This document shows, piece after piece, positions 1 to 64,000 of a stretch of 64,000 bases of DNA. Under the pieces are notes generated by a model. That model saw only the letters and a list, made by a program, of their open reading frames with translations. It was not told where the DNA came from and did no database searches. Position 1 is the stretch's first letter. Every line of letters starts with the position of its first letter. Source of the stretch: Burkholderia pyrrocinia. GTDB taxonomy: Bacteria; Pseudomonadota; Gammaproteobacteria; Burkholderiales; Burkholderiaceae. Position numbers and translations under genes: made by a program. The DNA lies in the NCBI RefSeq assembly GCF_022809715.1, contig NZ_CP094461.1:62001-126000 (forward strand). The letters run 5' to 3'.

Positions 1-207
1 CGCGCCAGCCGGCACGGTATTGCGCGGCTTGTTGACCAGCATGTTCCATGCGATCCCGAGCGTCTTGCCGATACCTTCAGCAGGACGCGGCGCGACATTG
101 CTGAAGCGCTCGCCATTGTGCTGCGGCGAACCGCCGGACAGCGCACGGCCGCGCCTGGCGGCTGCAAAACCCAGAATGCGGTGAATCAAAACAAGAGGCG
201 ATGCCAT
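1..207 (-). CDS. MBL-fold metallo-hydrolase, N-terminal part (runs off left edge)
   Basis: Only the first 69 codons are in the window, read leftwards from ATG at 207 without a stop. The segment NGERFSNVAPRPAEGIGKTL followed by GIAWNMLVNKPRNTVPAGA resembles the N-terminal lead of proteobacterial metallo-beta-lactamase-fold hydrolases of the UlaG/NAPE-PLD type. The metal-binding HxHxDH motif would lie outside the window, so the enzyme class cannot be confirmed. The gene diverges from the TetR regulator at 291, and a perfect palindrome lies 24 bp upstream of its start, so it is the likely regulatory target. No strong Shine-Dalgarno sequence is visible. Confidence 0.55.
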   Translation of the reverse strand, partial: MASPLVLIHRILGFAAARRGRALSGGSPQHNGERFSNVAPRPAEGIGKTLGIAWNMLVNKPRNTVPAGA

Positions 208-230
208 GTCGGTTGGTCCGAAGATAAAAG

Positions 231-246
231 TACACTGAGCAGTGTA
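231..246. promoter_or_regulatory. TetR operator 1 (perfect palindrome)
   Basis: TACACTGAGCAGTGTA is a perfect inverted repeat with 7-bp arms around AG. It lies between the divergent MBL-fold gene and the TetR gene. Size and place suit a TetR-family dimer site. Confidence 0.7.
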
Positions 247-264
247 GTTTATTTTCGGGGTAAG

Positions 265-284
265 TAAACTGCCCGGTGTAAAAT
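265..284 (+). promoter_or_regulatory. TetR operator 2 overlapping a -10 element
   Basis: TAAACTGCCCGGTGTA (265-280) matches operator 1 at 12 of 16 positions and starts 34 bp from it, about three helical turns. It overlaps an extended -10 like TGTAAAAT (277-284). That -10 would put the transcription start at or next to the ATG at 291, so the tetR mRNA may be leaderless and self-repressed. Confidence 0.5.
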
Positions 285-290
285 TTCCGT

Positions 291-944
291 ATGGATACCA
301 GCACTCTCCCTCAACGCCTGACCGATCGAAAGCGTGCGGCCATTATCGACGCGGCGATCGAGGAATTTCTCGCTGCAGGCTACGATGCAACCAGCATGGA
401 TCGCATCGCTGCGCGCGCGGACGTGTCGAAGCGTACGGTCTACAACCACTTTCCCGGCAAGGAAACGTTGTTCGCCGCGATCCTGCACAAGCTGTGGGAT
501 GCGACCCAAACCGGCAGCTCACCGACTTATCGCACCGACGTGCCGCTGCGCGAGCAACTGCTCGCGTTGCTGGACCGCAAATTGCGCCTGCTGAACGACG
601 ATGCGTTTCTCGCACTTGCACGCGTCGCGATCGGCGCGGCCATCCATTCGCCGGAGCGTGCGCGCGACATGGTCGAACGCCTCGGCGAGCGCGAGGAAGA
701 CCTGACGGTCTGGGTGCGTGCAGCAGCGGCGGCCGGCCGCCTGTCGGTCACCGATCCGGTGTTTGCCGCGCATCAGTTGCATGGTGTCGTGAAGGCATTT
801 GCATTCTGGCCGCAGGTGACGATGGGCCAGCCGCCGCTCACGGCGCCGGAGCAACAGAAAGTCGCGGAATCGGCCGCCGACATGTTTCTCGCGTACTACG
901 CGCGTCCGGACGACGGCGACGCATTACGCGTCGCGCCGGGTTGA
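291..944 (+). CDS. TetR/AcrR family transcriptional regulator
   Basis: This is a 217-residue repressor. The N-terminal helix-turn-helix is clear (AAIIDAAIEEFLAAGYDATS, then VSKRTVYNHFPGKETLFAAI, residues about 17-62). The C-terminal half is the all-helical ligand and dimerisation domain of AefR-like members. It diverges from the MBL-fold gene at 207, and two related palindromes lie in the gap, so auto-repression and control of the neighbour are likely. There is no Shine-Dalgarno before ATG 291, and the -10 sits a few bases upstream, which suggests a leaderless transcript. The ligand is unknown. Confidence 0.9.
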   Translation: MDTSTLPQRLTDRKRAAIIDAAIEEFLAAGYDATSMDRIAARADVSKRTVYNHFPGKETLFAAILHKLWDATQTGSSPTYRTDVPLREQLLALLDRKLRLLNDDAFLALARVAIGAAIHSPERARDMVERLGEREEDLTVWVRAAAAAGRLSVTDPVFAAHQLHGVVKAFAFWPQVTMGQPPLTAPEQQKVAESAADMFLAYYARPDDGDALRVAPG

Positions 945-1142
945 CCGCATATCAGGAAGATCGTGTGCGAATCGAATTCGATGCCACGAGCATGGTCGAT
1001 GCGCGCACAGCGTCGACGAACCGACGAACCGACCGATCCGCAAAAGCGAACGCAGAACCGCTTCCTCAAACGTGATGACTGTCCATCCAGCGGAAACCGG
1101 CGATACCCCGACCCACCTGAAGCCTGACGCGAGCGACTACGA

Positions 1143-1634
1143 ATGAAGACGCTGTTGATCGTCTATCACACGATGACCGGAGGCACGCAACAGATGGCCG
1201 AAGCGGCGGCCGACGCGGCGCGGGAGCAACCCGGTGTCGACGTCAGGCTGCAGCGCGCGGACGCGACGAGCGCAGACGACGTGCTGGCCGCCGACGCATA
1301 CCTGTTTGCGACGCCCGAGAATCTTGCGTCGATGTCCGGGCTGATGAAGGACTTTTTCGATCGCTGCTACTACGCGGCGCTCGATCGCGTGAACGGCCGT
1401 CCATACGCGGCAATGATTTGCGCGGGAAGCGACGGACAGAACGCGCTGCGCCAGATCGACCGGATCGCGACCGGATGGCGATTGAAGAACGTGGCGCCCG
1501 GCCTGATCGTCTGTACTCACGCGCAGACGCCTGAGCGCATCCTCGCGCCGAAGACGATCGACGCCGATGACCGTGCGCGCTGCGCCGAACTCGGCGCGGG
1601 TCTTGCCGCGGGGCTCGCGCTGGGCGTCTTCTGA
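1143..1634 (+). CDS. Flavodoxin-family protein
   Basis: This 163-residue protein opens with MKTLLIVYHTMTGGTQQMAE, the beta-1 strand and FMN-phosphate loop of the flavodoxin fold. The second FMN-binding region, LFATPENLASMSGLMKDFFD, follows at about residues 57-76. It is probably a soluble FMN-dependent electron carrier or NAD(P)H-dependent reductase. It follows the tetR gene after 200 bp and converges with the DUF2889 gene. The ribosome site is weak. The redox partner and substrate cannot be told from sequence. Confidence 0.8.
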   Translation: MKTLLIVYHTMTGGTQQMAEAAADAAREQPGVDVRLQRADATSADDVLAADAYLFATPENLASMSGLMKDFFDRCYYAALDRVNGRPYAAMICAGSDGQNALRQIDRIATGWRLKNVAPGLIVCTHAQTPERILAPKTIDADDRARCAELGAGLAAGLALGVF

Positions 1635-1733
1635 TTTCGGACCGGCAGCATTGGCGCTGGTCCGCGCAGACAACGCACGCATCCATGTGCGTCACCGATC
1701 CTGCAGACGCCGAACCGGCCGAATGCCGGGACC

Positions 1734-2315
1734 TTAGCTTCCTTTTGCCGTCACCGGCCGGTGGTATTCGGGCCAAAGACGTTTCACGAGATCGCGCGAC
1801 GCGCCATACGCATGGCAACTGTCGATCTTGAGCGGCTTGCCTTCGCGGTCGCGGGCGTCGAGCGACGACCGCCGCACACCGACCATCGTTTGATAGGCCG
1901 TGGTTGCGATCGGGCCGAGCAATTCCTTCAGATGCGTGCACGTATCGCAGGACGGCAGACGCTTGCGAATCTCGCTGTTCCAGCCGGCACCGATGCTCAG
2001 TCCGACGAGCGCCTGCAGCGAGTCGCCGCCGCCCGGGCACTGTGCATACGGATGCGACCGGATGAACGTGGATACGGCGCGGACGACCATGTCGGCGTCG
2101 AAGACCAGCGTCACGCCGAGGTCGTGGATCGGCGACAGCGCAGCGACCGTCCGCGTGCCGCCCGGTGGCGTGAAATCGCGGGTCTTGCGGTCCGCGAGGC
2201 AGGCCGTCACTTCGAACAGGCCGTCGCTGCGCCGATAGCCGCGCATGTCGATCTGCCGATGGTGAATCTCCTCGCGCGTGATGCCGTCGTGCGGGATGTC
2301 GTGTGGGAGAACCAT
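1734..2315 (-). CDS. DUF2889 domain protein
   Basis: This 193-residue protein matches the DUF2889 family (conserved HHRQIDMRGYRRSDGLFEVT near the N-terminus, then SIGAGWNSEIRKRLPSCDTCTHL with two cysteines, then the GPIATTAYQTM region). Family function is unknown; members often sit near genes for aromatic or lipid metabolism. The start at 2315 is supported by GGAG seven bases upstream. It converges with the flavodoxin gene, so it is transcribed alone. No signal peptide or membrane segment is seen. Confidence 0.8.
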   Translation of the reverse strand: MVLPHDIPHDGITREEIHHRQIDMRGYRRSDGLFEVTACLADRKTRDFTPPGGTRTVAALSPIHDLGVTLVFDADMVVRAVSTFIRSHPYAQCPGGGDSLQALVGLSIGAGWNSEIRKRLPSCDTCTHLKELLGPIATTAYQTMVGVRRSSLDARDREGKPLKIDSCHAYGASRDLVKRLWPEYHRPVTAKGS

Positions 2316-3069
2316 GTATCCGCTCCGCTTCGTACAACCGGTTCTTTAGCAGGCAAGAGGGATGCCGCCGGCCGACCGGGGGCGCCGCGAGACGGGCCGA
2401 GGTACGCTGCCGACGACGTTGATCAGGCCATACTACGCATTTTCCGGCATCTTCGTACGCCACGCGATCGATGCGGACGCAACGAGTCGTGCATGGGTCC
2501 GGTGCAATCGATGGGCATATCGGGATGTCACGACAGGCTGTGTCGATCAATCGCCAAGTACGTCCCGTTGCCGCGATCGCCGATTCGGATGCAGCCGTCG
2601 GCACCGTCCGCGATCCGCAATCGTCTCCGTGGCCGGCGATGCGCTCGCGCGGCACGATCGTTTTCGGCTCCGCAATGCGCAACACCACGCGTCGGGCGTC
2701 GATCAGCCGCCGCCGGGCCGACCGTGCCACACGAGACTGGCCCGATTTCCGATGGGGGCCGTGAACGACGTGACTTCCGGAAACGTATCCATATAATGCG
2801 CAACACGGCCGCACGGACGCATTTTCCGCCCCCCGGATCGGGCAAATGCAGACCGGCGAGTCAGCCAGCCGTCGCGCGTACCGGTATACTTCCCTCCTGC
2901 CTTGTCCGGCATCGTGGCCGGGTGCCTGAAAACAGAGTGGCGTGCGCGATGCGGCCCCGTAGTGTTCCGCATCGGCGGCAGACGGGTCGCACGCGTGGCG
3001 GCGAAGCTTTTTTGCGCCGCGCGGAATGGCCGCACGAACCACACCTTATATTCCTGGTGGATTGAATTT
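2316..3069. other. Intergenic stretch, no gene found
   Basis: About 750 bp separate the DUF2889 and proQ starts. Open frames occur on both strands but are Arg/Cys/His-rich and lack family features, ribosome sites or normal codon bias. It must hold both divergent promoters. I could not name a -35/-10 pair with confidence. Confidence 0.5.
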
Positions 3070-3744
3070 ATGGGTTTTGAACAACTTGCCGAATTGCGGG
3101 CGCAGCTCGCAGCGAAGGCCAAGCAGGAGCGCAACGCGAAGCGACCTGCAGCGCCGACGGACGCCGGCGCGAAGCCGAAGTCCGGCGACCAGCCGGCCCG
3201 CGGGGCCAAACCGGGTGCTGGCGCCAAAGCGCAGCACCGCGCGAAGCCCGCTTCGGCGAAGCCGTCGGCGCCGGTCGATCCGGTCATCGTCGCGATCGGC
3301 AAACTGCAGCGGAAGTTTCCGCGCGCGTTCCCGAAGAATCCGGCCCCCAAAGTACCGCTCAAGGTCGGCATCTGGGACGACCTCGCACGCGAGGCCCAGG
3401 CCGTGGGCCTCAACGAAGCCGAACTGCGTGAAGCGATGTCGACGTGGTGCCGCGGCAACCGCTACTGGTCGTGCCTTGTCGAAGACGCGGTGCGGGTCGA
3501 TCTGCAGGGCACCGAAGCAGGGCGCGTGACGCATGACGACGCCGCGCGGGCGCGTCGGCTGAAGGCACGCCGTCCCGGCAAGGGTGCGGCGCAATCGTCC
3601 AAGGGCGCGCAGCAGCAGCCGAAGGCCGAGCAGCAGGCCGAGGCCGCAGCACCAGCGCCGGAACCGGCGAACGCGGAAGCGCAGATCGACGCCGCGCCGC
3701 AAGCCGAGCAGCAGATCGAGCAGCAAACGGCCGGAAACGAGTAA
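3070..3744 (+). CDS. proQ: ProQ/FinO-family RNA chaperone
   Basis: This 224-residue RNA-binding protein has a basic, low-complexity Ala/Lys-rich N-terminal linker (about 1-69) and a FinO/ProQ domain (about 70-165, including KLQRKFPRAFPKNPAPKVPL, KVGIWDDL and WCRGNRYWSCL). A Gln/Ala/Glu-rich C-terminal tail follows. Family members bind structured 3-prime ends of mRNAs and small RNAs and mediate pairing or stability. The start at 3070 is chosen because GGTGG precedes it and homologues begin MGFEQLAELR; an upstream in-frame extension has non-coding composition. It is monocistronic, and a compact array of hairpins lies 74 bp past the stop. Confidence 0.9.
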   Translation: MGFEQLAELRAQLAAKAKQERNAKRPAAPTDAGAKPKSGDQPARGAKPGAGAKAQHRAKPASAKPSAPVDPVIVAIGKLQRKFPRAFPKNPAPKVPLKVGIWDDLAREAQAVGLNEAELREAMSTWCRGNRYWSCLVEDAVRVDLQGTEAGRVTHDDAARARRLKARRPGKGAAQSSKGAQQQPKAEQQAEAAAPAPEPANAEAQIDAAPQAEQQIEQQTAGNE

Positions 3745-4241
3745 CGCGCACTGCGCCGCCGTCGACTGCACGGCGCACCCGCATGCTCTCCGCATGCGGC
3801 GAATCACACGACAGACTGACCTGCCTCGAAAGAGGCAGGTCAGGACTGCCTCCACCGGCGGTTGACCCGCCGGCACTCTCCCTGCGACATCAGACCGGCA
3901 ACGCAACCGGACGAACGGATTCCGTCAATCGGCGCTGCATCTGCGATGCTTCGACTTTGAAGTTTGCGCATGGATAGTACGCATGCCTGATTGCGATGGC
4001 ACTTCGATCACATAATTCGGTTTCCTAAAATAGTGATATCGGGATCGTCGATCGGCATGTGAACGACCCCGCCCGGCCATCGTGACATGATGACGAGCGA
4101 TAATCCCGGCTGGATCGTGATGCCACGCGCAGGTTGTTCGGCGCGATGCGGCTTGCATTTCGAAAGGTGCGGGAGGCTTGCACCGACACGAACCGACCCG
4201 AAGCCACGGCCACCGTTTTTTAACGTCAATTCAACCGGATC
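3745..4241. other. Intergenic stretch between proQ and the EamA gene
   Basis: Apart from the hairpins at 3818-3873 it holds no credible gene. The part after about 3940 is visibly more AT-rich than its surroundings and probably carries the promoter of the EamA gene. Confidence 0.5.
3818..3873 (+). other. Structured RNA segment downstream of proQ (overlapping hairpins)
   Basis: Bases 3818-3841 form a perfect 10-bp stem closed by a GAAA (GNRA) tetraloop. Its right arm GAGGCAG (3832-3838) can instead pair with a second CTGCCTC at 3846-3852, so two exclusive hairpins are possible. A third stem follows (CCGGCGG 3855-3861 with CCGCCGG 3867-3873). No U-tract follows, so this is not a canonical terminator. 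It may be a 3-prime UTR ProQ site, a small RNA, or an RNA-end stabiliser. Confidence 0.5.
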
Positions 4242-5303
4242 ATGAACCCGAGACATTCCGCGATTCTCGTCGCGCTCGCCGCGGCCGCGCTGTTCGGCGC
4301 CGCGACACCACTCGCCAAGGCGCTGATCGGCGCAATGTCGCCGTTCATGGTCGCCGGCCTGTTCTATCTCGGCAGCGGCGTCGGGCTCGGCATCGGGATC
4401 CTGCTGCGCGGGTTGCGTAACCGCCGCGCACCGGCCGCGGATGCCGCGCCGCTGCAGCGCGCCGACCTGCCGTGGCTGGCCGGCGCGATCGCGGCGGGCG
4501 GCGTGGCCGGCCCGGCGTTGCTGATGCTCGGGCTGTCGAGCACGCCGGCTGCGACGAGCGCGCTGCTGCTCAATCTCGAAGGCGTGCTGACGGCCGTCAT
4601 CGCGTGGGTCGTGTTTCGCGAGAACGTGGATGTGCAGGTGTTCCTCGGAATGGTCGCGATCGTCGCGGGCGGCGCGCTGCTGTCGTGGATACCGGGCCGT
4701 GCCGGCGTGCCGGTCGGCGCGCTGCTGATCGTCGGCGCATGCCTGTGCTGGGCGATCGACAACAACCTGACCCGCAAGGTCGCCGCGAACGACGCGATGG
4801 TCATCGCGTGCGTGAAAGGGCTGATCGCCGGGCCCGTGAACATCGGCATCGCGCTGGCGACCGGTGCAACGCTGCCCGCCGTGCCGGTCACGGCCGCCGC
4901 GATGCTGACGGGGCTCGGCGGCTACGGGATCAGCCTCGTGCTGTTCGTCGTCGCGCTGCGTCATCTCGGCAGCGCGCGTACCGGCGCGTATTTTTCAATC
5001 GCGCCGCTGTTCGGCGTGGTGCTGTCGCTGCTGATCTGGCCCGCGCTGCCGCCCGCGACGTTCTGGATCGCCGCCGCGCTGATGGCGCTCGGCATCTGGC
5101 TGCATGTGCGCGAACGGCACGAACACACGCATGCGCACGAGCGGCTCGAGCATACGCACCGGCATCGGCACGACGAACATCACCAGCACACGCACGACTT
5201 TCCGTACGATGGCAACGAACCGCACACGCATCCGCATGTGCATCTGCCGATCACGCATAGTCACGCGCATTTCCCGGACATTCATCACCGGCATCGGCAT
5301 TGA
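4242..5303 (+). CDS. EamA/DMT-family transporter with histidine-rich C-terminal tail
   Basis: The 353-residue protein has two EamA repeats with about ten membrane helices (residues about 1-285), beginning MNPRHSAILVALAAAALFGA. The tail is unusual: about 24 of the last 66 residues are His, in HEHTHAHE, HRHRHDEHHQHTHD, HTHPHVHLP and HSHAH runs. The tail probably faces the cytoplasm if there are ten helices. His-rich tails in other carriers bind Ni, Zn, Co or Cu, so this may be a metal-linked exporter or a metal-sensing carrier; family members more often move amino acids or metabolites. A weak ribosome site precedes ATG 4242. No regulator is adjacent. Confidence 0.88.
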   Translation: MNPRHSAILVALAAAALFGAATPLAKALIGAMSPFMVAGLFYLGSGVGLGIGILLRGLRNRRAPAADAAPLQRADLPWLAGAIAAGGVAGPALLMLGLSSTPAATSALLLNLEGVLTAVIAWVVFRENVDVQVFLGMVAIVAGGALLSWIPGRAGVPVGALLIVGACLCWAIDNNLTRKVAANDAMVIACVKGLIAGPVNIGIALATGATLPAVPVTAAAMLTGLGGYGISLVLFVVALRHLGSARTGAYFSIAPLFGVVLSLLIWPALPPATFWIAAALMALGIWLHVRERHEHTHAHERLEHTHRHRHDEHHQHTHDFPYDGNEPHTHPHVHLPITHSHAHFPDIHHRHRH

Positions 5304-5438
5304 CTGCGTCGTAAGCGGTGAACGGCCACGACGCATGCGATGCGCATCGCAAGGTGACCGTTTATGGGGCGTGCGTCGAATCGTGCGCCCGTGCATTTCC
5401 ATCGCCGCTCGATCGCGGCAGCGACAGTGGGTGCGAGC

Positions 5439-5804
5439 CTAGTCTTCCGTCTGGATCAACCGGATCAGCGAACCGTCCGGATCGATCAGTGCGCCGACCG
5501 TGCCGCCCCACGCTTCGCGTGCCGGCCGGTGCGCACGCGGCCAGCCGGCTGCTTGCTCCGGAATGCCGGCTGCGAGCATGTCGTCGAAGAAGGCGCCGAC
5601 ATCCGCGAGCCGGAAACAGCAACTGAACCAGCTCGCGGCCGGATCGAGTTCGGGGTGCGGAAAGAATTCCAGCAACAGGTCGCCGCGTTTGAGGATCATC
5701 CAGCCGTCGTCGCGCCACGTTTCGACGAACCCCAGTTTTTCGTAGAAGCGGGACGTGGTTTCGAAATCGCGCGACGGCAGGTTGGGGCTCGCAATGTCGG
5801 TCAA
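5439..5804 (-). CDS. VOC-family bleomycin-resistance protein (TTG start)
   Basis: This 121-residue protein has the vicinal-oxygen-chelate fold. TDIASPNLPSRDFETTSRFY (residues 2-21) and WMILKRGDLLLEFF, near residue 40, are typical of bleomycin-binding (BLMT/Ble) proteins, which sequester the drug as a dimer. Length fits that family (about 120). No ATG fits. A TTG at 5804 with GGAG eight bases upstream gives the expected N-terminus, so a TTG start is inferred. The frame stays open far upstream, but composition there is not coding. Binding of bleomycin itself is not proven. Confidence 0.8.
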   Translation of the reverse strand: MTDIASPNLPSRDFETTSRFYEKLGFVETWRDDGWMILKRGDLLLEFFPHPELDPAASWFSCCFRLADVGAFFDDMLAAGIPEQAAGWPRAHRPAREAWGGTVGALIDPDGSLIRLIQTED

Positions 5805-5860
5805 GGCGGTTTCTCCGGTTGGCGATGCGACGAAACGCGCGGGCAGCGCAGCCGCCGCGG

Positions 5861-6463
5861 CTATCGCGCGTGAGGAAAGCAGAAGCCGAAATCTTCGCAG
5901 CCCGGGCATCCGGGGGCGGGCCCCGATGGTATGCCGAGCGATGTCGCCACTTCCTGCGCGAGGAATTTTTTCCAGCGCAGGTGAGTGACGTTGCGCGCGG
6001 CGAGCGCGGGGAAATAGCGATCGAGCATCGCCGATACCGCATCGCGTCCGTCGAGCCCGAGGTCGCGCCACAGATGGTCGGGGCGCAGGCACGCATGCGC
6101 GATGATCGACGCGAGGCAGTCGGCGTCGTCGCGGGTCGCGGCGGGATTCGCGTCGTCCATCAGCCGCGCGTGCAGCGTTGTGACGAATGCCGCGTGGGCG
6201 AATGGCAGCAGCGCCATCGCAACCATCGACACGAGTGCGGCGGCATCGGCGGAAGGCAGGCGCGGAAACCGGCGGGCAAGCAGGCCGACCCACTGCGCAT
6301 GCGACAGGCCAAGCAGCGCGAGTTCGTTGCGCCGTGCGCGTGCCGCAACGAGGGCGCCGAACAGGCGTGTGTCGGGCGTGTCGGCGTTGGCCGCCGCGAG
6401 CAGCAGCGCCTGCAACGCCCGTTCATGCGAGGGCGGTTCGGTGCGATCGAGTGCGGCGGTCAT
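5861..6463 (-). CDS. nifQ: NifQ-family protein lacking the first motif cysteine
   Basis: This 200-residue protein shows the NifQ C-terminal signature RWKKFLAQEV, then CPGCEDFGFCF. NifQ carries a Mo-Fe-S cluster for FeMo-cofactor assembly through a C-x4-C-x2-C-x5-C motif. Here C186, C189 and C195 are present, but the first position is Gly181. It lies 86 bp behind a tandem Mop-domain gene on the same strand, so molybdenum handling is likely. No nif structural genes are in the window, so a role outside nitrogen fixation is possible. Start at ATG 6463 is chosen; a GTG two codons upstream is an alternative. Confidence 0.8.
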   Translation of the reverse strand: MTAALDRTEPPSHERALQALLLAAANADTPDTRLFGALVAARARRNELALLGLSHAQWVGLLARRFPRLPSADAAALVSMVAMALLPFAHAAFVTTLHARLMDDANPAATRDDADCLASIIAHACLRPDHLWRDLGLDGRDAVSAMLDRYFPALAARNVTHLRWKKFLAQEVATSLGIPSGPAPGCPGCEDFGFCFPHAR

Positions 6464-6549
6464 CGTGCGCACCCGCGTGACGGCCGGGCGACACGACCCG
6501 CGCGAATGCGCGGCGCAAACCGGATCACGATCGCGGCGCTCGTCACGCG

Positions 6550-6975
6550 TCACTCGACGCCGACGATCACGCTCGATGCCTTGAAGATCGCAGCCGCGAC
6601 CGTGCCGCTCGCGAGGCCGAGACGATCGACGCTGTCGTTGGTCACGATCGCGACGATTTCGGCGCCGCCCGCGGCCTGGATCACGACTTCCGAATTGACC
6701 GCGCCCTTCGCGACCGACGATACGGTGCCCGCGACGCAGTTGCGGGCCGACACCTTGCTGCTGTCGACGTCGACCATCACGATGACCGACGATGCCTTGA
6801 CGAGCGCGAACGCCTGCGTGCCGGCCGCGAGGCCCAGCGAAGCCGCGCTGCCGTGAGTGATCACGGCGACGATGTCGAGGCCGTCCTGCGTGCGGAGCGT
6901 GATTTCGTCGTTGACGGCACCGGGCTTGACGGCGCTGATCCGGCCGGCGAAATGGTTGCGGGCGCTGGTTCGCAT
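6550..6975 (-). CDS. Tandem Mop (TOBE) molybdate-binding protein
   Basis: This 141-residue protein is made of two Mop repeats. The repeat starts are visible as SARNHFAGRISAVKPGAVND and SARNCVAGTVSSVAKGAVNS, each ending near VKASSVIV / FKASSVIV. Di-Mop proteins (molbindins) assemble into cytoplasmic molybdate or tungstate stores. ATG 6975 is preceded by GGAGAG with good spacing; a longer frame lacks a ribosome site. It is the first gene of a likely pair with the NifQ-like gene. Confidence 0.88.
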   Translation of the reverse strand: MRTSARNHFAGRISAVKPGAVNDEITLRTQDGLDIVAVITHGSAASLGLAAGTQAFALVKASSVIVMVDVDSSKVSARNCVAGTVSSVAKGAVNSEVVIQAAGGAEIVAIVTNDSVDRLGLASGTVAAAIFKASSVIVGVE

Positions 6976-7164
6976 GATGACTCTCCGAGGGGATGCCGCT
7001 GCCGGAGCGGCAGCGGAAGATGAATGGAAGTGAATCGGGCAGTTTACCGTCAACGCGGGCGTCCCGTCGTTCTCCGGATGCTATGGCGCGAATCAGGAAA
7101 CCCCTTTGCGCAAGGCGTTTCACGAAGCCGACGCCATATACCGAGGCCTATGACGCTTGGGCCA

Positions 7165-8673
7165 TTACTCGTTCGCCGCGGGGGGCGACGCGGCAGGGGC
7201 GGCACGCGCGGTGGCGGGCCGGGCATCCCGTGCGGTCGCCGCGTTGTCGCTGTCCCATCCGCCGCCAAGCGCGAGGAACAGCTTCACCTGATCGGCGGCG
7301 ACCTGCCCTTCGGCCGCCGCGACCTGCGCCTGCACGCTCGTCAGCGTGCGCGTCGCGTCGAGGTCGGAGAGGAACGACTCGCGGCCGGCCGCGTAGAGAC
7401 GATGGGTTTCGTCGGCGGAATTGCGCGCCGATTCGTAGGCCGTGCGCAGTGCATCGGTGCGCTGCACGTCGGCGGCATAGGTCGCGAGGCTCGACTGCGT
7501 TTCGCGCAGCGCGTTCAGCACGACACCGTCGAAGTGCGCGAGCGCGCCGCCCGTCGCAGCCTCGGCTTCGCGTACACGCGCACGCTGGCCGTTGACGGGA
7601 AATGACCAGCTGATCAGTGGTCCGAACGACCAGCGATTGGTCGTGGACGAAAACAGGTCGGCGGCGAGGCCGACCGAGCCGGCCGACGCGCCGATGCTGA
7701 CCGACGGGTACAGCGCGGCGGTTGCCACGCCGATTCGCGCGGTTGCAGCGGCAAGCTGCCGCTCGGCTTCGCGAACGTCGGGGCGGCGGCGCAGCAGCGC
7801 GGCGCCGTCGCCGATCGGAATCGGCTGGCGCAGCTTGGGCAGGCGTTCGCATTCGGCGACGGCCTTCGGCAGGTCGGCCGGCGAGCGCGCGAGCAGCGCG
7901 GCGAGCTGGTATTGCGCGACCTTGCGGCGGCCTTCGAAGCGCGGGATATCGGCGGCGAGCGTGCGCACCTGCGTCACGCCGCGCGTCACGTCGGTCTGGT
8001 TGCCGCGTCCGGCATCGCGCAACCGCTGCGACAGCGCGACGCGCTGCTTCTGCAGCGCGAGCGACTGCTTCGCGATCGCCAGCTCGTCGCCGGCCGAGCA
8101 CGATTCGACGTACGCCCGCACGACGTCGGCGACGACCGTGATGCGCGCCAGGTCGCCGGCCGCCCTGACGGCTTCGCTGTCCGCGCGCGCGGCTTCGACG
8201 CCGCGCCGCAGCTTGCCGAACAGGTCGATCTCGTACGACACGTTGAAACCGACCGCGCCTTCGTTGACGATCGGCAGCTTGTTTTCGAGCAGGTACTGTT
8301 CAGCCGATTCCTGTGCGCGTTGCACGGCCGCCTCCGCGCCGCCCGAGAATCCGCCCTGTTCGTTCGCGACTGCCAGCGCCGCGCGCGAGCGCGCGAGGTT
8401 GGCAGCGGCGACGCGCAGGTCGGTGTTCGACTTCAGCGCGCTGCGCACGAGCTCGTCGAGCACGGGATCGTCGTATAGCTGCCACCAGTTACCGGGCACC
8501 GCATCACGCGATACGAGCATGCCGTTCGCGTCGTCGAGCGCATGGTTCGCCAGCGGCGCATTCACGTACGCCTGCTGCGGCAGCTTGTAATCGGGGCCGA
8601 CGGACTTGCACGCGCCGAGTGCGAGCGCGAGCGGCGCGAGTGCCGCCGCGAGGCGCAGACCGTGCCGTTTCAT
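7165..8673 (-). CDS. NodT-family outer-membrane efflux lipoprotein
   Basis: This 502-residue outer-membrane factor is of the TolC/OprM type. The signal peptide ends in a lipobox (LALALGAC, acylated Cys22), then KSVGPDYKLP, typical of NodT lipoproteins. Two outer-membrane efflux repeats follow (about 60-265 and 275-470) with the motif RRRPDVREAERQLAAATARI. It provides the exit duct for the HlyD/FUSC pump encoded upstream. Its ATG overlaps the stop of the HlyD gene by four bases (ATGA), indicating translational coupling. It is the last gene of the operon. Confidence 0.92.
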   Translation of the reverse strand: MKRHGLRLAAALAPLALALGACKSVGPDYKLPQQAYVNAPLANHALDDANGMLVSRDAVPGNWWQLYDDPVLDELVRSALKSNTDLRVAAANLARSRAALAVANEQGGFSGGAEAAVQRAQESAEQYLLENKLPIVNEGAVGFNVSYEIDLFGKLRRGVEAARADSEAVRAAGDLARITVVADVVRAYVESCSAGDELAIAKQSLALQKQRVALSQRLRDAGRGNQTDVTRGVTQVRTLAADIPRFEGRRKVAQYQLAALLARSPADLPKAVAECERLPKLRQPIPIGDGAALLRRRPDVREAERQLAAATARIGVATAALYPSVSIGASAGSVGLAADLFSSTTNRWSFGPLISWSFPVNGQRARVREAEAATGGALAHFDGVVLNALRETQSSLATYAADVQRTDALRTAYESARNSADETHRLYAAGRESFLSDLDATRTLTSVQAQVAAAEGQVAADQVKLFLALGGGWDSDNAATARDARPATARAAPAASPPAANE

Positions 8674-9647
8674 CGCGATGCTCCCGCCGTGCTCGCGGCC
8701 GCACCGGAAGCCGCCGATACCGGCGCGACTGCCGACGTCGCGCTGGCGGCTGCCGGCTTCGCGTTGTCGCTGCGGCGCGTGTCGGCTTCGCGCATCGAAA
8801 CCGTCGCGGTGCGGCCCGCGATCATCCGGAAGTCGTCGGGCACCTCGTCGAGCACGACGCGCACCGGCACGCGCTGCGCCAGCCGCACCCAGCTGAATGC
8901 CGGGTTCACGTTCGGCAGCAGGTTCGCACCCTGCGTGCGGTCGCGGTCCTCGATCGCGGCGACGATGCTCTGCACGTGGCCGCGCAGCGCATGCGGCTCG
9001 CCCATCACGACGATGTCGACCGGCTGGCCGATATGAATGCCGCGCAGCTTGGTTTCCTCGAAGTAGCCGTCGACGCGGAACGAATTGCGGTCGACGACCG
9101 ACAGCACCGCGCGGCCGGCCGGCACGTATTCGCCGACGCGCGGCGCGCGGTCGTTCAGGTAGCCGTCGACCGGGCTCACGATCGTCGTGCGCTGCAGGTT
9201 CAGTTTCGCGGTGTCGAGCGACACCTGCGCATCGGCGACGGCGGCCTCGCCCTGTTCGACGCGCGTGCGGCTTTCCTCGACCTGCTCGCTCGCGACGAGG
9301 TTGCCGAGCTGCAGGTTGCGCGCGTATTCGCGCTTTGCCTGTGCGAGCGTCGCGCGGCGCTGCGCGAGCGTCGCTTCGGCGAGCCGCTCCGCGAGCGTGT
9401 AGCGGGCCTGGTCGATCACGAACAGCACCTGGCCGCGTTTGACCTCCTGGTTGTCGGCGACCTGTACCGACGTGATGAGGCCCGACACGTCCGGCGCGAC
9501 CTGGATCACGTCGGCGCGCACGTGCCCGTCGCGCGTCCACGGCGAGAACATGTAGTAGTTGATGATCCGCCACAGCACGAGGCCGGCCACGACGACGACG
9601 ATCAGGGTGAGCAGGATTTGCCCTGCCGAGAGCCAGGATTTTTTCAC
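8670..9647 (-). CDS. HlyD-family periplasmic adaptor (AaeA-like)
   Basis: This 325-residue membrane-fusion protein has an N-terminal anchor (residues about 7-28, LSAGQILLTLIVVVVAGLVL). The lipoyl half-motif VRADVIQVAPDVSGLITSVQ is followed by a coiled-coil hairpin and a second half-motif, with VSPVDGYLNDRAPRVGEYVP. It resembles AaeA, which links a FUSC pump to the outer membrane for hydroxylated aromatic acids. The C-terminal tail is Ala/Ser-rich. It starts one base after the DUF1656 stop and overlaps the next gene by four bases. Confidence 0.92.
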   Translation of the reverse strand: MKKSWLSAGQILLTLIVVVVAGLVLWRIINYYMFSPWTRDGHVRADVIQVAPDVSGLITSVQVADNQEVKRGQVLFVIDQARYTLAERLAEATLAQRRATLAQAKREYARNLQLGNLVASEQVEESRTRVEQGEAAVADAQVSLDTAKLNLQRTTIVSPVDGYLNDRAPRVGEYVPAGRAVLSVVDRNSFRVDGYFEETKLRGIHIGQPVDIVVMGEPHALRGHVQSIVAAIEDRDRTQGANLLPNVNPAFSWVRLAQRVPVRVVLDEVPDDFRMIAGRTATVSMREADTRRSDNAKPAAASATSAVAPVSAASGAAASTAGASR

Positions 9648-9648
9648 G

Positions 9649-9861
9649 TTAGGTAGCCGCGAGATGGTGGGAAACGATCACGACGGCGGCAAACACGAAC
9701 ACGTAGATGCCGAGGTCGAAGATCGAACGGTGCCAGACGAGGCGGTAGAAGCCGACGCGCTCGAGCACCGCGCGCACGACGATGTTGATCAGGTAGGCGA
9801 TCAGCATCAGCACGAGCGGAGCCGGCACGAATACGCCGAAGATGTCGATTTCGCCGATCAT
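9649..9861 (-). CDS. DUF1656 small membrane protein (AaeX-like)
   Basis: This 70-residue protein begins MIGEIDIFGVFVPAPLVLML and has two predicted membrane helices. DUF1656 proteins (AaeX in E. coli) occur almost always between FUSC and HlyD genes, as here, and are presumed pump accessories. ATG 9861 is set by alignment to the family start. Spacing is 34 bp from the FUSC stop and 1 bp to the HlyD start. Confidence 0.88.
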   Translation of the reverse strand: MIGEIDIFGVFVPAPLVLMLIAYLINIVVRAVLERVGFYRLVWHRSIFDLGIYVFVFAAVVIVSHHLAAT

Positions 9862-9895
9862 GGTCGCGCTCGGAAAGACAGGTTGGAAAGCCGGA

Positions 9896-12028
9896 TCATG
9901 CGCGTGCTCCGCCCGGTGCCTGCGGCGCTTGTGCGGCCGCGGCCGGATACAGCGACAGGCGCAGGCCGACGAGCGCGTGCAGCGTGTCGCGCAGCCGGCG
10001 GTGCGTGGCAGGCGTGGCCGGCACTGCGGGCGCTGTACCGCCGTCGGCCGGTGCGTTGCCCGGCAGGTTGCGGCCGGCCACGCGGTGCAGCGCATCGTCG
10101 ATCGACGCGAGCAGCGCCGGCGGCGCGGGCTGGCGCGCGTTCGCGGCCGCGCAGCGCGCGTAGTGGTCGGTGACGCCGGCCAGCACGCGATCGATCGCGT
10201 CGGGCACGTCGCCCGACAGCCGGCGGCGCGAGCGGCGCAGGTCGAGCGCGTTCAGCGCGATGCGCAGGTCGCGGAAGCTTTCGATCGACGGGTGGCGGTG
10301 GTCGTCGGATGCGCCGAGACGCGGCAGCAGTTGCGTGACGCGATCGAGCATCCGCGATGCGTGGTTGCGCTGGTCGTCGAGCGGCTGTGTCGATGCGGAG
10401 CGCACGACGTCCTCCCAGCCCGAGCGCAGCAGGCGCCGCACCGCGAGTTCCGCGCCGAACGGCCGCGTCGCGCGTGTCCAAAGATACGCAAACAACAGCC
10501 CGGCAACGCCGGCGAGATTGCTGTTCAGGAACACGAAGAAGTCGGCTTCGTAGGCGCTCTGGATGCTGATGAAGGTGGCCGTATTCACCGCGACGAGCAT
10601 CGTCACCATATTGAACTGCGGGCGCGGCAGCAGCGTGCCGATCAGGATGAACGGGCCCGCGAACATCAGCACGAGCATCGCGAAGTCGTGCACGTGCGGC
10701 AGCACGACGAACAGGTAGAGGCCCGCGAACACGACGCTCGCGGCCGTCGACAGGAAAAACTTGAACACCAGCGGCGCGGGTTCGTCGAGCGCGGCGAAGA
10801 AGCTGCACGACACGGCCACGAGCGTGACGGCGGCCGCGCCGTCGTGCCAGCCGGACGAGATCCACAGCCAGCATGCGAACACGATCGCGAGCACGACGGT
10901 CAGCGTGGAGAACAGCATCATCCCGCGATCGAAGAAGCGCTCGGTGCCGCCGAGCCGCCAGTGCCGGTAGCGCGGCTGCCAGATGCCCGACTCGTTCGCG
11001 ATCAGCGCGCGCAGCGAGCGGCAGTCCTGCCAGATGTCGATGACCTGGCGCAGCCGCCACAGCGCATTCGACAGCAGCGCGCCGTCCCAGCTCGTCAGCG
11101 CGCTGTCGGCGGGCTGCAGCGCGGCGATGCGCTCGCGCAGATCATCCGCGACCGGATCGTGGGCCATGTCGCCGTCGGTGCCGGATTTCACGGCCGGCAG
11201 CGGTGCGTCGAACCACTTCGCGGCGTCGGCCAGCAGCGCATCGAGCGCGGGTGGGCGCACGTGCAGGTCGCGCATCAGCGCGATCAGCGGATCGGCGAGC
11301 GACGACATCAGCGGCAAGAACAACTGCATCCGGCCCGCGAGCGCCTGCGCCCGCGCGAGGATGCTCGGATGCGCATGGTCGTAACCCAACTGGCTCAGCA
11401 GGAATTCGAGGCCGGTGATCGTCGTCGCGAGGCGCTGCCGGCACGCGGACAGCGCCTTGCCGGCGATATGCCCGGACAGCGTCTCGCGACCGTAGAACGC
11501 GGCGTCCTTGAACCATGCGTCGGTGCGCTCGATCAGCGTCGGCGCGAGCCGGTTCGGAAACACGGCGCTGCCGACCACGCTCGCGCACACGATGCCGAGC
11601 ACGATTTCCTCGGTGCGCGCGATCGCGACGTCGAATACCGTGGACGGATCGGTCACGGTCGGCAGCGCGATCAACGGCATCGTATAACCGGCGAGCATGA
11701 ACACGTAGCTGCGTGCGGTGCGGTCGGAGATCGCGAGGTAGAGCAGCGTGCCGCACCACGTCGCGACGATGATGCTGAACAGGATCGGCGTTTCGACGAA
11801 CGGCGGCACGAAGAAGATCGCGGCGGCCGCGCCGAGCGCGGTGCCGAGCGCGCGATACAGCGCCTTCGAGCGCGTCGCGCCGACGAACGGGTTCGACACG
11901 ATGTAGACGCTCGCCATCGCCCAGTACGGGCGCGGCAACTGGAAATACAGGCCAAGGTACAGCGCCAGCATCGACGCGGCGAACGTCTTGCCCGAGAACA
12001 GCCAGTCGCGAAGGCTCGGATAGGTCAT
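9896..12028 (-). CDS. FUSC-family inner-membrane efflux protein (AaeB-like)
   Basis: This 710-residue pump has the FUSC layout: N-terminal membrane block (residues about 15-170, with RPYWAMASVYIVSNPFVGAT), a long soluble central part, a second membrane block (about 365-500), and a C-terminal cytoplasmic region rich in Arg and Ala. AaeB-type proteins export aromatic carboxylic acids; related Burkholderia pumps are linked to fusaric acid and paraben-type compounds. The ATG overlaps the marR stop by four bases. Substrate is inferred only from family. Confidence 0.93.
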   Translation of the reverse strand: MTYPSLRDWLFSGKTFAASMLALYLGLYFQLPRPYWAMASVYIVSNPFVGATRSKALYRALGTALGAAAAIFFVPPFVETPILFSIIVATWCGTLLYLAISDRTARSYVFMLAGYTMPLIALPTVTDPSTVFDVAIARTEEIVLGIVCASVVGSAVFPNRLAPTLIERTDAWFKDAAFYGRETLSGHIAGKALSACRQRLATTITGLEFLLSQLGYDHAHPSILARAQALAGRMQLFLPLMSSLADPLIALMRDLHVRPPALDALLADAAKWFDAPLPAVKSGTDGDMAHDPVADDLRERIAALQPADSALTSWDGALLSNALWRLRQVIDIWQDCRSLRALIANESGIWQPRYRHWRLGGTERFFDRGMMLFSTLTVVLAIVFACWLWISSGWHDGAAAVTLVAVSCSFFAALDEPAPLVFKFFLSTAASVVFAGLYLFVVLPHVHDFAMLVLMFAGPFILIGTLLPRPQFNMVTMLVAVNTATFISIQSAYEADFFVFLNSNLAGVAGLLFAYLWTRATRPFGAELAVRRLLRSGWEDVVRSASTQPLDDQRNHASRMLDRVTQLLPRLGASDDHRHPSIESFRDLRIALNALDLRRSRRRLSGDVPDAIDRVLAGVTDHYARCAAANARQPAPPALLASIDDALHRVAGRNLPGNAPADGGTAPAVPATPATHRRLRDTLHALVGLRLSLYPAAAAQAPQAPGGARA

Positions 12029-12504
12029 GACGCGGAATCGGCGGCGTGGGGCGGGTGCGGCGCGGGCTGCGCCGCGTCGGACGCGTTGAAGGCGTTCAGC
12101 ACGCGCAGCGTCGTTTCGAGATCGGCGCGCGTGACGCCCTTGAGCACCTGTGCGCGTAGCACGCGCAGGTCTTCCTCCATCTTCGCGGTGACCGCGCGGC
12201 CGGCGGCCGTCAGCGAGATCGTTTTCGCGCGGCGGTCGTGCGGATCCTCGTCACGGCGCGCGAGGCCGGCCGCGCACAGCTGGTCGAGCAGGCGCACGAG
12301 CGACGGCCCTTCGATGCCGACGTGTTCGGCGAGCGTGCCCTGCCGTACGCCTTCGCCGAGGCGGCCGGCGATCAACAGCGGCGTCGCGCAGGCTTCGGAC
12401 ACGTTGTACGCGTTCAGCACGCCGTCGCTGGTACGGCGCCACTTGCGCGCGGACAGCACGAGCAGGCTGCTGACGGCGAGGCGGAGGTCGTGCAGATTGG
12501 TCAT
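12025..12504 (-). CDS. MarR-family transcriptional regulator of the efflux operon
   Basis: This 159-residue winged-helix repressor has a recognition region EGVRQGTLAEHVGIEGPSLV followed by RLLDQLCAAGLARRDEDPHDR and the wing RRAKTISLTAAG. Start at ATG 12504 gives MTNLHDLRLAVSSLLVLSAR. An upstream in-frame ATG at 12540 lies inside the palindromic operator and is rejected. It is the first gene of marR-FUSC-DUF1656-HlyD-NodT, so the pump is probably induced when an aromatic effector relieves MarR. Confidence 0.9.
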   Translation of the reverse strand: MTNLHDLRLAVSSLLVLSARKWRRTSDGVLNAYNVSEACATPLLIAGRLGEGVRQGTLAEHVGIEGPSLVRLLDQLCAAGLARRDEDPHDRRAKTISLTAAGRAVTAKMEEDLRVLRAQVLKGVTRADLETTLRVLNAFNASDAAQPAPHPPHAADSAS

Positions 12505-12531
12505 GGGCGAGATGATAGGGGCAAAAACATT

Positions 12532-12547
12532 CGATAGCAAACTATCG
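12532..12547. promoter_or_regulatory. MarR operator palindrome
   Basis: CGATAGCAAACTATCG is a perfect inverted repeat (6-bp arms, CAAA centre) 28 bp upstream of the marR start. Position and symmetry fit autoregulation of the efflux operon. AT-rich sequence flanks it, where a promoter would be expected. Confidence 0.7.
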
Positions 12548-12709
12548 GTTTGTTGTCACCCGCGTGTCATGTCGCATCAGGATGGCTGGCTGACGATGCA
12601 GGCTACTGCGACCGTTGCATAGCGCACGCTCTGCGTTCCCTCCATTCATCGGCGACGCTGTTGCCCGGGCGGACGAGATAGCGCACGGTGAGCCCGGGCG
12701 CGTTTGCGC

Positions 12710-14410
12710 TTACCGCACGTGCGGCTGCAACGCGCGCAACCAATACGACACTGCAACCGCGCCGCCATCCGGCGTGCCGATCGCGCGCTCGCCGAGATAG
12801 CTCGCACGCCCCGCGCGCGGCGTCATGCGCGCCGTTTGCTGCGCACCGTGTTCGGCGGCCTCGACGGCCGCCGTCCAGGCGCTCGCGGGATCGCGATCGC
12901 CGTCGAGCGCGTGGTCGAATGCATCGGCGGCCGGCACCAGCGCATCGAGCATCGTCCGGTCGCCGGCGTGCGCGCCGCCGAGTTCGCTGATCGAATCCAC
13001 CGCACCGCGGAACGCCGCGGCCCAGTCGCGCGCCGACGGCTCCGCGATATCGGCCAGCCGGCGCGACGCGCGCAGCAGCGCGGTCGCATAGAACGGTCCC
13101 GAACTGCCGGCAATGGCACGGCGCAACGCGGCGCCGAGCGCCGCGAGCGCACCGGCCGGCGTGCCGTACACGGCTTCGGGCAATTCGAGAATCGCCTGTG
13201 CGGCACGCAGCATGCTCGCGCCGAGATCGCCGTCGCCGGCCGCCGCATCGAGGTCGGTCAGCGTCTGCTCGTGATCGATCAGCGTCTGCGCGACCGCGTG
13301 CAGCGCCGGCTGCAGGCGCGCGGCCCACGCGCGGCCGGCCGCATCGAGCGGCGGCAGCGGCGCGTCGTGCGAGTCGGCCGCGGCCACGCGGATGTGCGCA
13401 TTCACGGCACCGCCGCCCGGCCATGCACGCGCCTGCGTCGGCGCGTCGAGCAGCGCCGCGCGTTCTTCGTTCAGCCGCAGCACCGAGATCGAGCAGCCGG
13501 GCATGTTCAGCGCCGACAGGAACGTGCCGGCCCACGCGCGCGCGACGACGATGCCGCGCCGGCTCAGGTTGTCGTATGCGGCGCGCAGCACGATCGCGAG
13601 TTCCATGTCCGGCGTCGCGCCGAGACCGTTGACGAACAGCGCGACGCGCTCGCCGCCGTCGAGCACGAGATCGGCGACGATGCTCGACAGCAGCGTGTCG
13701 ACCAGCGCGTCGGCCGGCATTGGCGTGCGGCGTTCGACGCCTTTCTCGCCGTGGATGCCGAGGCCGAGCTCGATCTCGTGATCGGCGAGGCTGAAGCCCG
13801 ATTTGTCGGCGCCCGGGATCGTGCAGCCGTCGAGCGCGACGCCCATCGTGCCGAGCTCGGCCGCCGCTTCGCGCGCGATTCCCGCGACGCGGGCGAGCGG
13901 CAGCCCGCGCGCGGCGGCCGCGCCGGCGAGCTTGTGGATCAGCACGGTGCCGGCGATCCCGCGCCGCTGGCCGCGCTCGACACGGCTGCGCAGCGATACG
14001 TCGTCGGCGACGATGACGATCTCGACCGGAATGCCTTCCGCCCGCGCGAGCTCGGCGGCGAGCCCGAAATTGAGCCGGTCGCCCGTGTAGTTCTTCACGA
14101 TCAGCAGCGCGCCGTTCGGGCCGGCGCTCGCGCGGATCGCGGCAAGCACGGCGTCGGTGGACGGCGACGTGAACACTTCGCCGCACACGGCCGCGCTCAG
14201 CATCCCTTCGCCGACGTAGCCGCCATGCGCGGGCTCGTGGCCGCTGCCGCCGCCGGAGAGGATCGCGACGGGCCGTTGCGCCGGCTCGGGCAGCGGCTGG
14301 CGGACGAGCACGAGCTCGTCGCCGAGGATCGCGAGATGCGGCGACTGCCGCGCGATGCCTTCCAGCATTTCTCGCACGACATCGGACGGGCGGTTCACAA
14401 GCTTCTTCAT
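12710..14410 (-). CDS. Fused ATP-dependent dihydroxyacetone kinase (DhaK-DhaL)
   Basis: This 566-residue protein has an N-terminal DhaK domain (residues about 7-330; SGGGSGHEPAHGGYVGEGM; substrate-binding His220 in ELGLGIHGEKG) and a C-terminal DhaL nucleotide domain (about 370-560; Asp cluster in LDAAAGDGDLGASM). This fused form is the ATP-using type, unlike the split PTS-dependent kinases. It phosphorylates dihydroxyacetone or related short ketoses/aldoses. AGGAA precedes ATG 14410. It stands alone, between the marR promoter and sfnR. Some relatives use other triose or tetrose substrates. Confidence 0.92.
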   Translation of the reverse strand: MKKLVNRPSDVVREMLEGIARQSPHLAILGDELVLVRQPLPEPAQRPVAILSGGGSGHEPAHGGYVGEGMLSAAVCGEVFTSPSTDAVLAAIRASAGPNGALLIVKNYTGDRLNFGLAAELARAEGIPVEIVIVADDVSLRSRVERGQRRGIAGTVLIHKLAGAAAARGLPLARVAGIAREAAAELGTMGVALDGCTIPGADKSGFSLADHEIELGLGIHGEKGVERRTPMPADALVDTLLSSIVADLVLDGGERVALFVNGLGATPDMELAIVLRAAYDNLSRRGIVVARAWAGTFLSALNMPGCSISVLRLNEERAALLDAPTQARAWPGGGAVNAHIRVAAADSHDAPLPPLDAAGRAWAARLQPALHAVAQTLIDHEQTLTDLDAAAGDGDLGASMLRAAQAILELPEAVYGTPAGALAALGAALRRAIAGSSGPFYATALLRASRRLADIAEPSARDWAAAFRGAVDSISELGGAHAGDRTMLDALVPAADAFDHALDGDRDPASAWTAAVEAAEHGAQQTARMTPRAGRASYLGERAIGTPDGGAVAVSYWLRALQPHVR

Positions 14411-14648
14411 GGCGACGGTTCCTGACGGGTGAACGGGGCTCGGTCGGGCACGCGCGGGCGCCGGACGGCTTTCGTGCAGCGGATGATCGTGCGGGTGCCC
14501 TGTCGCAGGCAGGGTCGGCATCGCCGACCGGATGCGGCGACGGGCGCGCGCTTCGCGCCACGATACATCAGGTCGGGACGTCGCTGCACGGATCGCGGGC
14601 GCGATCGTGCCGTGCCGGGGCGAGCGATGGTCCGCCCGGGGGATGCTG

Positions 14649-15806
<1,158 letters not shown>

Positions 15807-16401
15807 GGCTGTGTAGGCATCGGGTCGCTGCGCGGATCGGTCAGGTTCGCGATGAACGTTGCTGACCGGGTGCTGCGTGATCAGCAGAGTGTTCAACGTT
15901 TTGCGCAACGCGGGAAACATCGATTTCTGATAACCAATGCCGGATTGCTGCGCTGGACGCAGTTGCGTAACGCGATGTCGCCCGGTTAAGCGAAATGCGG
16001 CGTGCGGACGTTGATAAAGCATCGGTTTCGACACTGCCGCAGCGATGTGCCGCGTTGCGGCGACACGCGATCGCTGCGAACGGGTGCCGCGTGCGTTCCG
16101 GATTCCAAGCGGAAACGGAAAGATGCCCAAGACATACATCGTGCTGCTGATCAGGAAGCAGCGAATCAGCACAGCTGTTTCCCGTGATTCATCTCGCTGC
16201 GGAATATGGTTGTGATGCGCCGGCTGGCACGCTTATCGACATGCGGTGATCGGCGAATACGCCGCGACAGGCTGTCGATTGCGACGCATTTCGTCATGCA
16301 TACGATCGTTTTTCATGGCGATCGCAGCATTGGCACGCTCCTTGCGGAACCATGACGTGACGGGTGCGTTGGCGCCCGACTCGACAATGGGAATGCAACC
16401 A
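15807..16401. other. sfnR-msuE intergenic region with paired repeats
   Basis: This 595-bp divergent region holds the sigma-54 promoter at 16331-16346. It also holds a near-identical pair, TTGCGCAACGCG (15901-15912) and TTGCGTAACGCG (15963-15974), which match at 11 of 12 bases 62 bp apart. These could be SfnR or CysB-type sites. No gene is seen. Confidence 0.45.
16331..16346 (+). promoter_or_regulatory. Sigma-54 (-24/-12) promoter of msuE-sfnG
   Basis: TGGCACGCTCCTTGCG matches the RpoN consensus TGGCAC-N5-TTGC exactly, with GG at 16332-16333 and GC at 16344-16345. Transcription should start near 16357, about 45 bases before msuE. Confidence 0.9.
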
Positions 16402-16962
16402 ATGAGCAATGCGATCAATGTGGTCGCGATATCGGGCGGCCTGCAACGGCCGTCGCGCACGCTGGCGCTGACCGACGCGATCGTCGCGGCGCTCGGCGCC
16501 GCGCTGCCGATCGATACGCGGCTGATCGAACTCGGCGAGATCGGCGGCCGGCTGGCCGGTGCACTGACGCGCGCGCAGGTGCCGGCCGACCTCGAAGCGC
16601 TGATCCGCGCGATCGAGACGGCCGACGCGCTCGTCGTCGCGAGCCCCGTGTATCGCGCGTCATACACGGGCCTCTTCAAGCACCTGTTCGACCTCGTGCG
16701 TCACGACGCGCTCGTCGATGTGCCCGTGCTGCTCGCCGCCACCGGCGGCAGCGAGCGCCATGCGCTCGTGATCGATCATCAATTGCGGCCGCTGTTCAGT
16801 TTCTTCCAGGCGCGCACGCTGCCGATCGGCGTGTACGCATCCGAAAGCGATTTCGACCGATACGAAATCGCGAACCCGGCGCTGCGCGCGCGCATCGCGC
16901 TCGCCGTCGATCGCGCGGTGCCGCAACTGCGCCCGCATGCGCTTTCCGCCGCGGCCGCGTAA
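16402..16962 (+). CDS. msuE: NADH-dependent FMN reductase, MsuE-type
   Basis: This 186-residue flavoprotein begins MSNAINVVAISGGLQRPSRT, with the FMN-phosphate loop SGGLQRPSRT and the motif VVASPVYRASYTGLFKHLFD near residue 80. MsuE supplies FMNH2 to two-component sulfonate and sulfone monooxygenases. The next gene, sfnG, is such an oxygenase, 35 bp away in the same operon. In-frame ATGs lie three and five codons upstream; 16402 is chosen by homologue start. Confidence 0.92.
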   Translation: MSNAINVVAISGGLQRPSRTLALTDAIVAALGAALPIDTRLIELGEIGGRLAGALTRAQVPADLEALIRAIETADALVVASPVYRASYTGLFKHLFDLVRHDALVDVPVLLAATGGSERHALVIDHQLRPLFSFFQARTLPIGVYASESDFDRYEIANPALRARIALAVDRAVPQLRPHALSAAAA

Positions 16963-16997
16963 GCCGCTTCCGTTTTCCCTTCGACCAGGACACCTTC

Positions 16998-18101
16998 ATG
17001 AGCCTTACCGACCCTTCCGCCGACGGCGTCAAATTCGCGTACTGGGTGCCGAACGTCAGCGGCGGCCTCGTCGTCAGCACGATCGAGCAGCGCACCGACT
17101 GGAGCCTCGAATACAACCAGCAGCTCGCGCGCACGGCCGAAGCGGCCGGCTTCGACTACGCGCTGAGCCAGATCCGCTTCACGGCCGGCTACGGCGCCGA
17201 ATACCAGCACGAGTCGGTGTCGTTCAGCCAGGCGCTGCTGCATGCGACGACGAAGCTCAAGGTGCTCGCCGCGATCCTGCCGGGGCCGTGGCATCCGGCG
17301 GTGGTTGCGAAGCAGCTCGCGACGATCGATCACATCTCGAACGGACGCATCGCGATCAACGTCGTGAGCGGCTGGTTCAAGGGCGAATTCACCGCGATCG
17401 GCGAACCGTGGCTCGAGCACGACGAACGCTATCGGCGCTCGAAGGAATTCATCCAGGCGCTGAAGGGCATCTGGACGCAGGACAACTTCACGTTCAAGGG
17501 CGATTTCTACCGCTTCAACGACTACACGCTGAGCCCGAAACCCGTGCAGAAACCGCATCCGGAGATCTTCCAGGGCGGCAGCTCGCGCGCGGCGCGCGAC
17601 AACGCGGCGAGCGTGTCCGACTGGTATTTCACGAACGGCAATACGCCGGAGAACCTGAAGGCGCAGATCGACGACATCCGCGCGAAGGCAGCCGCGAACA
17701 ACCATCGCGTTCGCATCGGCGTCAACGCGTTCGTGATCGCGCGCGATACCGAGGAAGAGGCGCGGGCCGTGCTCGACGACATCGTCCGGCACGCGCACGT
17801 CGAGGCCGTGCATGCGTTCGGCGATGCGGTGAAAGAGGCCGGCAAGGCGTCGCCGGAAGGCGAAGGCAACTGGGCGAAATCCACGTTCGAGGATCTCGTG
17901 CAGTACAACGACGGCTTCCGCACGAACCTGATCGGCACGCCGCAGCAGATTGCCGAACGGATCGTCGCGCTGAAGGCGATCGGCGTCGATCTCGTGCTGG
18001 CCGGATTCCTGCATTTCATCGAGGAAGTCGAGTACTTCGGCCAGCGCGTGCTGCCGCTCGTGCGCGAACTCGAGGCGCAGCGGCAGGCAGTCGCCGCGTG
18101 A
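16998..18101 (+). CDS. sfnG: FMNH2-dependent dimethyl-sulfone monooxygenase
   Basis: This 367-residue bacterial luciferase-like TIM barrel begins MSLTDPSADGVKFAYWVPNV. Family marks include LPGPWHPAVVAKQLATIDHI and NGRIAINVVSGWFKGEF. SfnG converts dimethyl sulfone with FMNH2 and O2 to methanesulfinate and formaldehyde, releasing sulfur for assimilation. It depends on reduced FMN from msuE upstream and on SfnR/sigma-54. AGGAC precedes the ATG. The later desulfonation genes (msuD/ssu) are not in this window. Confidence 0.93.
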   Translation: MSLTDPSADGVKFAYWVPNVSGGLVVSTIEQRTDWSLEYNQQLARTAEAAGFDYALSQIRFTAGYGAEYQHESVSFSQALLHATTKLKVLAAILPGPWHPAVVAKQLATIDHISNGRIAINVVSGWFKGEFTAIGEPWLEHDERYRRSKEFIQALKGIWTQDNFTFKGDFYRFNDYTLSPKPVQKPHPEIFQGGSSRAARDNAASVSDWYFTNGNTPENLKAQIDDIRAKAAANNHRVRIGVNAFVIARDTEEEARAVLDDIVRHAHVEAVHAFGDAVKEAGKASPEGEGNWAKSTFEDLVQYNDGFRTNLIGTPQQIAERIVALKAIGVDLVLAGFLHFIEEVEYFGQRVLPLVRELEAQRQAVAA

Positions 18102-18161
18102 CGGATGCCGGCCGGCGCGCGGCTCGCGATTGCGGGAGTCCGCGCCGCGCCGGCGCGGCAC

Positions 18162-18809
18162 TCACGCCACGCCCGCCATCTTCGATGCATCGACAACCAT
18201 CTGCACGCCGAGGCTGCCGAGGATGAGGCCCATTGCCCAGCGCTGCGCGAGCAGCAGCGTCGGGCGCCCGTGCAGGAATTTCGCGATGCTGCTCGAACAG
18301 ATCGCCACCAGCCCGTTTGCCGACGCGAACGCGGCGATCAGCAGTGAACCGAGAAACAGCGACTGGCCGAACACGCTGCCTTGCCGGTAGTCGATGAACT
18401 GCGGCAGCAGCGACACGAACAGCATCGCGAGCTTCGGATTCAGCACGCTGGTCGTCGCGCCCATCGCCAGCAGCCGCAGCGGCTGCTCGTTCGGCAGCGC
18501 CCGCACCTCGAACGGCGAACGCCCGCCGGGCCTGACCGCCTGCCATGCGAGGTACAGCAGGTAGGCCGCACCGACCGCACCCAGCACGCTGCCCGCATAA
18601 GGCACGCTCATGAACAGCGTCGTGATGCCGAACGCCGCGCCGAACATGTAGAACAGGTAGCCGATCATCACGCCGGCCAGCGAAATGAGCCCGGCCGCGC
18701 GCCCTTGCGCGATCGAGCGCGACATCACGTAGACCATGTTCGGCCCCGGCGTGACCGCGAGCATGCCGCCGATGACGAGAAATCCGTAAAGCGATCCGGA
18801 CGTATGCAT
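18162..18809 (-). CDS. LysE/RhtB-family amino-acid exporter
   Basis: This 215-residue inner-membrane protein has about six helices and the LysE signature TPGPNMVYVMSRSIAQGRAA near residues 19-38, plus TSVLNPKLAMLFVSLLPQF. The family exports amino acids or homoserine lactones. AGGAAG precedes ATG 18809. It diverges from a LysR gene with an inverted repeat between, the common arrangement for lysE-type exporters. Confidence 0.93.
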   Translation of the reverse strand: MHTSGSLYGFLVIGGMLAVTPGPNMVYVMSRSIAQGRAAGLISLAGVMIGYLFYMFGAAFGITTLFMSVPYAGSVLGAVGAAYLLYLAWQAVRPGGRSPFEVRALPNEQPLRLLAMGATTSVLNPKLAMLFVSLLPQFIDYRQGSVFGQSLFLGSLLIAAFASANGLVAICSSSIAKFLHGRPTLLLAQRWAMGLILGSLGVQMVVDASKMAGVA

Positions 18810-18886
18810 GTTTTCCGCTTCCTGCAACGAGTGCTGACGGGATTCATTGTCCGACCGTGGAGGCGAACAGTAAAACGGGATAAACT

Positions 18887-18905
18887 GAATCGATTGATCA
18901 GATTC
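18887..18905. promoter_or_regulatory. LysR-type inverted repeat between LysE and LysR genes
   Basis: GAATC at 18887-18891 and GATTC at 18901-18905 are separated by nine bases. The site lies just before the LysR start, in the divergent gap, as expected for a LysR recognition site. Confidence 0.45.
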
Positions 18906-18915
18906 TCTGAATAAA

Positions 18916-19767
18916 ATGAAAAAGCTCGACCTCGATGTGCTGGCGATGGTGGTGGCTGTCGCGGAATCCGGATCGTTCGCGCACGGCGCGCAGGCCGTGC
19001 ATCGTTCGCCGTCGGCGGTGAGCATGCAGATCAAGGCGCTGGAAGACGCGCTCGGCAAGCCGCTTTTCATCCGCGACACGCGCAACGTGACGGCTACCGA
19101 CGACGGCAGGACGCTCGCCGAATACGGCCGCCGGATGCTGGCGATGCGCGACGAGGCGTGGGCATCTGTCGTGCGCCCGGAGATCCGCGGCCGCGTGACG
19201 ATCGGCGTGCCCGACGACTACATTTCGTCGCTGCTGCCGCAGGTGCTCGGCAAATTCGCGGCGATGCACCCGCGCGTGGAAGTGCGCGTGATCGGCCAGC
19301 CGAGCAGCGCGCTCGTGCCGATGCTGAAGGACAACACGGTGGACCTCGCTTGCCTCACGCGGATCAAGGGCGTGACCGGCGAGCTGATCCGGCTCGAGCC
19401 GCTCGTGTGGGTCGGGTCGCCGAAACGCAACGTATGGGAGGAGCGGCCGCTGCCGGTGGCCTTCTTCACGCACGGCGGCAGCATGGCGCGCGATCACGCG
19501 GTCAAGGCGCTGAACCGGCGGAAGATCCCGTACCGGATGTCGTACGAAAGCCCGAGCCACCTGGGCCTTCTCAGCATGGTGGAGGCCGGGCTCGCGGTCG
19601 CGCCGCTGGCGCGCTGCTGCATTCCCGATCATCTCGTGCAGCTGTCGGAAAGCCACGGGCTGCCGCCGCTGGGCGAACTCGAGGTCGTGCTCGCGCGCAG
19701 CGCGCAGTCCGCGCGCCCGCCGTGCGACTACCTGGCCGAGCAGATTCTCGGCGAATGGCGTACCTGA
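18916..19767 (+). CDS. LysR-family regulator (of divergent LysE exporter)
   Basis: This 283-residue protein has an N-terminal winged helix (residues 1-60; VAESGSFAHGAQAVHRSPSA, VSMQIKALEDALGKPLF) and a substrate-binding domain from about residue 85. It is divergent from the LysE gene and probably activates it in response to the exported compound. It converges with another LysR gene (stop 19796). Confidence 0.92.
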   Translation: MKKLDLDVLAMVVAVAESGSFAHGAQAVHRSPSAVSMQIKALEDALGKPLFIRDTRNVTATDDGRTLAEYGRRMLAMRDEAWASVVRPEIRGRVTIGVPDDYISSLLPQVLGKFAAMHPRVEVRVIGQPSSALVPMLKDNTVDLACLTRIKGVTGELIRLEPLVWVGSPKRNVWEERPLPVAFFTHGGSMARDHAVKALNRRKIPYRMSYESPSHLGLLSMVEAGLAVAPLARCCIPDHLVQLSESHGLPPLGELEVVLARSAQSARPPCDYLAEQILGEWRT

Positions 19768-19795
19768 GCCCGGGCGGCCCGCCGGCGGCCGTGTT

Positions 19796-20683
19796 TCAGC
19801 ACGACGCCAGCAGCCATTCGCGGAACGCGACGAGCGAAGGCAGCGTCTCGGTCCCCGGCGGATAGACGAGGTAGTAGCTGCGCTGGCTGGTGATCGCGTC
19901 GCCGATCGACACGAGTTCGTTGCGGCTCAGTTCGTCTTCCACCAGCACCTTCGGCACCAGCCCGATCCCCATCCCGGCCCGCACGGCCTGGATCAGGTGC
20001 GACGTCAGTTCGAAGCTCGGGCCGATGCGCATCTGGCGATGATCGAGCCGATAGTGCGTGAACCATTCCGCCCACGCCTGCTGGTTGCTCGTCACGCCCA
20101 GCAGCGTCTGCTTCGCGGCCCAGGCCGGCGAGCGCGCGCCGGCCTTGCGGCTGCCCGCATCGGGGCTCGCGATCGCGATCAGGAACTCGTTGTACAGCCG
20201 ATGCGCGTGCAGGCCGGGCCAGTCGTCCGCGCCGACGGTGATGGCCGCGTCGAGGTCGTCGTTGAGGAAATCGATCGCGCCGATCCGCGAATGAAGATGC
20301 ACGGTCACGCCCGGATGCGCGGCGTAGAAGTCGTGCAGGTGCGGCAGCAGCCATTTCGAGCCGAACGTCGGCAAGGTCGCGAGCCGCAGCGTGCCGGCGC
20401 CTGCCTGGTGGGACATGGCCTGCAGCGTCGCGCCGCGGATGCGCCCCAGTGCGCCGCTCAGCTCGACGAAGTAGCGGCGCCCGACTTCGGTCAGCTTCAC
20501 GGAGCGGCCCTCGCGCCGGAACAGCGGCACGCCGAGCTGATCCTCGAGCGTCTGGACCTGCCGGCTGATCGCGCTCTGGCTCAGCGACAGTTCCTCGGCT
20601 GCGCGCGTGTAGCTTTCGTGCCGCGCGGCTGCCTCGAACACGAGCAGCAGCGACATCGACGGGGTGAGGCGACGGTAATTCAT
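19796..20683 (-). CDS. LysR-family regulator, GcvA-like
   Basis: This 295-residue regulator begins MNYRRLTPSMSLLLVFEAAA with the helix-turn-helix SYTRAAEELSLSQSAISRQV typical of the GcvA/AmpR branch, then a type-2 periplasmic-binding-like effector domain. It diverges from the D-2-hydroxyglutarate dehydrogenase-like gene. A 21-bp inverted repeat lies between, so that gene is its probable target. Confidence 0.92.
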   Translation of the reverse strand: MNYRRLTPSMSLLLVFEAAARHESYTRAAEELSLSQSAISRQVQTLEDQLGVPLFRREGRSVKLTEVGRRYFVELSGALGRIRGATLQAMSHQAGAGTLRLATLPTFGSKWLLPHLHDFYAAHPGVTVHLHSRIGAIDFLNDDLDAAITVGADDWPGLHAHRLYNEFLIAIASPDAGSRKAGARSPAWAAKQTLLGVTSNQQAWAEWFTHYRLDHRQMRIGPSFELTSHLIQAVRAGMGIGLVPKVLVEDELSRNELVSIGDAITSQRSYYLVYPPGTETLPSLVAFREWLLASC

Positions 20684-20707
20684 GAGTTTTATGCAATATT
20701 CGCCGGG

Positions 20708-20728
20708 CGAGAATTCGTTTGTTTCTCG
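20708..20728. promoter_or_regulatory. Inverted repeat in LysR / dehydrogenase gap
   Basis: CGAGAA (20708-20713) and TTCTCG (20723-20728) are separated by nine bases in the 152-bp divergent gap. It is a candidate binding site for the GcvA-like regulator. Confidence 0.4.
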
Positions 20729-20835
20729 CGGAATTTACCAAGATACTGGAATTCCCGGTTGCATGGAAACTTGCTCAAAACTCATGTTTCGAAGCACGCG
20801 AGCACACCGGTTCACCCACCTTGCGCCTTTACCCC

Positions 20836-23800
20836 ATGTCGATCGCCCCGTTGCCCCGTCCCGCCAGCCCGCCCGCGAACGCGTACCGTGACTTTCTCGC
20901 CGCGCTGCAGGCCGCCGGGTTCGCCGGGGAAATCCGCGCGGACCATGCGAACCGGACGGTCCAGGCCACCGACAACTCGATCTACCAGCGCCTGCCGCAA
21001 GCGGTGATCTGCCCCGCGCATGCGGACGACGTCCGGCTGGTGGCCCGGCTGCTCGCGGAACCCGCGCACCGCGACGTCGCGGTGGCCGCGCGCGGCGGCG
21101 GCACGGGCACCAACGGGCAGTCGCTGACCGACGGCGTGGTCGTCGACCTGTCGCGCAACATGAACCGGATCCTCGAAATCGACGTCGAGCAGCGCTGGGT
21201 GCGCGTGCAGGCGGGCGTCGTCAAGGATCAGCTCAATGCGGCGCTGAAGTCGCACGGGCTGTTTTTCGCGCCGGAGCTGTCGACGTCGAACCGCGCGACC
21301 GTCGGCGGGATGATCAACACCGACGCGAGCGGGCAGGGCAGCTGCACGTACGGCAAGACGCGCGACCACGTGCTCGAGCTGGACTTCGTGCTGATGGGCG
21401 GCGAGCAATTGCACAGCGCCGCACTCGCTGACGACGAGCTGGAGCGCCGCTGTGCGCGGCAGGACCGCGTCGGCAAGGTCTACCGCACCGCGCGGCGCAT
21501 CAGCGACGACAAGGCGGCGCTGATCGAAGCGAAGTTTCCGAAGCTCAATCGCTGCCTGACCGGCTATGACCTCGCGCACCTGCGCGAACCCGATGGCCGC
21601 TTCAACCTGAACAGCGTGCTGTGCGGCGCAGAGGGCTCGCTCGGCTTCGTCGTCGAGGCGAAGCTCAACGTGTTGCCGATCCCGAAGTATGCAGTGCTGG
21701 TCAACGTGCGCTACGCGGGTTTCATGGACGCGTTGCGCGATGCGCGCGCGCTGATCGAGCACCAGCCGCTGTCGATCGAGACGGTCGACTCGAAGGTGCT
21801 GATGCTCGCGATGAAGGACTTCGTGTGGAGCAGCGTGGCCGAATATTTTCCTCAGGACGACCAGCGGCCGACGCTCGGCATCAACCTGATCGAATTCAGC
21901 GGCGACGACGCGGACGACGTCGATGCGCGCGTGCGCGCGTTCGTCGACCACCTGCGCACCGATACGAGCGTGGAGCGCCTCGGCCATACGCTCGCGGCAG
22001 GCGACGATGCGGTTAAGCGCGTATATGCGATGCGCAAGCGCGCGGTCGGCCTGCTCGGCAACGTGCAGGGCGAGGCGCGTCCGCAGCCGTTCGTCGAGGA
22101 CACCGCGGTGCCGCCCGAAAACCTCGCTGCGTATATCGCCGAATTCCGCGCGCTGCTCGACGGCCACGGGTTGCAGTACGGAATGTTCGGCCATGTCGAC
22201 GCGGGCGTGCTGCACGTGCGTCCGGCGCTCGACATGAAGGATCCGCGGCAGGCCGCGCTGGTGCGGCCCGTGTCGGATGCGGTGGCCGAGCTCACGCAGC
22301 GTCACGGCGGCCTGCTGTGGGGCGAGCACGGCAAGGGCGTGCGCTCCGAATATGCGCCGGCGTTTTTCGGCGAGCTGTATCCGTCGCTGCAGCAACTGAA
22401 GGCCGCGTTCGATCCGCACAACCAGTTCAACCCGGGCAAGATCGCGACGCCGCCGGAGAACACGATGCGGCTGCTGAAGATCGACGAAGTGCCGACGCGC
22501 GGCGACCACGACCGGCAGATCGACGAGAGCGTGTGGCAGAGCTATGGCACCGCGATGCACTGCAACGGCAACGGCGCGTGCTACAACTTCGATCCGGACG
22601 ATGCGATGTGCCCGTCGTGGAAGGCGACGCGCGAACGCGTGCATTCGCCGAAGGGGCGCGCGTCGCTGATGCGCGAATGGTTGCGCCTGCAAGGGCAGGC
22701 CGGTGTCGACGTCGTCGCGGCGGCGCGCGCGGCAGCCGTTCCTGAGCGGCGTTGCCGCCCGCTGGCGCAACAGCCGCGCCGCGCGCAGCGGCGCGGCCGA
22801 CTTCTCGCACGAGGTGTACGACGCGATGGCCGGGTGCCTCGCCTGCAAGTCGTGTGCGGGACAGTGCCCGGTCAAGGTCAACGTGCCCGAATTCCGTTCG
22901 CGCTTTCTCGAGCTGTATCACCGTCGTTATCAGCGGCCGCTGCGCGACTACCTGATCGGCTCGCTCGAATTCACGATGCCGTGGATGGCGCGGGTGCCCG
23001 CGCTGTACAACGGGCTGATGCGTGCGGGGTGGGTGCGCACGCTGCTGGAGCGGCAGGTCGGCATGGTCGACAGCCCGCTGCTGAGCCGCTTCGATCTCGC
23101 GGCCGTGATTCGGCAATGGCGCGTGAAGCCGGCCGACCCGCACGCGCTCGCGGCGCTGAGCGACGCGCAGCGCGCGCGCAGCGTCGTCATCGTGCAGGAC
23201 ACGTTCACGCGTTATTTCGATACCGAGCAACTGGCGACGCTGATCGAGCTGGCGGCGCGCGTGGGTTTTCAGGTGTGGCTCGCGCCGCTCGCGCCGAACG
23301 GCAAGGCGCTGCATGTGCAGGGCTTTCTGCGGGCGTTCGAGAAGGCGGCGATCCGTAATGCCGCGCAGCTTGCGGCGCTCGCGCAGTCGGGCGTCGCGCT
23401 GGTCGGCCTCGATCCGGCGATGACGCTCACGTATCGGCAGGAATACCTGAAGGTGACGGGGCTCACCGATGTGCCGAAGGTCGCGCTGCCGCAGGAATGG
23501 CTGCTGCAGGCGCTGCCGGAAGCCGGCGCGGGCGGCGTGTCCGGTGCATACCGGCTGCTGCCGCACTGTACCGAGAAGACCAATGCGCCCGACAGCGGCA
23601 AGCAATGGGCGCAGGTATTCGCGCGGCGCGGGCTGCGTTTGCAGGTTCAGGCGACCGGGTGCTGCGGGATGTCCGGCACGTATGGGCACGAGGCGCGCAA
23701 CCTGCAGACGTCGAAGACGATCTATTCGCAGTCGTGGGCCGCGCACGTCGATGCGCCGGAGGACCAAGGCGAGGCGCTGGCGACCGGGTATTCGTGCCGC

Positions 23801-23881
23801 AGCCAGGTGAAACGCATGTCGTCGACGCGGTTGCGTCATCCGTTGCAGGCGCTGCTCGATCACGTTCGTGCGTCGGGGTGA
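20836..23881 (+). pseudogene. ydiJ: YdiJ-like FAD / 4Fe-4S D-2-hydroxyglutarate dehydrogenase, frameshifted
   Basis: Together two adjacent frames encode one protein of about 1015 residues, the usual YdiJ length. The first frame (from ATG 20836) holds the FAD-binding type-4 domain (AARGGGTGTNGQS; TVGGMINTDASGQGSCTYGK) and the FAD-oxidase C domain. The second carries the ferredoxin-like cluster CLACKSCAGQCPVKVN and the CCG motif CCGMSGTYGHE. Between about 22723 and 22745 the reading frame moves from frame 1 to frame 2. Bases 22723-22731 are a GCGCGCGCG run, and adding back one 2-bp unit restores an uninterrupted protein. So this is either a real inactivating slip or a sequencing error. Regulated probably by the divergent LysR. 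Confidence 0.85.
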
Positions 23882-23974
23882 CGATCGGGCGGCGCGCGCT
23901 GCGCTGCCTGTGTGACGGCATCGCGCGTCGCGCGGCAATCTCAGTGCCGCCATCGACGCATGCGAAAGGGTCAG

Positions 23975-24277
23975 TCAGGAATCGGCTTTCGCGGTTTTCC
24001 GCGCACGCGGCTTGTCGGCCGCGGGAAACGCGCCGACGCCGCGCGGCCGTTTCGGTTCGATCCGCATTTGCCGGATCACGCGCCGGAAGTCGATCTCGTG
24101 CGCGGCCAGCGCGCCGATCAGCTTCGCGATGACCGCGAGGTGGGAGGGCACCGTGCCCTTGCTCGAATAGTTCGTGATCGAGCTTTCGTTCATCCGGATC
24201 AGACGCGCGAACTCGCGCGACGTCAGCTGCGCTTTTCTCAACTCCTGCTGAAATTCGGTATACGCCATTGCACACAT
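23975..24277 (-). CDS. Small XRE-like helix-turn-helix protein
   Basis: This 100-residue protein has a single helix-turn-helix (FQQELRKAQLTSREFARLIR, then MNESSITNYSSKGTVPSHLA) and a basic tail ending KPRARKTAKADS. GGAG lies ten bases before ATG 24277; ATG 24268 is a possible alternative start. It sits between the YdiJ-like gene and a LivK-type gene and is probably monocistronic. Target unknown; the domain could bind DNA as part of a small regulator. Confidence 0.75.
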   Translation of the reverse strand: MCAMAYTEFQQELRKAQLTSREFARLIRMNESSITNYSSKGTVPSHLAVIAKLIGALAAHEIDFRRVIRQMRIEPKRPRGVGAFPAADKPRARKTAKADS

Positions 24278-24364
24278 GTTGCTTCGTCTCCGTGATTCAG
24301 AAATCGGCCCGCACGGCGCCGGCGCCGACGGGTGGCGTTCCCGTCGTGCCGGCGCCAACGCGGG

Positions 24365-25519
24365 TTACATCTTGACCTGGTCGAGGAAGGTCTTCTTGCC
24401 GGTCTTGTAGCCGTAGATCGAGATGATCCCGTGCGTCAGGTCGCCCTTCGCGTCGAACGTCGTCGTGCCGATCACGCCGTCGTATTTCGTCGCCGGCATC
24501 GCCGTGAGGATCTTCGCCGGGTCCGTCGAGTTCGCGCGCTTCATCGCGTCGACGGCGATGTAGACCGCGTCGTACGCGAACGGCGCATCGAACTTGATGC
24601 CCTGGTTGAAGCGCTTCTCGTACTTGGCGACGAACGCAGCACCGCCCGGCATCTTCTCGAGCGCCGCGCCGGCTTGCGAGCACAGCACGTTGTCGGCTGC
24701 CGGGCCGGCCAGCTCGGCCAGCGAGTCGGTGCACACGCCGTCGCCGGACAGGATCTTCGCGCGCAGGCCGAGCTGCTTCGCCTGCTTCGCGAGCGGGCCG
24801 CCGGTGGCGTCCATGCCGCCGTACATGATCGCGTCGGGGTTCTCGCCCTTGATCTTCGTGAGAATCGCGCGGAAGTCGACCGCCTTGTCGTTGGTCGCAT
24901 CGTGCGACAGCACCTTCAGGCCAAGCGCCTTCGCCTTCTTCTCGAACTCGTTCGCGAGGCCCTGGCCGTAAGCGGTCGAATCGTCGATCACCGCCACGCT
25001 CTTCACGCCCTTCGACTGCGCGTAGCTTGCGAGCGCCGGGCCCTGCTGCGCGTCGGTCGCGACGACGCGGTAGGTCGTCTTGAAGCCTTGCTGCGTGTAG
25101 GTCGGGTTGGTGGCCGACGGCGAGATCTGCACGATGCCCGCATCGCTGTAGATCTTCGACGCCGGGATCGACGTGCCCGAGTTCAGGTGGCCGATGACGG
25201 CGACGACCTTGTCGTCGACGAGCTTCTGCGCGACCTGCGTCGCCTGCCGCGGGTCGGCCGCGTCATCCTGTGCGTCGAGCTGCAGCGTGATCTTCTTGCC
25301 GCCGATCGTCAGCCCCTTCGCATTGATTTCCTCGACCGCGAGGCGCGCGCCGTTCTCGTTGTCCTTGCCGAGGTGCGAAATGCCGCCCGTCGTCGGTTCG
25401 ACGCTGCCGATCTTCACGACCTGGTCGGCCATCGCGGTCGACGCTGCCGCGAACGCAGCGGCGGCCAGTGCAACGGTGATCAGGGGTTTGCAGCGCATGC
25501 CGACAATGCTTCGTTCCAT
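24365..25519 (-). CDS. Branched-chain amino-acid ABC transporter, periplasmic binding protein (LivK-type)
   Basis: This 384-residue Leu/Ile/Val-binding-type protein has a signal peptide (LITVALAAAAFAAASTAMA, cleavage before DQVVKIG). Hallmarks follow: GSVEPTTGGISHLGKDNENG, GHLNSGTSIPASKIY and SPSATNPTYTQQGFKTTYRV. It delivers leucine-type amino acids to a LivHMGF permease, but no such genes are adjacent, so it is an orphan that probably feeds a transporter encoded elsewhere. GGAG seven bases before ATG 25519 supports that start over an internal ATG at 25498. Confidence 0.93.
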   Translation of the reverse strand: MERSIVGMRCKPLITVALAAAAFAAASTAMADQVVKIGSVEPTTGGISHLGKDNENGARLAVEEINAKGLTIGGKKITLQLDAQDDAADPRQATQVAQKLVDDKVVAVIGHLNSGTSIPASKIYSDAGIVQISPSATNPTYTQQGFKTTYRVVATDAQQGPALASYAQSKGVKSVAVIDDSTAYGQGLANEFEKKAKALGLKVLSHDATNDKAVDFRAILTKIKGENPDAIMYGGMDATGGPLAKQAKQLGLRAKILSGDGVCTDSLAELAGPAADNVLCSQAGAALEKMPGGAAFVAKYEKRFNQGIKFDAPFAYDAVYIAVDAMKRANSTDPAKILTAMPATKYDGVIGTTTFDAKGDLTHGIISIYGYKTGKKTFLDQVKM

Positions 25520-26151
25520 CTGCCATCTCCGAATTGAATGTCTTTCTTGGACGTCTCGACCGGCCGGCTGCGGGCCGGGGCGATCGGACGAGTCTCCATA
25601 CCCATCATGGGCTTCAGTTGCATCGCGCCCGGCCGTGTGACGGGCCGCCCGGGCGAGCGGGCGGACTATCGGCCGGCGCGATGCAATTCGTATGAATATA
25701 TCCGAAGCCGATTTTGCGCGCTGCAGCGAATCCCATGACGGGGCGGGCACGGTACGGTTCGGCGCCCGGATTTCGCGGATTCCGGAGGCCGGAAATCGTG
25801 CGCCGTGGCGGGCCAGGCCGCGATTCGCTGTCGATGGCCTTACGGCCGCATCCATTATTCGGCCGGTTGCAGGGGCGAAGCCATGGACACTGATGGGCGG
25901 TCAGTCGGGAACTGTTCGGTCGATTTGTCTGCACAGTTTGGCCACTCGCGAGCGCGCAGCCGGGTTCTTGGAATACTTCATCGAGCGCGATATCTCTCAC
26001 ATGCAACTAACGGTCAAGTCCGGCAGCATCGACGAATTGGCGCAAGTCGACAGCCCGTACAATGCAATCGGCTTTGCACATGCCGGGGCTTGCCTGGACC
26101 GGCCGCTTCCAGACTGTCGGGCAGGTAATGCCATCCGATGCAACCGCGATC
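25520..26151. other. Intergenic stretch, no gene found
   Basis: 630 bp between the LivK start and the DMT transporter stop. Open frames here have poor composition and no family features. It must contain the LivK promoter near its left end. Confidence 0.5.
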
Positions 26152-27051
26152 CTACGAACGTCCGCGCAATGCGACGAAGACCACGCCTGCAATCGCCAGC
26201 AGGCCGCCGCATAGCGTTTCGATGTCCGGCCGCTCGCCCGTCAGCATCATCGACAGGGCTGTCGCCACCGCTGGCGTAAGATAGAGAAAGTTGGCGGCGC
26301 GCGCCGCACCGAAGTAACCGAGTGCGAAGGTCCAGGTCGCGTAACCGAGTGCCGCGGGAAATACGCCGAGGATCAATACCGCCAGCGTCGTGTCGTGCGA
26401 CGCACCGCCGAGCGAGGCGAGCGCGCCGGGCAACCAGGGCGTGAGCAGCAGCGCACCGGCCAGCAGCGTGTACGCGGCACAGGGCAGCGCGCCGTACACG
26501 GGAATCAGCCGCCGTTGCAACACGAAGTAGCTGGCCGAACACAGCGCTGCGCCGAGAATCAGCGTGCTCCCCGAGCCGAGGACAAGCCCGCCCGGTTGAC
26601 CATGCGCAATCACGCCAATACCGGCAAGACTGACCAGCGAACCGAGCCACCCCCGGAGATTGAATCGTTCGCCGAGAAACACGGCGGCAAGCAGCGCCGT
26701 GAAGATCGGCAGCGTGTTCACGATGAAACTCGCCGCGCCGGCCGACACGGTTTGCTCGCCGGTATTGAGCAGTGCGTTATAGAGTGCGATGCCGAGGAAA
26801 CCGCAGGCCAGGAAGCGCAACGCGTCGCGTTTCGCGGGCCTCGGAGGCCGCCGCCACGCAAGCCACGCGATCACGAGCAACGCGGCGGTGGCAAAGCGCG
26901 CCGCCGCGAGTTGCAGTGGCGCCAGGCCGTGCAGGCCGATCCGGATGAACGGGAATGCGGAGGCCCACGACACGATCGTGAAAGCGACCGCGCCTGCCGC
27001 GACCAGCGGTTGTCGCGCGCCGCGCGACGACGGTGAGGAAAGGGTATTCAT
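26152..27051 (-). CDS. DMT/EamA-family transporter
   Basis: This 299-residue carrier has two EamA repeats and about ten helices. It starts after a short polar lead (VAFTIVSWASAFPFIRIGLH), and the family motif SAGAASFIVNTLPIFTALLA lies near residue 100. It probably exports an amino acid or related metabolite. It diverges from a LysR gene only 57 bp away, which is its likely regulator. Confidence 0.92.
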   Translation of the reverse strand: MNTLSSPSSRGARQPLVAAGAVAFTIVSWASAFPFIRIGLHGLAPLQLAAARFATAALLVIAWLAWRRPPRPAKRDALRFLACGFLGIALYNALLNTGEQTVSAGAASFIVNTLPIFTALLAAVFLGERFNLRGWLGSLVSLAGIGVIAHGQPGGLVLGSGSTLILGAALCSASYFVLQRRLIPVYGALPCAAYTLLAGALLLTPWLPGALASLGGASHDTTLAVLILGVFPAALGYATWTFALGYFGAARAANFLYLTPAVATALSMMLTGERPDIETLCGGLLAIAGVVFVALRGRS

Positions 27052-27108
27052 GCGGCAATGGTGCGATGTTGCGAGATGTTAAGCTAGCGCACAGATCAAC
27101 ATCCGGAT

Positions 27109-28095
27109 ATGACCATGGCTCACAGCTCGGTGCGGCGGCGAGCCGACAGTCCGGCGCGTGCGCGTCAGGTTGCGGATGCGCTGCCGGTTGCAGCGCCGGC
27201 GCCTGGCCCGCGGCCGCCGCTTGCCAGCCTGGAGACCGTGTGCACGGTGGCGCGTCAGGGTTCGTTCCTGGCGGCCGCCGACGTTTCCGGCGTGACGCAC
27301 GGCGCGATCAGCCGGCGGGTGGCCGCCGTGGAAAACTGGCTGGGCATGGCGCTGTTCGAACGTCATGCACGCGGTGTGCGCCTGACGCCGGACGGGCAGC
27401 GCTTCGTCGGCCGGATCGAACAGGCGTTCGCGATCATCGACAGCGCGGCCGACCAGTGGCGCTCGCCGCGTACGCCGCGACTGGTCCGGATGAGCGTGGT
27501 GCCGGCATTTGCGCAGCTCTGGCTGTTCGAGCGGCAGCATGCGCTCGAGAGCGAGGCTCCCGCGCTGCGCATCGAACTCGGCATCGAGCTTCGCAACGTG
27601 GATATCGCCGGCGGCGAAGCGGATCTGTCGATCCGGTATGGGCGCGGCAACTGGCGTCAGCTCGAAACCCGCGCGTTCATGCCGGAGCGGCTTTATCCGG
27701 TCGCGCATCCGCGGCTCGCCGCGCAACTGGCGAAGGCGCGCCGCCGGCACGGCGACGCCGCGCTGCTCGAGATGCCGCTGCTGCACGATTCCGACGTGAC
27801 CGGATGGCGCACGTGGTTCGACGCGCTGGGCATTCCGTTCAAGCCGCGTGCGCAGGATCGCCGCTTCGAGGATTACAACCTGGTGCTGGCGGCAGCCGAA
27901 GCCGGGCTCGGCGTGGCGCTGGCGCGGACGCCGCTCGCGGACGCGTTTCTGAAGCGCAGCGAGCTCGTCCGGGTGAGCCGCCACGAGGTCGATTCGCTGC
28001 TCACGTACCACTTCGTGCATGCGAAGGGAGAGAATCGGCCGGAGGTGCTCGCGTTGATGGAGCGGATGCGGGCGGCGTTGACGCAGCAGGGTTAG
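27109..28095 (+). CDS. LysR-family regulator (divergent to DMT transporter)
   Basis: This 328-residue protein has an unusual Ala/Pro/Arg-rich lead of about 35 residues before the winged helix (SLETVCTVARQGSFLAAADV, VTHGAISRRVAAVENWLGMA) and a GcvA-like effector domain. A start at ATG 27115 is equally possible. GATGTT and AACATC half-sites occur in the short gap before it. Confidence 0.9.
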   Translation: MTMAHSSVRRRADSPARARQVADALPVAAPAPGPRPPLASLETVCTVARQGSFLAAADVSGVTHGAISRRVAAVENWLGMALFERHARGVRLTPDGQRFVGRIEQAFAIIDSAADQWRSPRTPRLVRMSVVPAFAQLWLFERQHALESEAPALRIELGIELRNVDIAGGEADLSIRYGRGNWRQLETRAFMPERLYPVAHPRLAAQLAKARRRHGDAALLEMPLLHDSDVTGWRTWFDALGIPFKPRAQDRRFEDYNLVLAAAEAGLGVALARTPLADAFLKRSELVRVSRHEVDSLLTYHFVHAKGENRPEVLALMERMRAALTQQG

Positions 28096-28264
28096 GTGGT
28101 GGAGGCGTGGGGGCCTGCTTTGGCGGCGCGCTCGGGGCCTGTGCCTGTATACATGAAGATGGGCCGCGGGATCGTCGACATGCGACCGCGGAAAACGAAG
28201 AGGTCGGAGAGATGAACGCAAATCGAGAAATTTTGCAGCCGTTCGGATGCACGGGAGGTACACG

Positions 28265-28927
28265 ATGAACAGACCAGACAAGTCGTCGAAAGCGCGTGCG
28301 GCGCTCGATCAGTTGTTCTCGGGCATTGCGCCCGCGGACGCGAAGAGTGCGTCACGCCCGGGCAATCCGTTCGAGGCGGCGGGAGACGATGTGTCCGTCG
28401 ACGCCGACGGCCGCGTTGAAGTGACGCTATCGACCAGAATCCAGTTGCGCGGCTATCCGGGTGCGGACGCGTTCATGAAGCGCATGGCCGAAGCGTGGGG
28501 CCTCGAGTGGGGAACGTACGACAGCGTTCAGGCCATCGCGAAGCTGCCTGCCGGATGGCGATCGCGCCGGCTTCCGGAAGTCACGCAGATCGTCGACGGA
28601 CACGATGTGCTGCGCGCGGAGAGCAGCCTGCAGGGCGGCGAGATGTCGTATCTGAAAGTGAACCCGCGGTACTACATCGACGCACGCAAGGGGTTCGGCT
28701 GGGGAAAGTCGTCGAAGGCGTCCGACGATCCGGATCTCGACGGCCCCGACTGGAACTGCTTCGTGATCGATCGGGAAAAGTCCATCGAAGTGCACGAATT
28801 GACGACCTCGTCGTTGAAAGCCGACATGGACAATGCCCGTGCGACATTGCTGAAATGGCTTGACGAACACTATCCCAAACATCGCGATCCGTTTGCGTAC
28901 TGGACGGACTGCGAAGGGGCATCCTGA
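28265..28927 (+). CDS. Hypothetical protein, 220 aa
   Basis: I do not recognise this family. A good ribosome site (GGGAGGT) precedes ATG 28265, and codon usage is normal for the window. The protein is soluble, acidic to neutral, with no signal peptide or membrane helix. Visible blocks are a helical Lys/Ala start (about 1-20), LSTRIQLRGYPGADAFMKRM near residue 60, and a helical C-terminus (LKADMDNARATLLKWLDEHY). It follows a LysR gene by 170 bp and may be transcribed alone. Confidence 0.7.
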   Translation: MNRPDKSSKARAALDQLFSGIAPADAKSASRPGNPFEAAGDDVSVDADGRVEVTLSTRIQLRGYPGADAFMKRMAEAWGLEWGTYDSVQAIAKLPAGWRSRRLPEVTQIVDGHDVLRAESSLQGGEMSYLKVNPRYYIDARKGFGWGKSSKASDDPDLDGPDWNCFVIDREKSIEVHELTTSSLKADMDNARATLLKWLDEHYPKHRDPFAYWTDCEGAS

Positions 28928-29040
28928 TTTTTGCGTGGCCGCCCGGTTCGGTATCGCGGGCACACGCTGCCCGACCGGAATCGGAGCGGACGGGGCGCAC
29001 GCCGCTTCGATGCATCGGCCGGTCGCGATGGGGACGCCAA

Positions 29041-29502
29041 TTGAAACAAACCAGTCCAGTGCCGATTCTCTGCGCAGCGTTTGGCGCGGCTGTCGGGTCG
29101 ACCGTCATCGAGCTGCTGCTCTGGTCGATCGCCGGCGATGACGCCATGCGGAACCTGTTTCGCGACGCGCGCCTGACGGCAGCCATCGTGATGGGGCGCG
29201 GCGTGCTCGACACGTCCGCCGGCTTCGATCCGATGGTCATGGGTGTCGCGACACTCGTGCACGCCGCTCTGTCGCTTGCCTATGCGGCCGTGCTGGCGAA
29301 GGTGGTCCGGAACATGTCGCTCGGGTCCGCGCTTCTCGCAGGCGGCGCGTTCGGGCTCATCCTGTATGGCGTCAACCTGCACGCCTTCACGGCGATCTTC
29401 CCGTGGTTCATCCCGGTTCGCGGCGCGATCACGCTGGTGGCCCATCTGGTATTCGGGGTCACGGCAGCGGCCACCTATCACGTCGTCAAACGCCCGGTTT
29501 GA
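29041..29502 (+). CDS. Small integral membrane protein, four helices
   Basis: The 153-residue protein has four predicted membrane helices (residues about 8-30, 64-88, 92-120, 127-148). No family was recognised. The only suitable start is TTG 29041, with GGGGAC upstream; no in-frame ATG gives a complete first helix. It lies between two unrelated hypothetical genes on the same strand. Confidence 0.65.
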   Translation: MKQTSPVPILCAAFGAAVGSTVIELLLWSIAGDDAMRNLFRDARLTAAIVMGRGVLDTSAGFDPMVMGVATLVHAALSLAYAAVLAKVVRNMSLGSALLAGGAFGLILYGVNLHAFTAIFPWFIPVRGAITLVAHLVFGVTAAATYHVVKRPV

Positions 29503-29710
29503 CGCTGGCCGCGGCAACGATTGCCGACGGCGCCCGCTTCCGTCATTCGCATCCCGACCCCTGGAATAACCGGGCGTGCTGCTTCGTTTAGCCGTCAGGA
29601 GACCCGATAGAAGCGGTGGCCCGTTACCGCCGCGCGATGAATCTTGCGCAAGCAATCCAGCGTGCCGGGCGCCGCCCGTGACGCCGGCGGTCAAATGGTC
29701 GGGGGCAACA

Positions 29711-30217
29711 ATGCAGGAGCCGATCGTGGGCAACATGTTTCGATTCGGGATAGGCATCGTCTGTCTTGGCCTTTCCGCGCCCGTCCTTGCGCAAATGGAT
29801 GACGAATTACCGGACTACGGCACAAACTGCCGCGCGGTCGTCGCGCAAGCGGACATCGACGGTACGGAGCAGCAAATCGTGGGGCGTGCGTGTCTGCAAA
29901 GCGATGGCACATGGCAGATCGTGCAAAGTGCAGACGGCAGCGTGCTGTGGTACCCGGCGGCGGCCTATCCGTATGCCGACCCGTGGTATTGGGGGCCGCC
30001 GCTTTTCATCGGCGCGGGCGTGAGCTTTGTCTTCGTCGATCGTTTCCACCATTTCCACCACTTCGATCATTTCAATCGGATGGATCATCGCCGCTTCGGC
30101 GTGCCGATGGGTGCAGGCTTTCACCGCGGCCCGTTCCTCGGTGGCGGCGGGCATGGGTTCGGCGGCATGCATCGGTTCGGCGGTATGAGCGGGGCTGGCG
30201 GAATGCGACGCCATTAG
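29711..30217 (+). CDS. Secreted His/Gly-rich hypothetical protein
   Basis: The 168-residue protein has an N-terminal signal peptide (MFRFGIGIVCLGLSAPVLAQ, cleavage after LAQ or ALAQ). A middle part reads NCRAVVAQADIDGTEQQIVG, then a tryptophan/tyrosine-rich patch (YPYADPWYWGPPLF). The C-terminus is His/Phe-rich (FHHFHHFDHFNRMDHRRF) and Gly-rich (GGGGHGFGGMHRFGGM). It probably acts in the periplasm or at the surface, with possible metal binding by the His cluster. Start may be ATG 29711 or the internal ATG at 29735. No family recognised. Confidence 0.7.
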   Translation: MQEPIVGNMFRFGIGIVCLGLSAPVLAQMDDELPDYGTNCRAVVAQADIDGTEQQIVGRACLQSDGTWQIVQSADGSVLWYPAAAYPYADPWYWGPPLFIGAGVSFVFVDRFHHFHHFDHFNRMDHRRFGVPMGAGFHRGPFLGGGGHGFGGMHRFGGMSGAGGMRRH

Positions 30218-30302
30218 GCCAGCATTTCGACGCAAGGCAACCGCGTTGCCCGGTTCTGACGATAAGTTAAGCTGAACGTTTTTACGGGAACGCGGACAGT
30301 GT

Positions 30303-30341
30303 AAAAAACGGCGCAGGCGCGCACCATGCGTGCGCGCCTGC
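30303..30341 (-). terminator. Rho-independent terminator of the porin gene
   Basis: A perfect 12-bp stem (30313-30324 with 30330-30341, five-base loop) is followed, on the minus strand, by GCCG and six T. It lies just past the porin stop at 30364. Confidence 0.9.
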
Positions 30342-30363
30342 CTGTCGCGATGCGACGTCGCGA

Positions 30364-31536
30364 TCAGAACTTGTGGCGAATCCCGACGATTGCGAGTTCC
30401 TGCGTATCGGTGCCGGAGTTCACGCCGTACGAGCCGACCGACGCGGCGGCCTTCACGGTCGCGCCGCTCGCGTTGAGCGTGTTGCCGCTTGCCTTCTGAT
30501 AGCCGAACAGCGCGTACAGGTCGGTGCGTTTCGACAGCGCGTAATCCGCGCCGAGGTTCACCTGGTTGTAGTGCGCGGAAGCCGGGCCCGTCAGCGACGT
30601 GTAGTTGTAGCCGACGCCCGCGCGCAGCGCCGGCGAGAACTGCCAGTTGAAGAACGCCGAGCCGTTGTTGAACTTCGCGTTCTGGCTGAACGCCGACAGC
30701 GTGTCCGCGCCGTACTGCGTGTTCGAATACGCGAGGCCGAAGGTCGCCGGCCCGGCCACGTACTGGCCGGCCACGCGCACGATCTGGATCGACTTCGCGC
30801 TCGAGAAGCCTTGGTTGATCACGGTATTGAACAGCGTGTCCGAGCTGCTCGACCACGTGCGCACGCCATTGGCGACCGTCGAGCCGCCGTTCGCATAGAA
30901 ATAGCCTGCGCCGAGCGACAGCGGGCCGTTCGCATAGCTCGCGCCGAAGCTGTACGTGCGGCCGTTACCGGTGGCGCCCGCAACGCCGCCGAAGCCGTAC
31001 AGCGCCGCGAACTGGAAGCCCGAGATCAGCGGGCTCGTGTATTTCACCGAGTTGCTGACGCGCAGGCTGTTGTCGTAGTTGTCGAGGTCGCCCGGCGTCG
31101 AGAATACGCCGCCGAAGTAGTTGTCCTGCGTGAGGCCCTGCACGAGATCGACGACCGGATCGTACTGGCGGCCGAGCGTCACGGTGCCGTATGTGCTGCT
31201 CGCGAGGCCGACGACGGCCTTGCGGCCGAATTCGCGCTGGCCCTGGCCGAGCGCGCCGGTGCCGATGTTGAAGCCGTTCTCGAGCTGGAACAGCGCGGAC
31301 AGCCCGCTGCCGAGATCCTCGATGCCGCGCAGCCCCCAGCGGCTGCCCGACAGGTTGCCGCTGCTGAACTTGACGAGGCTCGACGCGTTGCCGCCGCTCG
31401 CGTTCTGCGCGTTGTGCACGTAGGCGATGCCCGCGTCGGCGATGCCGTACAGCGTGACGCTGCTTTGCGCATGCGCGCCGGCGGCGCAGAGCGCGGCCGG
31501 CAGCGCGAGCAGTGCGAATGAGCGGATTCGTTTCAT
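30364..31536 (-). CDS. OmpC-like porin (Burkholderia type)
   Basis: The 390-residue general porin has signal peptide MKRIRSFALLALPAALCAAG ending AHA, then QSSVTLYGIADAGIAYVHNA as in the betaproteobacterial 16-stranded porin family. The C-terminus ends in VGIRHKF, with the terminal Phe recognised by the BAM complex. It forms a trimeric outer-membrane channel for small solutes. GGGGGA precedes the ATG and a strong terminator follows. The adjacent ABC gene is on the same strand but 238 bp upstream. Confidence 0.95.
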   Translation of the reverse strand: MKRIRSFALLALPAALCAAGAHAQSSVTLYGIADAGIAYVHNAQNASGGNASSLVKFSSGNLSGSRWGLRGIEDLGSGLSALFQLENGFNIGTGALGQGQREFGRKAVVGLASSTYGTVTLGRQYDPVVDLVQGLTQDNYFGGVFSTPGDLDNYDNSLRVSNSVKYTSPLISGFQFAALYGFGGVAGATGNGRTYSFGASYANGPLSLGAGYFYANGGSTVANGVRTWSSSSDTLFNTVINQGFSSAKSIQIVRVAGQYVAGPATFGLAYSNTQYGADTLSAFSQNAKFNNGSAFFNWQFSPALRAGVGYNYTSLTGPASAHYNQVNLGADYALSKRTDLYALFGYQKASGNTLNASGATVKAAASVGSYGVNSGTDTQELAIVGIRHKF

Positions 31537-31774
31537 GGTTGGATTCCCCCGTTGGTCGATGTGTCTGACGAGTCGGTGAACGATACGGACAGCGCATCGT
31601 CAAGGGAACCAACAAATTTTCGAATCGTTATGAGGCGGCGCGACGGCGTCGCGATCGGTCGGCGCGTCGCTCGGTGTATCGTCGTATCGTTGTGTTGGCA
31701 ACCGATTCGGCAGGGACACGCCGTTTCAGGTGTCCGCGCTGTTGGGCACGACGCCTGAAGTTTCGACACGGCGC

Positions 31775-33631
31775 CTACTGCTCCGCGCCCTCCGCCTCCG
31801 CCGTCTCCCCGAGGAACCCGCCGCTCTGGTGCGCCCACAGCGCCGCATAGATGCCGCCCGCCTGCAGCAGTTGCTGGTGCGTGCCTTCCTCGACGATGCG
31901 CCCTTCGTCGAGCACGATCAGCCGGTCCATCGCCGCGATCGTCGACAGCCGGTGCGCGATCGCGATCACCGTCTTGCCGCTCATCAGGGTATCGAGGCTG
32001 CGCTGGATCGCGACTTCGACTTCGGAATCGAGCGCGCTGGTCGCTTCGTCGAGCACCAGGATCGGTGCGTCCTTGAGCATCACGCGCGCGATCGCGACGC
32101 GCTGCCGCTGGCCGCCCGACAGCTTCACGCCGCGCTCGCCGACCTCGACGTCGTAGCCGCTGCGCCCGTGGCGGTCGCGCAGCCGGTCGATGAACTCGGA
32201 CGCCTCCGCGCGCACGGCCGCGTCCTGCATTTCGCGCTCGGTTGCATCGGGGCGACCGTACAGCAGGTTCTCGCGCATCGTCCGGTGCAGCAGCGACGTA
32301 TCCTGCGTGACCATCCCGATCGCGCTGCGCAGGCTGTCTTGCGTCACGTGCGCGATGTCCTGCCCGTCGATCCGGATCGTGCCGCCGCCCACGTCGTAGA
32401 AACGCAGCAGCAGGTTCACGAGCGTCGACTTGCCGGCACCCGAGCGGCCGATCAGGCCGATCCGCTCGCCCGGCCGGATCGTCAGGTTCAGCCCGTCGAA
32501 CACCGCGCGGTCGTTGTCCTCGTGCGCGAACTGCACGTTGTCGAACACGATCGCGCCGCGCTGCACCGCGAGCGGTTTCGCATCGGGCGCGTCGACCACG
32601 CTGCGCACCTTCGTCAGCGTATTGATGCCGTCCTGGATCGTGCCGACGTTCTCGAACAGTTCGGTCATCTCCCACATGATCCAGTGCGAATAGCTCGACA
32701 GGCGGAGCGCCATCGCGATCACGGCCGCGACGACGCCTGCGCTCGCTTCGCCATGCATCCACAGATACAACGCGAGGCCGGTCGAGCCGACCAGCAGCAG
32801 CGTCGACAGCAGATGATTGACGATCTCGAACGCGCTGACGAGCCGCATCTGCGCGTCGCCGGTCGCCTTGAACGCCTCCATCGCACGGCGTGCGTGGTCG
32901 GCTTCGCGCCGCGTATGCGAGAACAGCTTCACGGTCGTGATGTTCGAATACGCGTCGGTGATGCGGCCCGTCATCAGCGCGCGCGCGTCGGCCTGCCGGC
33001 TGCCGACGGCGCCGAGGCGCGGCACGAAAAACGCGCACGCCAAGCCGTAGCCGAGCGCCCACAGTGCGAGCGGAATCATCAGCCGCCAGTCGAAGCTCGC
33101 CGCGAGCGCGAGGATGCCGATCAGGTACGCGGCGACGCCGATCACGACGTCGACCGACATGAACAGCGCATCGCGCACGGCGAGCGCAGTCTGCATGATC
33201 TTGGTCGTCACGCGGCCGGCGAATTCGTTCGCATAGAACGACAGGCTCTGGTCGAGCATCAGCCGGTGGAACAGCCAGCGCAGCCGCATCGGGAAGTTGA
33301 TCGCGAGCACCTGGTGCTTGACCATCGTATGCAGCGCGATCAGCAGCGCGCTGCCGACGAGGATCGCCGCGAAACCGGCAAGCGTGCCGAAGTGACGGCC
33401 GCCGAATTCCGCCGGCGTCGCCGCCGACGACAGCCAGTCGACCACGCGCCCCATCATCGCGAACAGCGCGGCTTCGTACGCGGCCAGCGCGGCCGACGTC
33501 AGCGCGATCAGCAAAATCCAGCTGCGTGCGCCTTTCGTGCACGCCCAGACGAACGAGAAGAATCCCTTCGGCGGCGTGACGGGATCTTCGAGCGGGAAAG
33601 TCGGCAGGCGCCGTTCAAACCACGAGTACAT
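31775..33631 (-). CDS. ABC exporter, fused permease/ATPase (MsbA-like)
   Basis: The 618-residue half-transporter has an N-terminal membrane domain with six helices (about 35-320) and a C-terminal ATPase (about 350-590): Walker A GRSGAGKST, signature LSGGQRQR, Walker B ILVLDEATSAL, H-loop AHRLS. It probably works as a homodimer exporting a lipid or hydrophobic compound. AAGGAG precedes ATG 33631. It lies divergent from the TetR gene at 33920, but the operator there is closer to the TetR gene. Confidence 0.92.
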   Translation of the reverse strand: MYSWFERRLPTFPLEDPVTPPKGFFSFVWACTKGARSWILLIALTSAALAAYEAALFAMMGRVVDWLSSAATPAEFGGRHFGTLAGFAAILVGSALLIALHTMVKHQVLAINFPMRLRWLFHRLMLDQSLSFYANEFAGRVTTKIMQTALAVRDALFMSVDVVIGVAAYLIGILALAASFDWRLMIPLALWALGYGLACAFFVPRLGAVGSRQADARALMTGRITDAYSNITTVKLFSHTRREADHARRAMEAFKATGDAQMRLVSAFEIVNHLLSTLLLVGSTGLALYLWMHGEASAGVVAAVIAMALRLSSYSHWIMWEMTELFENVGTIQDGINTLTKVRSVVDAPDAKPLAVQRGAIVFDNVQFAHEDNDRAVFDGLNLTIRPGERIGLIGRSGAGKSTLVNLLLRFYDVGGGTIRIDGQDIAHVTQDSLRSAIGMVTQDTSLLHRTMRENLLYGRPDATEREMQDAAVRAEASEFIDRLRDRHGRSGYDVEVGERGVKLSGGQRQRVAIARVMLKDAPILVLDEATSALDSEVEVAIQRSLDTLMSGKTVIAIAHRLSTIAAMDRLIVLDEGRIVEEGTHQQLLQAGGIYAALWAHQSGGFLGETAEAEGAEQ

Positions 33632-33883
33632 CGACTGTTCTCCTTATACGGTCCGACGAAGCGGGCGGGCCGGTGATGCAGGTGCCGGGCGCGACGCGAT
33701 GTCGGGGCGCTGGCGCGCACATCCGACCGACGATTGCGTCGTGGTCGCTTCGCCTGGCTGCGAGTGTCGCATCGATTCGATCGGGCTGCAGGCCGGTTGT
33801 AAGCAGCCGCGGCCGTGCGGGGCGGCGTGTGCCCGTGCTTCCGGTTTTTCGAGGCTTTTCATGCCGCCCCCAAAAAAAATCCC

Positions 33884-33912
33884 TTGACTGTCTATCTATG
33901 AGTAGATAAAGT
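33884..33912 (+). promoter_or_regulatory. TetR promoter with operator copy 1
   Basis: TTGACT (-35, 33884-33889) and TAAAGT (-10, 33907-33912) are 17 bp apart. The perfect palindrome TATCTATGAGTAGATA (33893-33908) fills the spacer, so a bound dimer would block RNA polymerase. Confidence 0.75.
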
Positions 33913-33919
33913 TCGATCC

Positions 33920-34486
33920 ATGGAAACGAAACCGACCGTCCGCGAACAGATTCTCGACCACGCGATCACGCTGATGATGCTGCGCGGTTACAACGGCTTC
34001 AGCTATCGAGACCTGTCCGACCTGGTGGGCGTGAAGACGTCGAGCATCCACTACTACTTCCCGTCGAAGGACGATCTCGTGCTGGAAGCGGTAGCGGCGT
34101 ATAGCGACGAAGTCCTCGCGGCTATGCGGGCGATCGATCCGGCGTTGCCGGCCGACGTGAAGCTGAGCCTGTATACGAAGCTGTTCGGCCGGACGCTCGG
34201 CGACGGCAACCAGATCTGCCTGTGCGGGATGCTCGCGGCCGACATCGAATCGTTGCCGGAGAACGTGCGGCAGGCCGTGCAGGCGTTCTTCAAGGCCAAC
34301 GAGAGCTGGCTTGCGGAATTGCTGGCGCAGGGCGCGAAGGAACGCACGCTGCAGTTCAGCGGCAAGCCCGAAACGGCGGCGCGCACGTTGTACGCGGCGT
34401 TCCAGGGCAGCGTGCTGGCCAGCCGGCTGTTTCACACGCGGGCGCGTCTCGAGGATGTCGAGGCCGTCTGGAAAACCCGGTCCTGA
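33920..34486 (+). CDS. TetR-family regulator of the ohr locus
   Basis: The 188-residue regulator has the helix-turn-helix YNGFSYRDLSDLVGVKTSSI, then HYYFPSKDDL (residues about 26-60). The rest is the TetR_C ligand domain with cysteines in QICLCGMLAA, near residue 97, possible redox sensors. Three copies of one palindrome lie in front of it, behind it, and before ohr, so it probably represses itself and the next operon. Such TetR proteins respond to electrophiles or oxidants; the inducer is inferred. Confidence 0.92.
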   Translation: METKPTVREQILDHAITLMMLRGYNGFSYRDLSDLVGVKTSSIHYYFPSKDDLVLEAVAAYSDEVLAAMRAIDPALPADVKLSLYTKLFGRTLGDGNQICLCGMLAADIESLPENVRQAVQAFFKANESWLAELLAQGAKERTLQFSGKPETAARTLYAAFQGSVLASRLFHTRARLEDVEAVWKTRS

Positions 34487-34539
34487 CGGACGGGGCAAGC
34501 GGTCAGGCGGTTCGCCGCCTTTTGTTGGGGTTTGTTGTC

Positions 34540-34555
34540 TATCTGTTGGTAGATA
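34540..34555. promoter_or_regulatory. TetR operator copy 2
   Basis: TATCTGTTGGTAGATA differs from copy 1 only in the centre. Flanking bases extend the dyad (TCTATCT 34538-34544, AGATAGA 34551-34557). It lies 55 bp past the tetR stop. Confidence 0.7.
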
Positions 34556-34606
34556 GATGATCGGAGCAGGTGGATCGACCGCCTGCATTTTTTAGGGATG
34601 TTTATC

Positions 34607-34622
34607 TATCTATGAGTAGATA
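34607..34622. promoter_or_regulatory. TetR operator copy 3 (ohr promoter)
   Basis: TATCTATGAGTAGATA is identical to copy 1 and lies 88 bp upstream of the ohr start, 67 bp from copy 2. The pair could allow cooperative binding at the ohr promoter. Confidence 0.78.
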
Positions 34623-34709
34623 AATAAACGTAACGTCGGCGGCAAGGCTTTCGGCGTGCGGTCCCGGGTTGGAAGGCTGTTTCACTCACTGATTGAAAAG
34701 GAGTCTGTC

Positions 34710-35135
34710 ATGTCGATCGAAAAAGTGCTGTACCGCGCCCATGCAAAAGCCACCGGCGGCCGCGACGGCCGTGCCACGGTGCCCGAAAGCGGCCTGGACC
34801 TGAAGCTGACCACGCCGCGCGAACTCGGCGGCGCGGGCGGCGCAGGCGCGAACCCCGAGCAACTGTTCGCGGCCGGCTATAGCGCGTGCTTCATCGGCGC
34901 GATGAAGTTCGTCGCGGCCCGCGACAAGATCGCGATTCCCGCGGATGCCGCCATCGAAGGCAGCGTCGGCATCGGCGCGATCCCGAACGGCTTCGGCATC
35001 GAAGTCGAACTGAAGATCTCGCTGCCCGGCCTCGATCGCGACACCGCGCAAACATTGATCGACCGTGCACACATCGTCTGCCCGTACTCGAACGCGACGC
35101 GCGGCAACATCGACGTCACGTTGACGCTCGTCTGA
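34710..35135 (+). CDS. ohr: Organic hydroperoxide resistance protein (Ohr/OsmC)
   Basis: The 141-residue thiol peroxidase has catalytic Cys60 ([12 protein letters not shown]) and Cys124 ([13 protein letters not shown]), as in Ohr, which reduces organic and fatty-acid hydroperoxides with dihydrolipoamide as reductant. GGAG precedes ATG 34710. Ohr is usually controlled by the MarR-type OhrR; here the neighbour is a TetR regulator with matching operators, an unusual arrangement. A secreted hydrolase gene follows in the same operon. Confidence 0.92.
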
Positions 35136-35192
35136 TCGCACGTACTACGAACCATTGATCGCCATTCACCGGTTAAGCCAAGGAGTTTCGTC

Positions 35193-36227
35193 ATGAAGAT
35201 CGTCAAGCCGCTGCTGATCGCCGCCGCCGTTGCAGCCGCGTTGTCCACCGCGTCCACCGCATTCGCCGCCGGCGCCGAAGCCGTCCGGCCCGATGCGGCG
35301 ACGAGCGGGTTCCTCGCCGCGCTGAACGGCCAGAAGGGCCCCGGCCTCGAAACGTTGAGCCCCGCGAAGGCGCGCCAGGTGCTGGCCGATGCGCAGAACG
35401 GCGCGAAGGTCGACCTGTCGGGCATCGACGTGTCGAACCGCACGATCGAGCAGGATGGCTTGTCGGTGCCGATCACGATCGTTCGCCCGCAAGGCGCGAC
35501 GGGCACGCTGCCGGTGTTCATGTTCTTCCACGGCGGCGGCTGGATTCTCGGCGACTTCCCGACGCATGAACGCCTCGTGCGCGATCTCGTCGTGCAGTCG
35601 GGGGCGGTCGCGGTGTTCGTGAATTACACGCCGTCGCCGGAAGCGCGTTACCCGGTCGCGATCAACCAGGCGTATGCGGCGACGAAGTGGGTAGCCGCGC
35701 ATGGTGCGGAGATCGGCGTCGACGGCAGCCGCCTCGCGGTGGTCGGCAACAGCGTCGGCGGGAACATGGCGGCCGTGGTGTCGCTGATGGCGAAGGACAA
35801 GGGCGGCCCCGCGATCCGCTTCCAGGGCCTGATGTGGCCCGTCACGGACCACAACTTCAACACGGGCTCGTACGACGCGTATCAGCAGGGCCACTTCCTG
35901 ACGCGGCCGATGATGAAGTGGTTCTGGGATGCCTATACGAAGAACGAAGCGCAACGCAACGAGATCTACGCGTCGCCGCTGCGCGCGAGCACCGCGCAGT
36001 TGAAGGGCCTGCCGCCCGCGCTGATCCAGGTCGCGCAGTTCGACGTGCTGCGCGACGAAGGCGAAGCGTACGGCCGCAAGCTCGACGCGGCCGGTGTCGA
36101 CGCGACGACCACGCGCTACGACGGCACGATCCATGATTTCGGTCTGCTGAACGCGCTGGCTGCGGATGCACCGACGAAGGCCGCGACGAAGGCGCTGGCG
36201 AATGAAATCGCGACGCGGCTGAAGTAA
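35193..36227 (+). CDS. Secreted alpha/beta hydrolase (HSL family)
   Basis: The 344-residue esterase-like protein has signal peptide IVKPLLIAAAVAAALSTAST ending AFA. Motifs: oxyanion-hole HGGGW (113-117), nucleophile Ser187 in GNSVGG, Asp284 in QFDVLRDEG, His314 in TIHDF. It probably hydrolyses short-chain esters in the periplasm or outside. It follows ohr by 57 bp, and AAGGAG precedes the ATG, so both should be induced together. Confidence 0.9.
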   Translation: MKIVKPLLIAAAVAAALSTASTAFAAGAEAVRPDAATSGFLAALNGQKGPGLETLSPAKARQVLADAQNGAKVDLSGIDVSNRTIEQDGLSVPITIVRPQGATGTLPVFMFFHGGGWILGDFPTHERLVRDLVVQSGAVAVFVNYTPSPEARYPVAINQAYAATKWVAAHGAEIGVDGSRLAVVGNSVGGNMAAVVSLMAKDKGGPAIRFQGLMWPVTDHNFNTGSYDAYQQGHFLTRPMMKWFWDAYTKNEAQRNEIYASPLRASTAQLKGLPPALIQVAQFDVLRDEGEAYGRKLDAAGVDATTTRYDGTIHDFGLLNALAADAPTKAATKALANEIATRLK

Positions 36228-36282
36228 CGCGGCGGGTGGCATTCGAATTCGAAAGAATGCATTCGAATGCGAACGACGAAGC

Positions 36283-36306
36283 GGCGGGCTCATGCCCGCC
36301 GTTTTT
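36283..36306 (+). terminator. Rho-independent terminator of the ohr-hydrolase operon
   Basis: GGCGGGC (36283-36289), loop TCAT, GCCCGCC (36294-36300), G and five T. It lies in the 346-bp gap 36228-36573. The same gap carries palindromes TTCGAATTCGAA (36242-36253) and GCATTCGAATGC (36259-36270), and no gene. Confidence 0.9.
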
Positions 36307-36573
36307 GCATACGGACGACAGGCGCGGTGAAGGACGACACCACTCGCGTCCGGACCGTCGCGCTATCGCTCCTTCGTCTCGCCCGGTTCCGCCTGATCTC
36401 TTGATCCGACCGGATTGAAACGGCCGAATCGGGATCGCGCGATCGTGCGATTGCGCCGTCGCGACCGCTCGCAGGCATTGTTGGTACGATCGCGCATATC
36501 GTTCACGCCGGCGCCGCAAGCCGCCGGCCCGGCGGCCGCGCGGACTCGCGGCCACCTTCTGGAGAAGCGGTTC

Positions 36574-36945
36574 ATGCTGCAGGCGTTCGCGGTCTTGCTG
36601 GTCTTCCAGTGTCTAGGGGAAGGCGTGTCCTATCTGTTCGCCCTGCCGGTGCCGGGCCCGGTGATCGGCATGCTGCTGCTGTTCGGCTTCGTGATGCTGC
36701 GTCCGCAGGTGGCCGACGCGATCGAGCCGACCGCGCTCGAGCTGCTGCGCCATCTGTCGCTGCTGTTCGTGCCGGCCGGCGTCGGCATCATGGTGTCGGC
36801 CGACCGCGTGCGCGGCGATGCGGTGGCGGTCGTCGTCGCGCTGGCGGTGAGCACCACGCTCGCGATCGCCGTGACGGCGCTCGTCACGCGAGCGCTGCTG
36901 CGGCGCCAGCGCCGCGCGGACGGCACCGCGGAGCGCACGCAATGA
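36574..36945 (+). CDS. CidA/LrgA-family membrane protein
   Basis: The 123-residue holin-like protein has four helices and family motif PVPGPVIGMLLLFGFVMLRP near residue 28. GGAG precedes ATG 36574. It is coupled to the LrgB gene by an ATGA overlap. Such pairs affect murein hydrolase export, autolysis, or glycolate/pyruvate movement in different bacteria; the role here is unknown. Confidence 0.92.
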   Translation: MLQAFAVLLVFQCLGEGVSYLFALPVPGPVIGMLLLFGFVMLRPQVADAIEPTALELLRHLSLLFVPAGVGIMVSADRVRGDAVAVVVALAVSTTLAIAVTALVTRALLRRQRRADGTAERTQ

Positions 36946-37676
36946 CGGCGTTCCCGAAACTCGGCGCGATCTGGGTCTATCTCGCCGCGACCCCGCTGCT
37001 GGGCCTGACCATCACGTTGATCGCCTATCTGTTCGCGCAGGCCGTTTATGCACGGGCGCGCTTCAACCCGCTCGCGAACCCCGTGCTGATCGCGGTCGCG
37101 CTGATCGTCGTGCTGCTGACGATCACGCATACGCCGTATCCGACCTATTTCGAAGGCGCGCAGTTCGTCCATTTCCTGCTCGGCCCCGCGACCGTCGCGC
37201 TCGCGCTGCCGCTGTACCGGCAGTGGTCCAAGCTGCGGCGCAGCGCGCTGCCGCTGCTCGCCGGCCTGCTCGCGGGCTCGCTGACCGCGATCGTGTCGGC
37301 GGTCGGCATCGCCGCGCTGTTCGGCGCATCGCACCAGACGATCGCGTCGCTCGCGCCGAAATCGGCGACGACGCCGATCGCGATGGCCGTCGCCGCGGAG
37401 ATCGGCGGCATTCCGTCGCTGACCGCCGTGCTCGTGATCTCGACCGGGATCTTCGGTGCCGTGTGCGCACGCGGAATCCTCAACGCGCTGCGGATCGACG
37501 AGCCGGCCGTGCGCGGCTTCGCGCTCGGCGTCGCGTCGCACGGGATCGGCACCGCGCGCGCGTTCCAGGTCAGCGAGGAGGCCGGCGCGTTCGCCGGGCT
37601 CGGGATGGGGCTGAACGGTGTGCTGACTGCCTTCGTCGTGCCGATCCTGCTGCCGGTGCTGTCGCGCTGGGTCTGA
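36942..37676 (+). CDS. LrgB-family membrane protein
   Basis: The 244-residue protein has about seven helices. LrgB motifs: LGPATVALALPLYRQW, SLAPKSATTPIAMAVAAEIG and ASHGIGTARAFQVSEEAGAF. Its ATG overlaps the LrgA-type stop, so the two are translated together. It is the partner of the preceding holin-like protein. Confidence 0.94.
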   Translation: MTAFPKLGAIWVYLAATPLLGLTITLIAYLFAQAVYARARFNPLANPVLIAVALIVVLLTITHTPYPTYFEGAQFVHFLLGPATVALALPLYRQWSKLRRSALPLLAGLLAGSLTAIVSAVGIAALFGASHQTIASLAPKSATTPIAMAVAAEIGGIPSLTAVLVISTGIFGAVCARGILNALRIDEPAVRGFALGVASHGIGTARAFQVSEEAGAFAGLGMGLNGVLTAFVVPILLPVLSRWV

Positions 37677-37903
37677 GCGCGGGCTGCTGCGGGGTTATCG
37701 GTTTCCCTGACGGGCGCGGACGGCATGCCGTCCCGACGGCGTGCCCGGCGCCCATGTATCGCTGTCGTTATCAGGAGAATTCAGGAACGCACGCGGACAT
37801 TTGCGCAGCGATCGGCTAACGTTGCATCGGCGCCGTTGTCGCAAGCCGTCGCGTGCGCGCTGATATTCGACCCACACCCAACAATCGACAAGGAGATCCG
37901 GTC

Positions 37904-38209
37904 ATGAAGAAGTCTCGCGTGGTTTCAGTGGCAGCAGCAGTAACGGCGTCGTTCGGTCTGCTGTTGACCGCCGCGCCGGCGGCATACGCGCAGGATCCGG
38001 CGTCCGCGCCGACGCAGAAGCAGCTCGACAAGGCGCAGAAGAAGGCGGCGCGCAAGGCGGCACGGGCACGCCACGCGTCGGACCTGAAGGCGATCGGCAC
38101 CGGCAGCGGCTACCGGCTGACCAACGACCAGAGCAATTATCCGCAGAACGCCGTGCAGAAGGCGCCCGCGACGAAGGCGGCGCCCGCCGCGCCGGCTTCT
38201 GGGCAGTAA
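37904..38209 (+). CDS. Small secreted Ala/Lys-rich hypothetical protein
   Basis: The 101-residue protein has a signal peptide (MKKSRVVSVAAAVTASFGLL, then TAAPAAYA before QDP). The mature part has a Lys/Ala/Arg-rich helix (QLDKAQKKAARKAARARHAS), then a Tyr/Asn patch (SGYRLTNDQSNYPQNAVQK) and an Ala/Pro tail. Aggagat precedes ATG 37904, and a strong terminator follows. Function unknown; it is probably periplasmic. Confidence 0.8.
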   Translation: MKKSRVVSVAAAVTASFGLLLTAAPAAYAQDPASAPTQKQLDKAQKKAARKAARARHASDLKAIGTGSGYRLTNDQSNYPQNAVQKAPATKAAPAAPASGQ

Positions 38210-38224
38210 CGGCCGGCAAACACG

Positions 38225-38268
38225 CACGAACGGACGGCGCCGGGTTGCCCCGGCGCCGTCCGTTCGTG
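38225..38268. terminator. Bidirectional terminator between convergent genes
   Basis: A perfect 20-bp GC-rich stem (38225-38244 with 38249-38268, loop TTGC) is followed by TGCGGTTTT. It lies between the small secreted gene and wrbA, which converge here, so it may end both transcripts. Confidence 0.85.
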
Positions 38269-38329
38269 TGCGGTTTTCCGGGATTGTCGGACCGTGTGCG
38301 GCCGGCGGATTCCCGGATGGCGCGACGCG

Positions 38330-38932
38330 TTACGACGCGAGCTTGCTCGCGAGTTCCGCGACGTGCTTGCCCTGGTAGCGCGCGATTTCGAGTTCGTTCG
38401 CGCTCGGCTGGCGGCTGCCGTCCGCACCTGCGAGCGTCGTCGCGCCGTACGGCGTGCCGCCGGTGATTTCGTTCATGTTGACGAGCCCGCTGCACGCATA
38501 CGGCACGCCTACGATCACCATCCCCTGGTGCAGCAGCGTCGTGTGGAACGACGTGATCGTCGTTTCCTGGCCGCCGTGCTGCGTGCCGGTCGACGCGAAC
38601 ACGCTGCCGATCTTGCCGACGAGCGCGCCCTTCATCCACAGGCCGCCGGTCTGGTCGAGGAACGTGCGCATCTGGCCGGCCATGTTGCCGAAGCGGGTCG
38701 GCGTGCCGAAGATGATCGCGTCGTAATCGGCGAGTTCGTCCACCGTGGCGACCGGTGCGGCCTGGTCGACCTTCACGCCGATCGCCCTGGCCTGGTCCAC
38801 GGGGATCGTTTCCGGCACGCGCTTGAGTGCGACTTCGACGCCGGGCACCGATTTCGCGCCTTCCGCGACGTGTTGCGCCATCGTTTCGACGTGCCCGTAG
38901 GACGAGTAGTAAAGAACGAGTACCTTGGCCAT
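38330..38932 (-). CDS. wrbA: NAD(P)H:quinone oxidoreductase WrbA
   Basis: The 200-residue flavoprotein begins [20 protein letters not shown], with [20 protein letters not shown] and [20 protein letters not shown] typical of WrbA. It reduces quinones by two electrons with FMN and limits redox cycling. It is downstream of the pirin gene (61 bp), same strand, and both diverge from a LysR gene. Confidence 0.96.
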
Positions 38933-38993
38933 GATGCGAATCTCCGATTAAAAGGGCCCCGCGTTCGGCGGGGCCCGGTTTCCCGAACGGGCG

Positions 38994-39719
38994 TTATGCC
39001 CACTCGGCCGTCACTTCGACCGGGCGCAGGTCGAACACCAGCACTTCGGCATCGTTGCCGTCGGCGAGCGTCAGCGCCTGTTCGCCGCGGATGCGTGCGC
39101 CGTCGCCTTCGCCGAGCGTCACGCCGTTGACCGTCACGCTGCCGCGTGCAACGTGCACGTAAGCAAAGCGGTCCGGTGCCAGTTCCAGCGTCGCGCGCTC
39201 ATCGCCGTCGAACAGGCCCGCGTAGATCCGCGTGTCCTGCCGGATCTTCAGCGAACCGGCGTCGCCGTTCGGCGACACGACCAGCGTGAGCTTGCCGCGC
39301 TTGTCGTCGGCCGCGACGTTCGTCTGCTGATAACGCGGCTCGGCACCCTTTTCGGCCGGCCCGACCCAGATCTGCAGGAAGTGGACCCCGGTGTCCGGCG
39401 AGTGGTTGAACTCGCTGTGGCGTACGCCCGTGCCCGCGCTCATCAGTTGCACGTCGCCCGGCACGATCACCGACCCGGTGCCCATCGAGTCCTTGTGTTC
39501 CAGCGCGCCGTCGAGCACGTACGACAGGATCTCCATGTCGCGGTGCGGGTGCGTGCCGAAGCCGCGGCCCGGGGCGACGCGGTCGTCGTTGATCACGAGC
39601 AGGTCGGAGAAGCCGACTTGCTTCGGATCGTAGTAATTCGCGAACGAAAACGTATGACGGGAGCTGAGCCAGCCATGCTCCGCACGGCCACGTTGGTTTG
39701 CTGCACGGATTTCGATCAT
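38994..39719 (-). CDS. Pirin-family bicupin (quercetinase-like)
   Basis: The 241-residue pirin has cupin metal site GFGTHPHRDMEILSYVLDGA (residues about 53-72) and STGVRHSE-type continuation (MSAGTGVRHSEFNHS). Such proteins bind Fe or another metal, and YhaK/pirin homologues can cleave quercetin. With wrbA downstream it suggests a response to flavonoid or quinone stress. AAGGA precedes ATG 39719. Confidence 0.94.
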   Translation of the reverse strand: MIEIRAANQRGRAEHGWLSSRHTFSFANYYDPKQVGFSDLLVINDDRVAPGRGFGTHPHRDMEILSYVLDGALEHKDSMGTGSVIVPGDVQLMSAGTGVRHSEFNHSPDTGVHFLQIWVGPAEKGAEPRYQQTNVAADDKRGKLTLVVSPNGDAGSLKIRQDTRIYAGLFDGDERATLELAPDRFAYVHVARGSVTVNGVTLGEGDGARIRGEQALTLADGNDAEVLVFDLRPVEVTAEWA

Positions 39720-39847
39720 GATTTCTGTCCTTGAAGTCGCCGGGCCTCGGAAGTGGGTCCGGCCGTTCGTTGAGATGAATCTTAGGTCAATCGATTTGAC
39801 AAATAAATGGCTGAAGAGATAATGACTGTCGCTATGGAGTGGACAAT

Positions 39848-40765
39848 ATGGAACTCAACGACTTGCGGATCTTCGTTGCGACGGTCGACGCGGGCAGCTT
39901 CACGGCGGCGGCCGACCAGCTGATGCTGTCCAAGCAGTTCGTCAGCCGGCGCACGATGGCGCTGGAGGCGTCGCTCGGCGTGCGGCTTCTGCACCGCAAC
40001 ACGCGCAATCTCGCGGTGACCGAATCGGGGCAGGAGTTTTATGTACGGGCGCAGCGGATCCTTGCCGAGATCGCCGACGCCGAGCAGGCAATGTTGGTGC
40101 GCAGCACCGAGCTGCACGGTTCGCTGAAGATCAGCGCGCCGCTGTCGTTCGGGATCACGCATGTGTCGCCGCTGATCGCCGAATTCCTGTCCGCGCACCC
40201 GGCCGTGCGGTTGAATCTCGACCTGACCGACCGGCGCGTCGACCTGATCGGCGAGGGCTTCGATCTCGTGCTGCGGATCGGCTCGCTCGAGGATTCGACG
40301 TTGATCGCGCGCCCGCTCGGCGCGTGGCGGATGATCGCGTGCGCGAGCCCTGCCTATCTGAAGCGGCAGGGCACGCCCGAAACACCAGCCGATCTCGCCG
40401 GCCATACGTGCCTGCTGTACGGGCGCGAGCGGCGCGTCGGCTGGGAATTCCGCGTCGACGGCGCGGCGCGCACGTTCGATGTGCAGGGGCCGCTCGTCGC
40501 GAACAACGGCGAAGTGGTGCGCGACGCGGCGATCGCGGGGCTCGGCATCGTGCTGCTGCCGCACTTCATCGTCGGCGCGGCGCTCGACAGCGGCGCGCTC
40601 GTGCCGGTGCTCGATGCGTATGCGCCGTCGCCGATCACGCTCAATGCGGTGTTTCCGCAGCACCGCGAAGGATTCGTCACGCTGCGCACGTTCATCGGGT
40701 TTCTCGCGGAACGGCTTGGCGAGGCTGCGCCGGCCGCGAAGGGCGGGGCGGGCAGGCGGCGGTAG
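39848..40765 (+). CDS. LysR-family regulator of pirin-wrbA
   Basis: The 305-residue regulator (MELNDLRIFVATVDAGSFTA; SKQFVSRRTMALEASLG) resembles YhaJ/AaeR-like activators. GGAG nine bases before ATG 39848 supports this start over a GTG at 39839. It diverges from the pirin-wrbA pair. The gap contains GTCAATCGATTTGAC (near 39787-39801), an imperfect dyad that could be its site. YhaJ relatives sense quinones, fitting the targets. Confidence 0.92.
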   Translation: MELNDLRIFVATVDAGSFTAAADQLMLSKQFVSRRTMALEASLGVRLLHRNTRNLAVTESGQEFYVRAQRILAEIADAEQAMLVRSTELHGSLKISAPLSFGITHVSPLIAEFLSAHPAVRLNLDLTDRRVDLIGEGFDLVLRIGSLEDSTLIARPLGAWRMIACASPAYLKRQGTPETPADLAGHTCLLYGRERRVGWEFRVDGAARTFDVQGPLVANNGEVVRDAAIAGLGIVLLPHFIVGAALDSGALVPVLDAYAPSPITLNAVFPQHREGFVTLRTFIGFLAERLGEAAPAAKGGAGRRR

Positions 40766-40792
40766 CGGGCAGCGTGCGGTGAATGGGGGCGT

Positions 40793-40819
40793 TATTCTCC
40801 GCAGAAATTGCGGAGAATA
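40793..40819. promoter_or_regulatory. Fic upstream palindrome (27 bp)
   Basis: Arms TATTCTCCGCA and TGCGGAGAATA are a perfect 11-bp inverted repeat around five bases. It matches the palindrome at 40846-40872 at 20 of 27 positions, 53 bp away centre to centre, five helical turns. Confidence 0.75.
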
Positions 40820-40845
40820 TTAGGCCGTGCGGTGAATCGGTGGGA

Positions 40846-40872
40846 TAATCTCCGCATCATGAGCGGAGATTA
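40846..40872. promoter_or_regulatory. Fic start-codon palindrome (27 bp)
   Basis: Arms TAATCTCCGC (40846-40855) and GCGGAGATTA (40863-40872) flank seven bases that contain the ATG at 40859. A protein bound here would block initiation; in RNA it could also hide the start in a 10-bp hairpin. Confidence 0.78.
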
Positions 40873-41980
40873 CACCTTCATCTGGGAGGCGGCCGACTGG
40901 CCCGCGTGGCGCTTCGACCTCCCGGCACTCGCCACGTCACTCGCCGACGTCAGCCGTGCGCAAGGCATGCTGGCCGGGCGGCTGGCGGATATCGGCCTGG
41001 CGCTGCGCGATGAGGCCAGCCTGGTCGCGCTGACGGAGGACGTCGTCAAGACCAGCGCCATCGAGGGAGAAAACCTGAACGTCGCATCGGTCCGGTCGTC
41101 GATTGCGCGCCGGCTCGGGGTCGATATCGGTGCGCTTGCGCCGGTCGATCGCCACGTCGAGGGCGTGGTCGACATGGTGCTGGACGCGACGACCCATTCG
41201 GCGGCACCGGTCACCGAAAGCCGTTTGTTCGGATGGCATGCAGCCCTTTTCCCGACCGGCTATTCGGGGATGTCGCGGATCACGGTCGGCGCATGGCGTA
41301 CGGATGCAAGCGGCCCGATGCAGGTGGTGTCCGGGCCGATCGGCCGGCAACGCGTGCATTTCGAAGCACCGCCGGCCACGCGCCTGACCAGCGAGGTCGC
41401 GCGCTTTCTCGCCTGGTTCAATGCCGCGCCGGTCGAGCCCTTGCTGATCCGGGCCGGCCTGGCCCATCTGTGGTTCGTCACGCTCCATCCGTTCGACGAC
41501 GGCAACGGCCGTATCGCGCGAGCGCTCGGGGATCTCGTCCTCGCGCGCGCCGATCGGAGTCCGCAGCGCTTCTATAGCCTGTCGGCGCAAATCCAGCGTG
41601 AGCGTAACGCGTATTACGACGTGCTGGAGCGGACGCAGCGCGGTTCGCTCGATGTCACGGAATGGCTCGCGTGGTTCTTGAATGCACTCGGCAGGGCCAT
41701 CGATCACGCGCACACGACGCTCGACGCGGTCCTGGTCAAGGCGCGCTTCTGGCAGCGATGTGCGGGCTTCGCGATGAACGAGCGTCAGGTCAAGGTCATG
41801 AATCGCCTGCTCGACGGCTTCGAAGGGAAGTTGACGACCACCAAGTGGGCGGCTCTCGCAAAGTGTTCGCAAGATACGGCGCTGCGCGACATCACGGAAC
41901 TCGTCGAGCACGGTGTGCTGCGTCGCTCGTCGTCCGGCGGGCGGAGCACGAGTTACGAGGTTGTGCCGTTCGATGCCTAG
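40859..41980 (+). CDS. Fic AMP-transferase with DUF4172 N-terminus and C-terminal HTH
   Basis: The 373-residue protein has an N-terminal DUF4172 region with class-II inhibitory helix TSAIEG (65-70; Glu69), the core motif HPFDDGNGRIAR (210-221; catalytic His210), and a C-terminal winged helix (MNRLLDGFEGKLTTTKWAAL, CSQDTALRDITELVEHGVLR). Fic enzymes transfer AMP to protein hydroxyls, and Glu69 should block ATP until released. The start codon lies inside a palindrome that the C-terminal HTH might bind. No antitoxin is adjacent, consistent with an intramolecular inhibitor. Confidence 0.93.
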   Translation: MSGDYTFIWEAADWPAWRFDLPALATSLADVSRAQGMLAGRLADIGLALRDEASLVALTEDVVKTSAIEGENLNVASVRSSIARRLGVDIGALAPVDRHVEGVVDMVLDATTHSAAPVTESRLFGWHAALFPTGYSGMSRITVGAWRTDASGPMQVVSGPIGRQRVHFEAPPATRLTSEVARFLAWFNAAPVEPLLIRAGLAHLWFVTLHPFDDGNGRIARALGDLVLARADRSPQRFYSLSAQIQRERNAYYDVLERTQRGSLDVTEWLAWFLNALGRAIDHAHTTLDAVLVKARFWQRCAGFAMNERQVKVMNRLLDGFEGKLTTTKWAALAKCSQDTALRDITELVEHGVLRRSSSGGRSTSYEVVPFDA

Positions 41981-42161
41981 CGTGGCGGCGTCGGCGCGGT
42001 AACTGCCGTTGATCGCTTAAGGCGAGCGGAGCGAGATGGTCACGATGCACGCGTCGGTCAGTCCGGATCAGGCCGCTGCGGTCACACCTACAAAAATCAC
42101 ATCGACCGTGATCGCGATGGAGAATAGCACTCCCAAGCAATGCCGGATACCCGGCATCCGC

Positions 42162-42229
42162 TTTCCCGGCAGGTGGGAAATAGATTCCTTTTTCCGCTCT
42201 GTGTAACCGCGAGCAGCGAATATACACTC
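42162..42229 (+). promoter_or_regulatory. Shared promoter element A (upstream of porin leader)
   Basis: This 68-bp block aligns without gaps to 46178-46245 with 51 identities. It begins with inverted repeat TTTCCC-N7-GGGAAA (42163-42181) and ends with a -10-like TATACA near 42222-42227. The same -10 position is kept in the other copy (TATAGA). A perfect hairpin ATGCCGG/CCGGCAT lies just upstream (42141-42158). Confidence 0.75.
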
Positions 42230-42244
42230 GCCCGAAAGCGGGAT

Positions 42245-42313
42245 ATGGATATCAGCGACGACGGCAGCATGGCGACGTGGAGACGCGCAGACGTCACCCA
42301 TTCGGGGTGACGT
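42245..42313 (+). other. Possible leader peptide and hairpin before the porin
   Basis: A 21-codon frame (42245-42310, MDISDDGSMATWRRADVTHS then G and TGA) begins 16 bases past element A. A perfect 9-bp hairpin (42291-42299 with 42305-42313) overlaps its stop codon. Together with the 345-base leader to the porin it hints at translational or attenuation control. The remaining gap (41981-42161, 42314-42574) shows no gene; its right part is AT-rich. Confidence 0.35.
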
Positions 42314-42574
42314 TGCCTCTCCAGCTTTCTCAAGCATTTTCCGGAAAGCGTCGCTGGAACGTACGATCCGACTACCGTATCTGGCAGATTAAATTCATAT
42401 CCGATGTAATTCGGATTACTACGTTATTTGATTGGCGGAATGAAATTCTTCGACGTATTCCGGGTCGAGGGAGCGACTTGCTTGACGGAAGTAGACGAAA
42501 GTGATTTGCCGACGAGCAATGGAAACCAATTGCTCGCCAGATAAAAAGAGAAGTCCATATACAGGAGCGGAGAC

Positions 42575-43762
42575 ATGATGAAAAAGGTGTTGTTCGGGAT
42601 AACGGCGGTGACGGCGGCGGTTTCAGCCAGCGCGCAGAGCAGCGTGACGCTCTATGGCATTGTAGACAATGGGCTTCAATACGAGACCGGGCAGCCGAAG
42701 GGGCATGTCTTCGGAGCGCAAAGCGGCGGGTGGGCGCAATCGCGATTCGGTCTCACGGGCGCGGAGGATCTCGGCGGCGGCACCCAGGCCATCTTCCAGC
42801 TGGAGTCGCGTCTGAATACGCAAAACGGCAGCCTGGCAAACGGTAGTTTCTTCGAAGGGCAGGCAACGGTCGGCCTGAAAAGCAATACCTGGGGGCAGCT
42901 GAAGCTGGGCAACATGGGCTCGGCGGAGATCAGCCAGTATTCCGGTGACGTCGATCCGCAGCAGACGAAGAAGTACGCGATCGGGACCCTGGTACGCGGC
43001 CGGATCTTTTCGCAGGCGGGCAACGGCATCGAATATCTGTCGCCGAAGATCGCCGGCTTCGTCCTCCAGGCGCAATACGATCTGACGAATTCACCGAAAT
43101 GGAATGCCGGCAATCCCGGCAGCGCGCCCGGGCAGCTCGGCACTTCGACGGGCCTCGGCAGCGCGCAGGGGCGCACCGATGGCATCAAGCTGTCGTACCA
43201 GAACGGTGGGCTTTTCTGGCAGGCGACGTATGACGAAGTCCGCGACCAGAATGGAAAGTTCAGTAACGTGTATCTCGCGTCGCGCTCGATACTCACGGGC
43301 GCAACGTATGCGTTCGGGCCGGTCGTCGCGTATGTCGGATATCAGCACCTGAGCGCACCCGATGCGTCGAACGCAGGGTATTTCGGCGGCGCCGCACCGA
43401 CCGCGCTGCCGGCCGGCACGTCGCTGCCCACCGCAGTCAACCATGAATGGATCGGCGCGATCTGGCAGAGCACGCCGGCGCTGGCTATTACCGGGGCGGT
43501 CTATCACGCCAACGCGAATCGGGGTAATGGCAATGCGACGCTGTTTACGCTGGGCGCGAACTATTCGTTGTCCAAACGTACACTCCTTTACACGGAGCTG
43601 GGCTACGTTCGCAACAGTTCGACGTCGAACCTCGGTCTCGATAGCGGGCTGTATGGCGCCAATTCCAATTTCGATCCGGCCAGCGCCAGCGCTTCCGCGA
43701 CGAATCCGGATTACGGAAAAAGCCAGTTTGGCGTGATTGCGGGCATCGCTACGCGGTTTTAA
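42575..43762 (+). CDS. OmpC-like porin of the catabolic cluster
   Basis: The 395-residue porin has a short signal peptide (MMKKVLFGITAVTAAVSASA), then QSSVTLYGIVDNGLQYETGQ and C-terminal GVIAGIATRF. GGAG precedes the ATG. It is the first gene after shared promoter element A and probably admits the substrate of the downstream pathway through the outer membrane. It converges with the LacI gene (60 bp gap). Confidence 0.94.
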   Translation: MMKKVLFGITAVTAAVSASAQSSVTLYGIVDNGLQYETGQPKGHVFGAQSGGWAQSRFGLTGAEDLGGGTQAIFQLESRLNTQNGSLANGSFFEGQATVGLKSNTWGQLKLGNMGSAEISQYSGDVDPQQTKKYAIGTLVRGRIFSQAGNGIEYLSPKIAGFVLQAQYDLTNSPKWNAGNPGSAPGQLGTSTGLGSAQGRTDGIKLSYQNGGLFWQATYDEVRDQNGKFSNVYLASRSILTGATYAFGPVVAYVGYQHLSAPDASNAGYFGGAAPTALPAGTSLPTAVNHEWIGAIWQSTPALAITGAVYHANANRGNGNATLFTLGANYSLSKRTLLYTELGYVRNSSTSNLGLDSGLYGANSNFDPASASASATNPDYGKSQFGVIAGIATRF

Positions 43763-43821
43763 CGCGACGAGCGGCGACCCGGCCGCTCGAATGCCTGATT
43801 ACTCGAGGGGCATTCGTGCGG

Positions 43822-44865
43822 CTAACCGCGAAAGCGAGCGGCGACGTGTTCGGGCACGTTCTCCGGTGTGATGACGACGACCGATGACGTATGCGAAATC
43901 GCCGATGCGGGCAGCATCTTGTGAAAACTCATCACGTGCTGACACGCCGCGCGCATGTCCTGTCGAAGGTCGTGGTAAAGGATTGCGTGAATCCTGCCTT
44001 CTCGCAGCAGTTCGATGTTGTCGCAGTCGAGGTCGTGGCCGATGAAGCACTTCGGTGTTTTTCCCAGTGCATCCAGGGCTCGCAGGATGGCGCGATTGCC
44101 GCCGCCCATCGAATAGACGGCGGCGATGTTGTCCTCGCGGCCGAGTGCCTGACTGACCAGCTTTTCAGTCGGGCCGTCGAGCCCATGCCCTCCGCTCGCA
44201 TCAATGAGCGAAACGTGCGGGTGCCGGGTGCGCAATGCGCGTCGGAAGCTGATTTCGCGCTCCTCTTCGCCCCTGAAGCGTTCGTCGCTCATGGTGATGA
44301 GCACGTTGGCGGGCCGCTCGGGCAGCCATTGCGTGAGCAGGTAGGCGGCGGTCGCTCCCGCGACCCGATTGTCGAGGCCTGTATAAGCGATTCGATCGGA
44401 GAGCGGGATGTCGGTGAATGTCGTGACGACGGGAATGCCGGCGCGTTTGAGTTCGCCGATGGCGTTTGCGATCTCGGGCACGTCGCGCGCTTTCAGGAAA
44501 ACCCCGTGGCTGCCGTGGTGGGCAATCGAACGAAGCGCATCGACGACCTCCCGCGTCTGCATCGTCTCCTGCATGAAATACCGCGGGCGGAATATCGCGG
44601 GTTGCAGAGTGGGCAGTTCCGCTTCCAGCGCGTCCTTGATTTCGGCCGCGAATCGGTTCGGTGCCTCAACGACCACGTCGACGCTGAGCTTTCTTCCGGC
44701 CGCGACCGAATAGAGCGCCTGTTTTTCCAGCTCCTTGATCGCTTGCTCCACACGTTTTCGCGTGTGCTCGCGCACGTTGCCGCGGTTGTTGACTACGCGA
44801 TCGACCGTCGCGACGCCAACGCCCGCCTGAAGGGCGATCTCCTTGATCAGAAAACGGTGGGCCAC
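43822..44865 (-). CDS. LacI-family regulator (GTG start)
   Basis: The 347-residue repressor has the HTH and hinge FLIKEIALQAGVGVATVDRV / VNNRGNVREHTRKRVEQAI, then a periplasmic-binding-like domain that resembles pentose or inositol-sensing members (GLDNRVAGATAAYLLTQWLP). The only good start is GTG 44865 with GGGAG nine bases upstream. It lies between the porin and the LysR gene, so it is a likely regulator of the sugar or cyclitol branch. Confidence 0.92.
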   Translation of the reverse strand: MAHRFLIKEIALQAGVGVATVDRVVNNRGNVREHTRKRVEQAIKELEKQALYSVAAGRKLSVDVVVEAPNRFAAEIKDALEAELPTLQPAIFRPRYFMQETMQTREVVDALRSIAHHGSHGVFLKARDVPEIANAIGELKRAGIPVVTTFTDIPLSDRIAYTGLDNRVAGATAAYLLTQWLPERPANVLITMSDERFRGEEEREISFRRALRTRHPHVSLIDASGGHGLDGPTEKLVSQALGREDNIAAVYSMGGGNRAILRALDALGKTPKCFIGHDLDCDNIELLREGRIHAILYHDLRQDMRAACQHVMSFHKMLPASAISHTSSVVVITPENVPEHVAARFRG

Positions 44866-45224
44866 GGCGTGCGTCTCCCGAATGATGTTTTTTTGATGGG
44901 ACGATGATAGCTCAATCCGGCGCAGACCACCGTGGTCACGATGCCGTGCTCCCCGAGTATTCCGGTGCGTGTGCGGCTTCGCTTCTATTCATTCCGTCGA
45001 AAAACGGGGGGCCAGTAACCTCACGCAAGCTAGCCATGACGACGGCACAGCCAGTGTCGGGAAATCCCCACGTCTGATGTATTTTTGATGGATTTATGAA
45101 GTGATGTTGATGCGTGAGCTGTCGTATTCTTTCCACGCATGAAGGGTAGTGGCGTTCGTCCGGCGGTTGCATGTGGCACGCGGCACCGTCCGAGACATGC
45201 GAATCACCGGGATGAAACAGGGCG
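44866..45224. other. LacI / LysR divergent intergenic region
   Basis: 359 bp with no gene. TTTTTGATGG occurs at 44890-44899 and at 45082-45091, near each divergent start, and GGGAAATCCC at about 45059-45068 is a short palindrome-like block. These are weak candidate sites. Confidence 0.4.
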
Positions 45225-46139
45225 ATGGATCAGTTCAAGGAAGTACAGCTGTTCGTGGAAGTGGCGGAGACCGGAAGCATCAGCCGGGCCGCCGAGGCGG
45301 TCGACCTGTCCATCTCCGCGGCGAGTCGCTACCTGATTTCGCTGGAGAGCCGTCTTGGCGTGCAACTCGTGCGCCGGACTACCCGAAATCTCTTTCTGAC
45401 CGAGGCGGGCGCGGAGTTCCATCGGCGCTGCAAATCGATCCTTGCCGACCTCGGAGAGGCCGAGCTGGTCGTCAAGGATGCAACGGCGCGCCCGAGCGGG
45501 GTGCTCAAGGTGACGGCCTCGCTGTCGTTCTGCATGTTGCACATCGCGCCCATGCTGCCGGAATTTACCGCGCGCTATCCGGATATCACCGTTGATGTCG
45601 TGGCAGCCAATCGCTATTACGACATCATCGAAAACGGCATCGATGTCGCTGTCCGGACGAAGGTGCTGGAGGCCGACAGCAACATCACCGTGCGCCGGCT
45701 CGCGTCGACACGGCGCGTGCTTGCCGCCGCGCCGGGCTACCTGGCGGCGCATGGCACGCCGGGATTTCCCGCTGAGCTCGGCAAGCACAAGCTGCTCAAC
45801 TACGGGCTCGCGGACAACCCGCGCGACCTCGCGTTCCAGCGCGACGGCGAATGCGTTCTCGTCAAGGTCAAGCCGTTGCTCGAATCGAACGACGGTCAGA
45901 TCTTGAGAGTCGCCGCGCTCGACGGCATGGGCATCCTGGTTCAGCCCAAGTACATCGTCTACGACGACATCAAGGCCGGGCGGCTCATCCCCGTGCTGGA
46001 CGAGTGGGACTTGCCGCGGCTCACGATGAATGTCGCGTTCCAGACGCGCTCGCACATGCCCGTGAAGGTTCGTCTGTTCATCGACGCGCTCGTCGAACGA
46101 TTTCGCAGGAACGATTTCGAGCGGCTCTGGACCGAGTGA
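45225..46139 (+). CDS. LysR-family regulator of the catabolic cluster
   Basis: The 304-residue regulator (MDQFKEVQLFVEVAETGSIS; LSISAASRYLISLESRLGVQ) with an AaeR/CrgA-like effector domain lies directly before the dioxygenase gene (144 bp), same strand. It is one of two candidates for binding the TTTCCC-N7-GGGAAA repeat at 46179-46197. Confidence 0.92.
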   Translation: MDQFKEVQLFVEVAETGSISRAAEAVDLSISAASRYLISLESRLGVQLVRRTTRNLFLTEAGAEFHRRCKSILADLGEAELVVKDATARPSGVLKVTASLSFCMLHIAPMLPEFTARYPDITVDVVAANRYYDIIENGIDVAVRTKVLEADSNITVRRLASTRRVLAAAPGYLAAHGTPGFPAELGKHKLLNYGLADNPRDLAFQRDGECVLVKVKPLLESNDGQILRVAALDGMGILVQPKYIVYDDIKAGRLIPVLDEWDLPRLTMNVAFQTRSHMPVKVRLFIDALVERFRRNDFERLWTE

Positions 46140-46177
46140 TGGCGCATGCCATCGTGCAGGTCCCGAGCCGCGCGCAA

Positions 46178-46245
46178 CTTTCCCGCGGTCAGGGAAATAG
46201 ATTCCCTTTTTGGCTCTGTTTTGCCGGCAGGAGCAAATATAGACT
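46178..46245 (+). promoter_or_regulatory. Shared promoter element B (dioxygenase promoter)
   Basis: This is the second copy of the 68-bp element: TTTCCC (46179-46184), seven bases, GGGAAA (46192-46197), then GCTCTG and -10-like TATAGA near 46238-46243. It ends 38 bases before the dioxygenase ATG. 51 of 68 positions match element A with no gap. Confidence 0.8.
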
Positions 46246-46283
46246 GCCTTCAAAGCTGTACAAGACATTGAAGGAGACGCTTC

Positions 46284-47207
46284 ATGCAACAGGTTGCATC
46301 CTCTGATTCGCCATCCCGTTCGCCGTATTTCGACGAGGAACATTCCGCCGACGTGGTGAACGCCCGCATGGGCGAACCGGCCGATCCGCGCCTCAAGCAC
46401 GTGATGTCGGTGCTGGTCAGGCATCTTCACGCGGCCGTGAAGGAAATCGAGCCCACGCACGAAGAGTGGTTTGCAGCCATTCGCTTTCTGACCGAGACCG
46501 GCCAGATGTGCAACAAATGGCGACAGGAGACCATCCTGCTGTCGGACATTCTCGGTGTCTCGATGCTGGTCGACGCGATCAATCATCGCCGCCCGAATGG
46601 CGCGACGCCGAATACCATTCTCGGCCCGTTCTATGTCGCGAATGCGCCGGCGTACGAGAACGGCGCGAACATCTGCCTCGACGGCAAGGGCGAACCGCTC
46701 GTCGTGTCCGGACGCGTGACGAACATCGCGGGCGAGCCGGTTCCGGGCGCGAAGCTCGAAGTCTGGCAGACGAACGACGACGGCTTCTACGATGTGCAGC
46801 AGAAAGGCATCCAGCCCGATTCGAACCTGCGCGGCGTCTTCACGTCGGATCGCGACGGCGCTTATGCGTTCAGGTCGGTCAAGCCACGCCACTATCCGAT
46901 TCCGTCCGACGGCCCCGTGGGCAAGCTGCTCGGCGCGATGGGGCGGCATCCGAATCGCGCCGCGCATTTGCACTTCATCGTGACCGCGCCCGGCTACGAG
47001 CCGGTGATCACGCACATCTTCACGCCCGATTGCCCGTATCTGCCGGAAGACGCCGTATTCGGCGTCAAGCGCGAACTGATCGCCGACTTTCGGAAGATCG
47101 ACGACCGTGACGCCGCGCAAAAGGCCGGCCTCGACGCGCCGTTCTGGTCGGTGACGTGGGATTTCACGCTGGCGCCCGCCGGCGAGCGTCAGCCACGCCA
47201 CCCGTAA
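46284..47207 (+). CDS. Intradiol ring-cleavage dioxygenase, hydroxyquinol 1,2-dioxygenase-like
   Basis: The 307-residue non-haem Fe(III) enzyme has an N-terminal dimerisation part (about 25-100) and a C-terminal beta-barrel. Predicted Fe ligands are Tyr169 (DDGFYDVQ), Tyr204 (PRHYPIP), His228 and His230 (RAAHLHF); their spacing equals that of catechol 1,2-dioxygenase (Tyr164/200, His224/226). A maleylacetate reductase at 54773 implies 1,2,4-trihydroxybenzene as substrate, giving maleylacetate; catechol is the alternative. AAGGAG precedes the ATG. It is the first gene behind promoter element B. Confidence 0.9.
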   Translation: MQQVASSDSPSRSPYFDEEHSADVVNARMGEPADPRLKHVMSVLVRHLHAAVKEIEPTHEEWFAAIRFLTETGQMCNKWRQETILLSDILGVSMLVDAINHRRPNGATPNTILGPFYVANAPAYENGANICLDGKGEPLVVSGRVTNIAGEPVPGAKLEVWQTNDDGFYDVQQKGIQPDSNLRGVFTSDRDGAYAFRSVKPRHYPIPSDGPVGKLLGAMGRHPNRAAHLHFIVTAPGYEPVITHIFTPDCPYLPEDAVFGVKRELIADFRKIDDRDAAQKAGLDAPFWSVTWDFTLAPAGERQPRHP

Positions 47208-47274
47208 TCGCACGGCGCGCACGGAAGCGCGCCGCTGAAAACACGCAATCATCCGATCCATTGGACTCCTGAGC

Positions 47275-48156
47275 ATGAGCACGAAACGCAAAGAACTTCT
47301 GGCCGCCTACTGGACGCTTGCCGGCGATGTCTACCCCGGCGCCGCGACCGAAATCAGTCCGTATTCGTTGCGCGATCGCGCGGAGGCGGCGTCGCGCGCC
47401 GGCTGGTGCGGCGTGGGCCTCATCCTCGACGATCTGGAGCACAGCGTCGGGCAGTACGGGATTTCGGGCGTGAAGAGGATTCTCGAGGATACGGGGATGA
47501 AGTACTTCGAACTTGAAATCCTGATGGACTGGTATCTCGATGGAGAGCCGCGTGCGAGATCGGACCGCTTCCGCCATCGTGCAATCGAACTGGGCGCAGA
47601 ACTGGGCATGCGTAACCTGAAGATCGGCGCGAGCCCGTTCGATGAAAGTCCGGCCGACTTCCCGCGCATGACCGATGCGTTCGCGAAGCTCTGCGAGGAC
47701 GTGGCTGAGGTCGGCGCAACGGTCGCGATCGAGTTCATGCCGTTTTCCGTGATCCGGAACATCGGCGACGCGCTGAGGATTGCGCAAGACGCCAACCAGC
47801 CCAATGGCGGGCTGATGGTCGATCACTGGCACGTTGCCCGTTTTGGCAGCCCCTACAGCGAAGTCGCCGGCATTCCGGCGCGCTTCATCAAGGGCGTGGA
47901 ACTGGATGATGTCGGCGCGCAAATCCGGGGCACGCTGCTGGACGATTCGACGTTCAACCGCCAGCTGTGCGGCGAAGGGGCCGCCGATTGCCGTGCGTTC
48001 GTCAACGCACTCGAACAGGCGGGCTGCGACTTGCCGTATTACGGGGTCGAACTGATCTCGGAGCCGTTCCGCAAGCTGCCGCTCGAGCAGATGGCCCAAC
48101 GCGCGTACGAAACGACCATCGCGCAGTTTTCCACGCCGGCCGACGCCGCGGCCTGA
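47275..48156 (+). CDS. Sugar phosphate isomerase/epimerase-fold protein
   Basis: The 293-residue TIM barrel is of the AP-endonuclease-2/xylose-isomerase-like type. Candidate metal ligands are Glu in YFELEILMD, Glu in VAIEFMPFSV, His in LMVDHWHVARF and Glu in YYGVELISEPF. The fold includes inosose dehydratase (IolE) and the eliminases that act after C3 oxidation of glycosides. Beside an IolG-like dehydrogenase, a dehydratase or eliminase role on a keto-cyclitol or keto-glycoside is plausible but unproven. It starts 67 bp after the dioxygenase, with a weak ribosome site. Confidence 0.85.
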   Translation: MSTKRKELLAAYWTLAGDVYPGAATEISPYSLRDRAEAASRAGWCGVGLILDDLEHSVGQYGISGVKRILEDTGMKYFELEILMDWYLDGEPRARSDRFRHRAIELGAELGMRNLKIGASPFDESPADFPRMTDAFAKLCEDVAEVGATVAIEFMPFSVIRNIGDALRIAQDANQPNGGLMVDHWHVARFGSPYSEVAGIPARFIKGVELDDVGAQIRGTLLDDSTFNRQLCGEGAADCRAFVNALEQAGCDLPYYGVELISEPFRKLPLEQMAQRAYETTIAQFSTPADAAA

Positions 48157-48221
48157 CGTCCCACGCACGCGTGGCAAGCCTCGTGTCCAACACTTGAACC
48201 TGATTTTCTCCGGAGACAGAA

Positions 48222-49214
48222 ATGATTCGAATCGCCGTACTCGGCGCCGGCCGCATCGGTCGCATCCATGCCGGCAATGCAGCCTCCATCCCGAACGCGA
48301 AGCTCGTCGTGGTCGCAGACCCGGTGGCAGCCGCGGCCGAATCGCTCGCCGAACGCCTGGGTTGCGAGGCGTCGACCGACTGCATGGCCGTGCTCCGGCG
48401 CGACGATATCGACGCGGTGGTCATCGGCACGCCAACGGATACCCACATCTCGTTCATGCTGGAAGCCGTGGCGCGCGGCAAGGCCGTGCTCTGCGAAAAG
48501 CCCATCGATCTCGACATGGAGAAATCGCTCGCCGCGGCGCGCGAAGTCGAACGTCTGAACGGGCGCGTGATGCTCGCGTTCAACCGCCGCTTCGATCCGA
48601 CCTCCCAGGCGTTCCGTGCGGCGATCGACGCGGGCGATGTCGGCGAGGTTCGGCAGGTCATCATCTCGAGCCGCGATCCGGGCATGCCGCCGCGCGACTA
48701 CGTGGAGCATTCGGGCGGCATTTTCCGCGACATGGTGATCCACGATCTCGACATGGCCCGCTGGCTGCTCGGCGAGGAGCCGGTCGAGGTGATGGCGATG
48801 GCGAGCCGTCTTGTGGATTCCTCGCTGTCGGAACTGGGCGACTTCGACACGGTCATGGTGCAGTTGCGCACGGCGTCCGGCAAGCAATGCCACATCAACT
48901 GCTGCCGTGAAGCCGTCTACGGCTACGACCAGCGCATGGAAGTATCGGGTTCCAAGGGCATGCTGCTGCAGGAAAACCTGCGCCCGTCGACCATCCGTCG
49001 ATGGAGCAAGGAAGCGACCGACGTGCGCGAGCCGCTGCTCAACTTCTTCCTGGAGCGGTATGTCGACGCCTACAAGGGCGAACTGCAGGCTTTCGTCGAC
49101 GCCTTGCACAACGACACGCCGCTGCCGACTTCGGTCGACGACGGCCTCAAGGCGCTGCGCCTCGCGGAGTGCGCGCTCGAGTCCGCGACGTCCGGCAAGG
49201 CCGTCACGGTCTAA
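48222..49214 (+). CDS. iolG: Gfo/Idh/MocA dehydrogenase, inositol 2-dehydrogenase-like
   Basis: The 330-residue NAD(P) enzyme has Rossmann motif VLGAGRIGRIHAGNA, the family EKP motif (LCEKPIDLDM) and IolG-type blocks FNRRFDPTSQAFRAAI and SGGIFRDMVIHDLDMARWLL. IolG oxidises myo- or scyllo-inositol to an inosose. It may oxidise an inositol, a deoxyinositol or a glycoside here. GGAGA precedes the ATG; 65 bp separate it from the isomerase-fold gene. Confidence 0.88.
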   Translation: MIRIAVLGAGRIGRIHAGNAASIPNAKLVVVADPVAAAAESLAERLGCEASTDCMAVLRRDDIDAVVIGTPTDTHISFMLEAVARGKAVLCEKPIDLDMEKSLAAAREVERLNGRVMLAFNRRFDPTSQAFRAAIDAGDVGEVRQVIISSRDPGMPPRDYVEHSGGIFRDMVIHDLDMARWLLGEEPVEVMAMASRLVDSSLSELGDFDTVMVQLRTASGKQCHINCCREAVYGYDQRMEVSGSKGMLLQENLRPSTIRRWSKEATDVREPLLNFFLERYVDAYKGELQAFVDALHNDTPLPTSVDDGLKALRLAECALESATSGKAVTV

Positions 49215-49238
49215 CCATTGATCGGGAGGAAACACGTC

Positions 49239-50327
49239 ATGGTGCGAAAGATGGGTCCTGGAGAAACGGTTGGCGTTGCATGCCTCGGCATCACGCACCC
49301 GCACACGTCGGGGCGGGTCAAGGCGATCCGGCGCCGAACCGACGCAAGGATGCTCGGCGCGTGGGACACCAGCCCGCTGCTCACGCCGTTCGTCGATGCA
49401 CTGGGGCTGGAAGCCCGCTCGAAAGAGGACATCCTCGCCGACGAGAACGTGCACGTGGTCCTTGTGCACTCGAAAAGCGACAGGATGGCGGATCTGACGA
49501 TCGAGGCGCTCGAAGCCGGCAAGGCCGTGCTGTGCGAAAAGCCGGCGGGCCGCAGCTCCGAGGATGCGAAGCGGATCATGCAGGCCGTCGAGCGCACGGG
49601 AGGCCTCGTTCAGGTCGGTTACTGCTGGCGTTTCGCGCCGTCGGTGGACGCGATGCAGGCAGCACTGAAGAGCGGGCGTCTTGGCAAGGTCGTTCAGGTG
49701 CGCGCGCACGGCGGCTGCTCGCACGACGAAGCCGGGACGGCACACATGACCCAGCCCGGCGATATCGGCGGCGCGGTGTTCGTGATCGGATGCCATCTGG
49801 TCGATCGCATTCTCCTTCACTTCGGCACGCCTCGGTCGGTCAATGCGCGCATCACGAAGTTTCCCGGTTTTCACGGCGACGAGTCGCGCGAAGACGCGGC
49901 GGGCGCGGTTCTCAATTACGAAGACAAGATCGTGACCATCGATTTCATGTCGTGGGACGTGCTGCCGTGGACGGAGAGCTGGGACATCACGGCCTACGGG
50001 ACGGAAGGCATCATGTCGTCGCGATCGCTGCCGGCGAGCTACAAGATCTACGACGCCGGCAAGGGCGATTATCCGGAGGGCTGGACCGAGTGGCAGGAAA
50101 CGAGCTTCCCCGAAATCTGGGCAACGAAGAAGACCGAGTACTCCCCGGACATCGCTGAAATCGGCAACCCGGTCTACTTCGACCGCGAATCGAACGCGTT
50201 CTTCGACGCGCTGCGCAACCGCACGCCGTCGGTCGTGCCGGCTACCCAGGCATACAACATCAGCCGCGTGATCGAGGCCATGTTCGCGTCGTCGAAAAAA
50301 GCGGGCGCCGAGGTCTTCATCGAGTAG
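49239..50327 (+). CDS. Gfo/Idh/MocA-family oxidoreductase (second copy)
   Basis: The 362-residue protein has an atypical dinucleotide loop (CLGITHPHTSGRVKAIRRR) and the EKP motif (LCEKPAGRSSEDAK), then VGYCWRFAPSVDAM and an IGGAVF... active-site helix (DIGGAVFVIGCHLVDRILLH). GGAGG before ATG 49239 is preferred to a TTG at 49218. It differs clearly from the IolG-like gene before it and may act on a later or different keto-sugar intermediate. Confidence 0.9.
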   Translation: MVRKMGPGETVGVACLGITHPHTSGRVKAIRRRTDARMLGAWDTSPLLTPFVDALGLEARSKEDILADENVHVVLVHSKSDRMADLTIEALEAGKAVLCEKPAGRSSEDAKRIMQAVERTGGLVQVGYCWRFAPSVDAMQAALKSGRLGKVVQVRAHGGCSHDEAGTAHMTQPGDIGGAVFVIGCHLVDRILLHFGTPRSVNARITKFPGFHGDESREDAAGAVLNYEDKIVTIDFMSWDVLPWTESWDITAYGTEGIMSSRSLPASYKIYDAGKGDYPEGWTEWQETSFPEIWATKKTEYSPDIAEIGNPVYFDRESNAFFDALRNRTPSVVPATQAYNISRVIEAMFASSKKAGAEVFIE

Positions 50328-50409
50328 GCGGGAACCGGCCTCGCACCGAGGCCGGATCATCGGATCACCCGATCTTCAAATAAATAGCAGTCCATATCAG
50401 GAGACAGAA

Positions 50410-51480
50410 ATGAAAATCGTCAAGCGCCTCGCGATTGCAGCGGGCATCAGCATCGGACTGGCCGCCGTGTCGGCTTCGTCGTTCTCACAGGACAAGGGTG
50501 TCATCGGCATCTCGTTGCCGGACAAGACCGAGTCGCGGTGGCTCACCGACGGCAAGAGCATGGTCGATGCGCTGAAGGCGAAGGGCTATGCGGCCGATCT
50601 GCAGTATGCAAACTACGATGTCCCGACGCAGGTGAACCAGGTCGAGAACATGCTCGCCAAGGGCGTGAAGGCGCTGATCATCGCACCGATCGACGGCAAG
50701 ACTTTTTCCGATGCGCTCGCGTACGCGCAGAAAAAACACATCAAGGTCATTTCATACGACCGCCTGATCAGCCAGACGAAGGACGTCGACTACTACGCCA
50801 CGTTCGACAACTATGGCGTGGGCGTGCTGCAGGCGCAGAGCATCGTCGCCGCATGGCAGAAGAAGGGCGGCAAGACACCGTTCAACATCGAGGTCTTCGG
50901 CGGCTCCTCGGACGACAACAACGCGCACATGGTCTACGCGGGCGGCATGTCGGTGCTCAAGCCCTACATCGACAGCGGCAAGTTCGTGATTCGCAGCAAG
51001 CAGGCCGCATTCGAGAAGATCGCGACCCGCAACTGGGATGGCGCGACGGCCCAGTCGCGCATGGACAACCTGCTGAGCGCGTTCTACGGCAAGGACCGTC
51101 TCGATGCGGTCTGGACGCCGAACGACGCAATCGCCATCGGCGTGATTTCGTCGCTCAAGGGCGTGGGCTACGGCTCCGCACAAGCGCCTATGCCGGTGGT
51201 GACGGGGCAGGACGCCGATATCCAGAACATCAAGGCGATCATCCGCGGCGATCAGGCGACGACGGTGTTCAAGGATACGCGCAAGCTCGCGAGCGTCACG
51301 GCCGCGATGGTCGACGACGCGCTCGCCGGCAAGACGGTCGCGGTGAACGACACGAAGAGCTACGGCAACGGCGCGAAGATCGTGCCGACGTACCTGGTGA
51401 AACCCGTTCTCGTGGACAAGGACAACGTTCAGGCGACGCTCGTCAACAGCGGCTATTACACGCAGGCGCAACTCAAGTAA
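50410..51480 (+). CDS. chvE: ChvE-type periplasmic sugar-binding protein
   Basis: The 356-residue binding protein has a signal peptide ending about ASSFSQ. It matches Chv[61 protein letters not shown] and [18 protein letters not shown]. ChvE binds aldoses and related sugars or sugar acids and delivers them to GguAB, encoded next. The real ligand here may be the cluster substrate. GGAGACAGAA precedes the ATG, as before the IolG-like gene. Confidence 0.92.
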
Positions 51481-51536
51481 CCGCGGCGCAGCCGCGCGGG
51501 ACGCAACCCGGCGTGCGAGAAACGAGGAGGATGAAG

Positions 51537-53066
51537 ATGGACACCATTCTGGAGATGAACGGCATCCAGAAGGCATTCGGCCAGGTCAAGGCCCTGAACA
51601 ACGTCGACCTGCGAGTCGGAAGGGGCGAGATTCATGCCATCTGCGGCGAGAACGGTGCCGGAAAATCGACGCTGATGAAGATCCTGAGCGGCGTTTATGC
51701 ATACGGGTCCTACGCCGGCACGGTCGTGTACGACGGCGAGGAGCGCAGGTTCTCGGATATCACCGACAGCGAGGCGGTGGGCATCATCATCATCCATCAG
51801 GAGCTCGCTCTGGTGCCCATGCTGTCGATCACCGAGAACATTTTCCTGGGCAACGAGCAGTCGCGCAGAGGCGTCATCGACTGGCACGGCTCGCGTGCGC
51901 GCGCGAAGGCGTTGCTTCAGAAGGTCGGTCTCGGCGATTCGCCGGATACGCCCGTCGGCACGCTGGGCATCGGCAAGCAGCAGCTGGTGGAAATTGCGAA
52001 GGCGTTGTCGAAGGAAGTGCGGTTACTGATTCTGGACGAGCCCACGGCCAGCCTGAACGAAAAGGATAGCGAAACGTTGCTCGATTTGCTGCTGGACCTG
52101 AAGCGGCGCGGGGTGACGTCCATCATCATCTCGCACAAGCTCAACGAAATCTCGCGTGTCGCCGACAGCATTACGGTGATCCGCGACGGTTCGACCGTCG
52201 ACGAACTGGATTGCCGCGCGGAAAGCGTGAGCGAGGATCGCATCATCAAGGCGATGGTCGGCCGCGAAATGTCCGATCGGTATCCGAAGCGGGTTCCGAA
52301 CATCGGCGACGTCATCTTCGAGGTCAAGGACTGGCGTGTCCGGCATCCCACGCAGCGGGATCGTGCGGTCATCAAGGGTGTCGACCTGGTGGCACGTGCC
52401 GGAGAAATCGTCGGCATCGCCGGCCTGATGGGATCGGGGCGCACCGAGCTGGCGATGAGCATATTCGGCGGCGCGTACGGCCAGGACATCAGCGGCTCGG
52501 TGCTGATCCATGGAAAGCCGGTCGATGTGTCGTCCGTGCGTAAAGCCATCGATGCCGGGCTTGCTTATGTCACCGAGGATAGAAAGGGCAACGGCCTGCT
52601 TCTGGACGACGATATCCGGACGAACATCTCGCTGGCCAATCTCGCGGGCGTGTCGAAATACGGCATCGTGAATGAACACGAGGAAGCCAGCGTTGCGTCG
52701 GACTTTCTGGCAAAGCTGCGCATCCGGGCGCAGGGTGTATCGCACGTCGTCGGCAACCTGTCGGGTGGCAATCAGCAGAAGGTCGTGTTGAGCAAGTGGC
52801 TGTTCTCCGGGCCGGACGTGCTCATTCTCGACGAGCCGACCCGTGGCATCGACGTGGGTGCGAAGTACGAGATCTACAGCATCATCAATCAAGCGGTTGC
52901 GGCGGGCAAGTGCGTCGTGATGATTTCCTCGGAGATGCCGGAGCTTCTTGGCATGTGCGACCGCGTCTATGTGATGAACGAAGGCCGGTTCGTCGGCGAG
53001 TTCACATCGGAAGAAGTCTCGCAGGAGAAGATCATGCGGGCAATCATGCGAAATGGAGGCATCTGA
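51537..53066 (+). CDS. gguA: Sugar ABC transporter ATPase (GguA/MmsA)
   Basis: The 509-residue tandem ATPase has Walker [10 protein letters not shown] and Walker [12 protein letters not shown] in the first half, and a degenerate second Walker A (GLMGSGRTE) with signature [14 protein letters not shown] and [13 protein letters not shown] in the second, as usual in carbohydrate-type CUT2 importers. A GGAGG six bases before ATG 51537 decides this start over ATG 51531. It energises uptake with ChvE and GguB. Confidence 0.94.
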
Positions 53067-53067
53067 A

Positions 53068-54276
53068 ATGCGCAAGGCTCTCTCGCCAACGGCTCCGCAA
53101 GAAGGCGAAGTCAGGAACAGCGACATCATGAGCGCGATCAAGCGTGGTTTGAGCGAATACGGTTTGCTGTTCTCGCTCATCGTGATCATGGTCTTCTTCC
53201 AGGTCGCGACCGGCGGCGTGCTCATGCAGCCGCTGAACCTGACGAATCTCGTGCTGCAGAACAGCTACATCGTCATCATGGCGCTCGGGATGCTGATGGT
53301 GATCGTTGCCGGTCACATCGACCTGTCGGTCGGCTCGACGGCAGGCCTCGTGGGCGCGCTTGCGGCCGTGCTGATGGTGCAGTTCAACGTCAACTACGTG
53401 CTGGCCACCGTCGTTTGCATTGCGACGGGCGCGCTCATCGGCGCGGTGCAGGGGTACTGGATTGCGTTCTGGCGGATGCCGTCGTTCATCGTCACGCTGG
53501 CCGGCATGCTGGTGTTTCGCGGGCTGACCAATCTGGTCCTGCAGGGCCAGTCGATCGGCCCGTTCCCCGACGCCTTCGCGGCGGTGAGTTCGGGTTTCAT
53601 CCCCGACGTGTTCCGCGGCGAGGATCTTCATGTCACGTCGATCGTGCTCGGCGTCCTGGTGGGCGCGGCGTTCTTCGCGATCGAACTTCGCCATCGCGCG
53701 AGCGCGGCGAAGTACGGCATGGGCAACGGTTCATTCCCGATGATGGTCGCGAAGAACGCCGTGCTGACCGGATTGATCGTCTACTTCTGCTACCTCCTCG
53801 CGTCGTATCGGGGTTTGCCGACGGTGCTGGTCATCATGGGTGTGCTGATCGGGGTGTACACGTTCGTGATGAACCGTACGACGATCGGCCGTCGGGTCTA
53901 CGCGGTCGGCGGTAACGCGAAAGCAGCACGGCTTTCCGGGGTCAGCGTGCCCGCGGTGAGTTTTCTCACGTTCGTCAACATGGGTGTGCTCGCCGCGCTG
54001 GCGGGAATCATCTTTGCGGCCCGGCTCAACAGCGGCACGCCCAAGGCGGGGACCGGATTCGAGCTCGACGTCATCGCCGCGTGCTTTATCGGCGGCGCAT
54101 CGGCATCTGGCGGGGTGGGCAAGGTAGTGGGTGCCGTGGTCGGCGCATTCATCATGGGTGTGATGAACAACGGCATGTCCATCATGGGCATCGGTGTCGA
54201 CTATCAGCAGGTCATCAAGGGTGTCGTGTTGCTCGCGGCCGTGTTCGTCGACGTGTACAACAAGAACAAGGCCTGA
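53068..54276 (+). CDS. gguB: Sugar ABC transporter permease (GguB)
   Basis: The 402-residue CUT2 permease has about ten helices and motifs LGMLMVIVAGHIDLSVGSTA and TTIGRRVYAVGGNAKAARLS. ATG 53068 lies one base after the gguA stop with GGAGG eight bases upstream; the ATG at 53053 overlaps gguA and has no ribosome site. Confidence 0.94.
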   Translation: MRKALSPTAPQEGEVRNSDIMSAIKRGLSEYGLLFSLIVIMVFFQVATGGVLMQPLNLTNLVLQNSYIVIMALGMLMVIVAGHIDLSVGSTAGLVGALAAVLMVQFNVNYVLATVVCIATGALIGAVQGYWIAFWRMPSFIVTLAGMLVFRGLTNLVLQGQSIGPFPDAFAAVSSGFIPDVFRGEDLHVTSIVLGVLVGAAFFAIELRHRASAAKYGMGNGSFPMMVAKNAVLTGLIVYFCYLLASYRGLPTVLVIMGVLIGVYTFVMNRTTIGRRVYAVGGNAKAARLSGVSVPAVSFLTFVNMGVLAALAGIIFAARLNSGTPKAGTGFELDVIAACFIGGASASGGVGKVVGAVVGAFIMGVMNNGMSIMGIGVDYQQVIKGVVLLAAVFVDVYNKNKA

Positions 54277-54437
54277 TACACGCGGCGCCGATCGAGGGGA
54301 ACCGGGAGGACTCGGTCCGTGTGAGTGATTTCACGCGAGCGAGCAATGCGACAGGCGTCATGATCCGGGTCCCCGACAGCGGCGACTCCGGGAAACGTGT
54401 CGCCGGTCTGAGAACAAGCATCAGTGACGGAAGCGAC

Positions 54438-54734
54438 ATGATCAAGCACATCGTGATGTGGGACGTTCGAGGCGAGACGCCCGAACAAAAGAGGGAAACT
54501 GCGCAATTCGTCAAAACGGCATTCGAGAGCCTCGAAGGAAAGATTCCCGGTCTGACGAAACTGGAAGTGGGTATGGACTTCAGCAAGGTCGACTATGCGT
54601 GCGACGTCGTGCTGTATACCGAGTTCGAGAGCGTCGAGCATCTCGCAGCATACGCTTCCCACCCCGAACATCTGAGAGTCAAGCAGGTGCTTGGCGACTG
54701 CCGGATTTCGCGGCATCAGGTCGACTACGTCTGA
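54438..54734 (+). CDS. Dabb-family (stress-responsive A/B barrel) protein
   Basis: The 98-residue protein has a ferredoxin-like dimeric A/B barrel: MIKHIVMWDVRGETPEQKRE at the start and LAAYASHPEHLRVKQVLGDC near residue 75. The family includes polyketide cyclases such as olivetolic acid cyclase and proteins of unknown role. GGAAG precedes ATG 54438. It sits between the importer and the maleylacetate reductase, so it may act on a cyclic or keto intermediate, or be a binding partner. Confidence 0.88.
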   Translation: MIKHIVMWDVRGETPEQKRETAQFVKTAFESLEGKIPGLTKLEVGMDFSKVDYACDVVLYTEFESVEHLAAYASHPEHLRVKQVLGDCRISRHQVDYV

Positions 54735-54772
54735 TGTCTCCATCGGTCTGATACATAGCGAAAGGGCTTTTC

Positions 54773-55834
54773 ATGTACGACTTTACGTATACGACGCATG
54801 CGTCGCGCGTGATTTTTGGCGCCGGCAGCATGAATCTGGTCCAGCAGGAGGTCGAGAGGCTGGGTGCGCGCCGCGCGATCGTTCTGTGTACGCCGCAGCA
54901 GAAAGCGCAGGCAGAATCGGTCGCCGCGTTGCTCGGGCCGGCGAGCGCGGGTGTGTTCGATGGCGCGCAGATGCATGTGCCCATCGAGAATGCCCGTCGC
55001 GCCCGCGCATACGCGAAGGAAGTCGGCGCCGACTGCGCGATCGCCATCGGCGGTGGATCGACGATCGGGCTCGGCAAGGCGATTGCGCTCGAGTCGTCGT
55101 TGCCCATCATCGCGATTCCGACCACCTATGCCGGTTCGGAGATGACGCCCATCTTCGGCATTACCGAGGACGGCTTGAAAAGGACCGGGCGCGACGCGAA
55201 CGTGCTGCCCAGAACGGTGCTTTACGATCCGGAGCTATCGGTCGGGTTGCCCGCGCAGCTATCGTTTGTCAGCGGCTTGAACGCAATCGCGCATGCGGCG
55301 GAAGGGCTGTATGCGAAAGACGGCAATCCTGTCATGGCGTTGATGGCGGAAGAGGGTATCCGTTCGCTCGCAAAGGGGCTGCGGGGCATCAAGAAGCAGA
55401 ACCGAGACATGGAGGCGCGCAGCGACGCGCTTTACGGTGCCTGGCTGTGCGGCATGGTGCTCGGGACGGTCGGCATGGCGCTGCACCACAAGCTGTGTCA
55501 CACGCTGGGCGGCACGTTCAACCTCCCGCACGCCGAGACGCATGCGATCGTCCTGCCGCACGCGCTGGCGTACAACAGCCCGGTGGCGGAAGATGCGATG
55601 GCACGTATCGCGCGGGCACTCGATGCGCAGAGCGCCCCGGACGGGCTCTATGAACTGAATCGGGAACTGGGCGTGCCGGGCGGCCTGGGCGAAATCGGTA
55701 TGCGCGAGCAGGACCTCGACCGCGCTTGCGAGGTGGCAATGTCCAACCCGTATTGGAACCCGCGCCCCGTTGAGGCAGTGCCGCTTCGCGATCTCCTTCA
55801 ACGGGCGTGGGCGGGGAGCCGGCCACGTGCATGA
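54773..55834 (+). CDS. Maleylacetate reductase (iron-containing ADH family)
   Basis: The 353-residue enzyme opens MYDFTYTTHASRVIFGAGSM and has nucleotide loop AIGGGSTIGLGKAIA with IPTTYAGSEMTPIFGITEDG. Conserved histidines lie in HHKLCHTLGGTFNLPHAETH. It reduces maleylacetate to 3-oxoadipate with NAD(P)H, the step after hydroxyquinol ring cleavage. Length equals the family standard. It ends the cluster that starts at the porin. Confidence 0.94.
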   Translation: MYDFTYTTHASRVIFGAGSMNLVQQEVERLGARRAIVLCTPQQKAQAESVAALLGPASAGVFDGAQMHVPIENARRARAYAKEVGADCAIAIGGGSTIGLGKAIALESSLPIIAIPTTYAGSEMTPIFGITEDGLKRTGRDANVLPRTVLYDPELSVGLPAQLSFVSGLNAIAHAAEGLYAKDGNPVMALMAEEGIRSLAKGLRGIKKQNRDMEARSDALYGAWLCGMVLGTVGMALHHKLCHTLGGTFNLPHAETHAIVLPHALAYNSPVAEDAMARIARALDAQSAPDGLYELNRELGVPGGLGEIGMREQDLDRACEVAMSNPYWNPRPVEAVPLRDLLQRAWAGSRPRA

Positions 55835-56241
55835 AGTCGTTCGGAGTGCGGGTTGCAGGCTTCAGCCGTTTCAGGAACAGGTCGCCGCGCGGCGCGTCTG
55901 GTTCTCGTCGACGGAGGACGAAGGGGTGATGTGATTGCCTTCATCGGGATCATCGATACCGCTGCGGAAGCCGCATTGCGCGACGGCATCGTGCAACGCA
56001 GCGCGGCCACCGGGACGGTTGCACCGACATCGAACGTCGATTGATCGGCGTCGCGCATTCGGGTTACGCTTCGGCGGGCGACGGCATGCGTCGCATGTCG
56101 GGCCGGGCGTTTTTACCTTGAATGTCGCGTGCAGGTAGCTTCTACAGGCGCGCGACCCAGCGACGATCCAAGCCGATGACCATCCAGAACCGATCGAACG
56201 CGCGCGGGCAAACCGCGACTCCCGCAGGTGATGCGCGGTAC
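55835..56241. other. Intergenic stretch, no clear gene
   Basis: About 400 bp. A short frame at 55853-56044 (63 codons, ending FIGIIDTAAEAALRDGIVQR and further) has acceptable composition but no ribosome site or family; it could be a remnant. The right part should hold the promoter of the next gene. Confidence 0.4.
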
Positions 56242-57246
56242 ATGCGCCTGCGATCCATCGCGGCGGCCGCGCTGCTGACGCTGTTGCCGATCGCCGCGCA
56301 TGCGGCCGGCTTCGACTGCGCGAAGGCCGCTTCGCCGGCCGAGAAGACGATCTGCGCCGACACCGCGCTATCGAAGCTCGACGGCGACCTGTCGGCCGCG
56401 TGGAAGAAGGCGCTTGCGAAAGGCGGCGATACGGCCGCGCTGAAGGCCGCGCAGTTGAAGTGGCTCAAGCAGCGCGATCAGTGCGGCACCGACGCGCCGT
56501 GCCTCGGCGACCGCTATCGCGAACGGCTCGCGAGCCTGAACGGCATGCCGCTTGCCGCCGACCGCTGGCAGCAGACGTGGTACCTGACGAGCGACAACCC
56601 GTCGTTCGGCGGCGTGCTGACGCTGACCGGCACCGCGCCTCGCCTGCATTTCGAATTGAGCGCCAACAACGGCGCGAATACCGGCGGGCTCGACGGCGAC
56701 ATCGTGCTGCACGGCGACAGCGGCACCTACCGCAAGGACAAATGCCGGCTCGATTTCGACCGGAAGGGCGGACGCATCCGCGTCACGCAACAGGGTGCGG
56801 ATTTCGATTGCGGCGCCGGCGCGGGCGTCGTCTACGCGGGCGACTACGTGACTGCGTCGCAGTTCCAGGCCAAGCCGCAGGCCGACCTGCTGTCCCTCAA
56901 GGTCGTGACCGACGCGACGCAGAACGCGATCGCGCACAAGCTGCTTGGCGCCGACTACCCGACGCTCGTCGACATGGTCAATTACAGCGCCGACGAAAAG
57001 GATCTAGACGGACTCAACACGCGCGTGAAGTCGTATTGGGTGCGCGGCATCGCGACGACGAACGCGGCGATCGTGATGAGCCGCGGCACCGATCTGTGGA
57101 TCGGGCTGCTCGTGTTCGATGCGCAGAACAAGGTCCGGATGCGCTATTACTCGAACGCGCAGGCGTGGAAGAAAATCGTGCCGAAGACCATCCAGGCGTG
57201 GCACGACACTCTCGACAAGACGCTGCCGATCGACGTGATGCAGTGA
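56242..57246 (+). CDS. Secreted protein with LprI-type (DUF1311) N-terminus
   Basis: The 334-residue protein has signal peptide MRLRSIAAAALLTLLPIAAH, cleavage after AHA. A DUF1311/LprI-like module follows (FDCAKAASPAEKTICADTAL, LDGDLSAAWKKAL, WLKQRDQC), which in other bacteria inhibits lysozyme. A beta-rich C-terminal part of unknown role follows. ATG 56242 is chosen because it gives a clean signal peptide; ATG 56176 is a longer alternative. It converges with the next LacI gene. Confidence 0.82.
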   Translation: MRLRSIAAAALLTLLPIAAHAAGFDCAKAASPAEKTICADTALSKLDGDLSAAWKKALAKGGDTAALKAAQLKWLKQRDQCGTDAPCLGDRYRERLASLNGMPLAADRWQQTWYLTSDNPSFGGVLTLTGTAPRLHFELSANNGANTGGLDGDIVLHGDSGTYRKDKCRLDFDRKGGRIRVTQQGADFDCGAGAGVVYAGDYVTASQFQAKPQADLLSLKVVTDATQNAIAHKLLGADYPTLVDMVNYSADEKDLDGLNTRVKSYWVRGIATTNAAIVMSRGTDLWIGLLVFDAQNKVRMRYYSNAQAWKKIVPKTIQAWHDTLDKTLPIDVMQ

Positions 57247-57280
57247 GCGCGCGGGGCGGCCGGAGCCGCTCGACGCGTCT

Positions 57281-58372
57281 TCATTCTTTGCGCGATGCGC
57301 TCGCCTGCGCCTGCTTCGGCGGCGCGGCCGATTCCCGTATCCGCAACTCCGGCATGACGGCTCGACCGGGCCCCGTTGCGCCGTTCTCGAGCGCGTCGAG
57401 CAACGCATGCGCGGCCTGCCGCCCGATCGCATTGGTGTCGACCCACATCGTCGTCAGCGGCGGCCGAATTTCGCGCGCGAGCGCGATGTCGTCGAACCCG
57501 GTGATCGACAATTGCGCGGGCACGTCGATGCCGAGCGCCTGCGCCTCGAGCAACGCGCCGAGCGCGAGCGCATCGTTGCCGCAAATCACGGCCGTCGGCC
57601 GCGTCGCCGCGTCGCTGTCGGCAATCGCGCGCAGGCTCGCCCGCCCGAACGCGATCGTGGCCGCGCCTTCGTGCTGATGCACGGGGCGCACCGCGAGCCC
57701 GTGCGCGGCAAGCGTGTCGTGAATGCCGCGCAGGCGAGCCTGCACACGGTCGTTGTCGGCCGACGGCTGCATGATGATCGCGAAATCGCGGTGGCCGAGG
57801 TCGAGCAGGTGCGTGGTGAGCCGCGCGAACGCCGCGCGGTTGTCGAAGCCGATGCAGCAGTGCGGGCTGTCGTCGCGATACGCGTACGTGACGACGTACG
57901 GCATGCCGTGCATCGCAAGCAGTTCGAACAATTCCGGCGGATACGCTTCACCGACCAGCGATACGGCTTCGACGCCGCGCGACAGCATCGCGCGCACCTG
58001 CGCCAGCGCCTGCGCGGGATCGTAGTTCGAGCAGCCGAGAAACAGCGTGATGCCGTGCTCGGCCATGACGGTCTGCATGCCCGCGACCTGCGACGCAAAC
58101 ACCTGGTCGTCGAGCGTCGGAATGATCGCGCCGGTGATGTGGGTGCGCGTGGACGCGAGCGCGCGGCCGGCCGCATTCGGAATCCAGTTCAGTGCGCGCG
58201 CCGCGTCGCGCACGCGCTGCTGCACGTCGGCCGACACCTTGCCGGGATCGTTGTAGACGCGCGAGACGGTCGCGGTCGACACGCCGGCCAGCTTCGCGAC
58301 GTCACCGAGCACCGAGCGGCCGCTGCCGCGTCGCGCCCGCGTCGCGCCGCCGCGGGACGGGGGCGTGCTCAT
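57281..58372 (-). CDS. LacI-family repressor of the ribokinase operon
   Basis: The 363-residue protein starts with an Arg/Gly-rich lead, then the LacI HTH and hinge (LGDVAKLAGVSTATVSRVYN, NAAGRALASTRTHITGAIIP). It diverges from the ribokinase operon. Two TGTAAGCG-type sites lie in the 241-bp gap, and the best abuts the ribokinase start. GGGAG precedes the ATG. The effector is probably the operon substrate. Confidence 0.94.
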   Translation of the reverse strand: MSTPPSRGGATRARRGSGRSVLGDVAKLAGVSTATVSRVYNDPGKVSADVQQRVRDAARALNWIPNAAGRALASTRTHITGAIIPTLDDQVFASQVAGMQTVMAEHGITLFLGCSNYDPAQALAQVRAMLSRGVEAVSLVGEAYPPELFELLAMHGMPYVVTYAYRDDSPHCCIGFDNRAAFARLTTHLLDLGHRDFAIIMQPSADNDRVQARLRGIHDTLAAHGLAVRPVHQHEGAATIAFGRASLRAIADSDAATRPTAVICGNDALALGALLEAQALGIDVPAQLSITGFDDIALAREIRPPLTTMWVDTNAIGRQAAHALLDALENGATGPGRAVMPELRIRESAAPPKQAQASASRKE

Positions 58373-58484
58373 CGGCCGTCTCCCGGCGTGGCGGGGGTGC
58401 CGACGCAGCGCGCTGTCAAAAGCGTCATTGTTTACCCTCGATTCATGGTGGTCCCGCTTGCATCCCGATTCGATCTTGTGAGAA

Positions 58485-58498
58485 TGTAAGCGCTATCT
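58485..58498. promoter_or_regulatory. LacI operator, imperfect second copy
   Basis: TGTAAGCGCTATCT matches the left arm and centre of the main operator but has a weak right arm. It is 108 bp from it, so looping is possible, and it is nearer the repressor gene. Confidence 0.5.
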
Positions 58499-58592
58499 TG
58501 ATGCTGTTCCGTATTATGTCAGACCCATACTTCATCCGCATTGCGGAATTTTCATCGACGACGGCCTTCCCGGCCGTTTTGTCCACCTCAAA

Positions 58593-58606
58593 TGTAAGCG
58601 GTTACA
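58593..58606. promoter_or_regulatory. LacI operator of the ribokinase operon
   Basis: TGTAAGCGGTTACA has 5-bp arms TGTAA/TTACA and the central CG of LacI/GalR sites. It ends eight bases before the ribokinase ATG, overlapping the start region. Confidence 0.85.
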
Positions 58607-58613
58607 TCGAGAA

Positions 58614-59540
58614 ATGAACAGCGCCCGTTCACCGCATATCGCTGTCGTCGGCAGCGTGAACATCGACCTCGTCACGCGTGCGCCGCGCCTGCCGGTGCCG
58701 GGCGAGACGCTGCTCGGCACTGAATTCCAGACCATTCACGGCGGCAAGGGGGCGAACCAGGCGGTTGCGGCCGCGCGCCTGGGTGCGTCGGTTGCGATGA
58801 TCGGCTGCGTCGGCGACGACGCGTTCGGTGCGCGCCTGCACGGCGCGCTCGCGGCTGAACGGATCGACGTGACGCACCTGCATCGTATCGGCGGCACGTC
58901 GACCGGCGTTGCCGCGATCACGGTTGACGACGGCGGCGCGAACAGCATCGTCGTCGTGCCCGGCGCGAATGCGTGCCTCGATGCCGGCCGGATCGACGCG
59001 GCGCGCGAAACGATCGCCGGGGCGGCGCTGCTCGTATGCCAGCTCGAAGTGCCGATCGCGACGGTGGCGCACGCGATTGCCTGTGCAAGCGCGCACCACA
59101 CGCCGGTGCTGCTCAATCCCGCGCCTGCGCAGCCGCTGTTCGACGCGTTGCTGGCGCGAGTCGACTACCTCGTCGTCAACGAAACCGAAGCCGAGTCGCT
59201 GACCGGCATCGCCGTCGGCGACGATGCGTCGGCCGTGCGCGCCGCCGATGCGCTGTGCGCGAAGGGCGTCGGCAACGTGCTGGTCACGCTCGGCGCGCGC
59301 GGCGTGTGCTGGCGCGGCAGCGCAGGGAACGGCCGCCATCGTGCGATGTCGGTGACGGCCGTCGATACGACCGCGGCCGGCGACACGTTCGTCGGCGGGT
59401 TCGCGGCCGCCCGCGCAGACGGCGCTTCGATGGACGACGCGATCGGCTTCGGTCAGCGTGCGGCCGCGATCAGCGTCACGCGTTACGGCGCGCAGACCTC
59501 GATCCCGACGCGCGAAGAAGTGACACGTATGGATACCTGA
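58614..59540 (+). CDS. rbsK: Ribokinase-type PfkB sugar kinase
   Basis: The 308-residue kinase begins HIAVVGSVNIDLVTRAPRLP, with family motifs FQTIHGGKGANQAVAAARLG and catalytic base region TAVDTTAAGDTFVGGFAAA. It phosphorylates ribose or a related sugar. The operon (kinase, MFS carrier, DapA-like aldolase) suggests that the true substrate may be a sugar or sugar acid other than ribose. The ribosome site is weak and squeezed against the LacI operator. Confidence 0.9.
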   Translation: MNSARSPHIAVVGSVNIDLVTRAPRLPVPGETLLGTEFQTIHGGKGANQAVAAARLGASVAMIGCVGDDAFGARLHGALAAERIDVTHLHRIGGTSTGVAAITVDDGGANSIVVVPGANACLDAGRIDAARETIAGAALLVCQLEVPIATVAHAIACASAHHTPVLLNPAPAQPLFDALLARVDYLVVNETEAESLTGIAVGDDASAVRAADALCAKGVGNVLVTLGARGVCWRGSAGNGRHRAMSVTAVDTTAAGDTFVGGFAAARADGASMDDAIGFGQRAAAISVTRYGAQTSIPTREEVTRMDT

Positions 59541-59600
59541 ATTCCGCAAGCGACGGAATGGCCGGAACCGGCCGATACCCGAGACATGGAGACAAACGTA

Positions 59601-60920
59601 ATGAGCGAAAACCAGACTGTTCCGCACGCGCCGCCGCGTATCCGGCGCGGGCAACGCATCGCGCTCGCGCTGTTGATGGCGAGCGGGATCGTCAATTATC
59701 TCGATCGAGGCACGCTGGCTGTCGCGAGCTCGGCGATCCGGGGCGATCTCGGCTTGTCGCTCTCGCAGATGGGGCTGCTGCTGTCGGCGTTCTCGTGGAG
59801 CTATGCGCTGTGCCAGTTTCCGGTCGGCGGGCTCGTCGACCGCATCGGTCCGCGCCGGCTGCTCGGCATCGGGCTGATCGTCTGGTCGATCGCACAGGCG
59901 GCCGGCGGCATCGTGTCCACCTTCGGCTGGTTCATCGTCGCGCGCATCGTGCTCGGCATCGGCGAGGCGCCGCAGTTCCCGTCGGCCGCGCGGGTGGTGA
60001 GCAACTGGTTCCCGCTGCGTGCGCGCGGCACGCCGACCGGGATCTTCAACGCCGCGTCGCCGCTCGGCACCGCGCTCGCGCCGTTGCTGCTGTCGATCCT
60101 CGTCGCATCGTTCGACTGGCGCTGGGCGTTCATTGCGACGGGCGCAGCGGGTCTCGTCGTCGCCGTCGTCTGGTTTGCGCTGTACCGCGATCCGGTGCGC
60201 GCGCAACTGACTGCGGAGGAGCGCGGTTATCTCGATGCCGATGCGCAAAGCGTCGTCGCGGCGCCGAAGCTGACCTTCGCCGAATGGCGCAGCCTGTTCT
60301 CGCACGGCACGACCTGGGGGATGCTGATCGGCTTTTTCGGTTCCGTGTACCTGAACTGGGTGTACCTGACCTGGCTGCCCGGGTACTTGACGATGGAGCG
60401 GCACATGAGCCTGATCCGCACCGGGTTTGCCGCGTCGGTGCCGTTCCTGTGCGGGTTCGTCGGCTCGCTGGTCGCCGGCTGGCTGTCGGACGTGGTTACG
60501 CGCCGCAGCCGTTCGCCGGTCGTGAGCCGGCGCAATGCGGTGGTGGTCGCGATGCTCGGGATGGTCGCGTTCACGATTCCGGCCGCGCTCGTGCAGAGCA
60601 ATGCGGTTGCGCTCGCATGCATTTCGGTCGTGATATTTCTTGCCAACGCGGCGTCGGCCTCTTCGTGGGCGCTCGCGACGGCGGCCGCGCCGCCGAGCCG
60701 TGTCGCGTCACTCGGCGCGATCCAGAATTTCGGCGGTTTCATCGGCGGCGCGCTCGCGCCGATCCTGACGGGCATCATTGCGCAGAAGTGGTCGTTCGTG
60801 CCCGCGCTGCTGACCGCCGCAGCGATCGCGTTCGCCGGTGCGATGGCTTACCTGCTGCTGGTGCGCAAGCCGATTCCCGAGCAGGCGGCGAATGCCGCGC
60901 ACGGACCGTTGCCGGCCTGA
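59601..60920 (+). CDS. MFS transporter, ACS family (sugar-acid/hexuronate type)
   Basis: The 439-residue carrier has 12 helices. NYLDRGTLAVASSAIRGDLG, in helix 1 and the following loop, and the GEAPQFPSAARVVSNWFPLR block near residue 120 are marks of the anion:cation symporter family (galactonate, glucarate, hexuronate carriers). GGAG nine bases before ATG 59601 is preferred to ATG 59586. It imports the substrate of the operon. Confidence 0.93.
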   Translation: MSENQTVPHAPPRIRRGQRIALALLMASGIVNYLDRGTLAVASSAIRGDLGLSLSQMGLLLSAFSWSYALCQFPVGGLVDRIGPRRLLGIGLIVWSIAQAAGGIVSTFGWFIVARIVLGIGEAPQFPSAARVVSNWFPLRARGTPTGIFNAASPLGTALAPLLLSILVASFDWRWAFIATGAAGLVVAVVWFALYRDPVRAQLTAEERGYLDADAQSVVAAPKLTFAEWRSLFSHGTTWGMLIGFFGSVYLNWVYLTWLPGYLTMERHMSLIRTGFAASVPFLCGFVGSLVAGWLSDVVTRRSRSPVVSRRNAVVVAMLGMVAFTIPAALVQSNAVALACISVVIFLANAASASSWALATAAAPPSRVASLGAIQNFGGFIGGALAPILTGIIAQKWSFVPALLTAAAIAFAGAMAYLLLVRKPIPEQAANAAHGPLPA

Positions 60921-60963
60921 GCACGCAGCTTGTACACGCATTCACTGAAGGAAGGAGAAACAG

Positions 60964-61911
60964 ATGCAACACCAGCAGCAAGCGAACGTGACCATCGAGG
61001 GGATCGTACCGGTGATGCTGACGCCGTTCGACGATGCCGGCGCGATCGACTACGCGGGGCTCGAGCGGCTCATCGAATGGTATCTGGCGCACGGCGCGGA
61101 TGCGTTGTTCGCGGTCGCGCAATCGAGCGAGATGCAGTTCCTGAGTCTTGCCGAACGTGCGGAACTGGCGCGCTTCGTGGTCGAGCGGGTGGCCGGGCGC
61201 GTGCCCGTCGTCGCATCGGGGCACATCAGCGACGATCTCGACGCACAGGTCGCCGAGTTGTGCGCGGCGGCCGAATCGGGTGCGCAGGGCGTCGTGCTCG
61301 TGACCAACCGGCTCGATCCGCAGCGCAAGGGCAGCGCCGCGCTGCTCGACCATCTGCACAGGCTGCTCGCGCGACTGCCGTCGGATCTGCCGCTCGGCCT
61401 GTATGAGTGTCCGGCGCCTTACCGGCGGCTTCTTTCGGATGACGAACTGCGCGCGTGCATCGACACGGGCCGGTTCGTGATGCTCAAGGACGTGAGCTGC
61501 GACCTCGAGACGGTGAAGCGGCGGGTCGCGCTCGCCGCGGGATCGCCGCTGAAGATCCTGAACGCGAACGCCGCGATTGCGTGGGACGCGATGAAGGCGG
61601 GGTCCGCGGGCTTCAACGGCGTGTTCACCAACTTCCATCCGGATCTCTACCGATGGTTGCGCACGCAAGGAGACGCGAACCCGGCGCTGGCCGACGAACT
61701 GTCGACGTTCCTGGTCGTGTCGGCGGTGTCGGAAGCGCTGGGCTATCCGGCGATGGCGAAGATCTACCATCAGCGGATCGGCACCTTCGGGTCGATCAAA
61801 TGCCGCGCGATCGATTACGACGTGCGCGAACGATTCTGGGCGCTCGATGCGGTACTCGACAAGATCGTGGCCGGTACCGAGCATTTCCGCCGGCGGATCG
61901 CCGCGCAATAG
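60964..61911 (+). CDS. DapA-family Schiff-base aldolase/dehydratase
   Basis: The 315-residue TIM barrel has the N-terminal GIVPVMLTPFDDAGAIDYAG lead, Tyr in GLYECPAPYRRLL and Schiff-base Lys in RFVMLKDVSCDL. The family includes dihydrodipicolinate synthase, 2-keto-3-deoxy-sugar-acid aldolases and dehydratases. Behind an ACS carrier, a keto-deoxy sugar acid is the likely substrate. GGAG precedes the ATG. Confidence 0.92.
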   Translation: MQHQQQANVTIEGIVPVMLTPFDDAGAIDYAGLERLIEWYLAHGADALFAVAQSSEMQFLSLAERAELARFVVERVAGRVPVVASGHISDDLDAQVAELCAAAESGAQGVVLVTNRLDPQRKGSAALLDHLHRLLARLPSDLPLGLYECPAPYRRLLSDDELRACIDTGRFVMLKDVSCDLETVKRRVALAAGSPLKILNANAAIAWDAMKAGSAGFNGVFTNFHPDLYRWLRTQGDANPALADELSTFLVVSAVSEALGYPAMAKIYHQRIGTFGSIKCRAIDYDVRERFWALDAVLDKIVAGTEHFRRRIAAQ

Positions 61912-62527
61912 CGAATACGGCGCGCCGTGTGGAGCAGGCGGCGCGCGACGGGATGGCGTGCCGCGCAGTCGGCCGCTTTTGCACGCGTGCATCGAGACAC
62001 GCTCGACAGCGCCGCATGCTTGCCGCAAGAAAAGTCGGCGTCTCGCGATGCATTGCGAATGCGTCGCGCCGTGCAGTGCTGACGGCGTACCTGCAACGTC
62101 CCGGATGGTATGTACCCGGCGCGCGTCCGTGTCGGGCGCGCAACGTAACCAAACCATCGGGATTCCAGAATACATCGGTGGCGGCAATGCCGCCTGCCGC
62201 GGCCACACCCCCACGGTAGCCGGCCGGGACGGGCACGATGCCCGTTGTCACGAACGGCGGCACACCGCAGACACGCCGTCCGGCCTCCATCCACCGCATC
62301 ACAAAATCGACCCGCCCGCGCTCCACGAGCGCGGCGCCGACGCGCGTCCGACTACCGCGCTGCGTACTGCTTTGGCGGCGTCCGGTGACCTGTCCGGCAT
62401 GCTCCGTCACCGCACGACAAAAGCATACAAATCTGCTCAATCCGTCTATCGGTTCTTGTAATGGTTCGTAATATTATGCCTCGGAGCGTTTTTTACCGAT
62501 GAACCGTTGAATCCGTATTCGTTTCCG
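61912..62527. other. Intergenic stretch, no clear gene
   Basis: About 615 bp. A GC-rich 8-bp hairpin just past the aldolase stop (61920-61927 with 61939-61946) lacks a T-run. A minus-strand frame overlaps but looks antisense to coding bias; see the rejected list. AT content rises near 62440-62510, likely a promoter. Confidence 0.4.
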
Positions 62528-63175
62528 ATGCAACCAGTGACGACGACTAGCCAGCCACCGATCCTGGCGGCGCCGGTGGATGCCATGCTGCATGCCGTGA
62601 TCGACGAGGTCGTTCATCGGAGCGTATCGGAAGCGACGACGCGCAGCGGCTACATGCGGTGCGCCGACTACGCGATCGTCGGCGCGCAGGTGCTGACGCT
62701 GCTGACCGGCAAGGCTTACCGGCCGTTCGCGGGCGGCGAAGTGATGGATTTCGGCGGCGGCAACCTGTACGCGCTGTGCACGACGCGCGAGCGGCGCCGC
62801 ACCGCGCGGCATCTGTCGCACCTCGCGCGGTATCACTGCTGGATTGAAGCGCGCCACGACGATGTCGGCGGTCGCGTGCGCAAGGAGATCGTCGACTTCA
62901 CGCTGCGCCACGACGAGACCGTCGCGAACACTCTGGGGATGCCGTTCGCCCGCGCGTACCAGGCGTATTTCTGGGGCTGGGAGGACGAGCACGCGGTGCC
63001 GGCGGAGTTGCACGATCATCCCGTATTCGCGAAGCAGGGCCCGGTCTGGCGCTGGGCCGAGCGCGAATGCACGACGCTGCTGCGCGCATACGAGCGCGAA
63101 CGGCCAGGCTATTTCGGGCGTCAGGTGTCGCGTGCAATCGATTTGTTCGCCGACCGCGTCGAGGGGCTCGGCTGA
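62528..63175 (+). CDS. Hypothetical protein with papain-like Cys-His-Asp layout
   Basis: The 215-residue protein has no recognised family with certainty. Cys45 (GYMRCADYAIVGAQ), His103 (RYHCWIEARH) and Asp123 (IVDFTLRHD) occur in the order and spacing of papain- or transglutaminase-like folds, and HCWIE resembles DUF2026-type proteins. It has no signal peptide. The start could be ATG 62528 or TTG 62507, as neither has a clear ribosome site. It converges with fliD. Confidence 0.65.
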   Translation: MQPVTTTSQPPILAAPVDAMLHAVIDEVVHRSVSEATTRSGYMRCADYAIVGAQVLTLLTGKAYRPFAGGEVMDFGGGNLYALCTTRERRRTARHLSHLARYHCWIEARHDDVGGRVRKEIVDFTLRHDETVANTLGMPFARAYQAYFWGWEDEHAVPAELHDHPVFAKQGPVWRWAERECTTLLRAYERERPGYFGRQVSRAIDLFADRVEGLG

Positions 63176-63239
63176 CGGCTCGACCCGCTCGAACCATGGC
63201 GCGGGAACCGCCGAAGCGGTCACCGCGAGGCCCGGCCGT

Positions 63240-64000
63240 TCATCTTTTCGCCAGCGTGCCGCTGCTGTTTGCGCCGCCGAACAAACGCGTCAGGTACTGC
63301 GAGTTCGAGTTCATCCTGGCCATCAGCGTGTTGAGTGCCGTGAACTGCGCCTGGTACTGCCTGGTCAATTGCGCGGCGTAGTCGGACAGATCGGACTGCT
63401 GCTGCGTGATGCGCTTCAGATCGGCATTCAGTGCGGTCGTGCGCACGTCGATCATTCCGTTCTTCTTCGTAAATTGCGTGATCTGCTCGGTCAGGCGCGT
63501 GCCGATCCCGTGCGTCGGGTTGAACAGGCGCGCGACCGCCGTCGGGTTGGCGGACAGCGTGTCGCCGAGCTTCGCGCTGTCGACGCTCAGCGTGCCGTCC
63601 CGCTCGAGCTTGATGCCGATCGACAGCAGGTTCGCTTGCCCGCCGCCTTTCCCGGTGCCGCCGCTGTCGACGCCGCGCGCGACGCTCGATGCGAGCGAAT
63701 TGCGGATCGTGTTCAACGTCGAATCGCCGATCAGCGCGCCTTGTGCGCTCGCGCCTTCCGTGTAGCTCGTCAGCGCGCCCATCGTCTTGACGACCGTGTT
63801 GTACAGGCTCACGAAATTCGTGATCGTCGCCGCTTGCGATTTCGTGTCGGTGCTGACCGTCAGCGTCTGCGTATCGGTCGCGCTGACCGCGGCCGCCGAC
63901 AGGTTCAGCGTGATGCCCGTCAGCACACCCGACACCGCGTTGCTCGCGCTGGTCGACGCGATCCCGTTGATCGTGAACTTCGCATCCTGTGCGACCGCGC
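63240..64000 (-). CDS. fliD: Flagellar hook-associated protein 2 (FliD), C-terminal part
   Basis: About 253 codons read without interruption from the right edge to the stop at 63240; the N-terminus is outside the window. FliD_C features are present: KFTINGIASTSASNAVSGVL, VSTDTKSQAATITNFVSLYN and the Leu/Gln-rich coiled-coil end YAAQLTRQYQAQFTALNTLM. FliD caps the filament and guides flagellin folding. No other flagellar gene lies in the window to its left. Confidence 0.92.
   Translation of the reverse strand, partial: AVAQDAKFTINGIASTSASNAVSGVLTGITLNLSAAAVSATDTQTLTVSTDTKSQAATITNFVSLYNTVVKTMGALTSYTEGASAQGALIGDSTLNTIRNSLASSVARGVDSGGTGKGGGQANLLSIGIKLERDGTLSVDSAKLGDTLSANPTAVARLFNPTHGIGTRLTEQITQFTKKNGMIDVRTTALNADLKRITQQQSDLSDYAAQLTRQYQAQFTALNTLMARMNSNSQYLTRLFGGANSSGTLAKR

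Follow-up and report, generated by a model that had tools for sequence, protein, structure and literature searches.

Positions 42575-55834 of the window (the whole 64,000-nucleotide stretch of Burkholderia pyrrocinia DNA analysed here) hold a single gene block, in which comparisons of the sequence with Pfam, NCBIfam and PDB entries identified the 12 genes listed in Table 1. An earlier, sequence-only reading had named an importer, IolG, a further Gfo/Idh/MocA protein, a TIM barrel, a Dabb protein, a dioxygenase and a maleylacetate reductase here, and that gene content proved real. ChvE, GguA and GguB all passed their NCBIfam equivalog cut-offs, and the Gfo2 start codon was picked by an upstream GGAGG and the lengths of homologues. 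The GC content of the block is lower than that of the flanking DNA, and as an accessory element it is distributed patchily (the TIM protein, at a threshold of at least 45%, was found in 4 of 65 genomes of the genus, the host's own counted).

Table 1 Genes of the block, with positions in the window and basis of identification
Feature	Position	Strand	Basis
Gram-negative porin (Porin_4)	42575..43762	+	Pfam PF13609, 165 bits; equivalent position in many burkholderial relatives
LacI-family regulator, sugar-type Peripla_BP_4 domain	43822..44865	-	PF00356 and PF13407; adjoins the block in many burkholderial relatives
LysR-family regulator	45225..46139	+	PF00126, PF03466; present in 64/80 TIM-bait loci
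HQD, hydroxyquinol 1,2-dioxygenase-type intradiol dioxygenase	46284..47207	+	PF00775/PF04444; best PDB matches (chloro)hydroxyquinol dioxygenases 8r2x, 3n9t (PnpC), 1tmx
TIM protein, AP_endonuc_2 TIM barrel, proposed dehydratase/aromatase	47275..48156	+	PF01261; nearest folds Lmo2234, IolI, 5hmq
IolG-type inositol (cyclitol) dehydrogenase	48222..49214	+	TIGR04380, 394.5 bits (cut-off 355)
Gfo2, Gfo/Idh/MocA-fold protein without GxGxxG	49239..50327	+	PF01408/PF22725; motif GITHPH
ChvE-type sugar-binding protein	50410..51480	+	NF040907, 474.1 bits (cut-off 460)
GguA, sugar ABC transporter ATPase	51537..53066	+	NF040905, 844.7 bits (cut-off 810)
GguB, sugar ABC transporter permease	53053..54276	+	NF040906, 560.6 bits (cut-off 450)
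Dabb (dimeric alpha-beta barrel) protein	54438..54734	+	PF07876, 82.2 bits
MAR, maleylacetate reductase (iron-ADH family)	54773..55834	+	Best PDB matches 3jzd, 3w5s, 3hl0; PF00465/PF25137

Enzymes of the block

HQD retains D88, Y169, Y204, R225, H228 and H230, among them the four iron ligands with which it had been credited from the letters alone (two tyrosines, Y169 and Y204, and two histidines, H228 and H230); these ligands are conserved in 67 of the 75 gene calls labelled HQD, the 8 calls without the full set being second copies in Pseudomonas loci. HQD is nearer to solved hydroxyquinol dioxygenases (317, 272 and 253 bits against the hydroxyquinol-type 8r2x, 3n9t and 1tmx) than to catechol dioxygenases (145 and 140.5 bits against 5td3 and 1dlm), and activity on hydroxyquinol is predicted; a catechol dioxygenase identity was rejected on these scores and on comparison with the host's own paralogues. 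By sequence, MAR belongs to the maleylacetate reductase branch of the iron-containing alcohol dehydrogenases (ADHs). Its PDB matches are 3jzd (6e-154, named iron-containing ADH), 3w5s and 3hl0 (5e-122 and 1e-116, named maleylacetate reductase) and 3iv7 (9e-87, named alcohol dehydrogenase IV), after which the next match drops to 3e-35; none of the NCBIfam models searched reached its own cut-off.

In the TIM protein, E153, D183, H186, E209, R229 and E259 are invariant across 50 sequences, and we take these to be its catalytic or metal-binding positions. They align with those of 5hmq and IolI, with E209 standing where Gln or His is expected (third ligand Gln to Glu). Profile matches include Lmo2234 (1e-43; not mentioned in the open-licence papers listed for it), 5hmq (7e-23), IolI (1e-21) and AsbF (2.6e-5), and AtHYD, a 2-hydroxy-3-keto-glucal hydratase, is among the matches to the fold. 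The label "IolE-fold" used in the sequence-only reading was too specific: IolI and 3-dehydroshikimate dehydratase are both closer to the protein than IolE is. The IolE model TIGR04379 did not match it at E<=0.001, and a search of the host genome for IolE gave no match in the window (the sole above-cut-off match is on C1); membership of IolE or of the iol pathway is unlikely on these results. Membership of QuiC was likewise rejected (model NF042435, 35.1 bits, far under the cut-off of 1200, over model positions 13-254 of 635, for a protein of 293 residues). Taken by sequence, the TIM protein resembles dehydratases that form aromatic rings, and we propose a dehydratase/aromatase role for it. A scan of viral contigs with the protein gave no relative.

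IolG passes the inositol 2-dehydrogenase model, so that its sequence does not require a deoxy substrate; its best PDB matches carry inositol dehydrogenase names, and its substrate is a prediction. Gfo2 has an overall Gfo-type fold, with nearest folds that include levoglucosan dehydrogenase, NAD-dependent glycoside hydrolases and DgpA, and it keeps EKP (K108) and H193, with G24, H27, P28 and H29 of its altered nucleotide-binding site invariant in 42 rows. The usual NAD motif is missing, and "second dehydrogenase" was too narrow a description; reductase, second dehydrogenase and dehydratase are candidate roles. We propose that Dabb acts on hydroxyquinol or on its cleavage product; in Variovorax, a homologue follows HQD in a cluster that gave no TIM match.

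Conservation of the linkage

We assessed the linkage with the TIM protein as bait, keeping 80 of 96 confirmed public loci (many from closely related Burkholderiaceae, 21 under 20 kb, and two, L088 and L089, being sites on one contig) and scoring partners at half coverage and at thresholds that we set (HQD 43%, MAR 55%, IolG 50%, Gfo2 60%, Dabb 55%, LysR 45%). HQD was present in 67 of the 80 loci, accompanied by IolG or Gfo2 in 60, and six marker genes occurred together in 43. These counts support the central claim of the sequence-only reading, namely that the sugar or cyclitol genes are one unit with those for hydroxyquinol cleavage. Its refuting condition, that the two halves never occur together, was not borne out: HQD is found with TIM, IolG and Gfo2 across three proteobacterial classes, in changed gene order. 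At the same thresholds, HQD or MAR stood without IolG or Gfo2 in 7 of the 80 loci, and 12 had neither HQD nor MAR (in L092, part of an HQD lies at the locus edge). The TIM family is therefore not bound to the hydroxyquinol route alone. With Gfo2 as bait, 9 other genomes of the 299 searched in the family were positive, and all 9 carried the entire 12-gene block (judged by length, 8 of these 9 contigs are already in the TIM-bait sample). The complete block thus recurs within the family, and elsewhere, in other soil and plant bacteria, related blocks are rearranged.

The composition of these relatives varies. Gfo2 is missing from some clusters, sugar-type importers are present beside other versions too, and TIM, HQD and MAR recur on a Rhodococcus plasmid in an SDR-based version. 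In L026, a Burkholderia variant in which IolG and Gfo2 are absent, the cluster includes an FMN reductase and an amidohydrolase (Pfam was run on L026 only; in L058 and L061 the genes at this place are similar in length, and L059, L060 and L062 were left out). In one further locus (L068), the TPP enzyme beside the TIM relative was not counted as IolD (297 bits, under the cut-off of 715, and equally acetolactate synthase-like).

In a tree that included the host's own dioxygenase paralogues for comparison, cluster HQDs did not form one clade (AU p 2.7e-76) and were interleaved with other HQDs. The cluster label required 7 changes, at least 5 of them forced by starred branches, falling to 5-6 once doubtful rows were removed (the "no TIM" label of L147-L153 is based on about 6 kb either side, in L151 the locus edge truncates an annotated TIM-barrel gene, and L146 was scored as a cluster row although its TIM gene is a fragment). 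Clumping was slight (7 changes against a shuffled-label mean of 9.2, equally low in 16 of 500 shuffles). By this comparison of sequences, dioxygenase partners have been exchanged; the tree gives no direction, gain or loss.

Proposed source and fate of the aromatic ring

A ring-hydroxylase match was found in 1 of the 80 TIM loci, at the locus edge only, and hydroxylase-type proteins searched for in the window at 38-60 kb gave no match. The queries were ten proteins from control loci (including flavin reductases, a decarboxylase and a small Rieske protein), which makes the control side circular and leaves the absence from TIM loci alone informative, at that sensitivity. Among seven control HQD loci, which we picked from the 60 matches listed, 6 had either a gene annotated as flavin monooxygenase or hydroxylase, or a flavin reductase accompanied by a gene of decarboxylase or acyl-CoA-dehydrogenase-like type; the Burkholderia multivorans control had a small Rieske protein only. 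Downstream of ring cleavage, pcaF was above its cut-off inside the Aureimonas and Acinetobacter clusters, as was 3-oxoadipate:acetyl-CoA acetyltransferase in a Puniceibacterium cluster, and the host genome has pcaF and pcaI-type genes.

Of the two explanations in the sequence-only reading, cyclitol aromatisation is favoured because of these 3-oxoadipate enzymes, the scarcity of hydroxylases and the resemblance of the TIM protein to dehydratases that make aromatic rings; its substrate and chemistry are predictions. With somewhat better than even confidence, we suggest that the products of the block import a cyclitol and convert its ring completely, to 3-oxoadipate, the most probable substrate being a deoxyinositol (quercitol type, C6H12O5). 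ChvE-GguAB, with the porin, would import the cyclitol, and IolG would oxidise one hydroxyl to a ketone, giving C6H10O5 (2-deoxy-inosose type); quercitol and 2-deoxy-scyllo-inosose are interconverted by the (-)-vibo-quercitol 1-dehydrogenase of Burkholderia terrae. Loss of two beta hydroxyls from this ketone as water would then yield hydroxyquinol (C6H6O3), the TIM enzyme probably removing at least one of them; no gene of the block is clearly identifiable as a second dehydratase. HQD would open the ring, the product would tautomerise to maleylacetate (perhaps with help from Dabb), MAR would reduce this to 3-oxoadipate, and pca enzymes would convert that to succinyl-CoA and acetyl-CoA. The mass balance from deoxyinositol to hydroxyquinol fits one oxidation and the loss of two waters.

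Ordinary inositol could instead be the substrate of a redox-neutral route, which we consider unlikely: IolG would oxidise, the TIM protein dehydrate and Gfo2 re-reduce a second keto group with the NADH so formed, and two further waters would leave to give hydroxyquinol (C6H12O6 - 3 H2O). The mass balance permits this with zero net oxidation, both Gfo-type proteins get a role and IolG is over the inositol 2-dehydrogenase cut-off; however, a separate iolE and another iolG, both above cut-offs, already lie elsewhere in the host genome, the usual NAD motif is missing from Gfo2, and some clusters do without that gene. In Corynebacterium glutamicum, OxiD and OxiE are described as supporting growth on myo-inositol (PMC9603128), which speaks for the route; rhcM2 RNA after inositol is described as "comparable to indole addition" (PMC7764795), a wording that is readable both ways. 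Still less probable is another reduced cyclitol, such as a conduritol (one oxidation and one water), a dideoxyinositol tetrol (two oxidations and one dehydration, employing both Gfo proteins) or an aminocyclitol. These conduritol and tetrol balances fit, and the FMN reductase and amidohydrolase variant that dispenses with IolG and Gfo2 would be in keeping with an amino analogue or a different one, but nothing positive points to any of the three, and the best PDB matches of IolG are named for inositol.

The other explanation in the sequence-only reading, an aromatic O- or C-glycoside whose sugar is oxidised by the Gfo enzymes and whose bond is cleaved by elimination on the TIM protein, is disfavoured to a similar degree. 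The fold neighbours of Gfo2 and the AtHYD match of the TIM protein are in keeping with it, but the aglycone would need to be hydroxyquinol from the start, because ring hydroxylases are nearly absent; no glycosidase, DgpB-like small subunit or enzyme for the released keto-sugar was seen among the block genes scanned, and no C-glycoside deglycosidase is among the PDB sequence matches listed for the TIM protein. Least probable of all is that the sugar and aromatic modules are unrelated, adjacent by chance or for co-transfer only. The patchiness and low GC of the block would suit such an origin, but the locus counts, the recurrence of HQD with TIM, IolG and Gfo2 in rearranged order across proteobacterial classes, and an HQD clade that varies from place to place make coincidence unlikely, as do the position of the TIM gene between HQD and IolG within the operon and the return of TIM-HQD-MAR with an SDR in Rhodococcus. 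From these sequence comparisons, we conclude that the coupling of sugar and aromatic genes is not chance.

Relation to known systems

In the quinate/shikimate route, a dehydrogenase forms a ring ketone, TIM-barrel dehydration yields an aromatic diol, and an intradiol dioxygenase leads to 3-oxoadipate. By analogy, the cyclitol route proposed here would be much like quinate-to-protocatechuate conversion (QuiC/AsbF type) in its order of steps, the TIM profile matching 5hmq and AsbF; it would differ in having no carboxylate, hydroxyquinol in place of protocatechuate, an IolG-type dehydrogenase, a sugar ABC importer and MAR instead of the lactone branch. With the canonical myo-inositol (iol) pathway it shares IolG, and no IolB-, IolC- or IolD-type gene was found among the block genes scanned (42575-55834). 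Resorcinol and gamma-resorcylate clusters share HQD, usually MAR and sometimes a Dabb or YciI protein, but those inspected mostly have, unlike the window at 38-60 kb, a hydroxylase (of flavin or another type) or a decarboxylase that supplies hydroxyquinol. In Dgp C-glycoside deglycosylation (DgpA with DgpB/C), a Gfo/Idh/MocA enzyme adjoins an AP_endonuc_2 TIM barrel, a pairing that the block shares; a family scan (run without a DgpB model) identified one small gene in the block, Dabb, of a different family from DgpB.

The nearest parallel, likened here by published descriptions and not by sequences, is iol2 with iolT2-rhcM2D2 of C. glutamicum, where, by passages of two papers, neighbouring gene numbers belong to inositol dehydrogenases, an inositol/sugar transporter, a putative sugar phosphate isomerase (cg3390), a maleylacetate reductase and an intradiol dioxygenase, and the repressor responds to 1,2,4-trihydroxybenzene and also to hydroquinone and indole (PMC7764795, PMC9603128). 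That system differs in its secondary transporter and IclR-type regulator, and those passages do not join its halves as one pathway (PMC7764795, PMC9603128). C. glutamicum is one of the control genomes but gave no locus there, and it is absent from the best 120 of 706 relatives of the Rhodococcus TIM protein.

Implications

More broadly, and with a little less than even confidence, the block may represent a widespread and undescribed strategy in Pseudomonadota and Actinomycetota, in which sugar-like cyclitols would be dehydrogenated, aromatised through the loss of two or three waters and burned via hydroxyquinol and 3-oxoadipate, with a constant TIM-barrel aromatase, swappable Gfo or SDR dehydrogenases, importers and dioxygenases, and Gfo2 as a Gfo-fold enzyme that is no longer a plain NAD dehydrogenase and performs one dehydration. 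No description of such a pathway was found in open-licence literature (subscription papers may have one). If true, it would join cyclitol use to aromatic ring cleavage, which are normally drawn apart, would explain what is encoded by genes annotated merely as "sugar phosphate isomerase/epimerase", and would suggest why C. glutamicum has inositol-type dehydrogenases adjoining a trihydroxybenzene-regulated operon. The enzymes could also produce hydroxyquinol from deoxy-inososes, petroleum-free. Quercitols are plant metabolites, and the proposed pathway would predict soil and plant bacteria that use them.

Gene content and distribution of the block

The host genome comprises 7.69 Mb in three contigs. 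Within the block, a porin gene (+) and a LacI regulator gene (−) are followed by LysR–HQD–TIM–IolG–Gfo2–ChvE–GguA–GguB–Dabb–MAR, all on the plus strand and spaced −14 to 161 bp apart, as in an operon (HQD, hydroxyquinol-type intradiol dioxygenase; TIM, AP_endonuc_2 TIM-barrel protein, the proposed dehydratase/aromatase; IolG, inositol-type dehydrogenase; Gfo2, second Gfo/Idh/MocA-fold protein; ChvE–GguAB, sugar ABC importer; Dabb, small dimeric alpha-beta barrel protein; MAR, maleylacetate reductase). The block is accessory. Its GC content is 0.623, versus 0.668 elsewhere, and, counting the host genome itself, a TIM homologue (at least 45% identity) occurs in 4 of 65 genomes of the genus and Gfo2 in 10 of 299 genomes of the family (E ≤ 1e-100) and 2 of 398 of the phylum (E ≤ 1e-60).

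Coordinates of the block, its neighbours and a variant cluster
Feature	Location	Content
Window	C3:62001-126000	
Fic-domain gene	window 40808-41980	Fic-domain protein with DUF4172, directly 5′ of the block
Block	window 42575-55834	porin to MAR
Gfo2	window 49239-50327	second Gfo/Idh/MocA-fold protein
Downstream genes	window 58614-61911	PfkB-family kinase, MFS transporter and DHDPS-family protein, 3′ of the block; these may form a distinct route for sugar acids
Variant cluster	Burkholderia L026:5577-11475	HQD–Dabb–FMN reductase–amidohydrolase–TIM–MAR, divergent LysR

An alignment of the TIM protein, used as bait against public genomes, gave 96 confirmed loci, of which 80 were kept. Window proteins mapped onto these recovered the same gene set, with rearranged orders, in Paraburkholderia, Caballeronia, Trinickia, Collimonas, Cupriavidus, Acinetobacter, Pseudomonas, Azospirillum, Rhizobium, Thioclava and others; importers were either ChvE–GguAB (57–94% identity) or another sugar-type ABC importer (about 25–40%). 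HQD was present in 67 loci, LysR in 64, Gfo2 in 62, Dabb in 59, and MAR and IolG in 57 each, with all six together in 43 of the 80. The pairing of sugar and aromatic genes, whose absence from all homologous clusters would have refuted the sequence-only reading, does recur (HQD with IolG or Gfo2 in 60 of 80 loci); 12 loci had neither HQD nor MAR, and 7 had HQD or MAR with neither IolG nor Gfo2. A second bait, Gfo2, found the complete 12-gene block in 9 of 9 further family genomes, a test of the bait that adds no new species, as 8 of these 9 contigs were, by their lengths, already among the TIM-bait contigs.

Aromatic-end enzymes and end product

The best matches of HQD among solved structures are hydroxyquinol or chlorohydroxyquinol dioxygenases (8r2x, 317 bits; 3n9t, 272; 1tmx, 253), versus at most 145 bits for catechol dioxygenases. 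All four iron ligands claimed earlier for the dioxygenase were found, and the set is complete in 67 of 75 HQD-labelled gene calls from related loci. MAR is nearest to 3jzd, 3w5s and 3hl0 (6e-154 to 1e-116), then 3iv7 (9e-87), with the remaining iron alcohol dehydrogenases at 3e-35 or weaker. Dabb probably serves the hydroxyquinol end of the pathway, because HQD is also followed by a Dabb or YciI protein in clusters lacking a TIM match. Eight Pseudomonas loci (L073, L077, L080, L081, L083, L084, L094 and L112) carry a second intradiol-dioxygenase paralogue (30–38% identical to the window HQD), adjoining MAR in most, which has lost iron ligands that the operon copy retains, as if it had a different function.

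The neighbourhoods of related clusters point to 3-oxoadipate as the product, because two distinct 3-oxoadipate chemistries occur in the same gene setting. On Aureimonas plasmid pAU20b, a single run contains a sugar ABC importer, TIM, iolG, Gfo, Dabb, MAR, HQD, CoA-transferase A/B and pcaF; CoA-transferase A/B and pcaF also follow HQD in Acinetobacter (L063), pcaF and CoA-transferase genes lie nearby on an Agrobacterium plasmid, and a 3-oxoadipate:acetyl-CoA acetyltransferase (477.7 bits; cut-off, 350) adjoins HQD in Puniceibacterium (L085). Two pcaF matches and three of pcaI type, all above cut-off, lie outside the block in the window genome.

Source of the ring

Seven ordinary HQD loci on plasmids were chosen from 60 matches listed; most have a flavin monooxygenase or other hydroxylase. 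Ten hydroxylase-related proteins from them, searched against the TIM loci, matched in 1 of 80 (L077, at 20.2 kb), with none in window 38–60 kb; without a hydroxylase, the ring would have to enter as hydroxyquinol or be built from a non-aromatic precursor. ChvE, GguA and GguB each exceed their own equivalog cut-offs, as IolG does that of TIGR04380. Use of plain inositol is probably covered elsewhere in the genome, since one IolE and another IolG, both above cut-offs, are encoded on contig C1. Gfo2 and its homologues (42 sequences) have GITHPHTSGR where GxGxxG is expected, HSKS or HPKS where a TP motif usually stands, and numerous invariant histidines; Gfo2 may be a Gfo-fold protein whose NAD binding is not of the usual kind.

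Among cyclitols, formula bookkeeping to C6H6O3 requires three waters and zero net oxidation for inositol, one oxidation and one water for conduritol, and two oxidations and one water for a tetrol; for deoxyinositol it agrees with the one oxidation and two waters of the original proposal. Were deoxyinositol oxidised beside its CH2, the two hydroxyls beta to the ketone could leave, and the oxygens retained at positions 1, 2 and 4 would give hydroxyquinol. By the same logic an ordinary inosose would yield tetrahydroxybenzene, from which 3-oxoadipate would be unreachable without a reduction, and because of this our preference is for deoxyinositol as substrate. 2-Deoxy-scyllo-inosose is reportedly convertible to 1,2,4-trihydroxybenzene by chemical means. 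Burkholderia terrae (now Paraburkholderia), reportedly the source of a vibo-quercitol dehydrogenase, has a TIM protein 77% identical to that of the window, among the matches listed. The proposed chemistry would be the decarboxy counterpart of the quinate route, and we propose the pathway as a variation on this known type. Searches of open-licence papers found no account of such a cyclitol-to-hydroxyquinol pathway.

The nearest published case, as far as the available text of two papers goes, is in Corynebacterium glutamicum. There, the genes oxiC-cg3390-oxiD-oxiE (cg3389-cg3392) code for dehydrogenases of the inositol type together with a putative sugar phosphate isomerase. Growth on myo-inositol was recovered with oxiD and, at a slower pace, with oxiE; OxiC is described as having no known function (PMC9603128). 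Cg3388 represses the iolT2-rhcM2D2 operon (rhcM2 is cg3386 and, by inference, iolT2 is cg3387), and its DNA binding was altered by 1,2,4-trihydroxybenzene at 0.05 mM or above, and likewise by hydroquinone and indole, with hardly any effect of inositol; the wording on rhcM2 RNA after inositol addition is ambiguous (PMC7764795). The words maleylacetate, catechol, trihydroxybenzene and hydroxyquinol did not come up when the main text of PMC9603128 was searched for them, and in the text available neither paper joins the dehydrogenase half with the iolT2-rhcM2D2 half.

Variant clusters and apparent dioxygenase exchange

Across clusters, TIM, HQD and MAR form a constant core, and the dehydrogenase, importer and small protein are variable. 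Rhodococcus jostii RHA1 plasmid pRHL1 carries TIM (39%) with an SDR, HQD, MAR, a SnoaL-like protein, genes matching GguA and GguB, and two more genes with SDR-like starts; on Agrobacterium and Rhizobium plasmids, SDRs take the place of the Gfo proteins, and the clusters include a YciI protein. One such Agrobacterium plasmid (L125), typed as conjugative, has the SDR-based version adjoining tautomerase, pcaF and CoA-transferase genes. The Burkholderia L026 variant, which could act on an amino analogue or some other one, lacks IolG and Gfo2 matches except for a distant Gfo gene upstream, where a zinc alcohol dehydrogenase also lies; genes of similar lengths occur in L058 and L061. Three loci (L097, L108 and L111) have a TIM relative (41–46%) arranged as if in one operon with ABC genes of the GguA type (and, in L108, two SDRs), with no HQD or MAR match in any of the three, and are possibly a further branch whose product has another fate. 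On Sphingopyxis plasmid pCMS1 (L146), pcaF and CoA-transferase genes lie upstream of a cluster-type HQD (75%), which is followed by a 48-residue TIM fragment directly 5′ of an IS6100 copy; judged by these remains, the locus is a broken relative of the cluster.

In a tree of 44 dioxygenases, whose long branches make single joins uncertain, those from TIM clusters were not one clade (AU test, P = 2.7 × 10−76). The cluster label changed seven times, at least five of these changes being forced by well-supported branches (five to six changes after removal of doubtful rows), versus a mean of 9.2 for shuffled labels, a small difference, indicating that the dioxygenases of the clusters are well interspersed with ordinary ones; for example, a Rhizobium leguminosarum dioxygenase adjoining a gamma-resorcylate decarboxylase grouped with cluster enzymes of Rhizobium and Aureimonas. 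This pattern suggests that, on several occasions, HQDs were recruited to the TIM module or swapped between it and ordinary hydroxyquinol clusters, and the tree is compatible with either direction.
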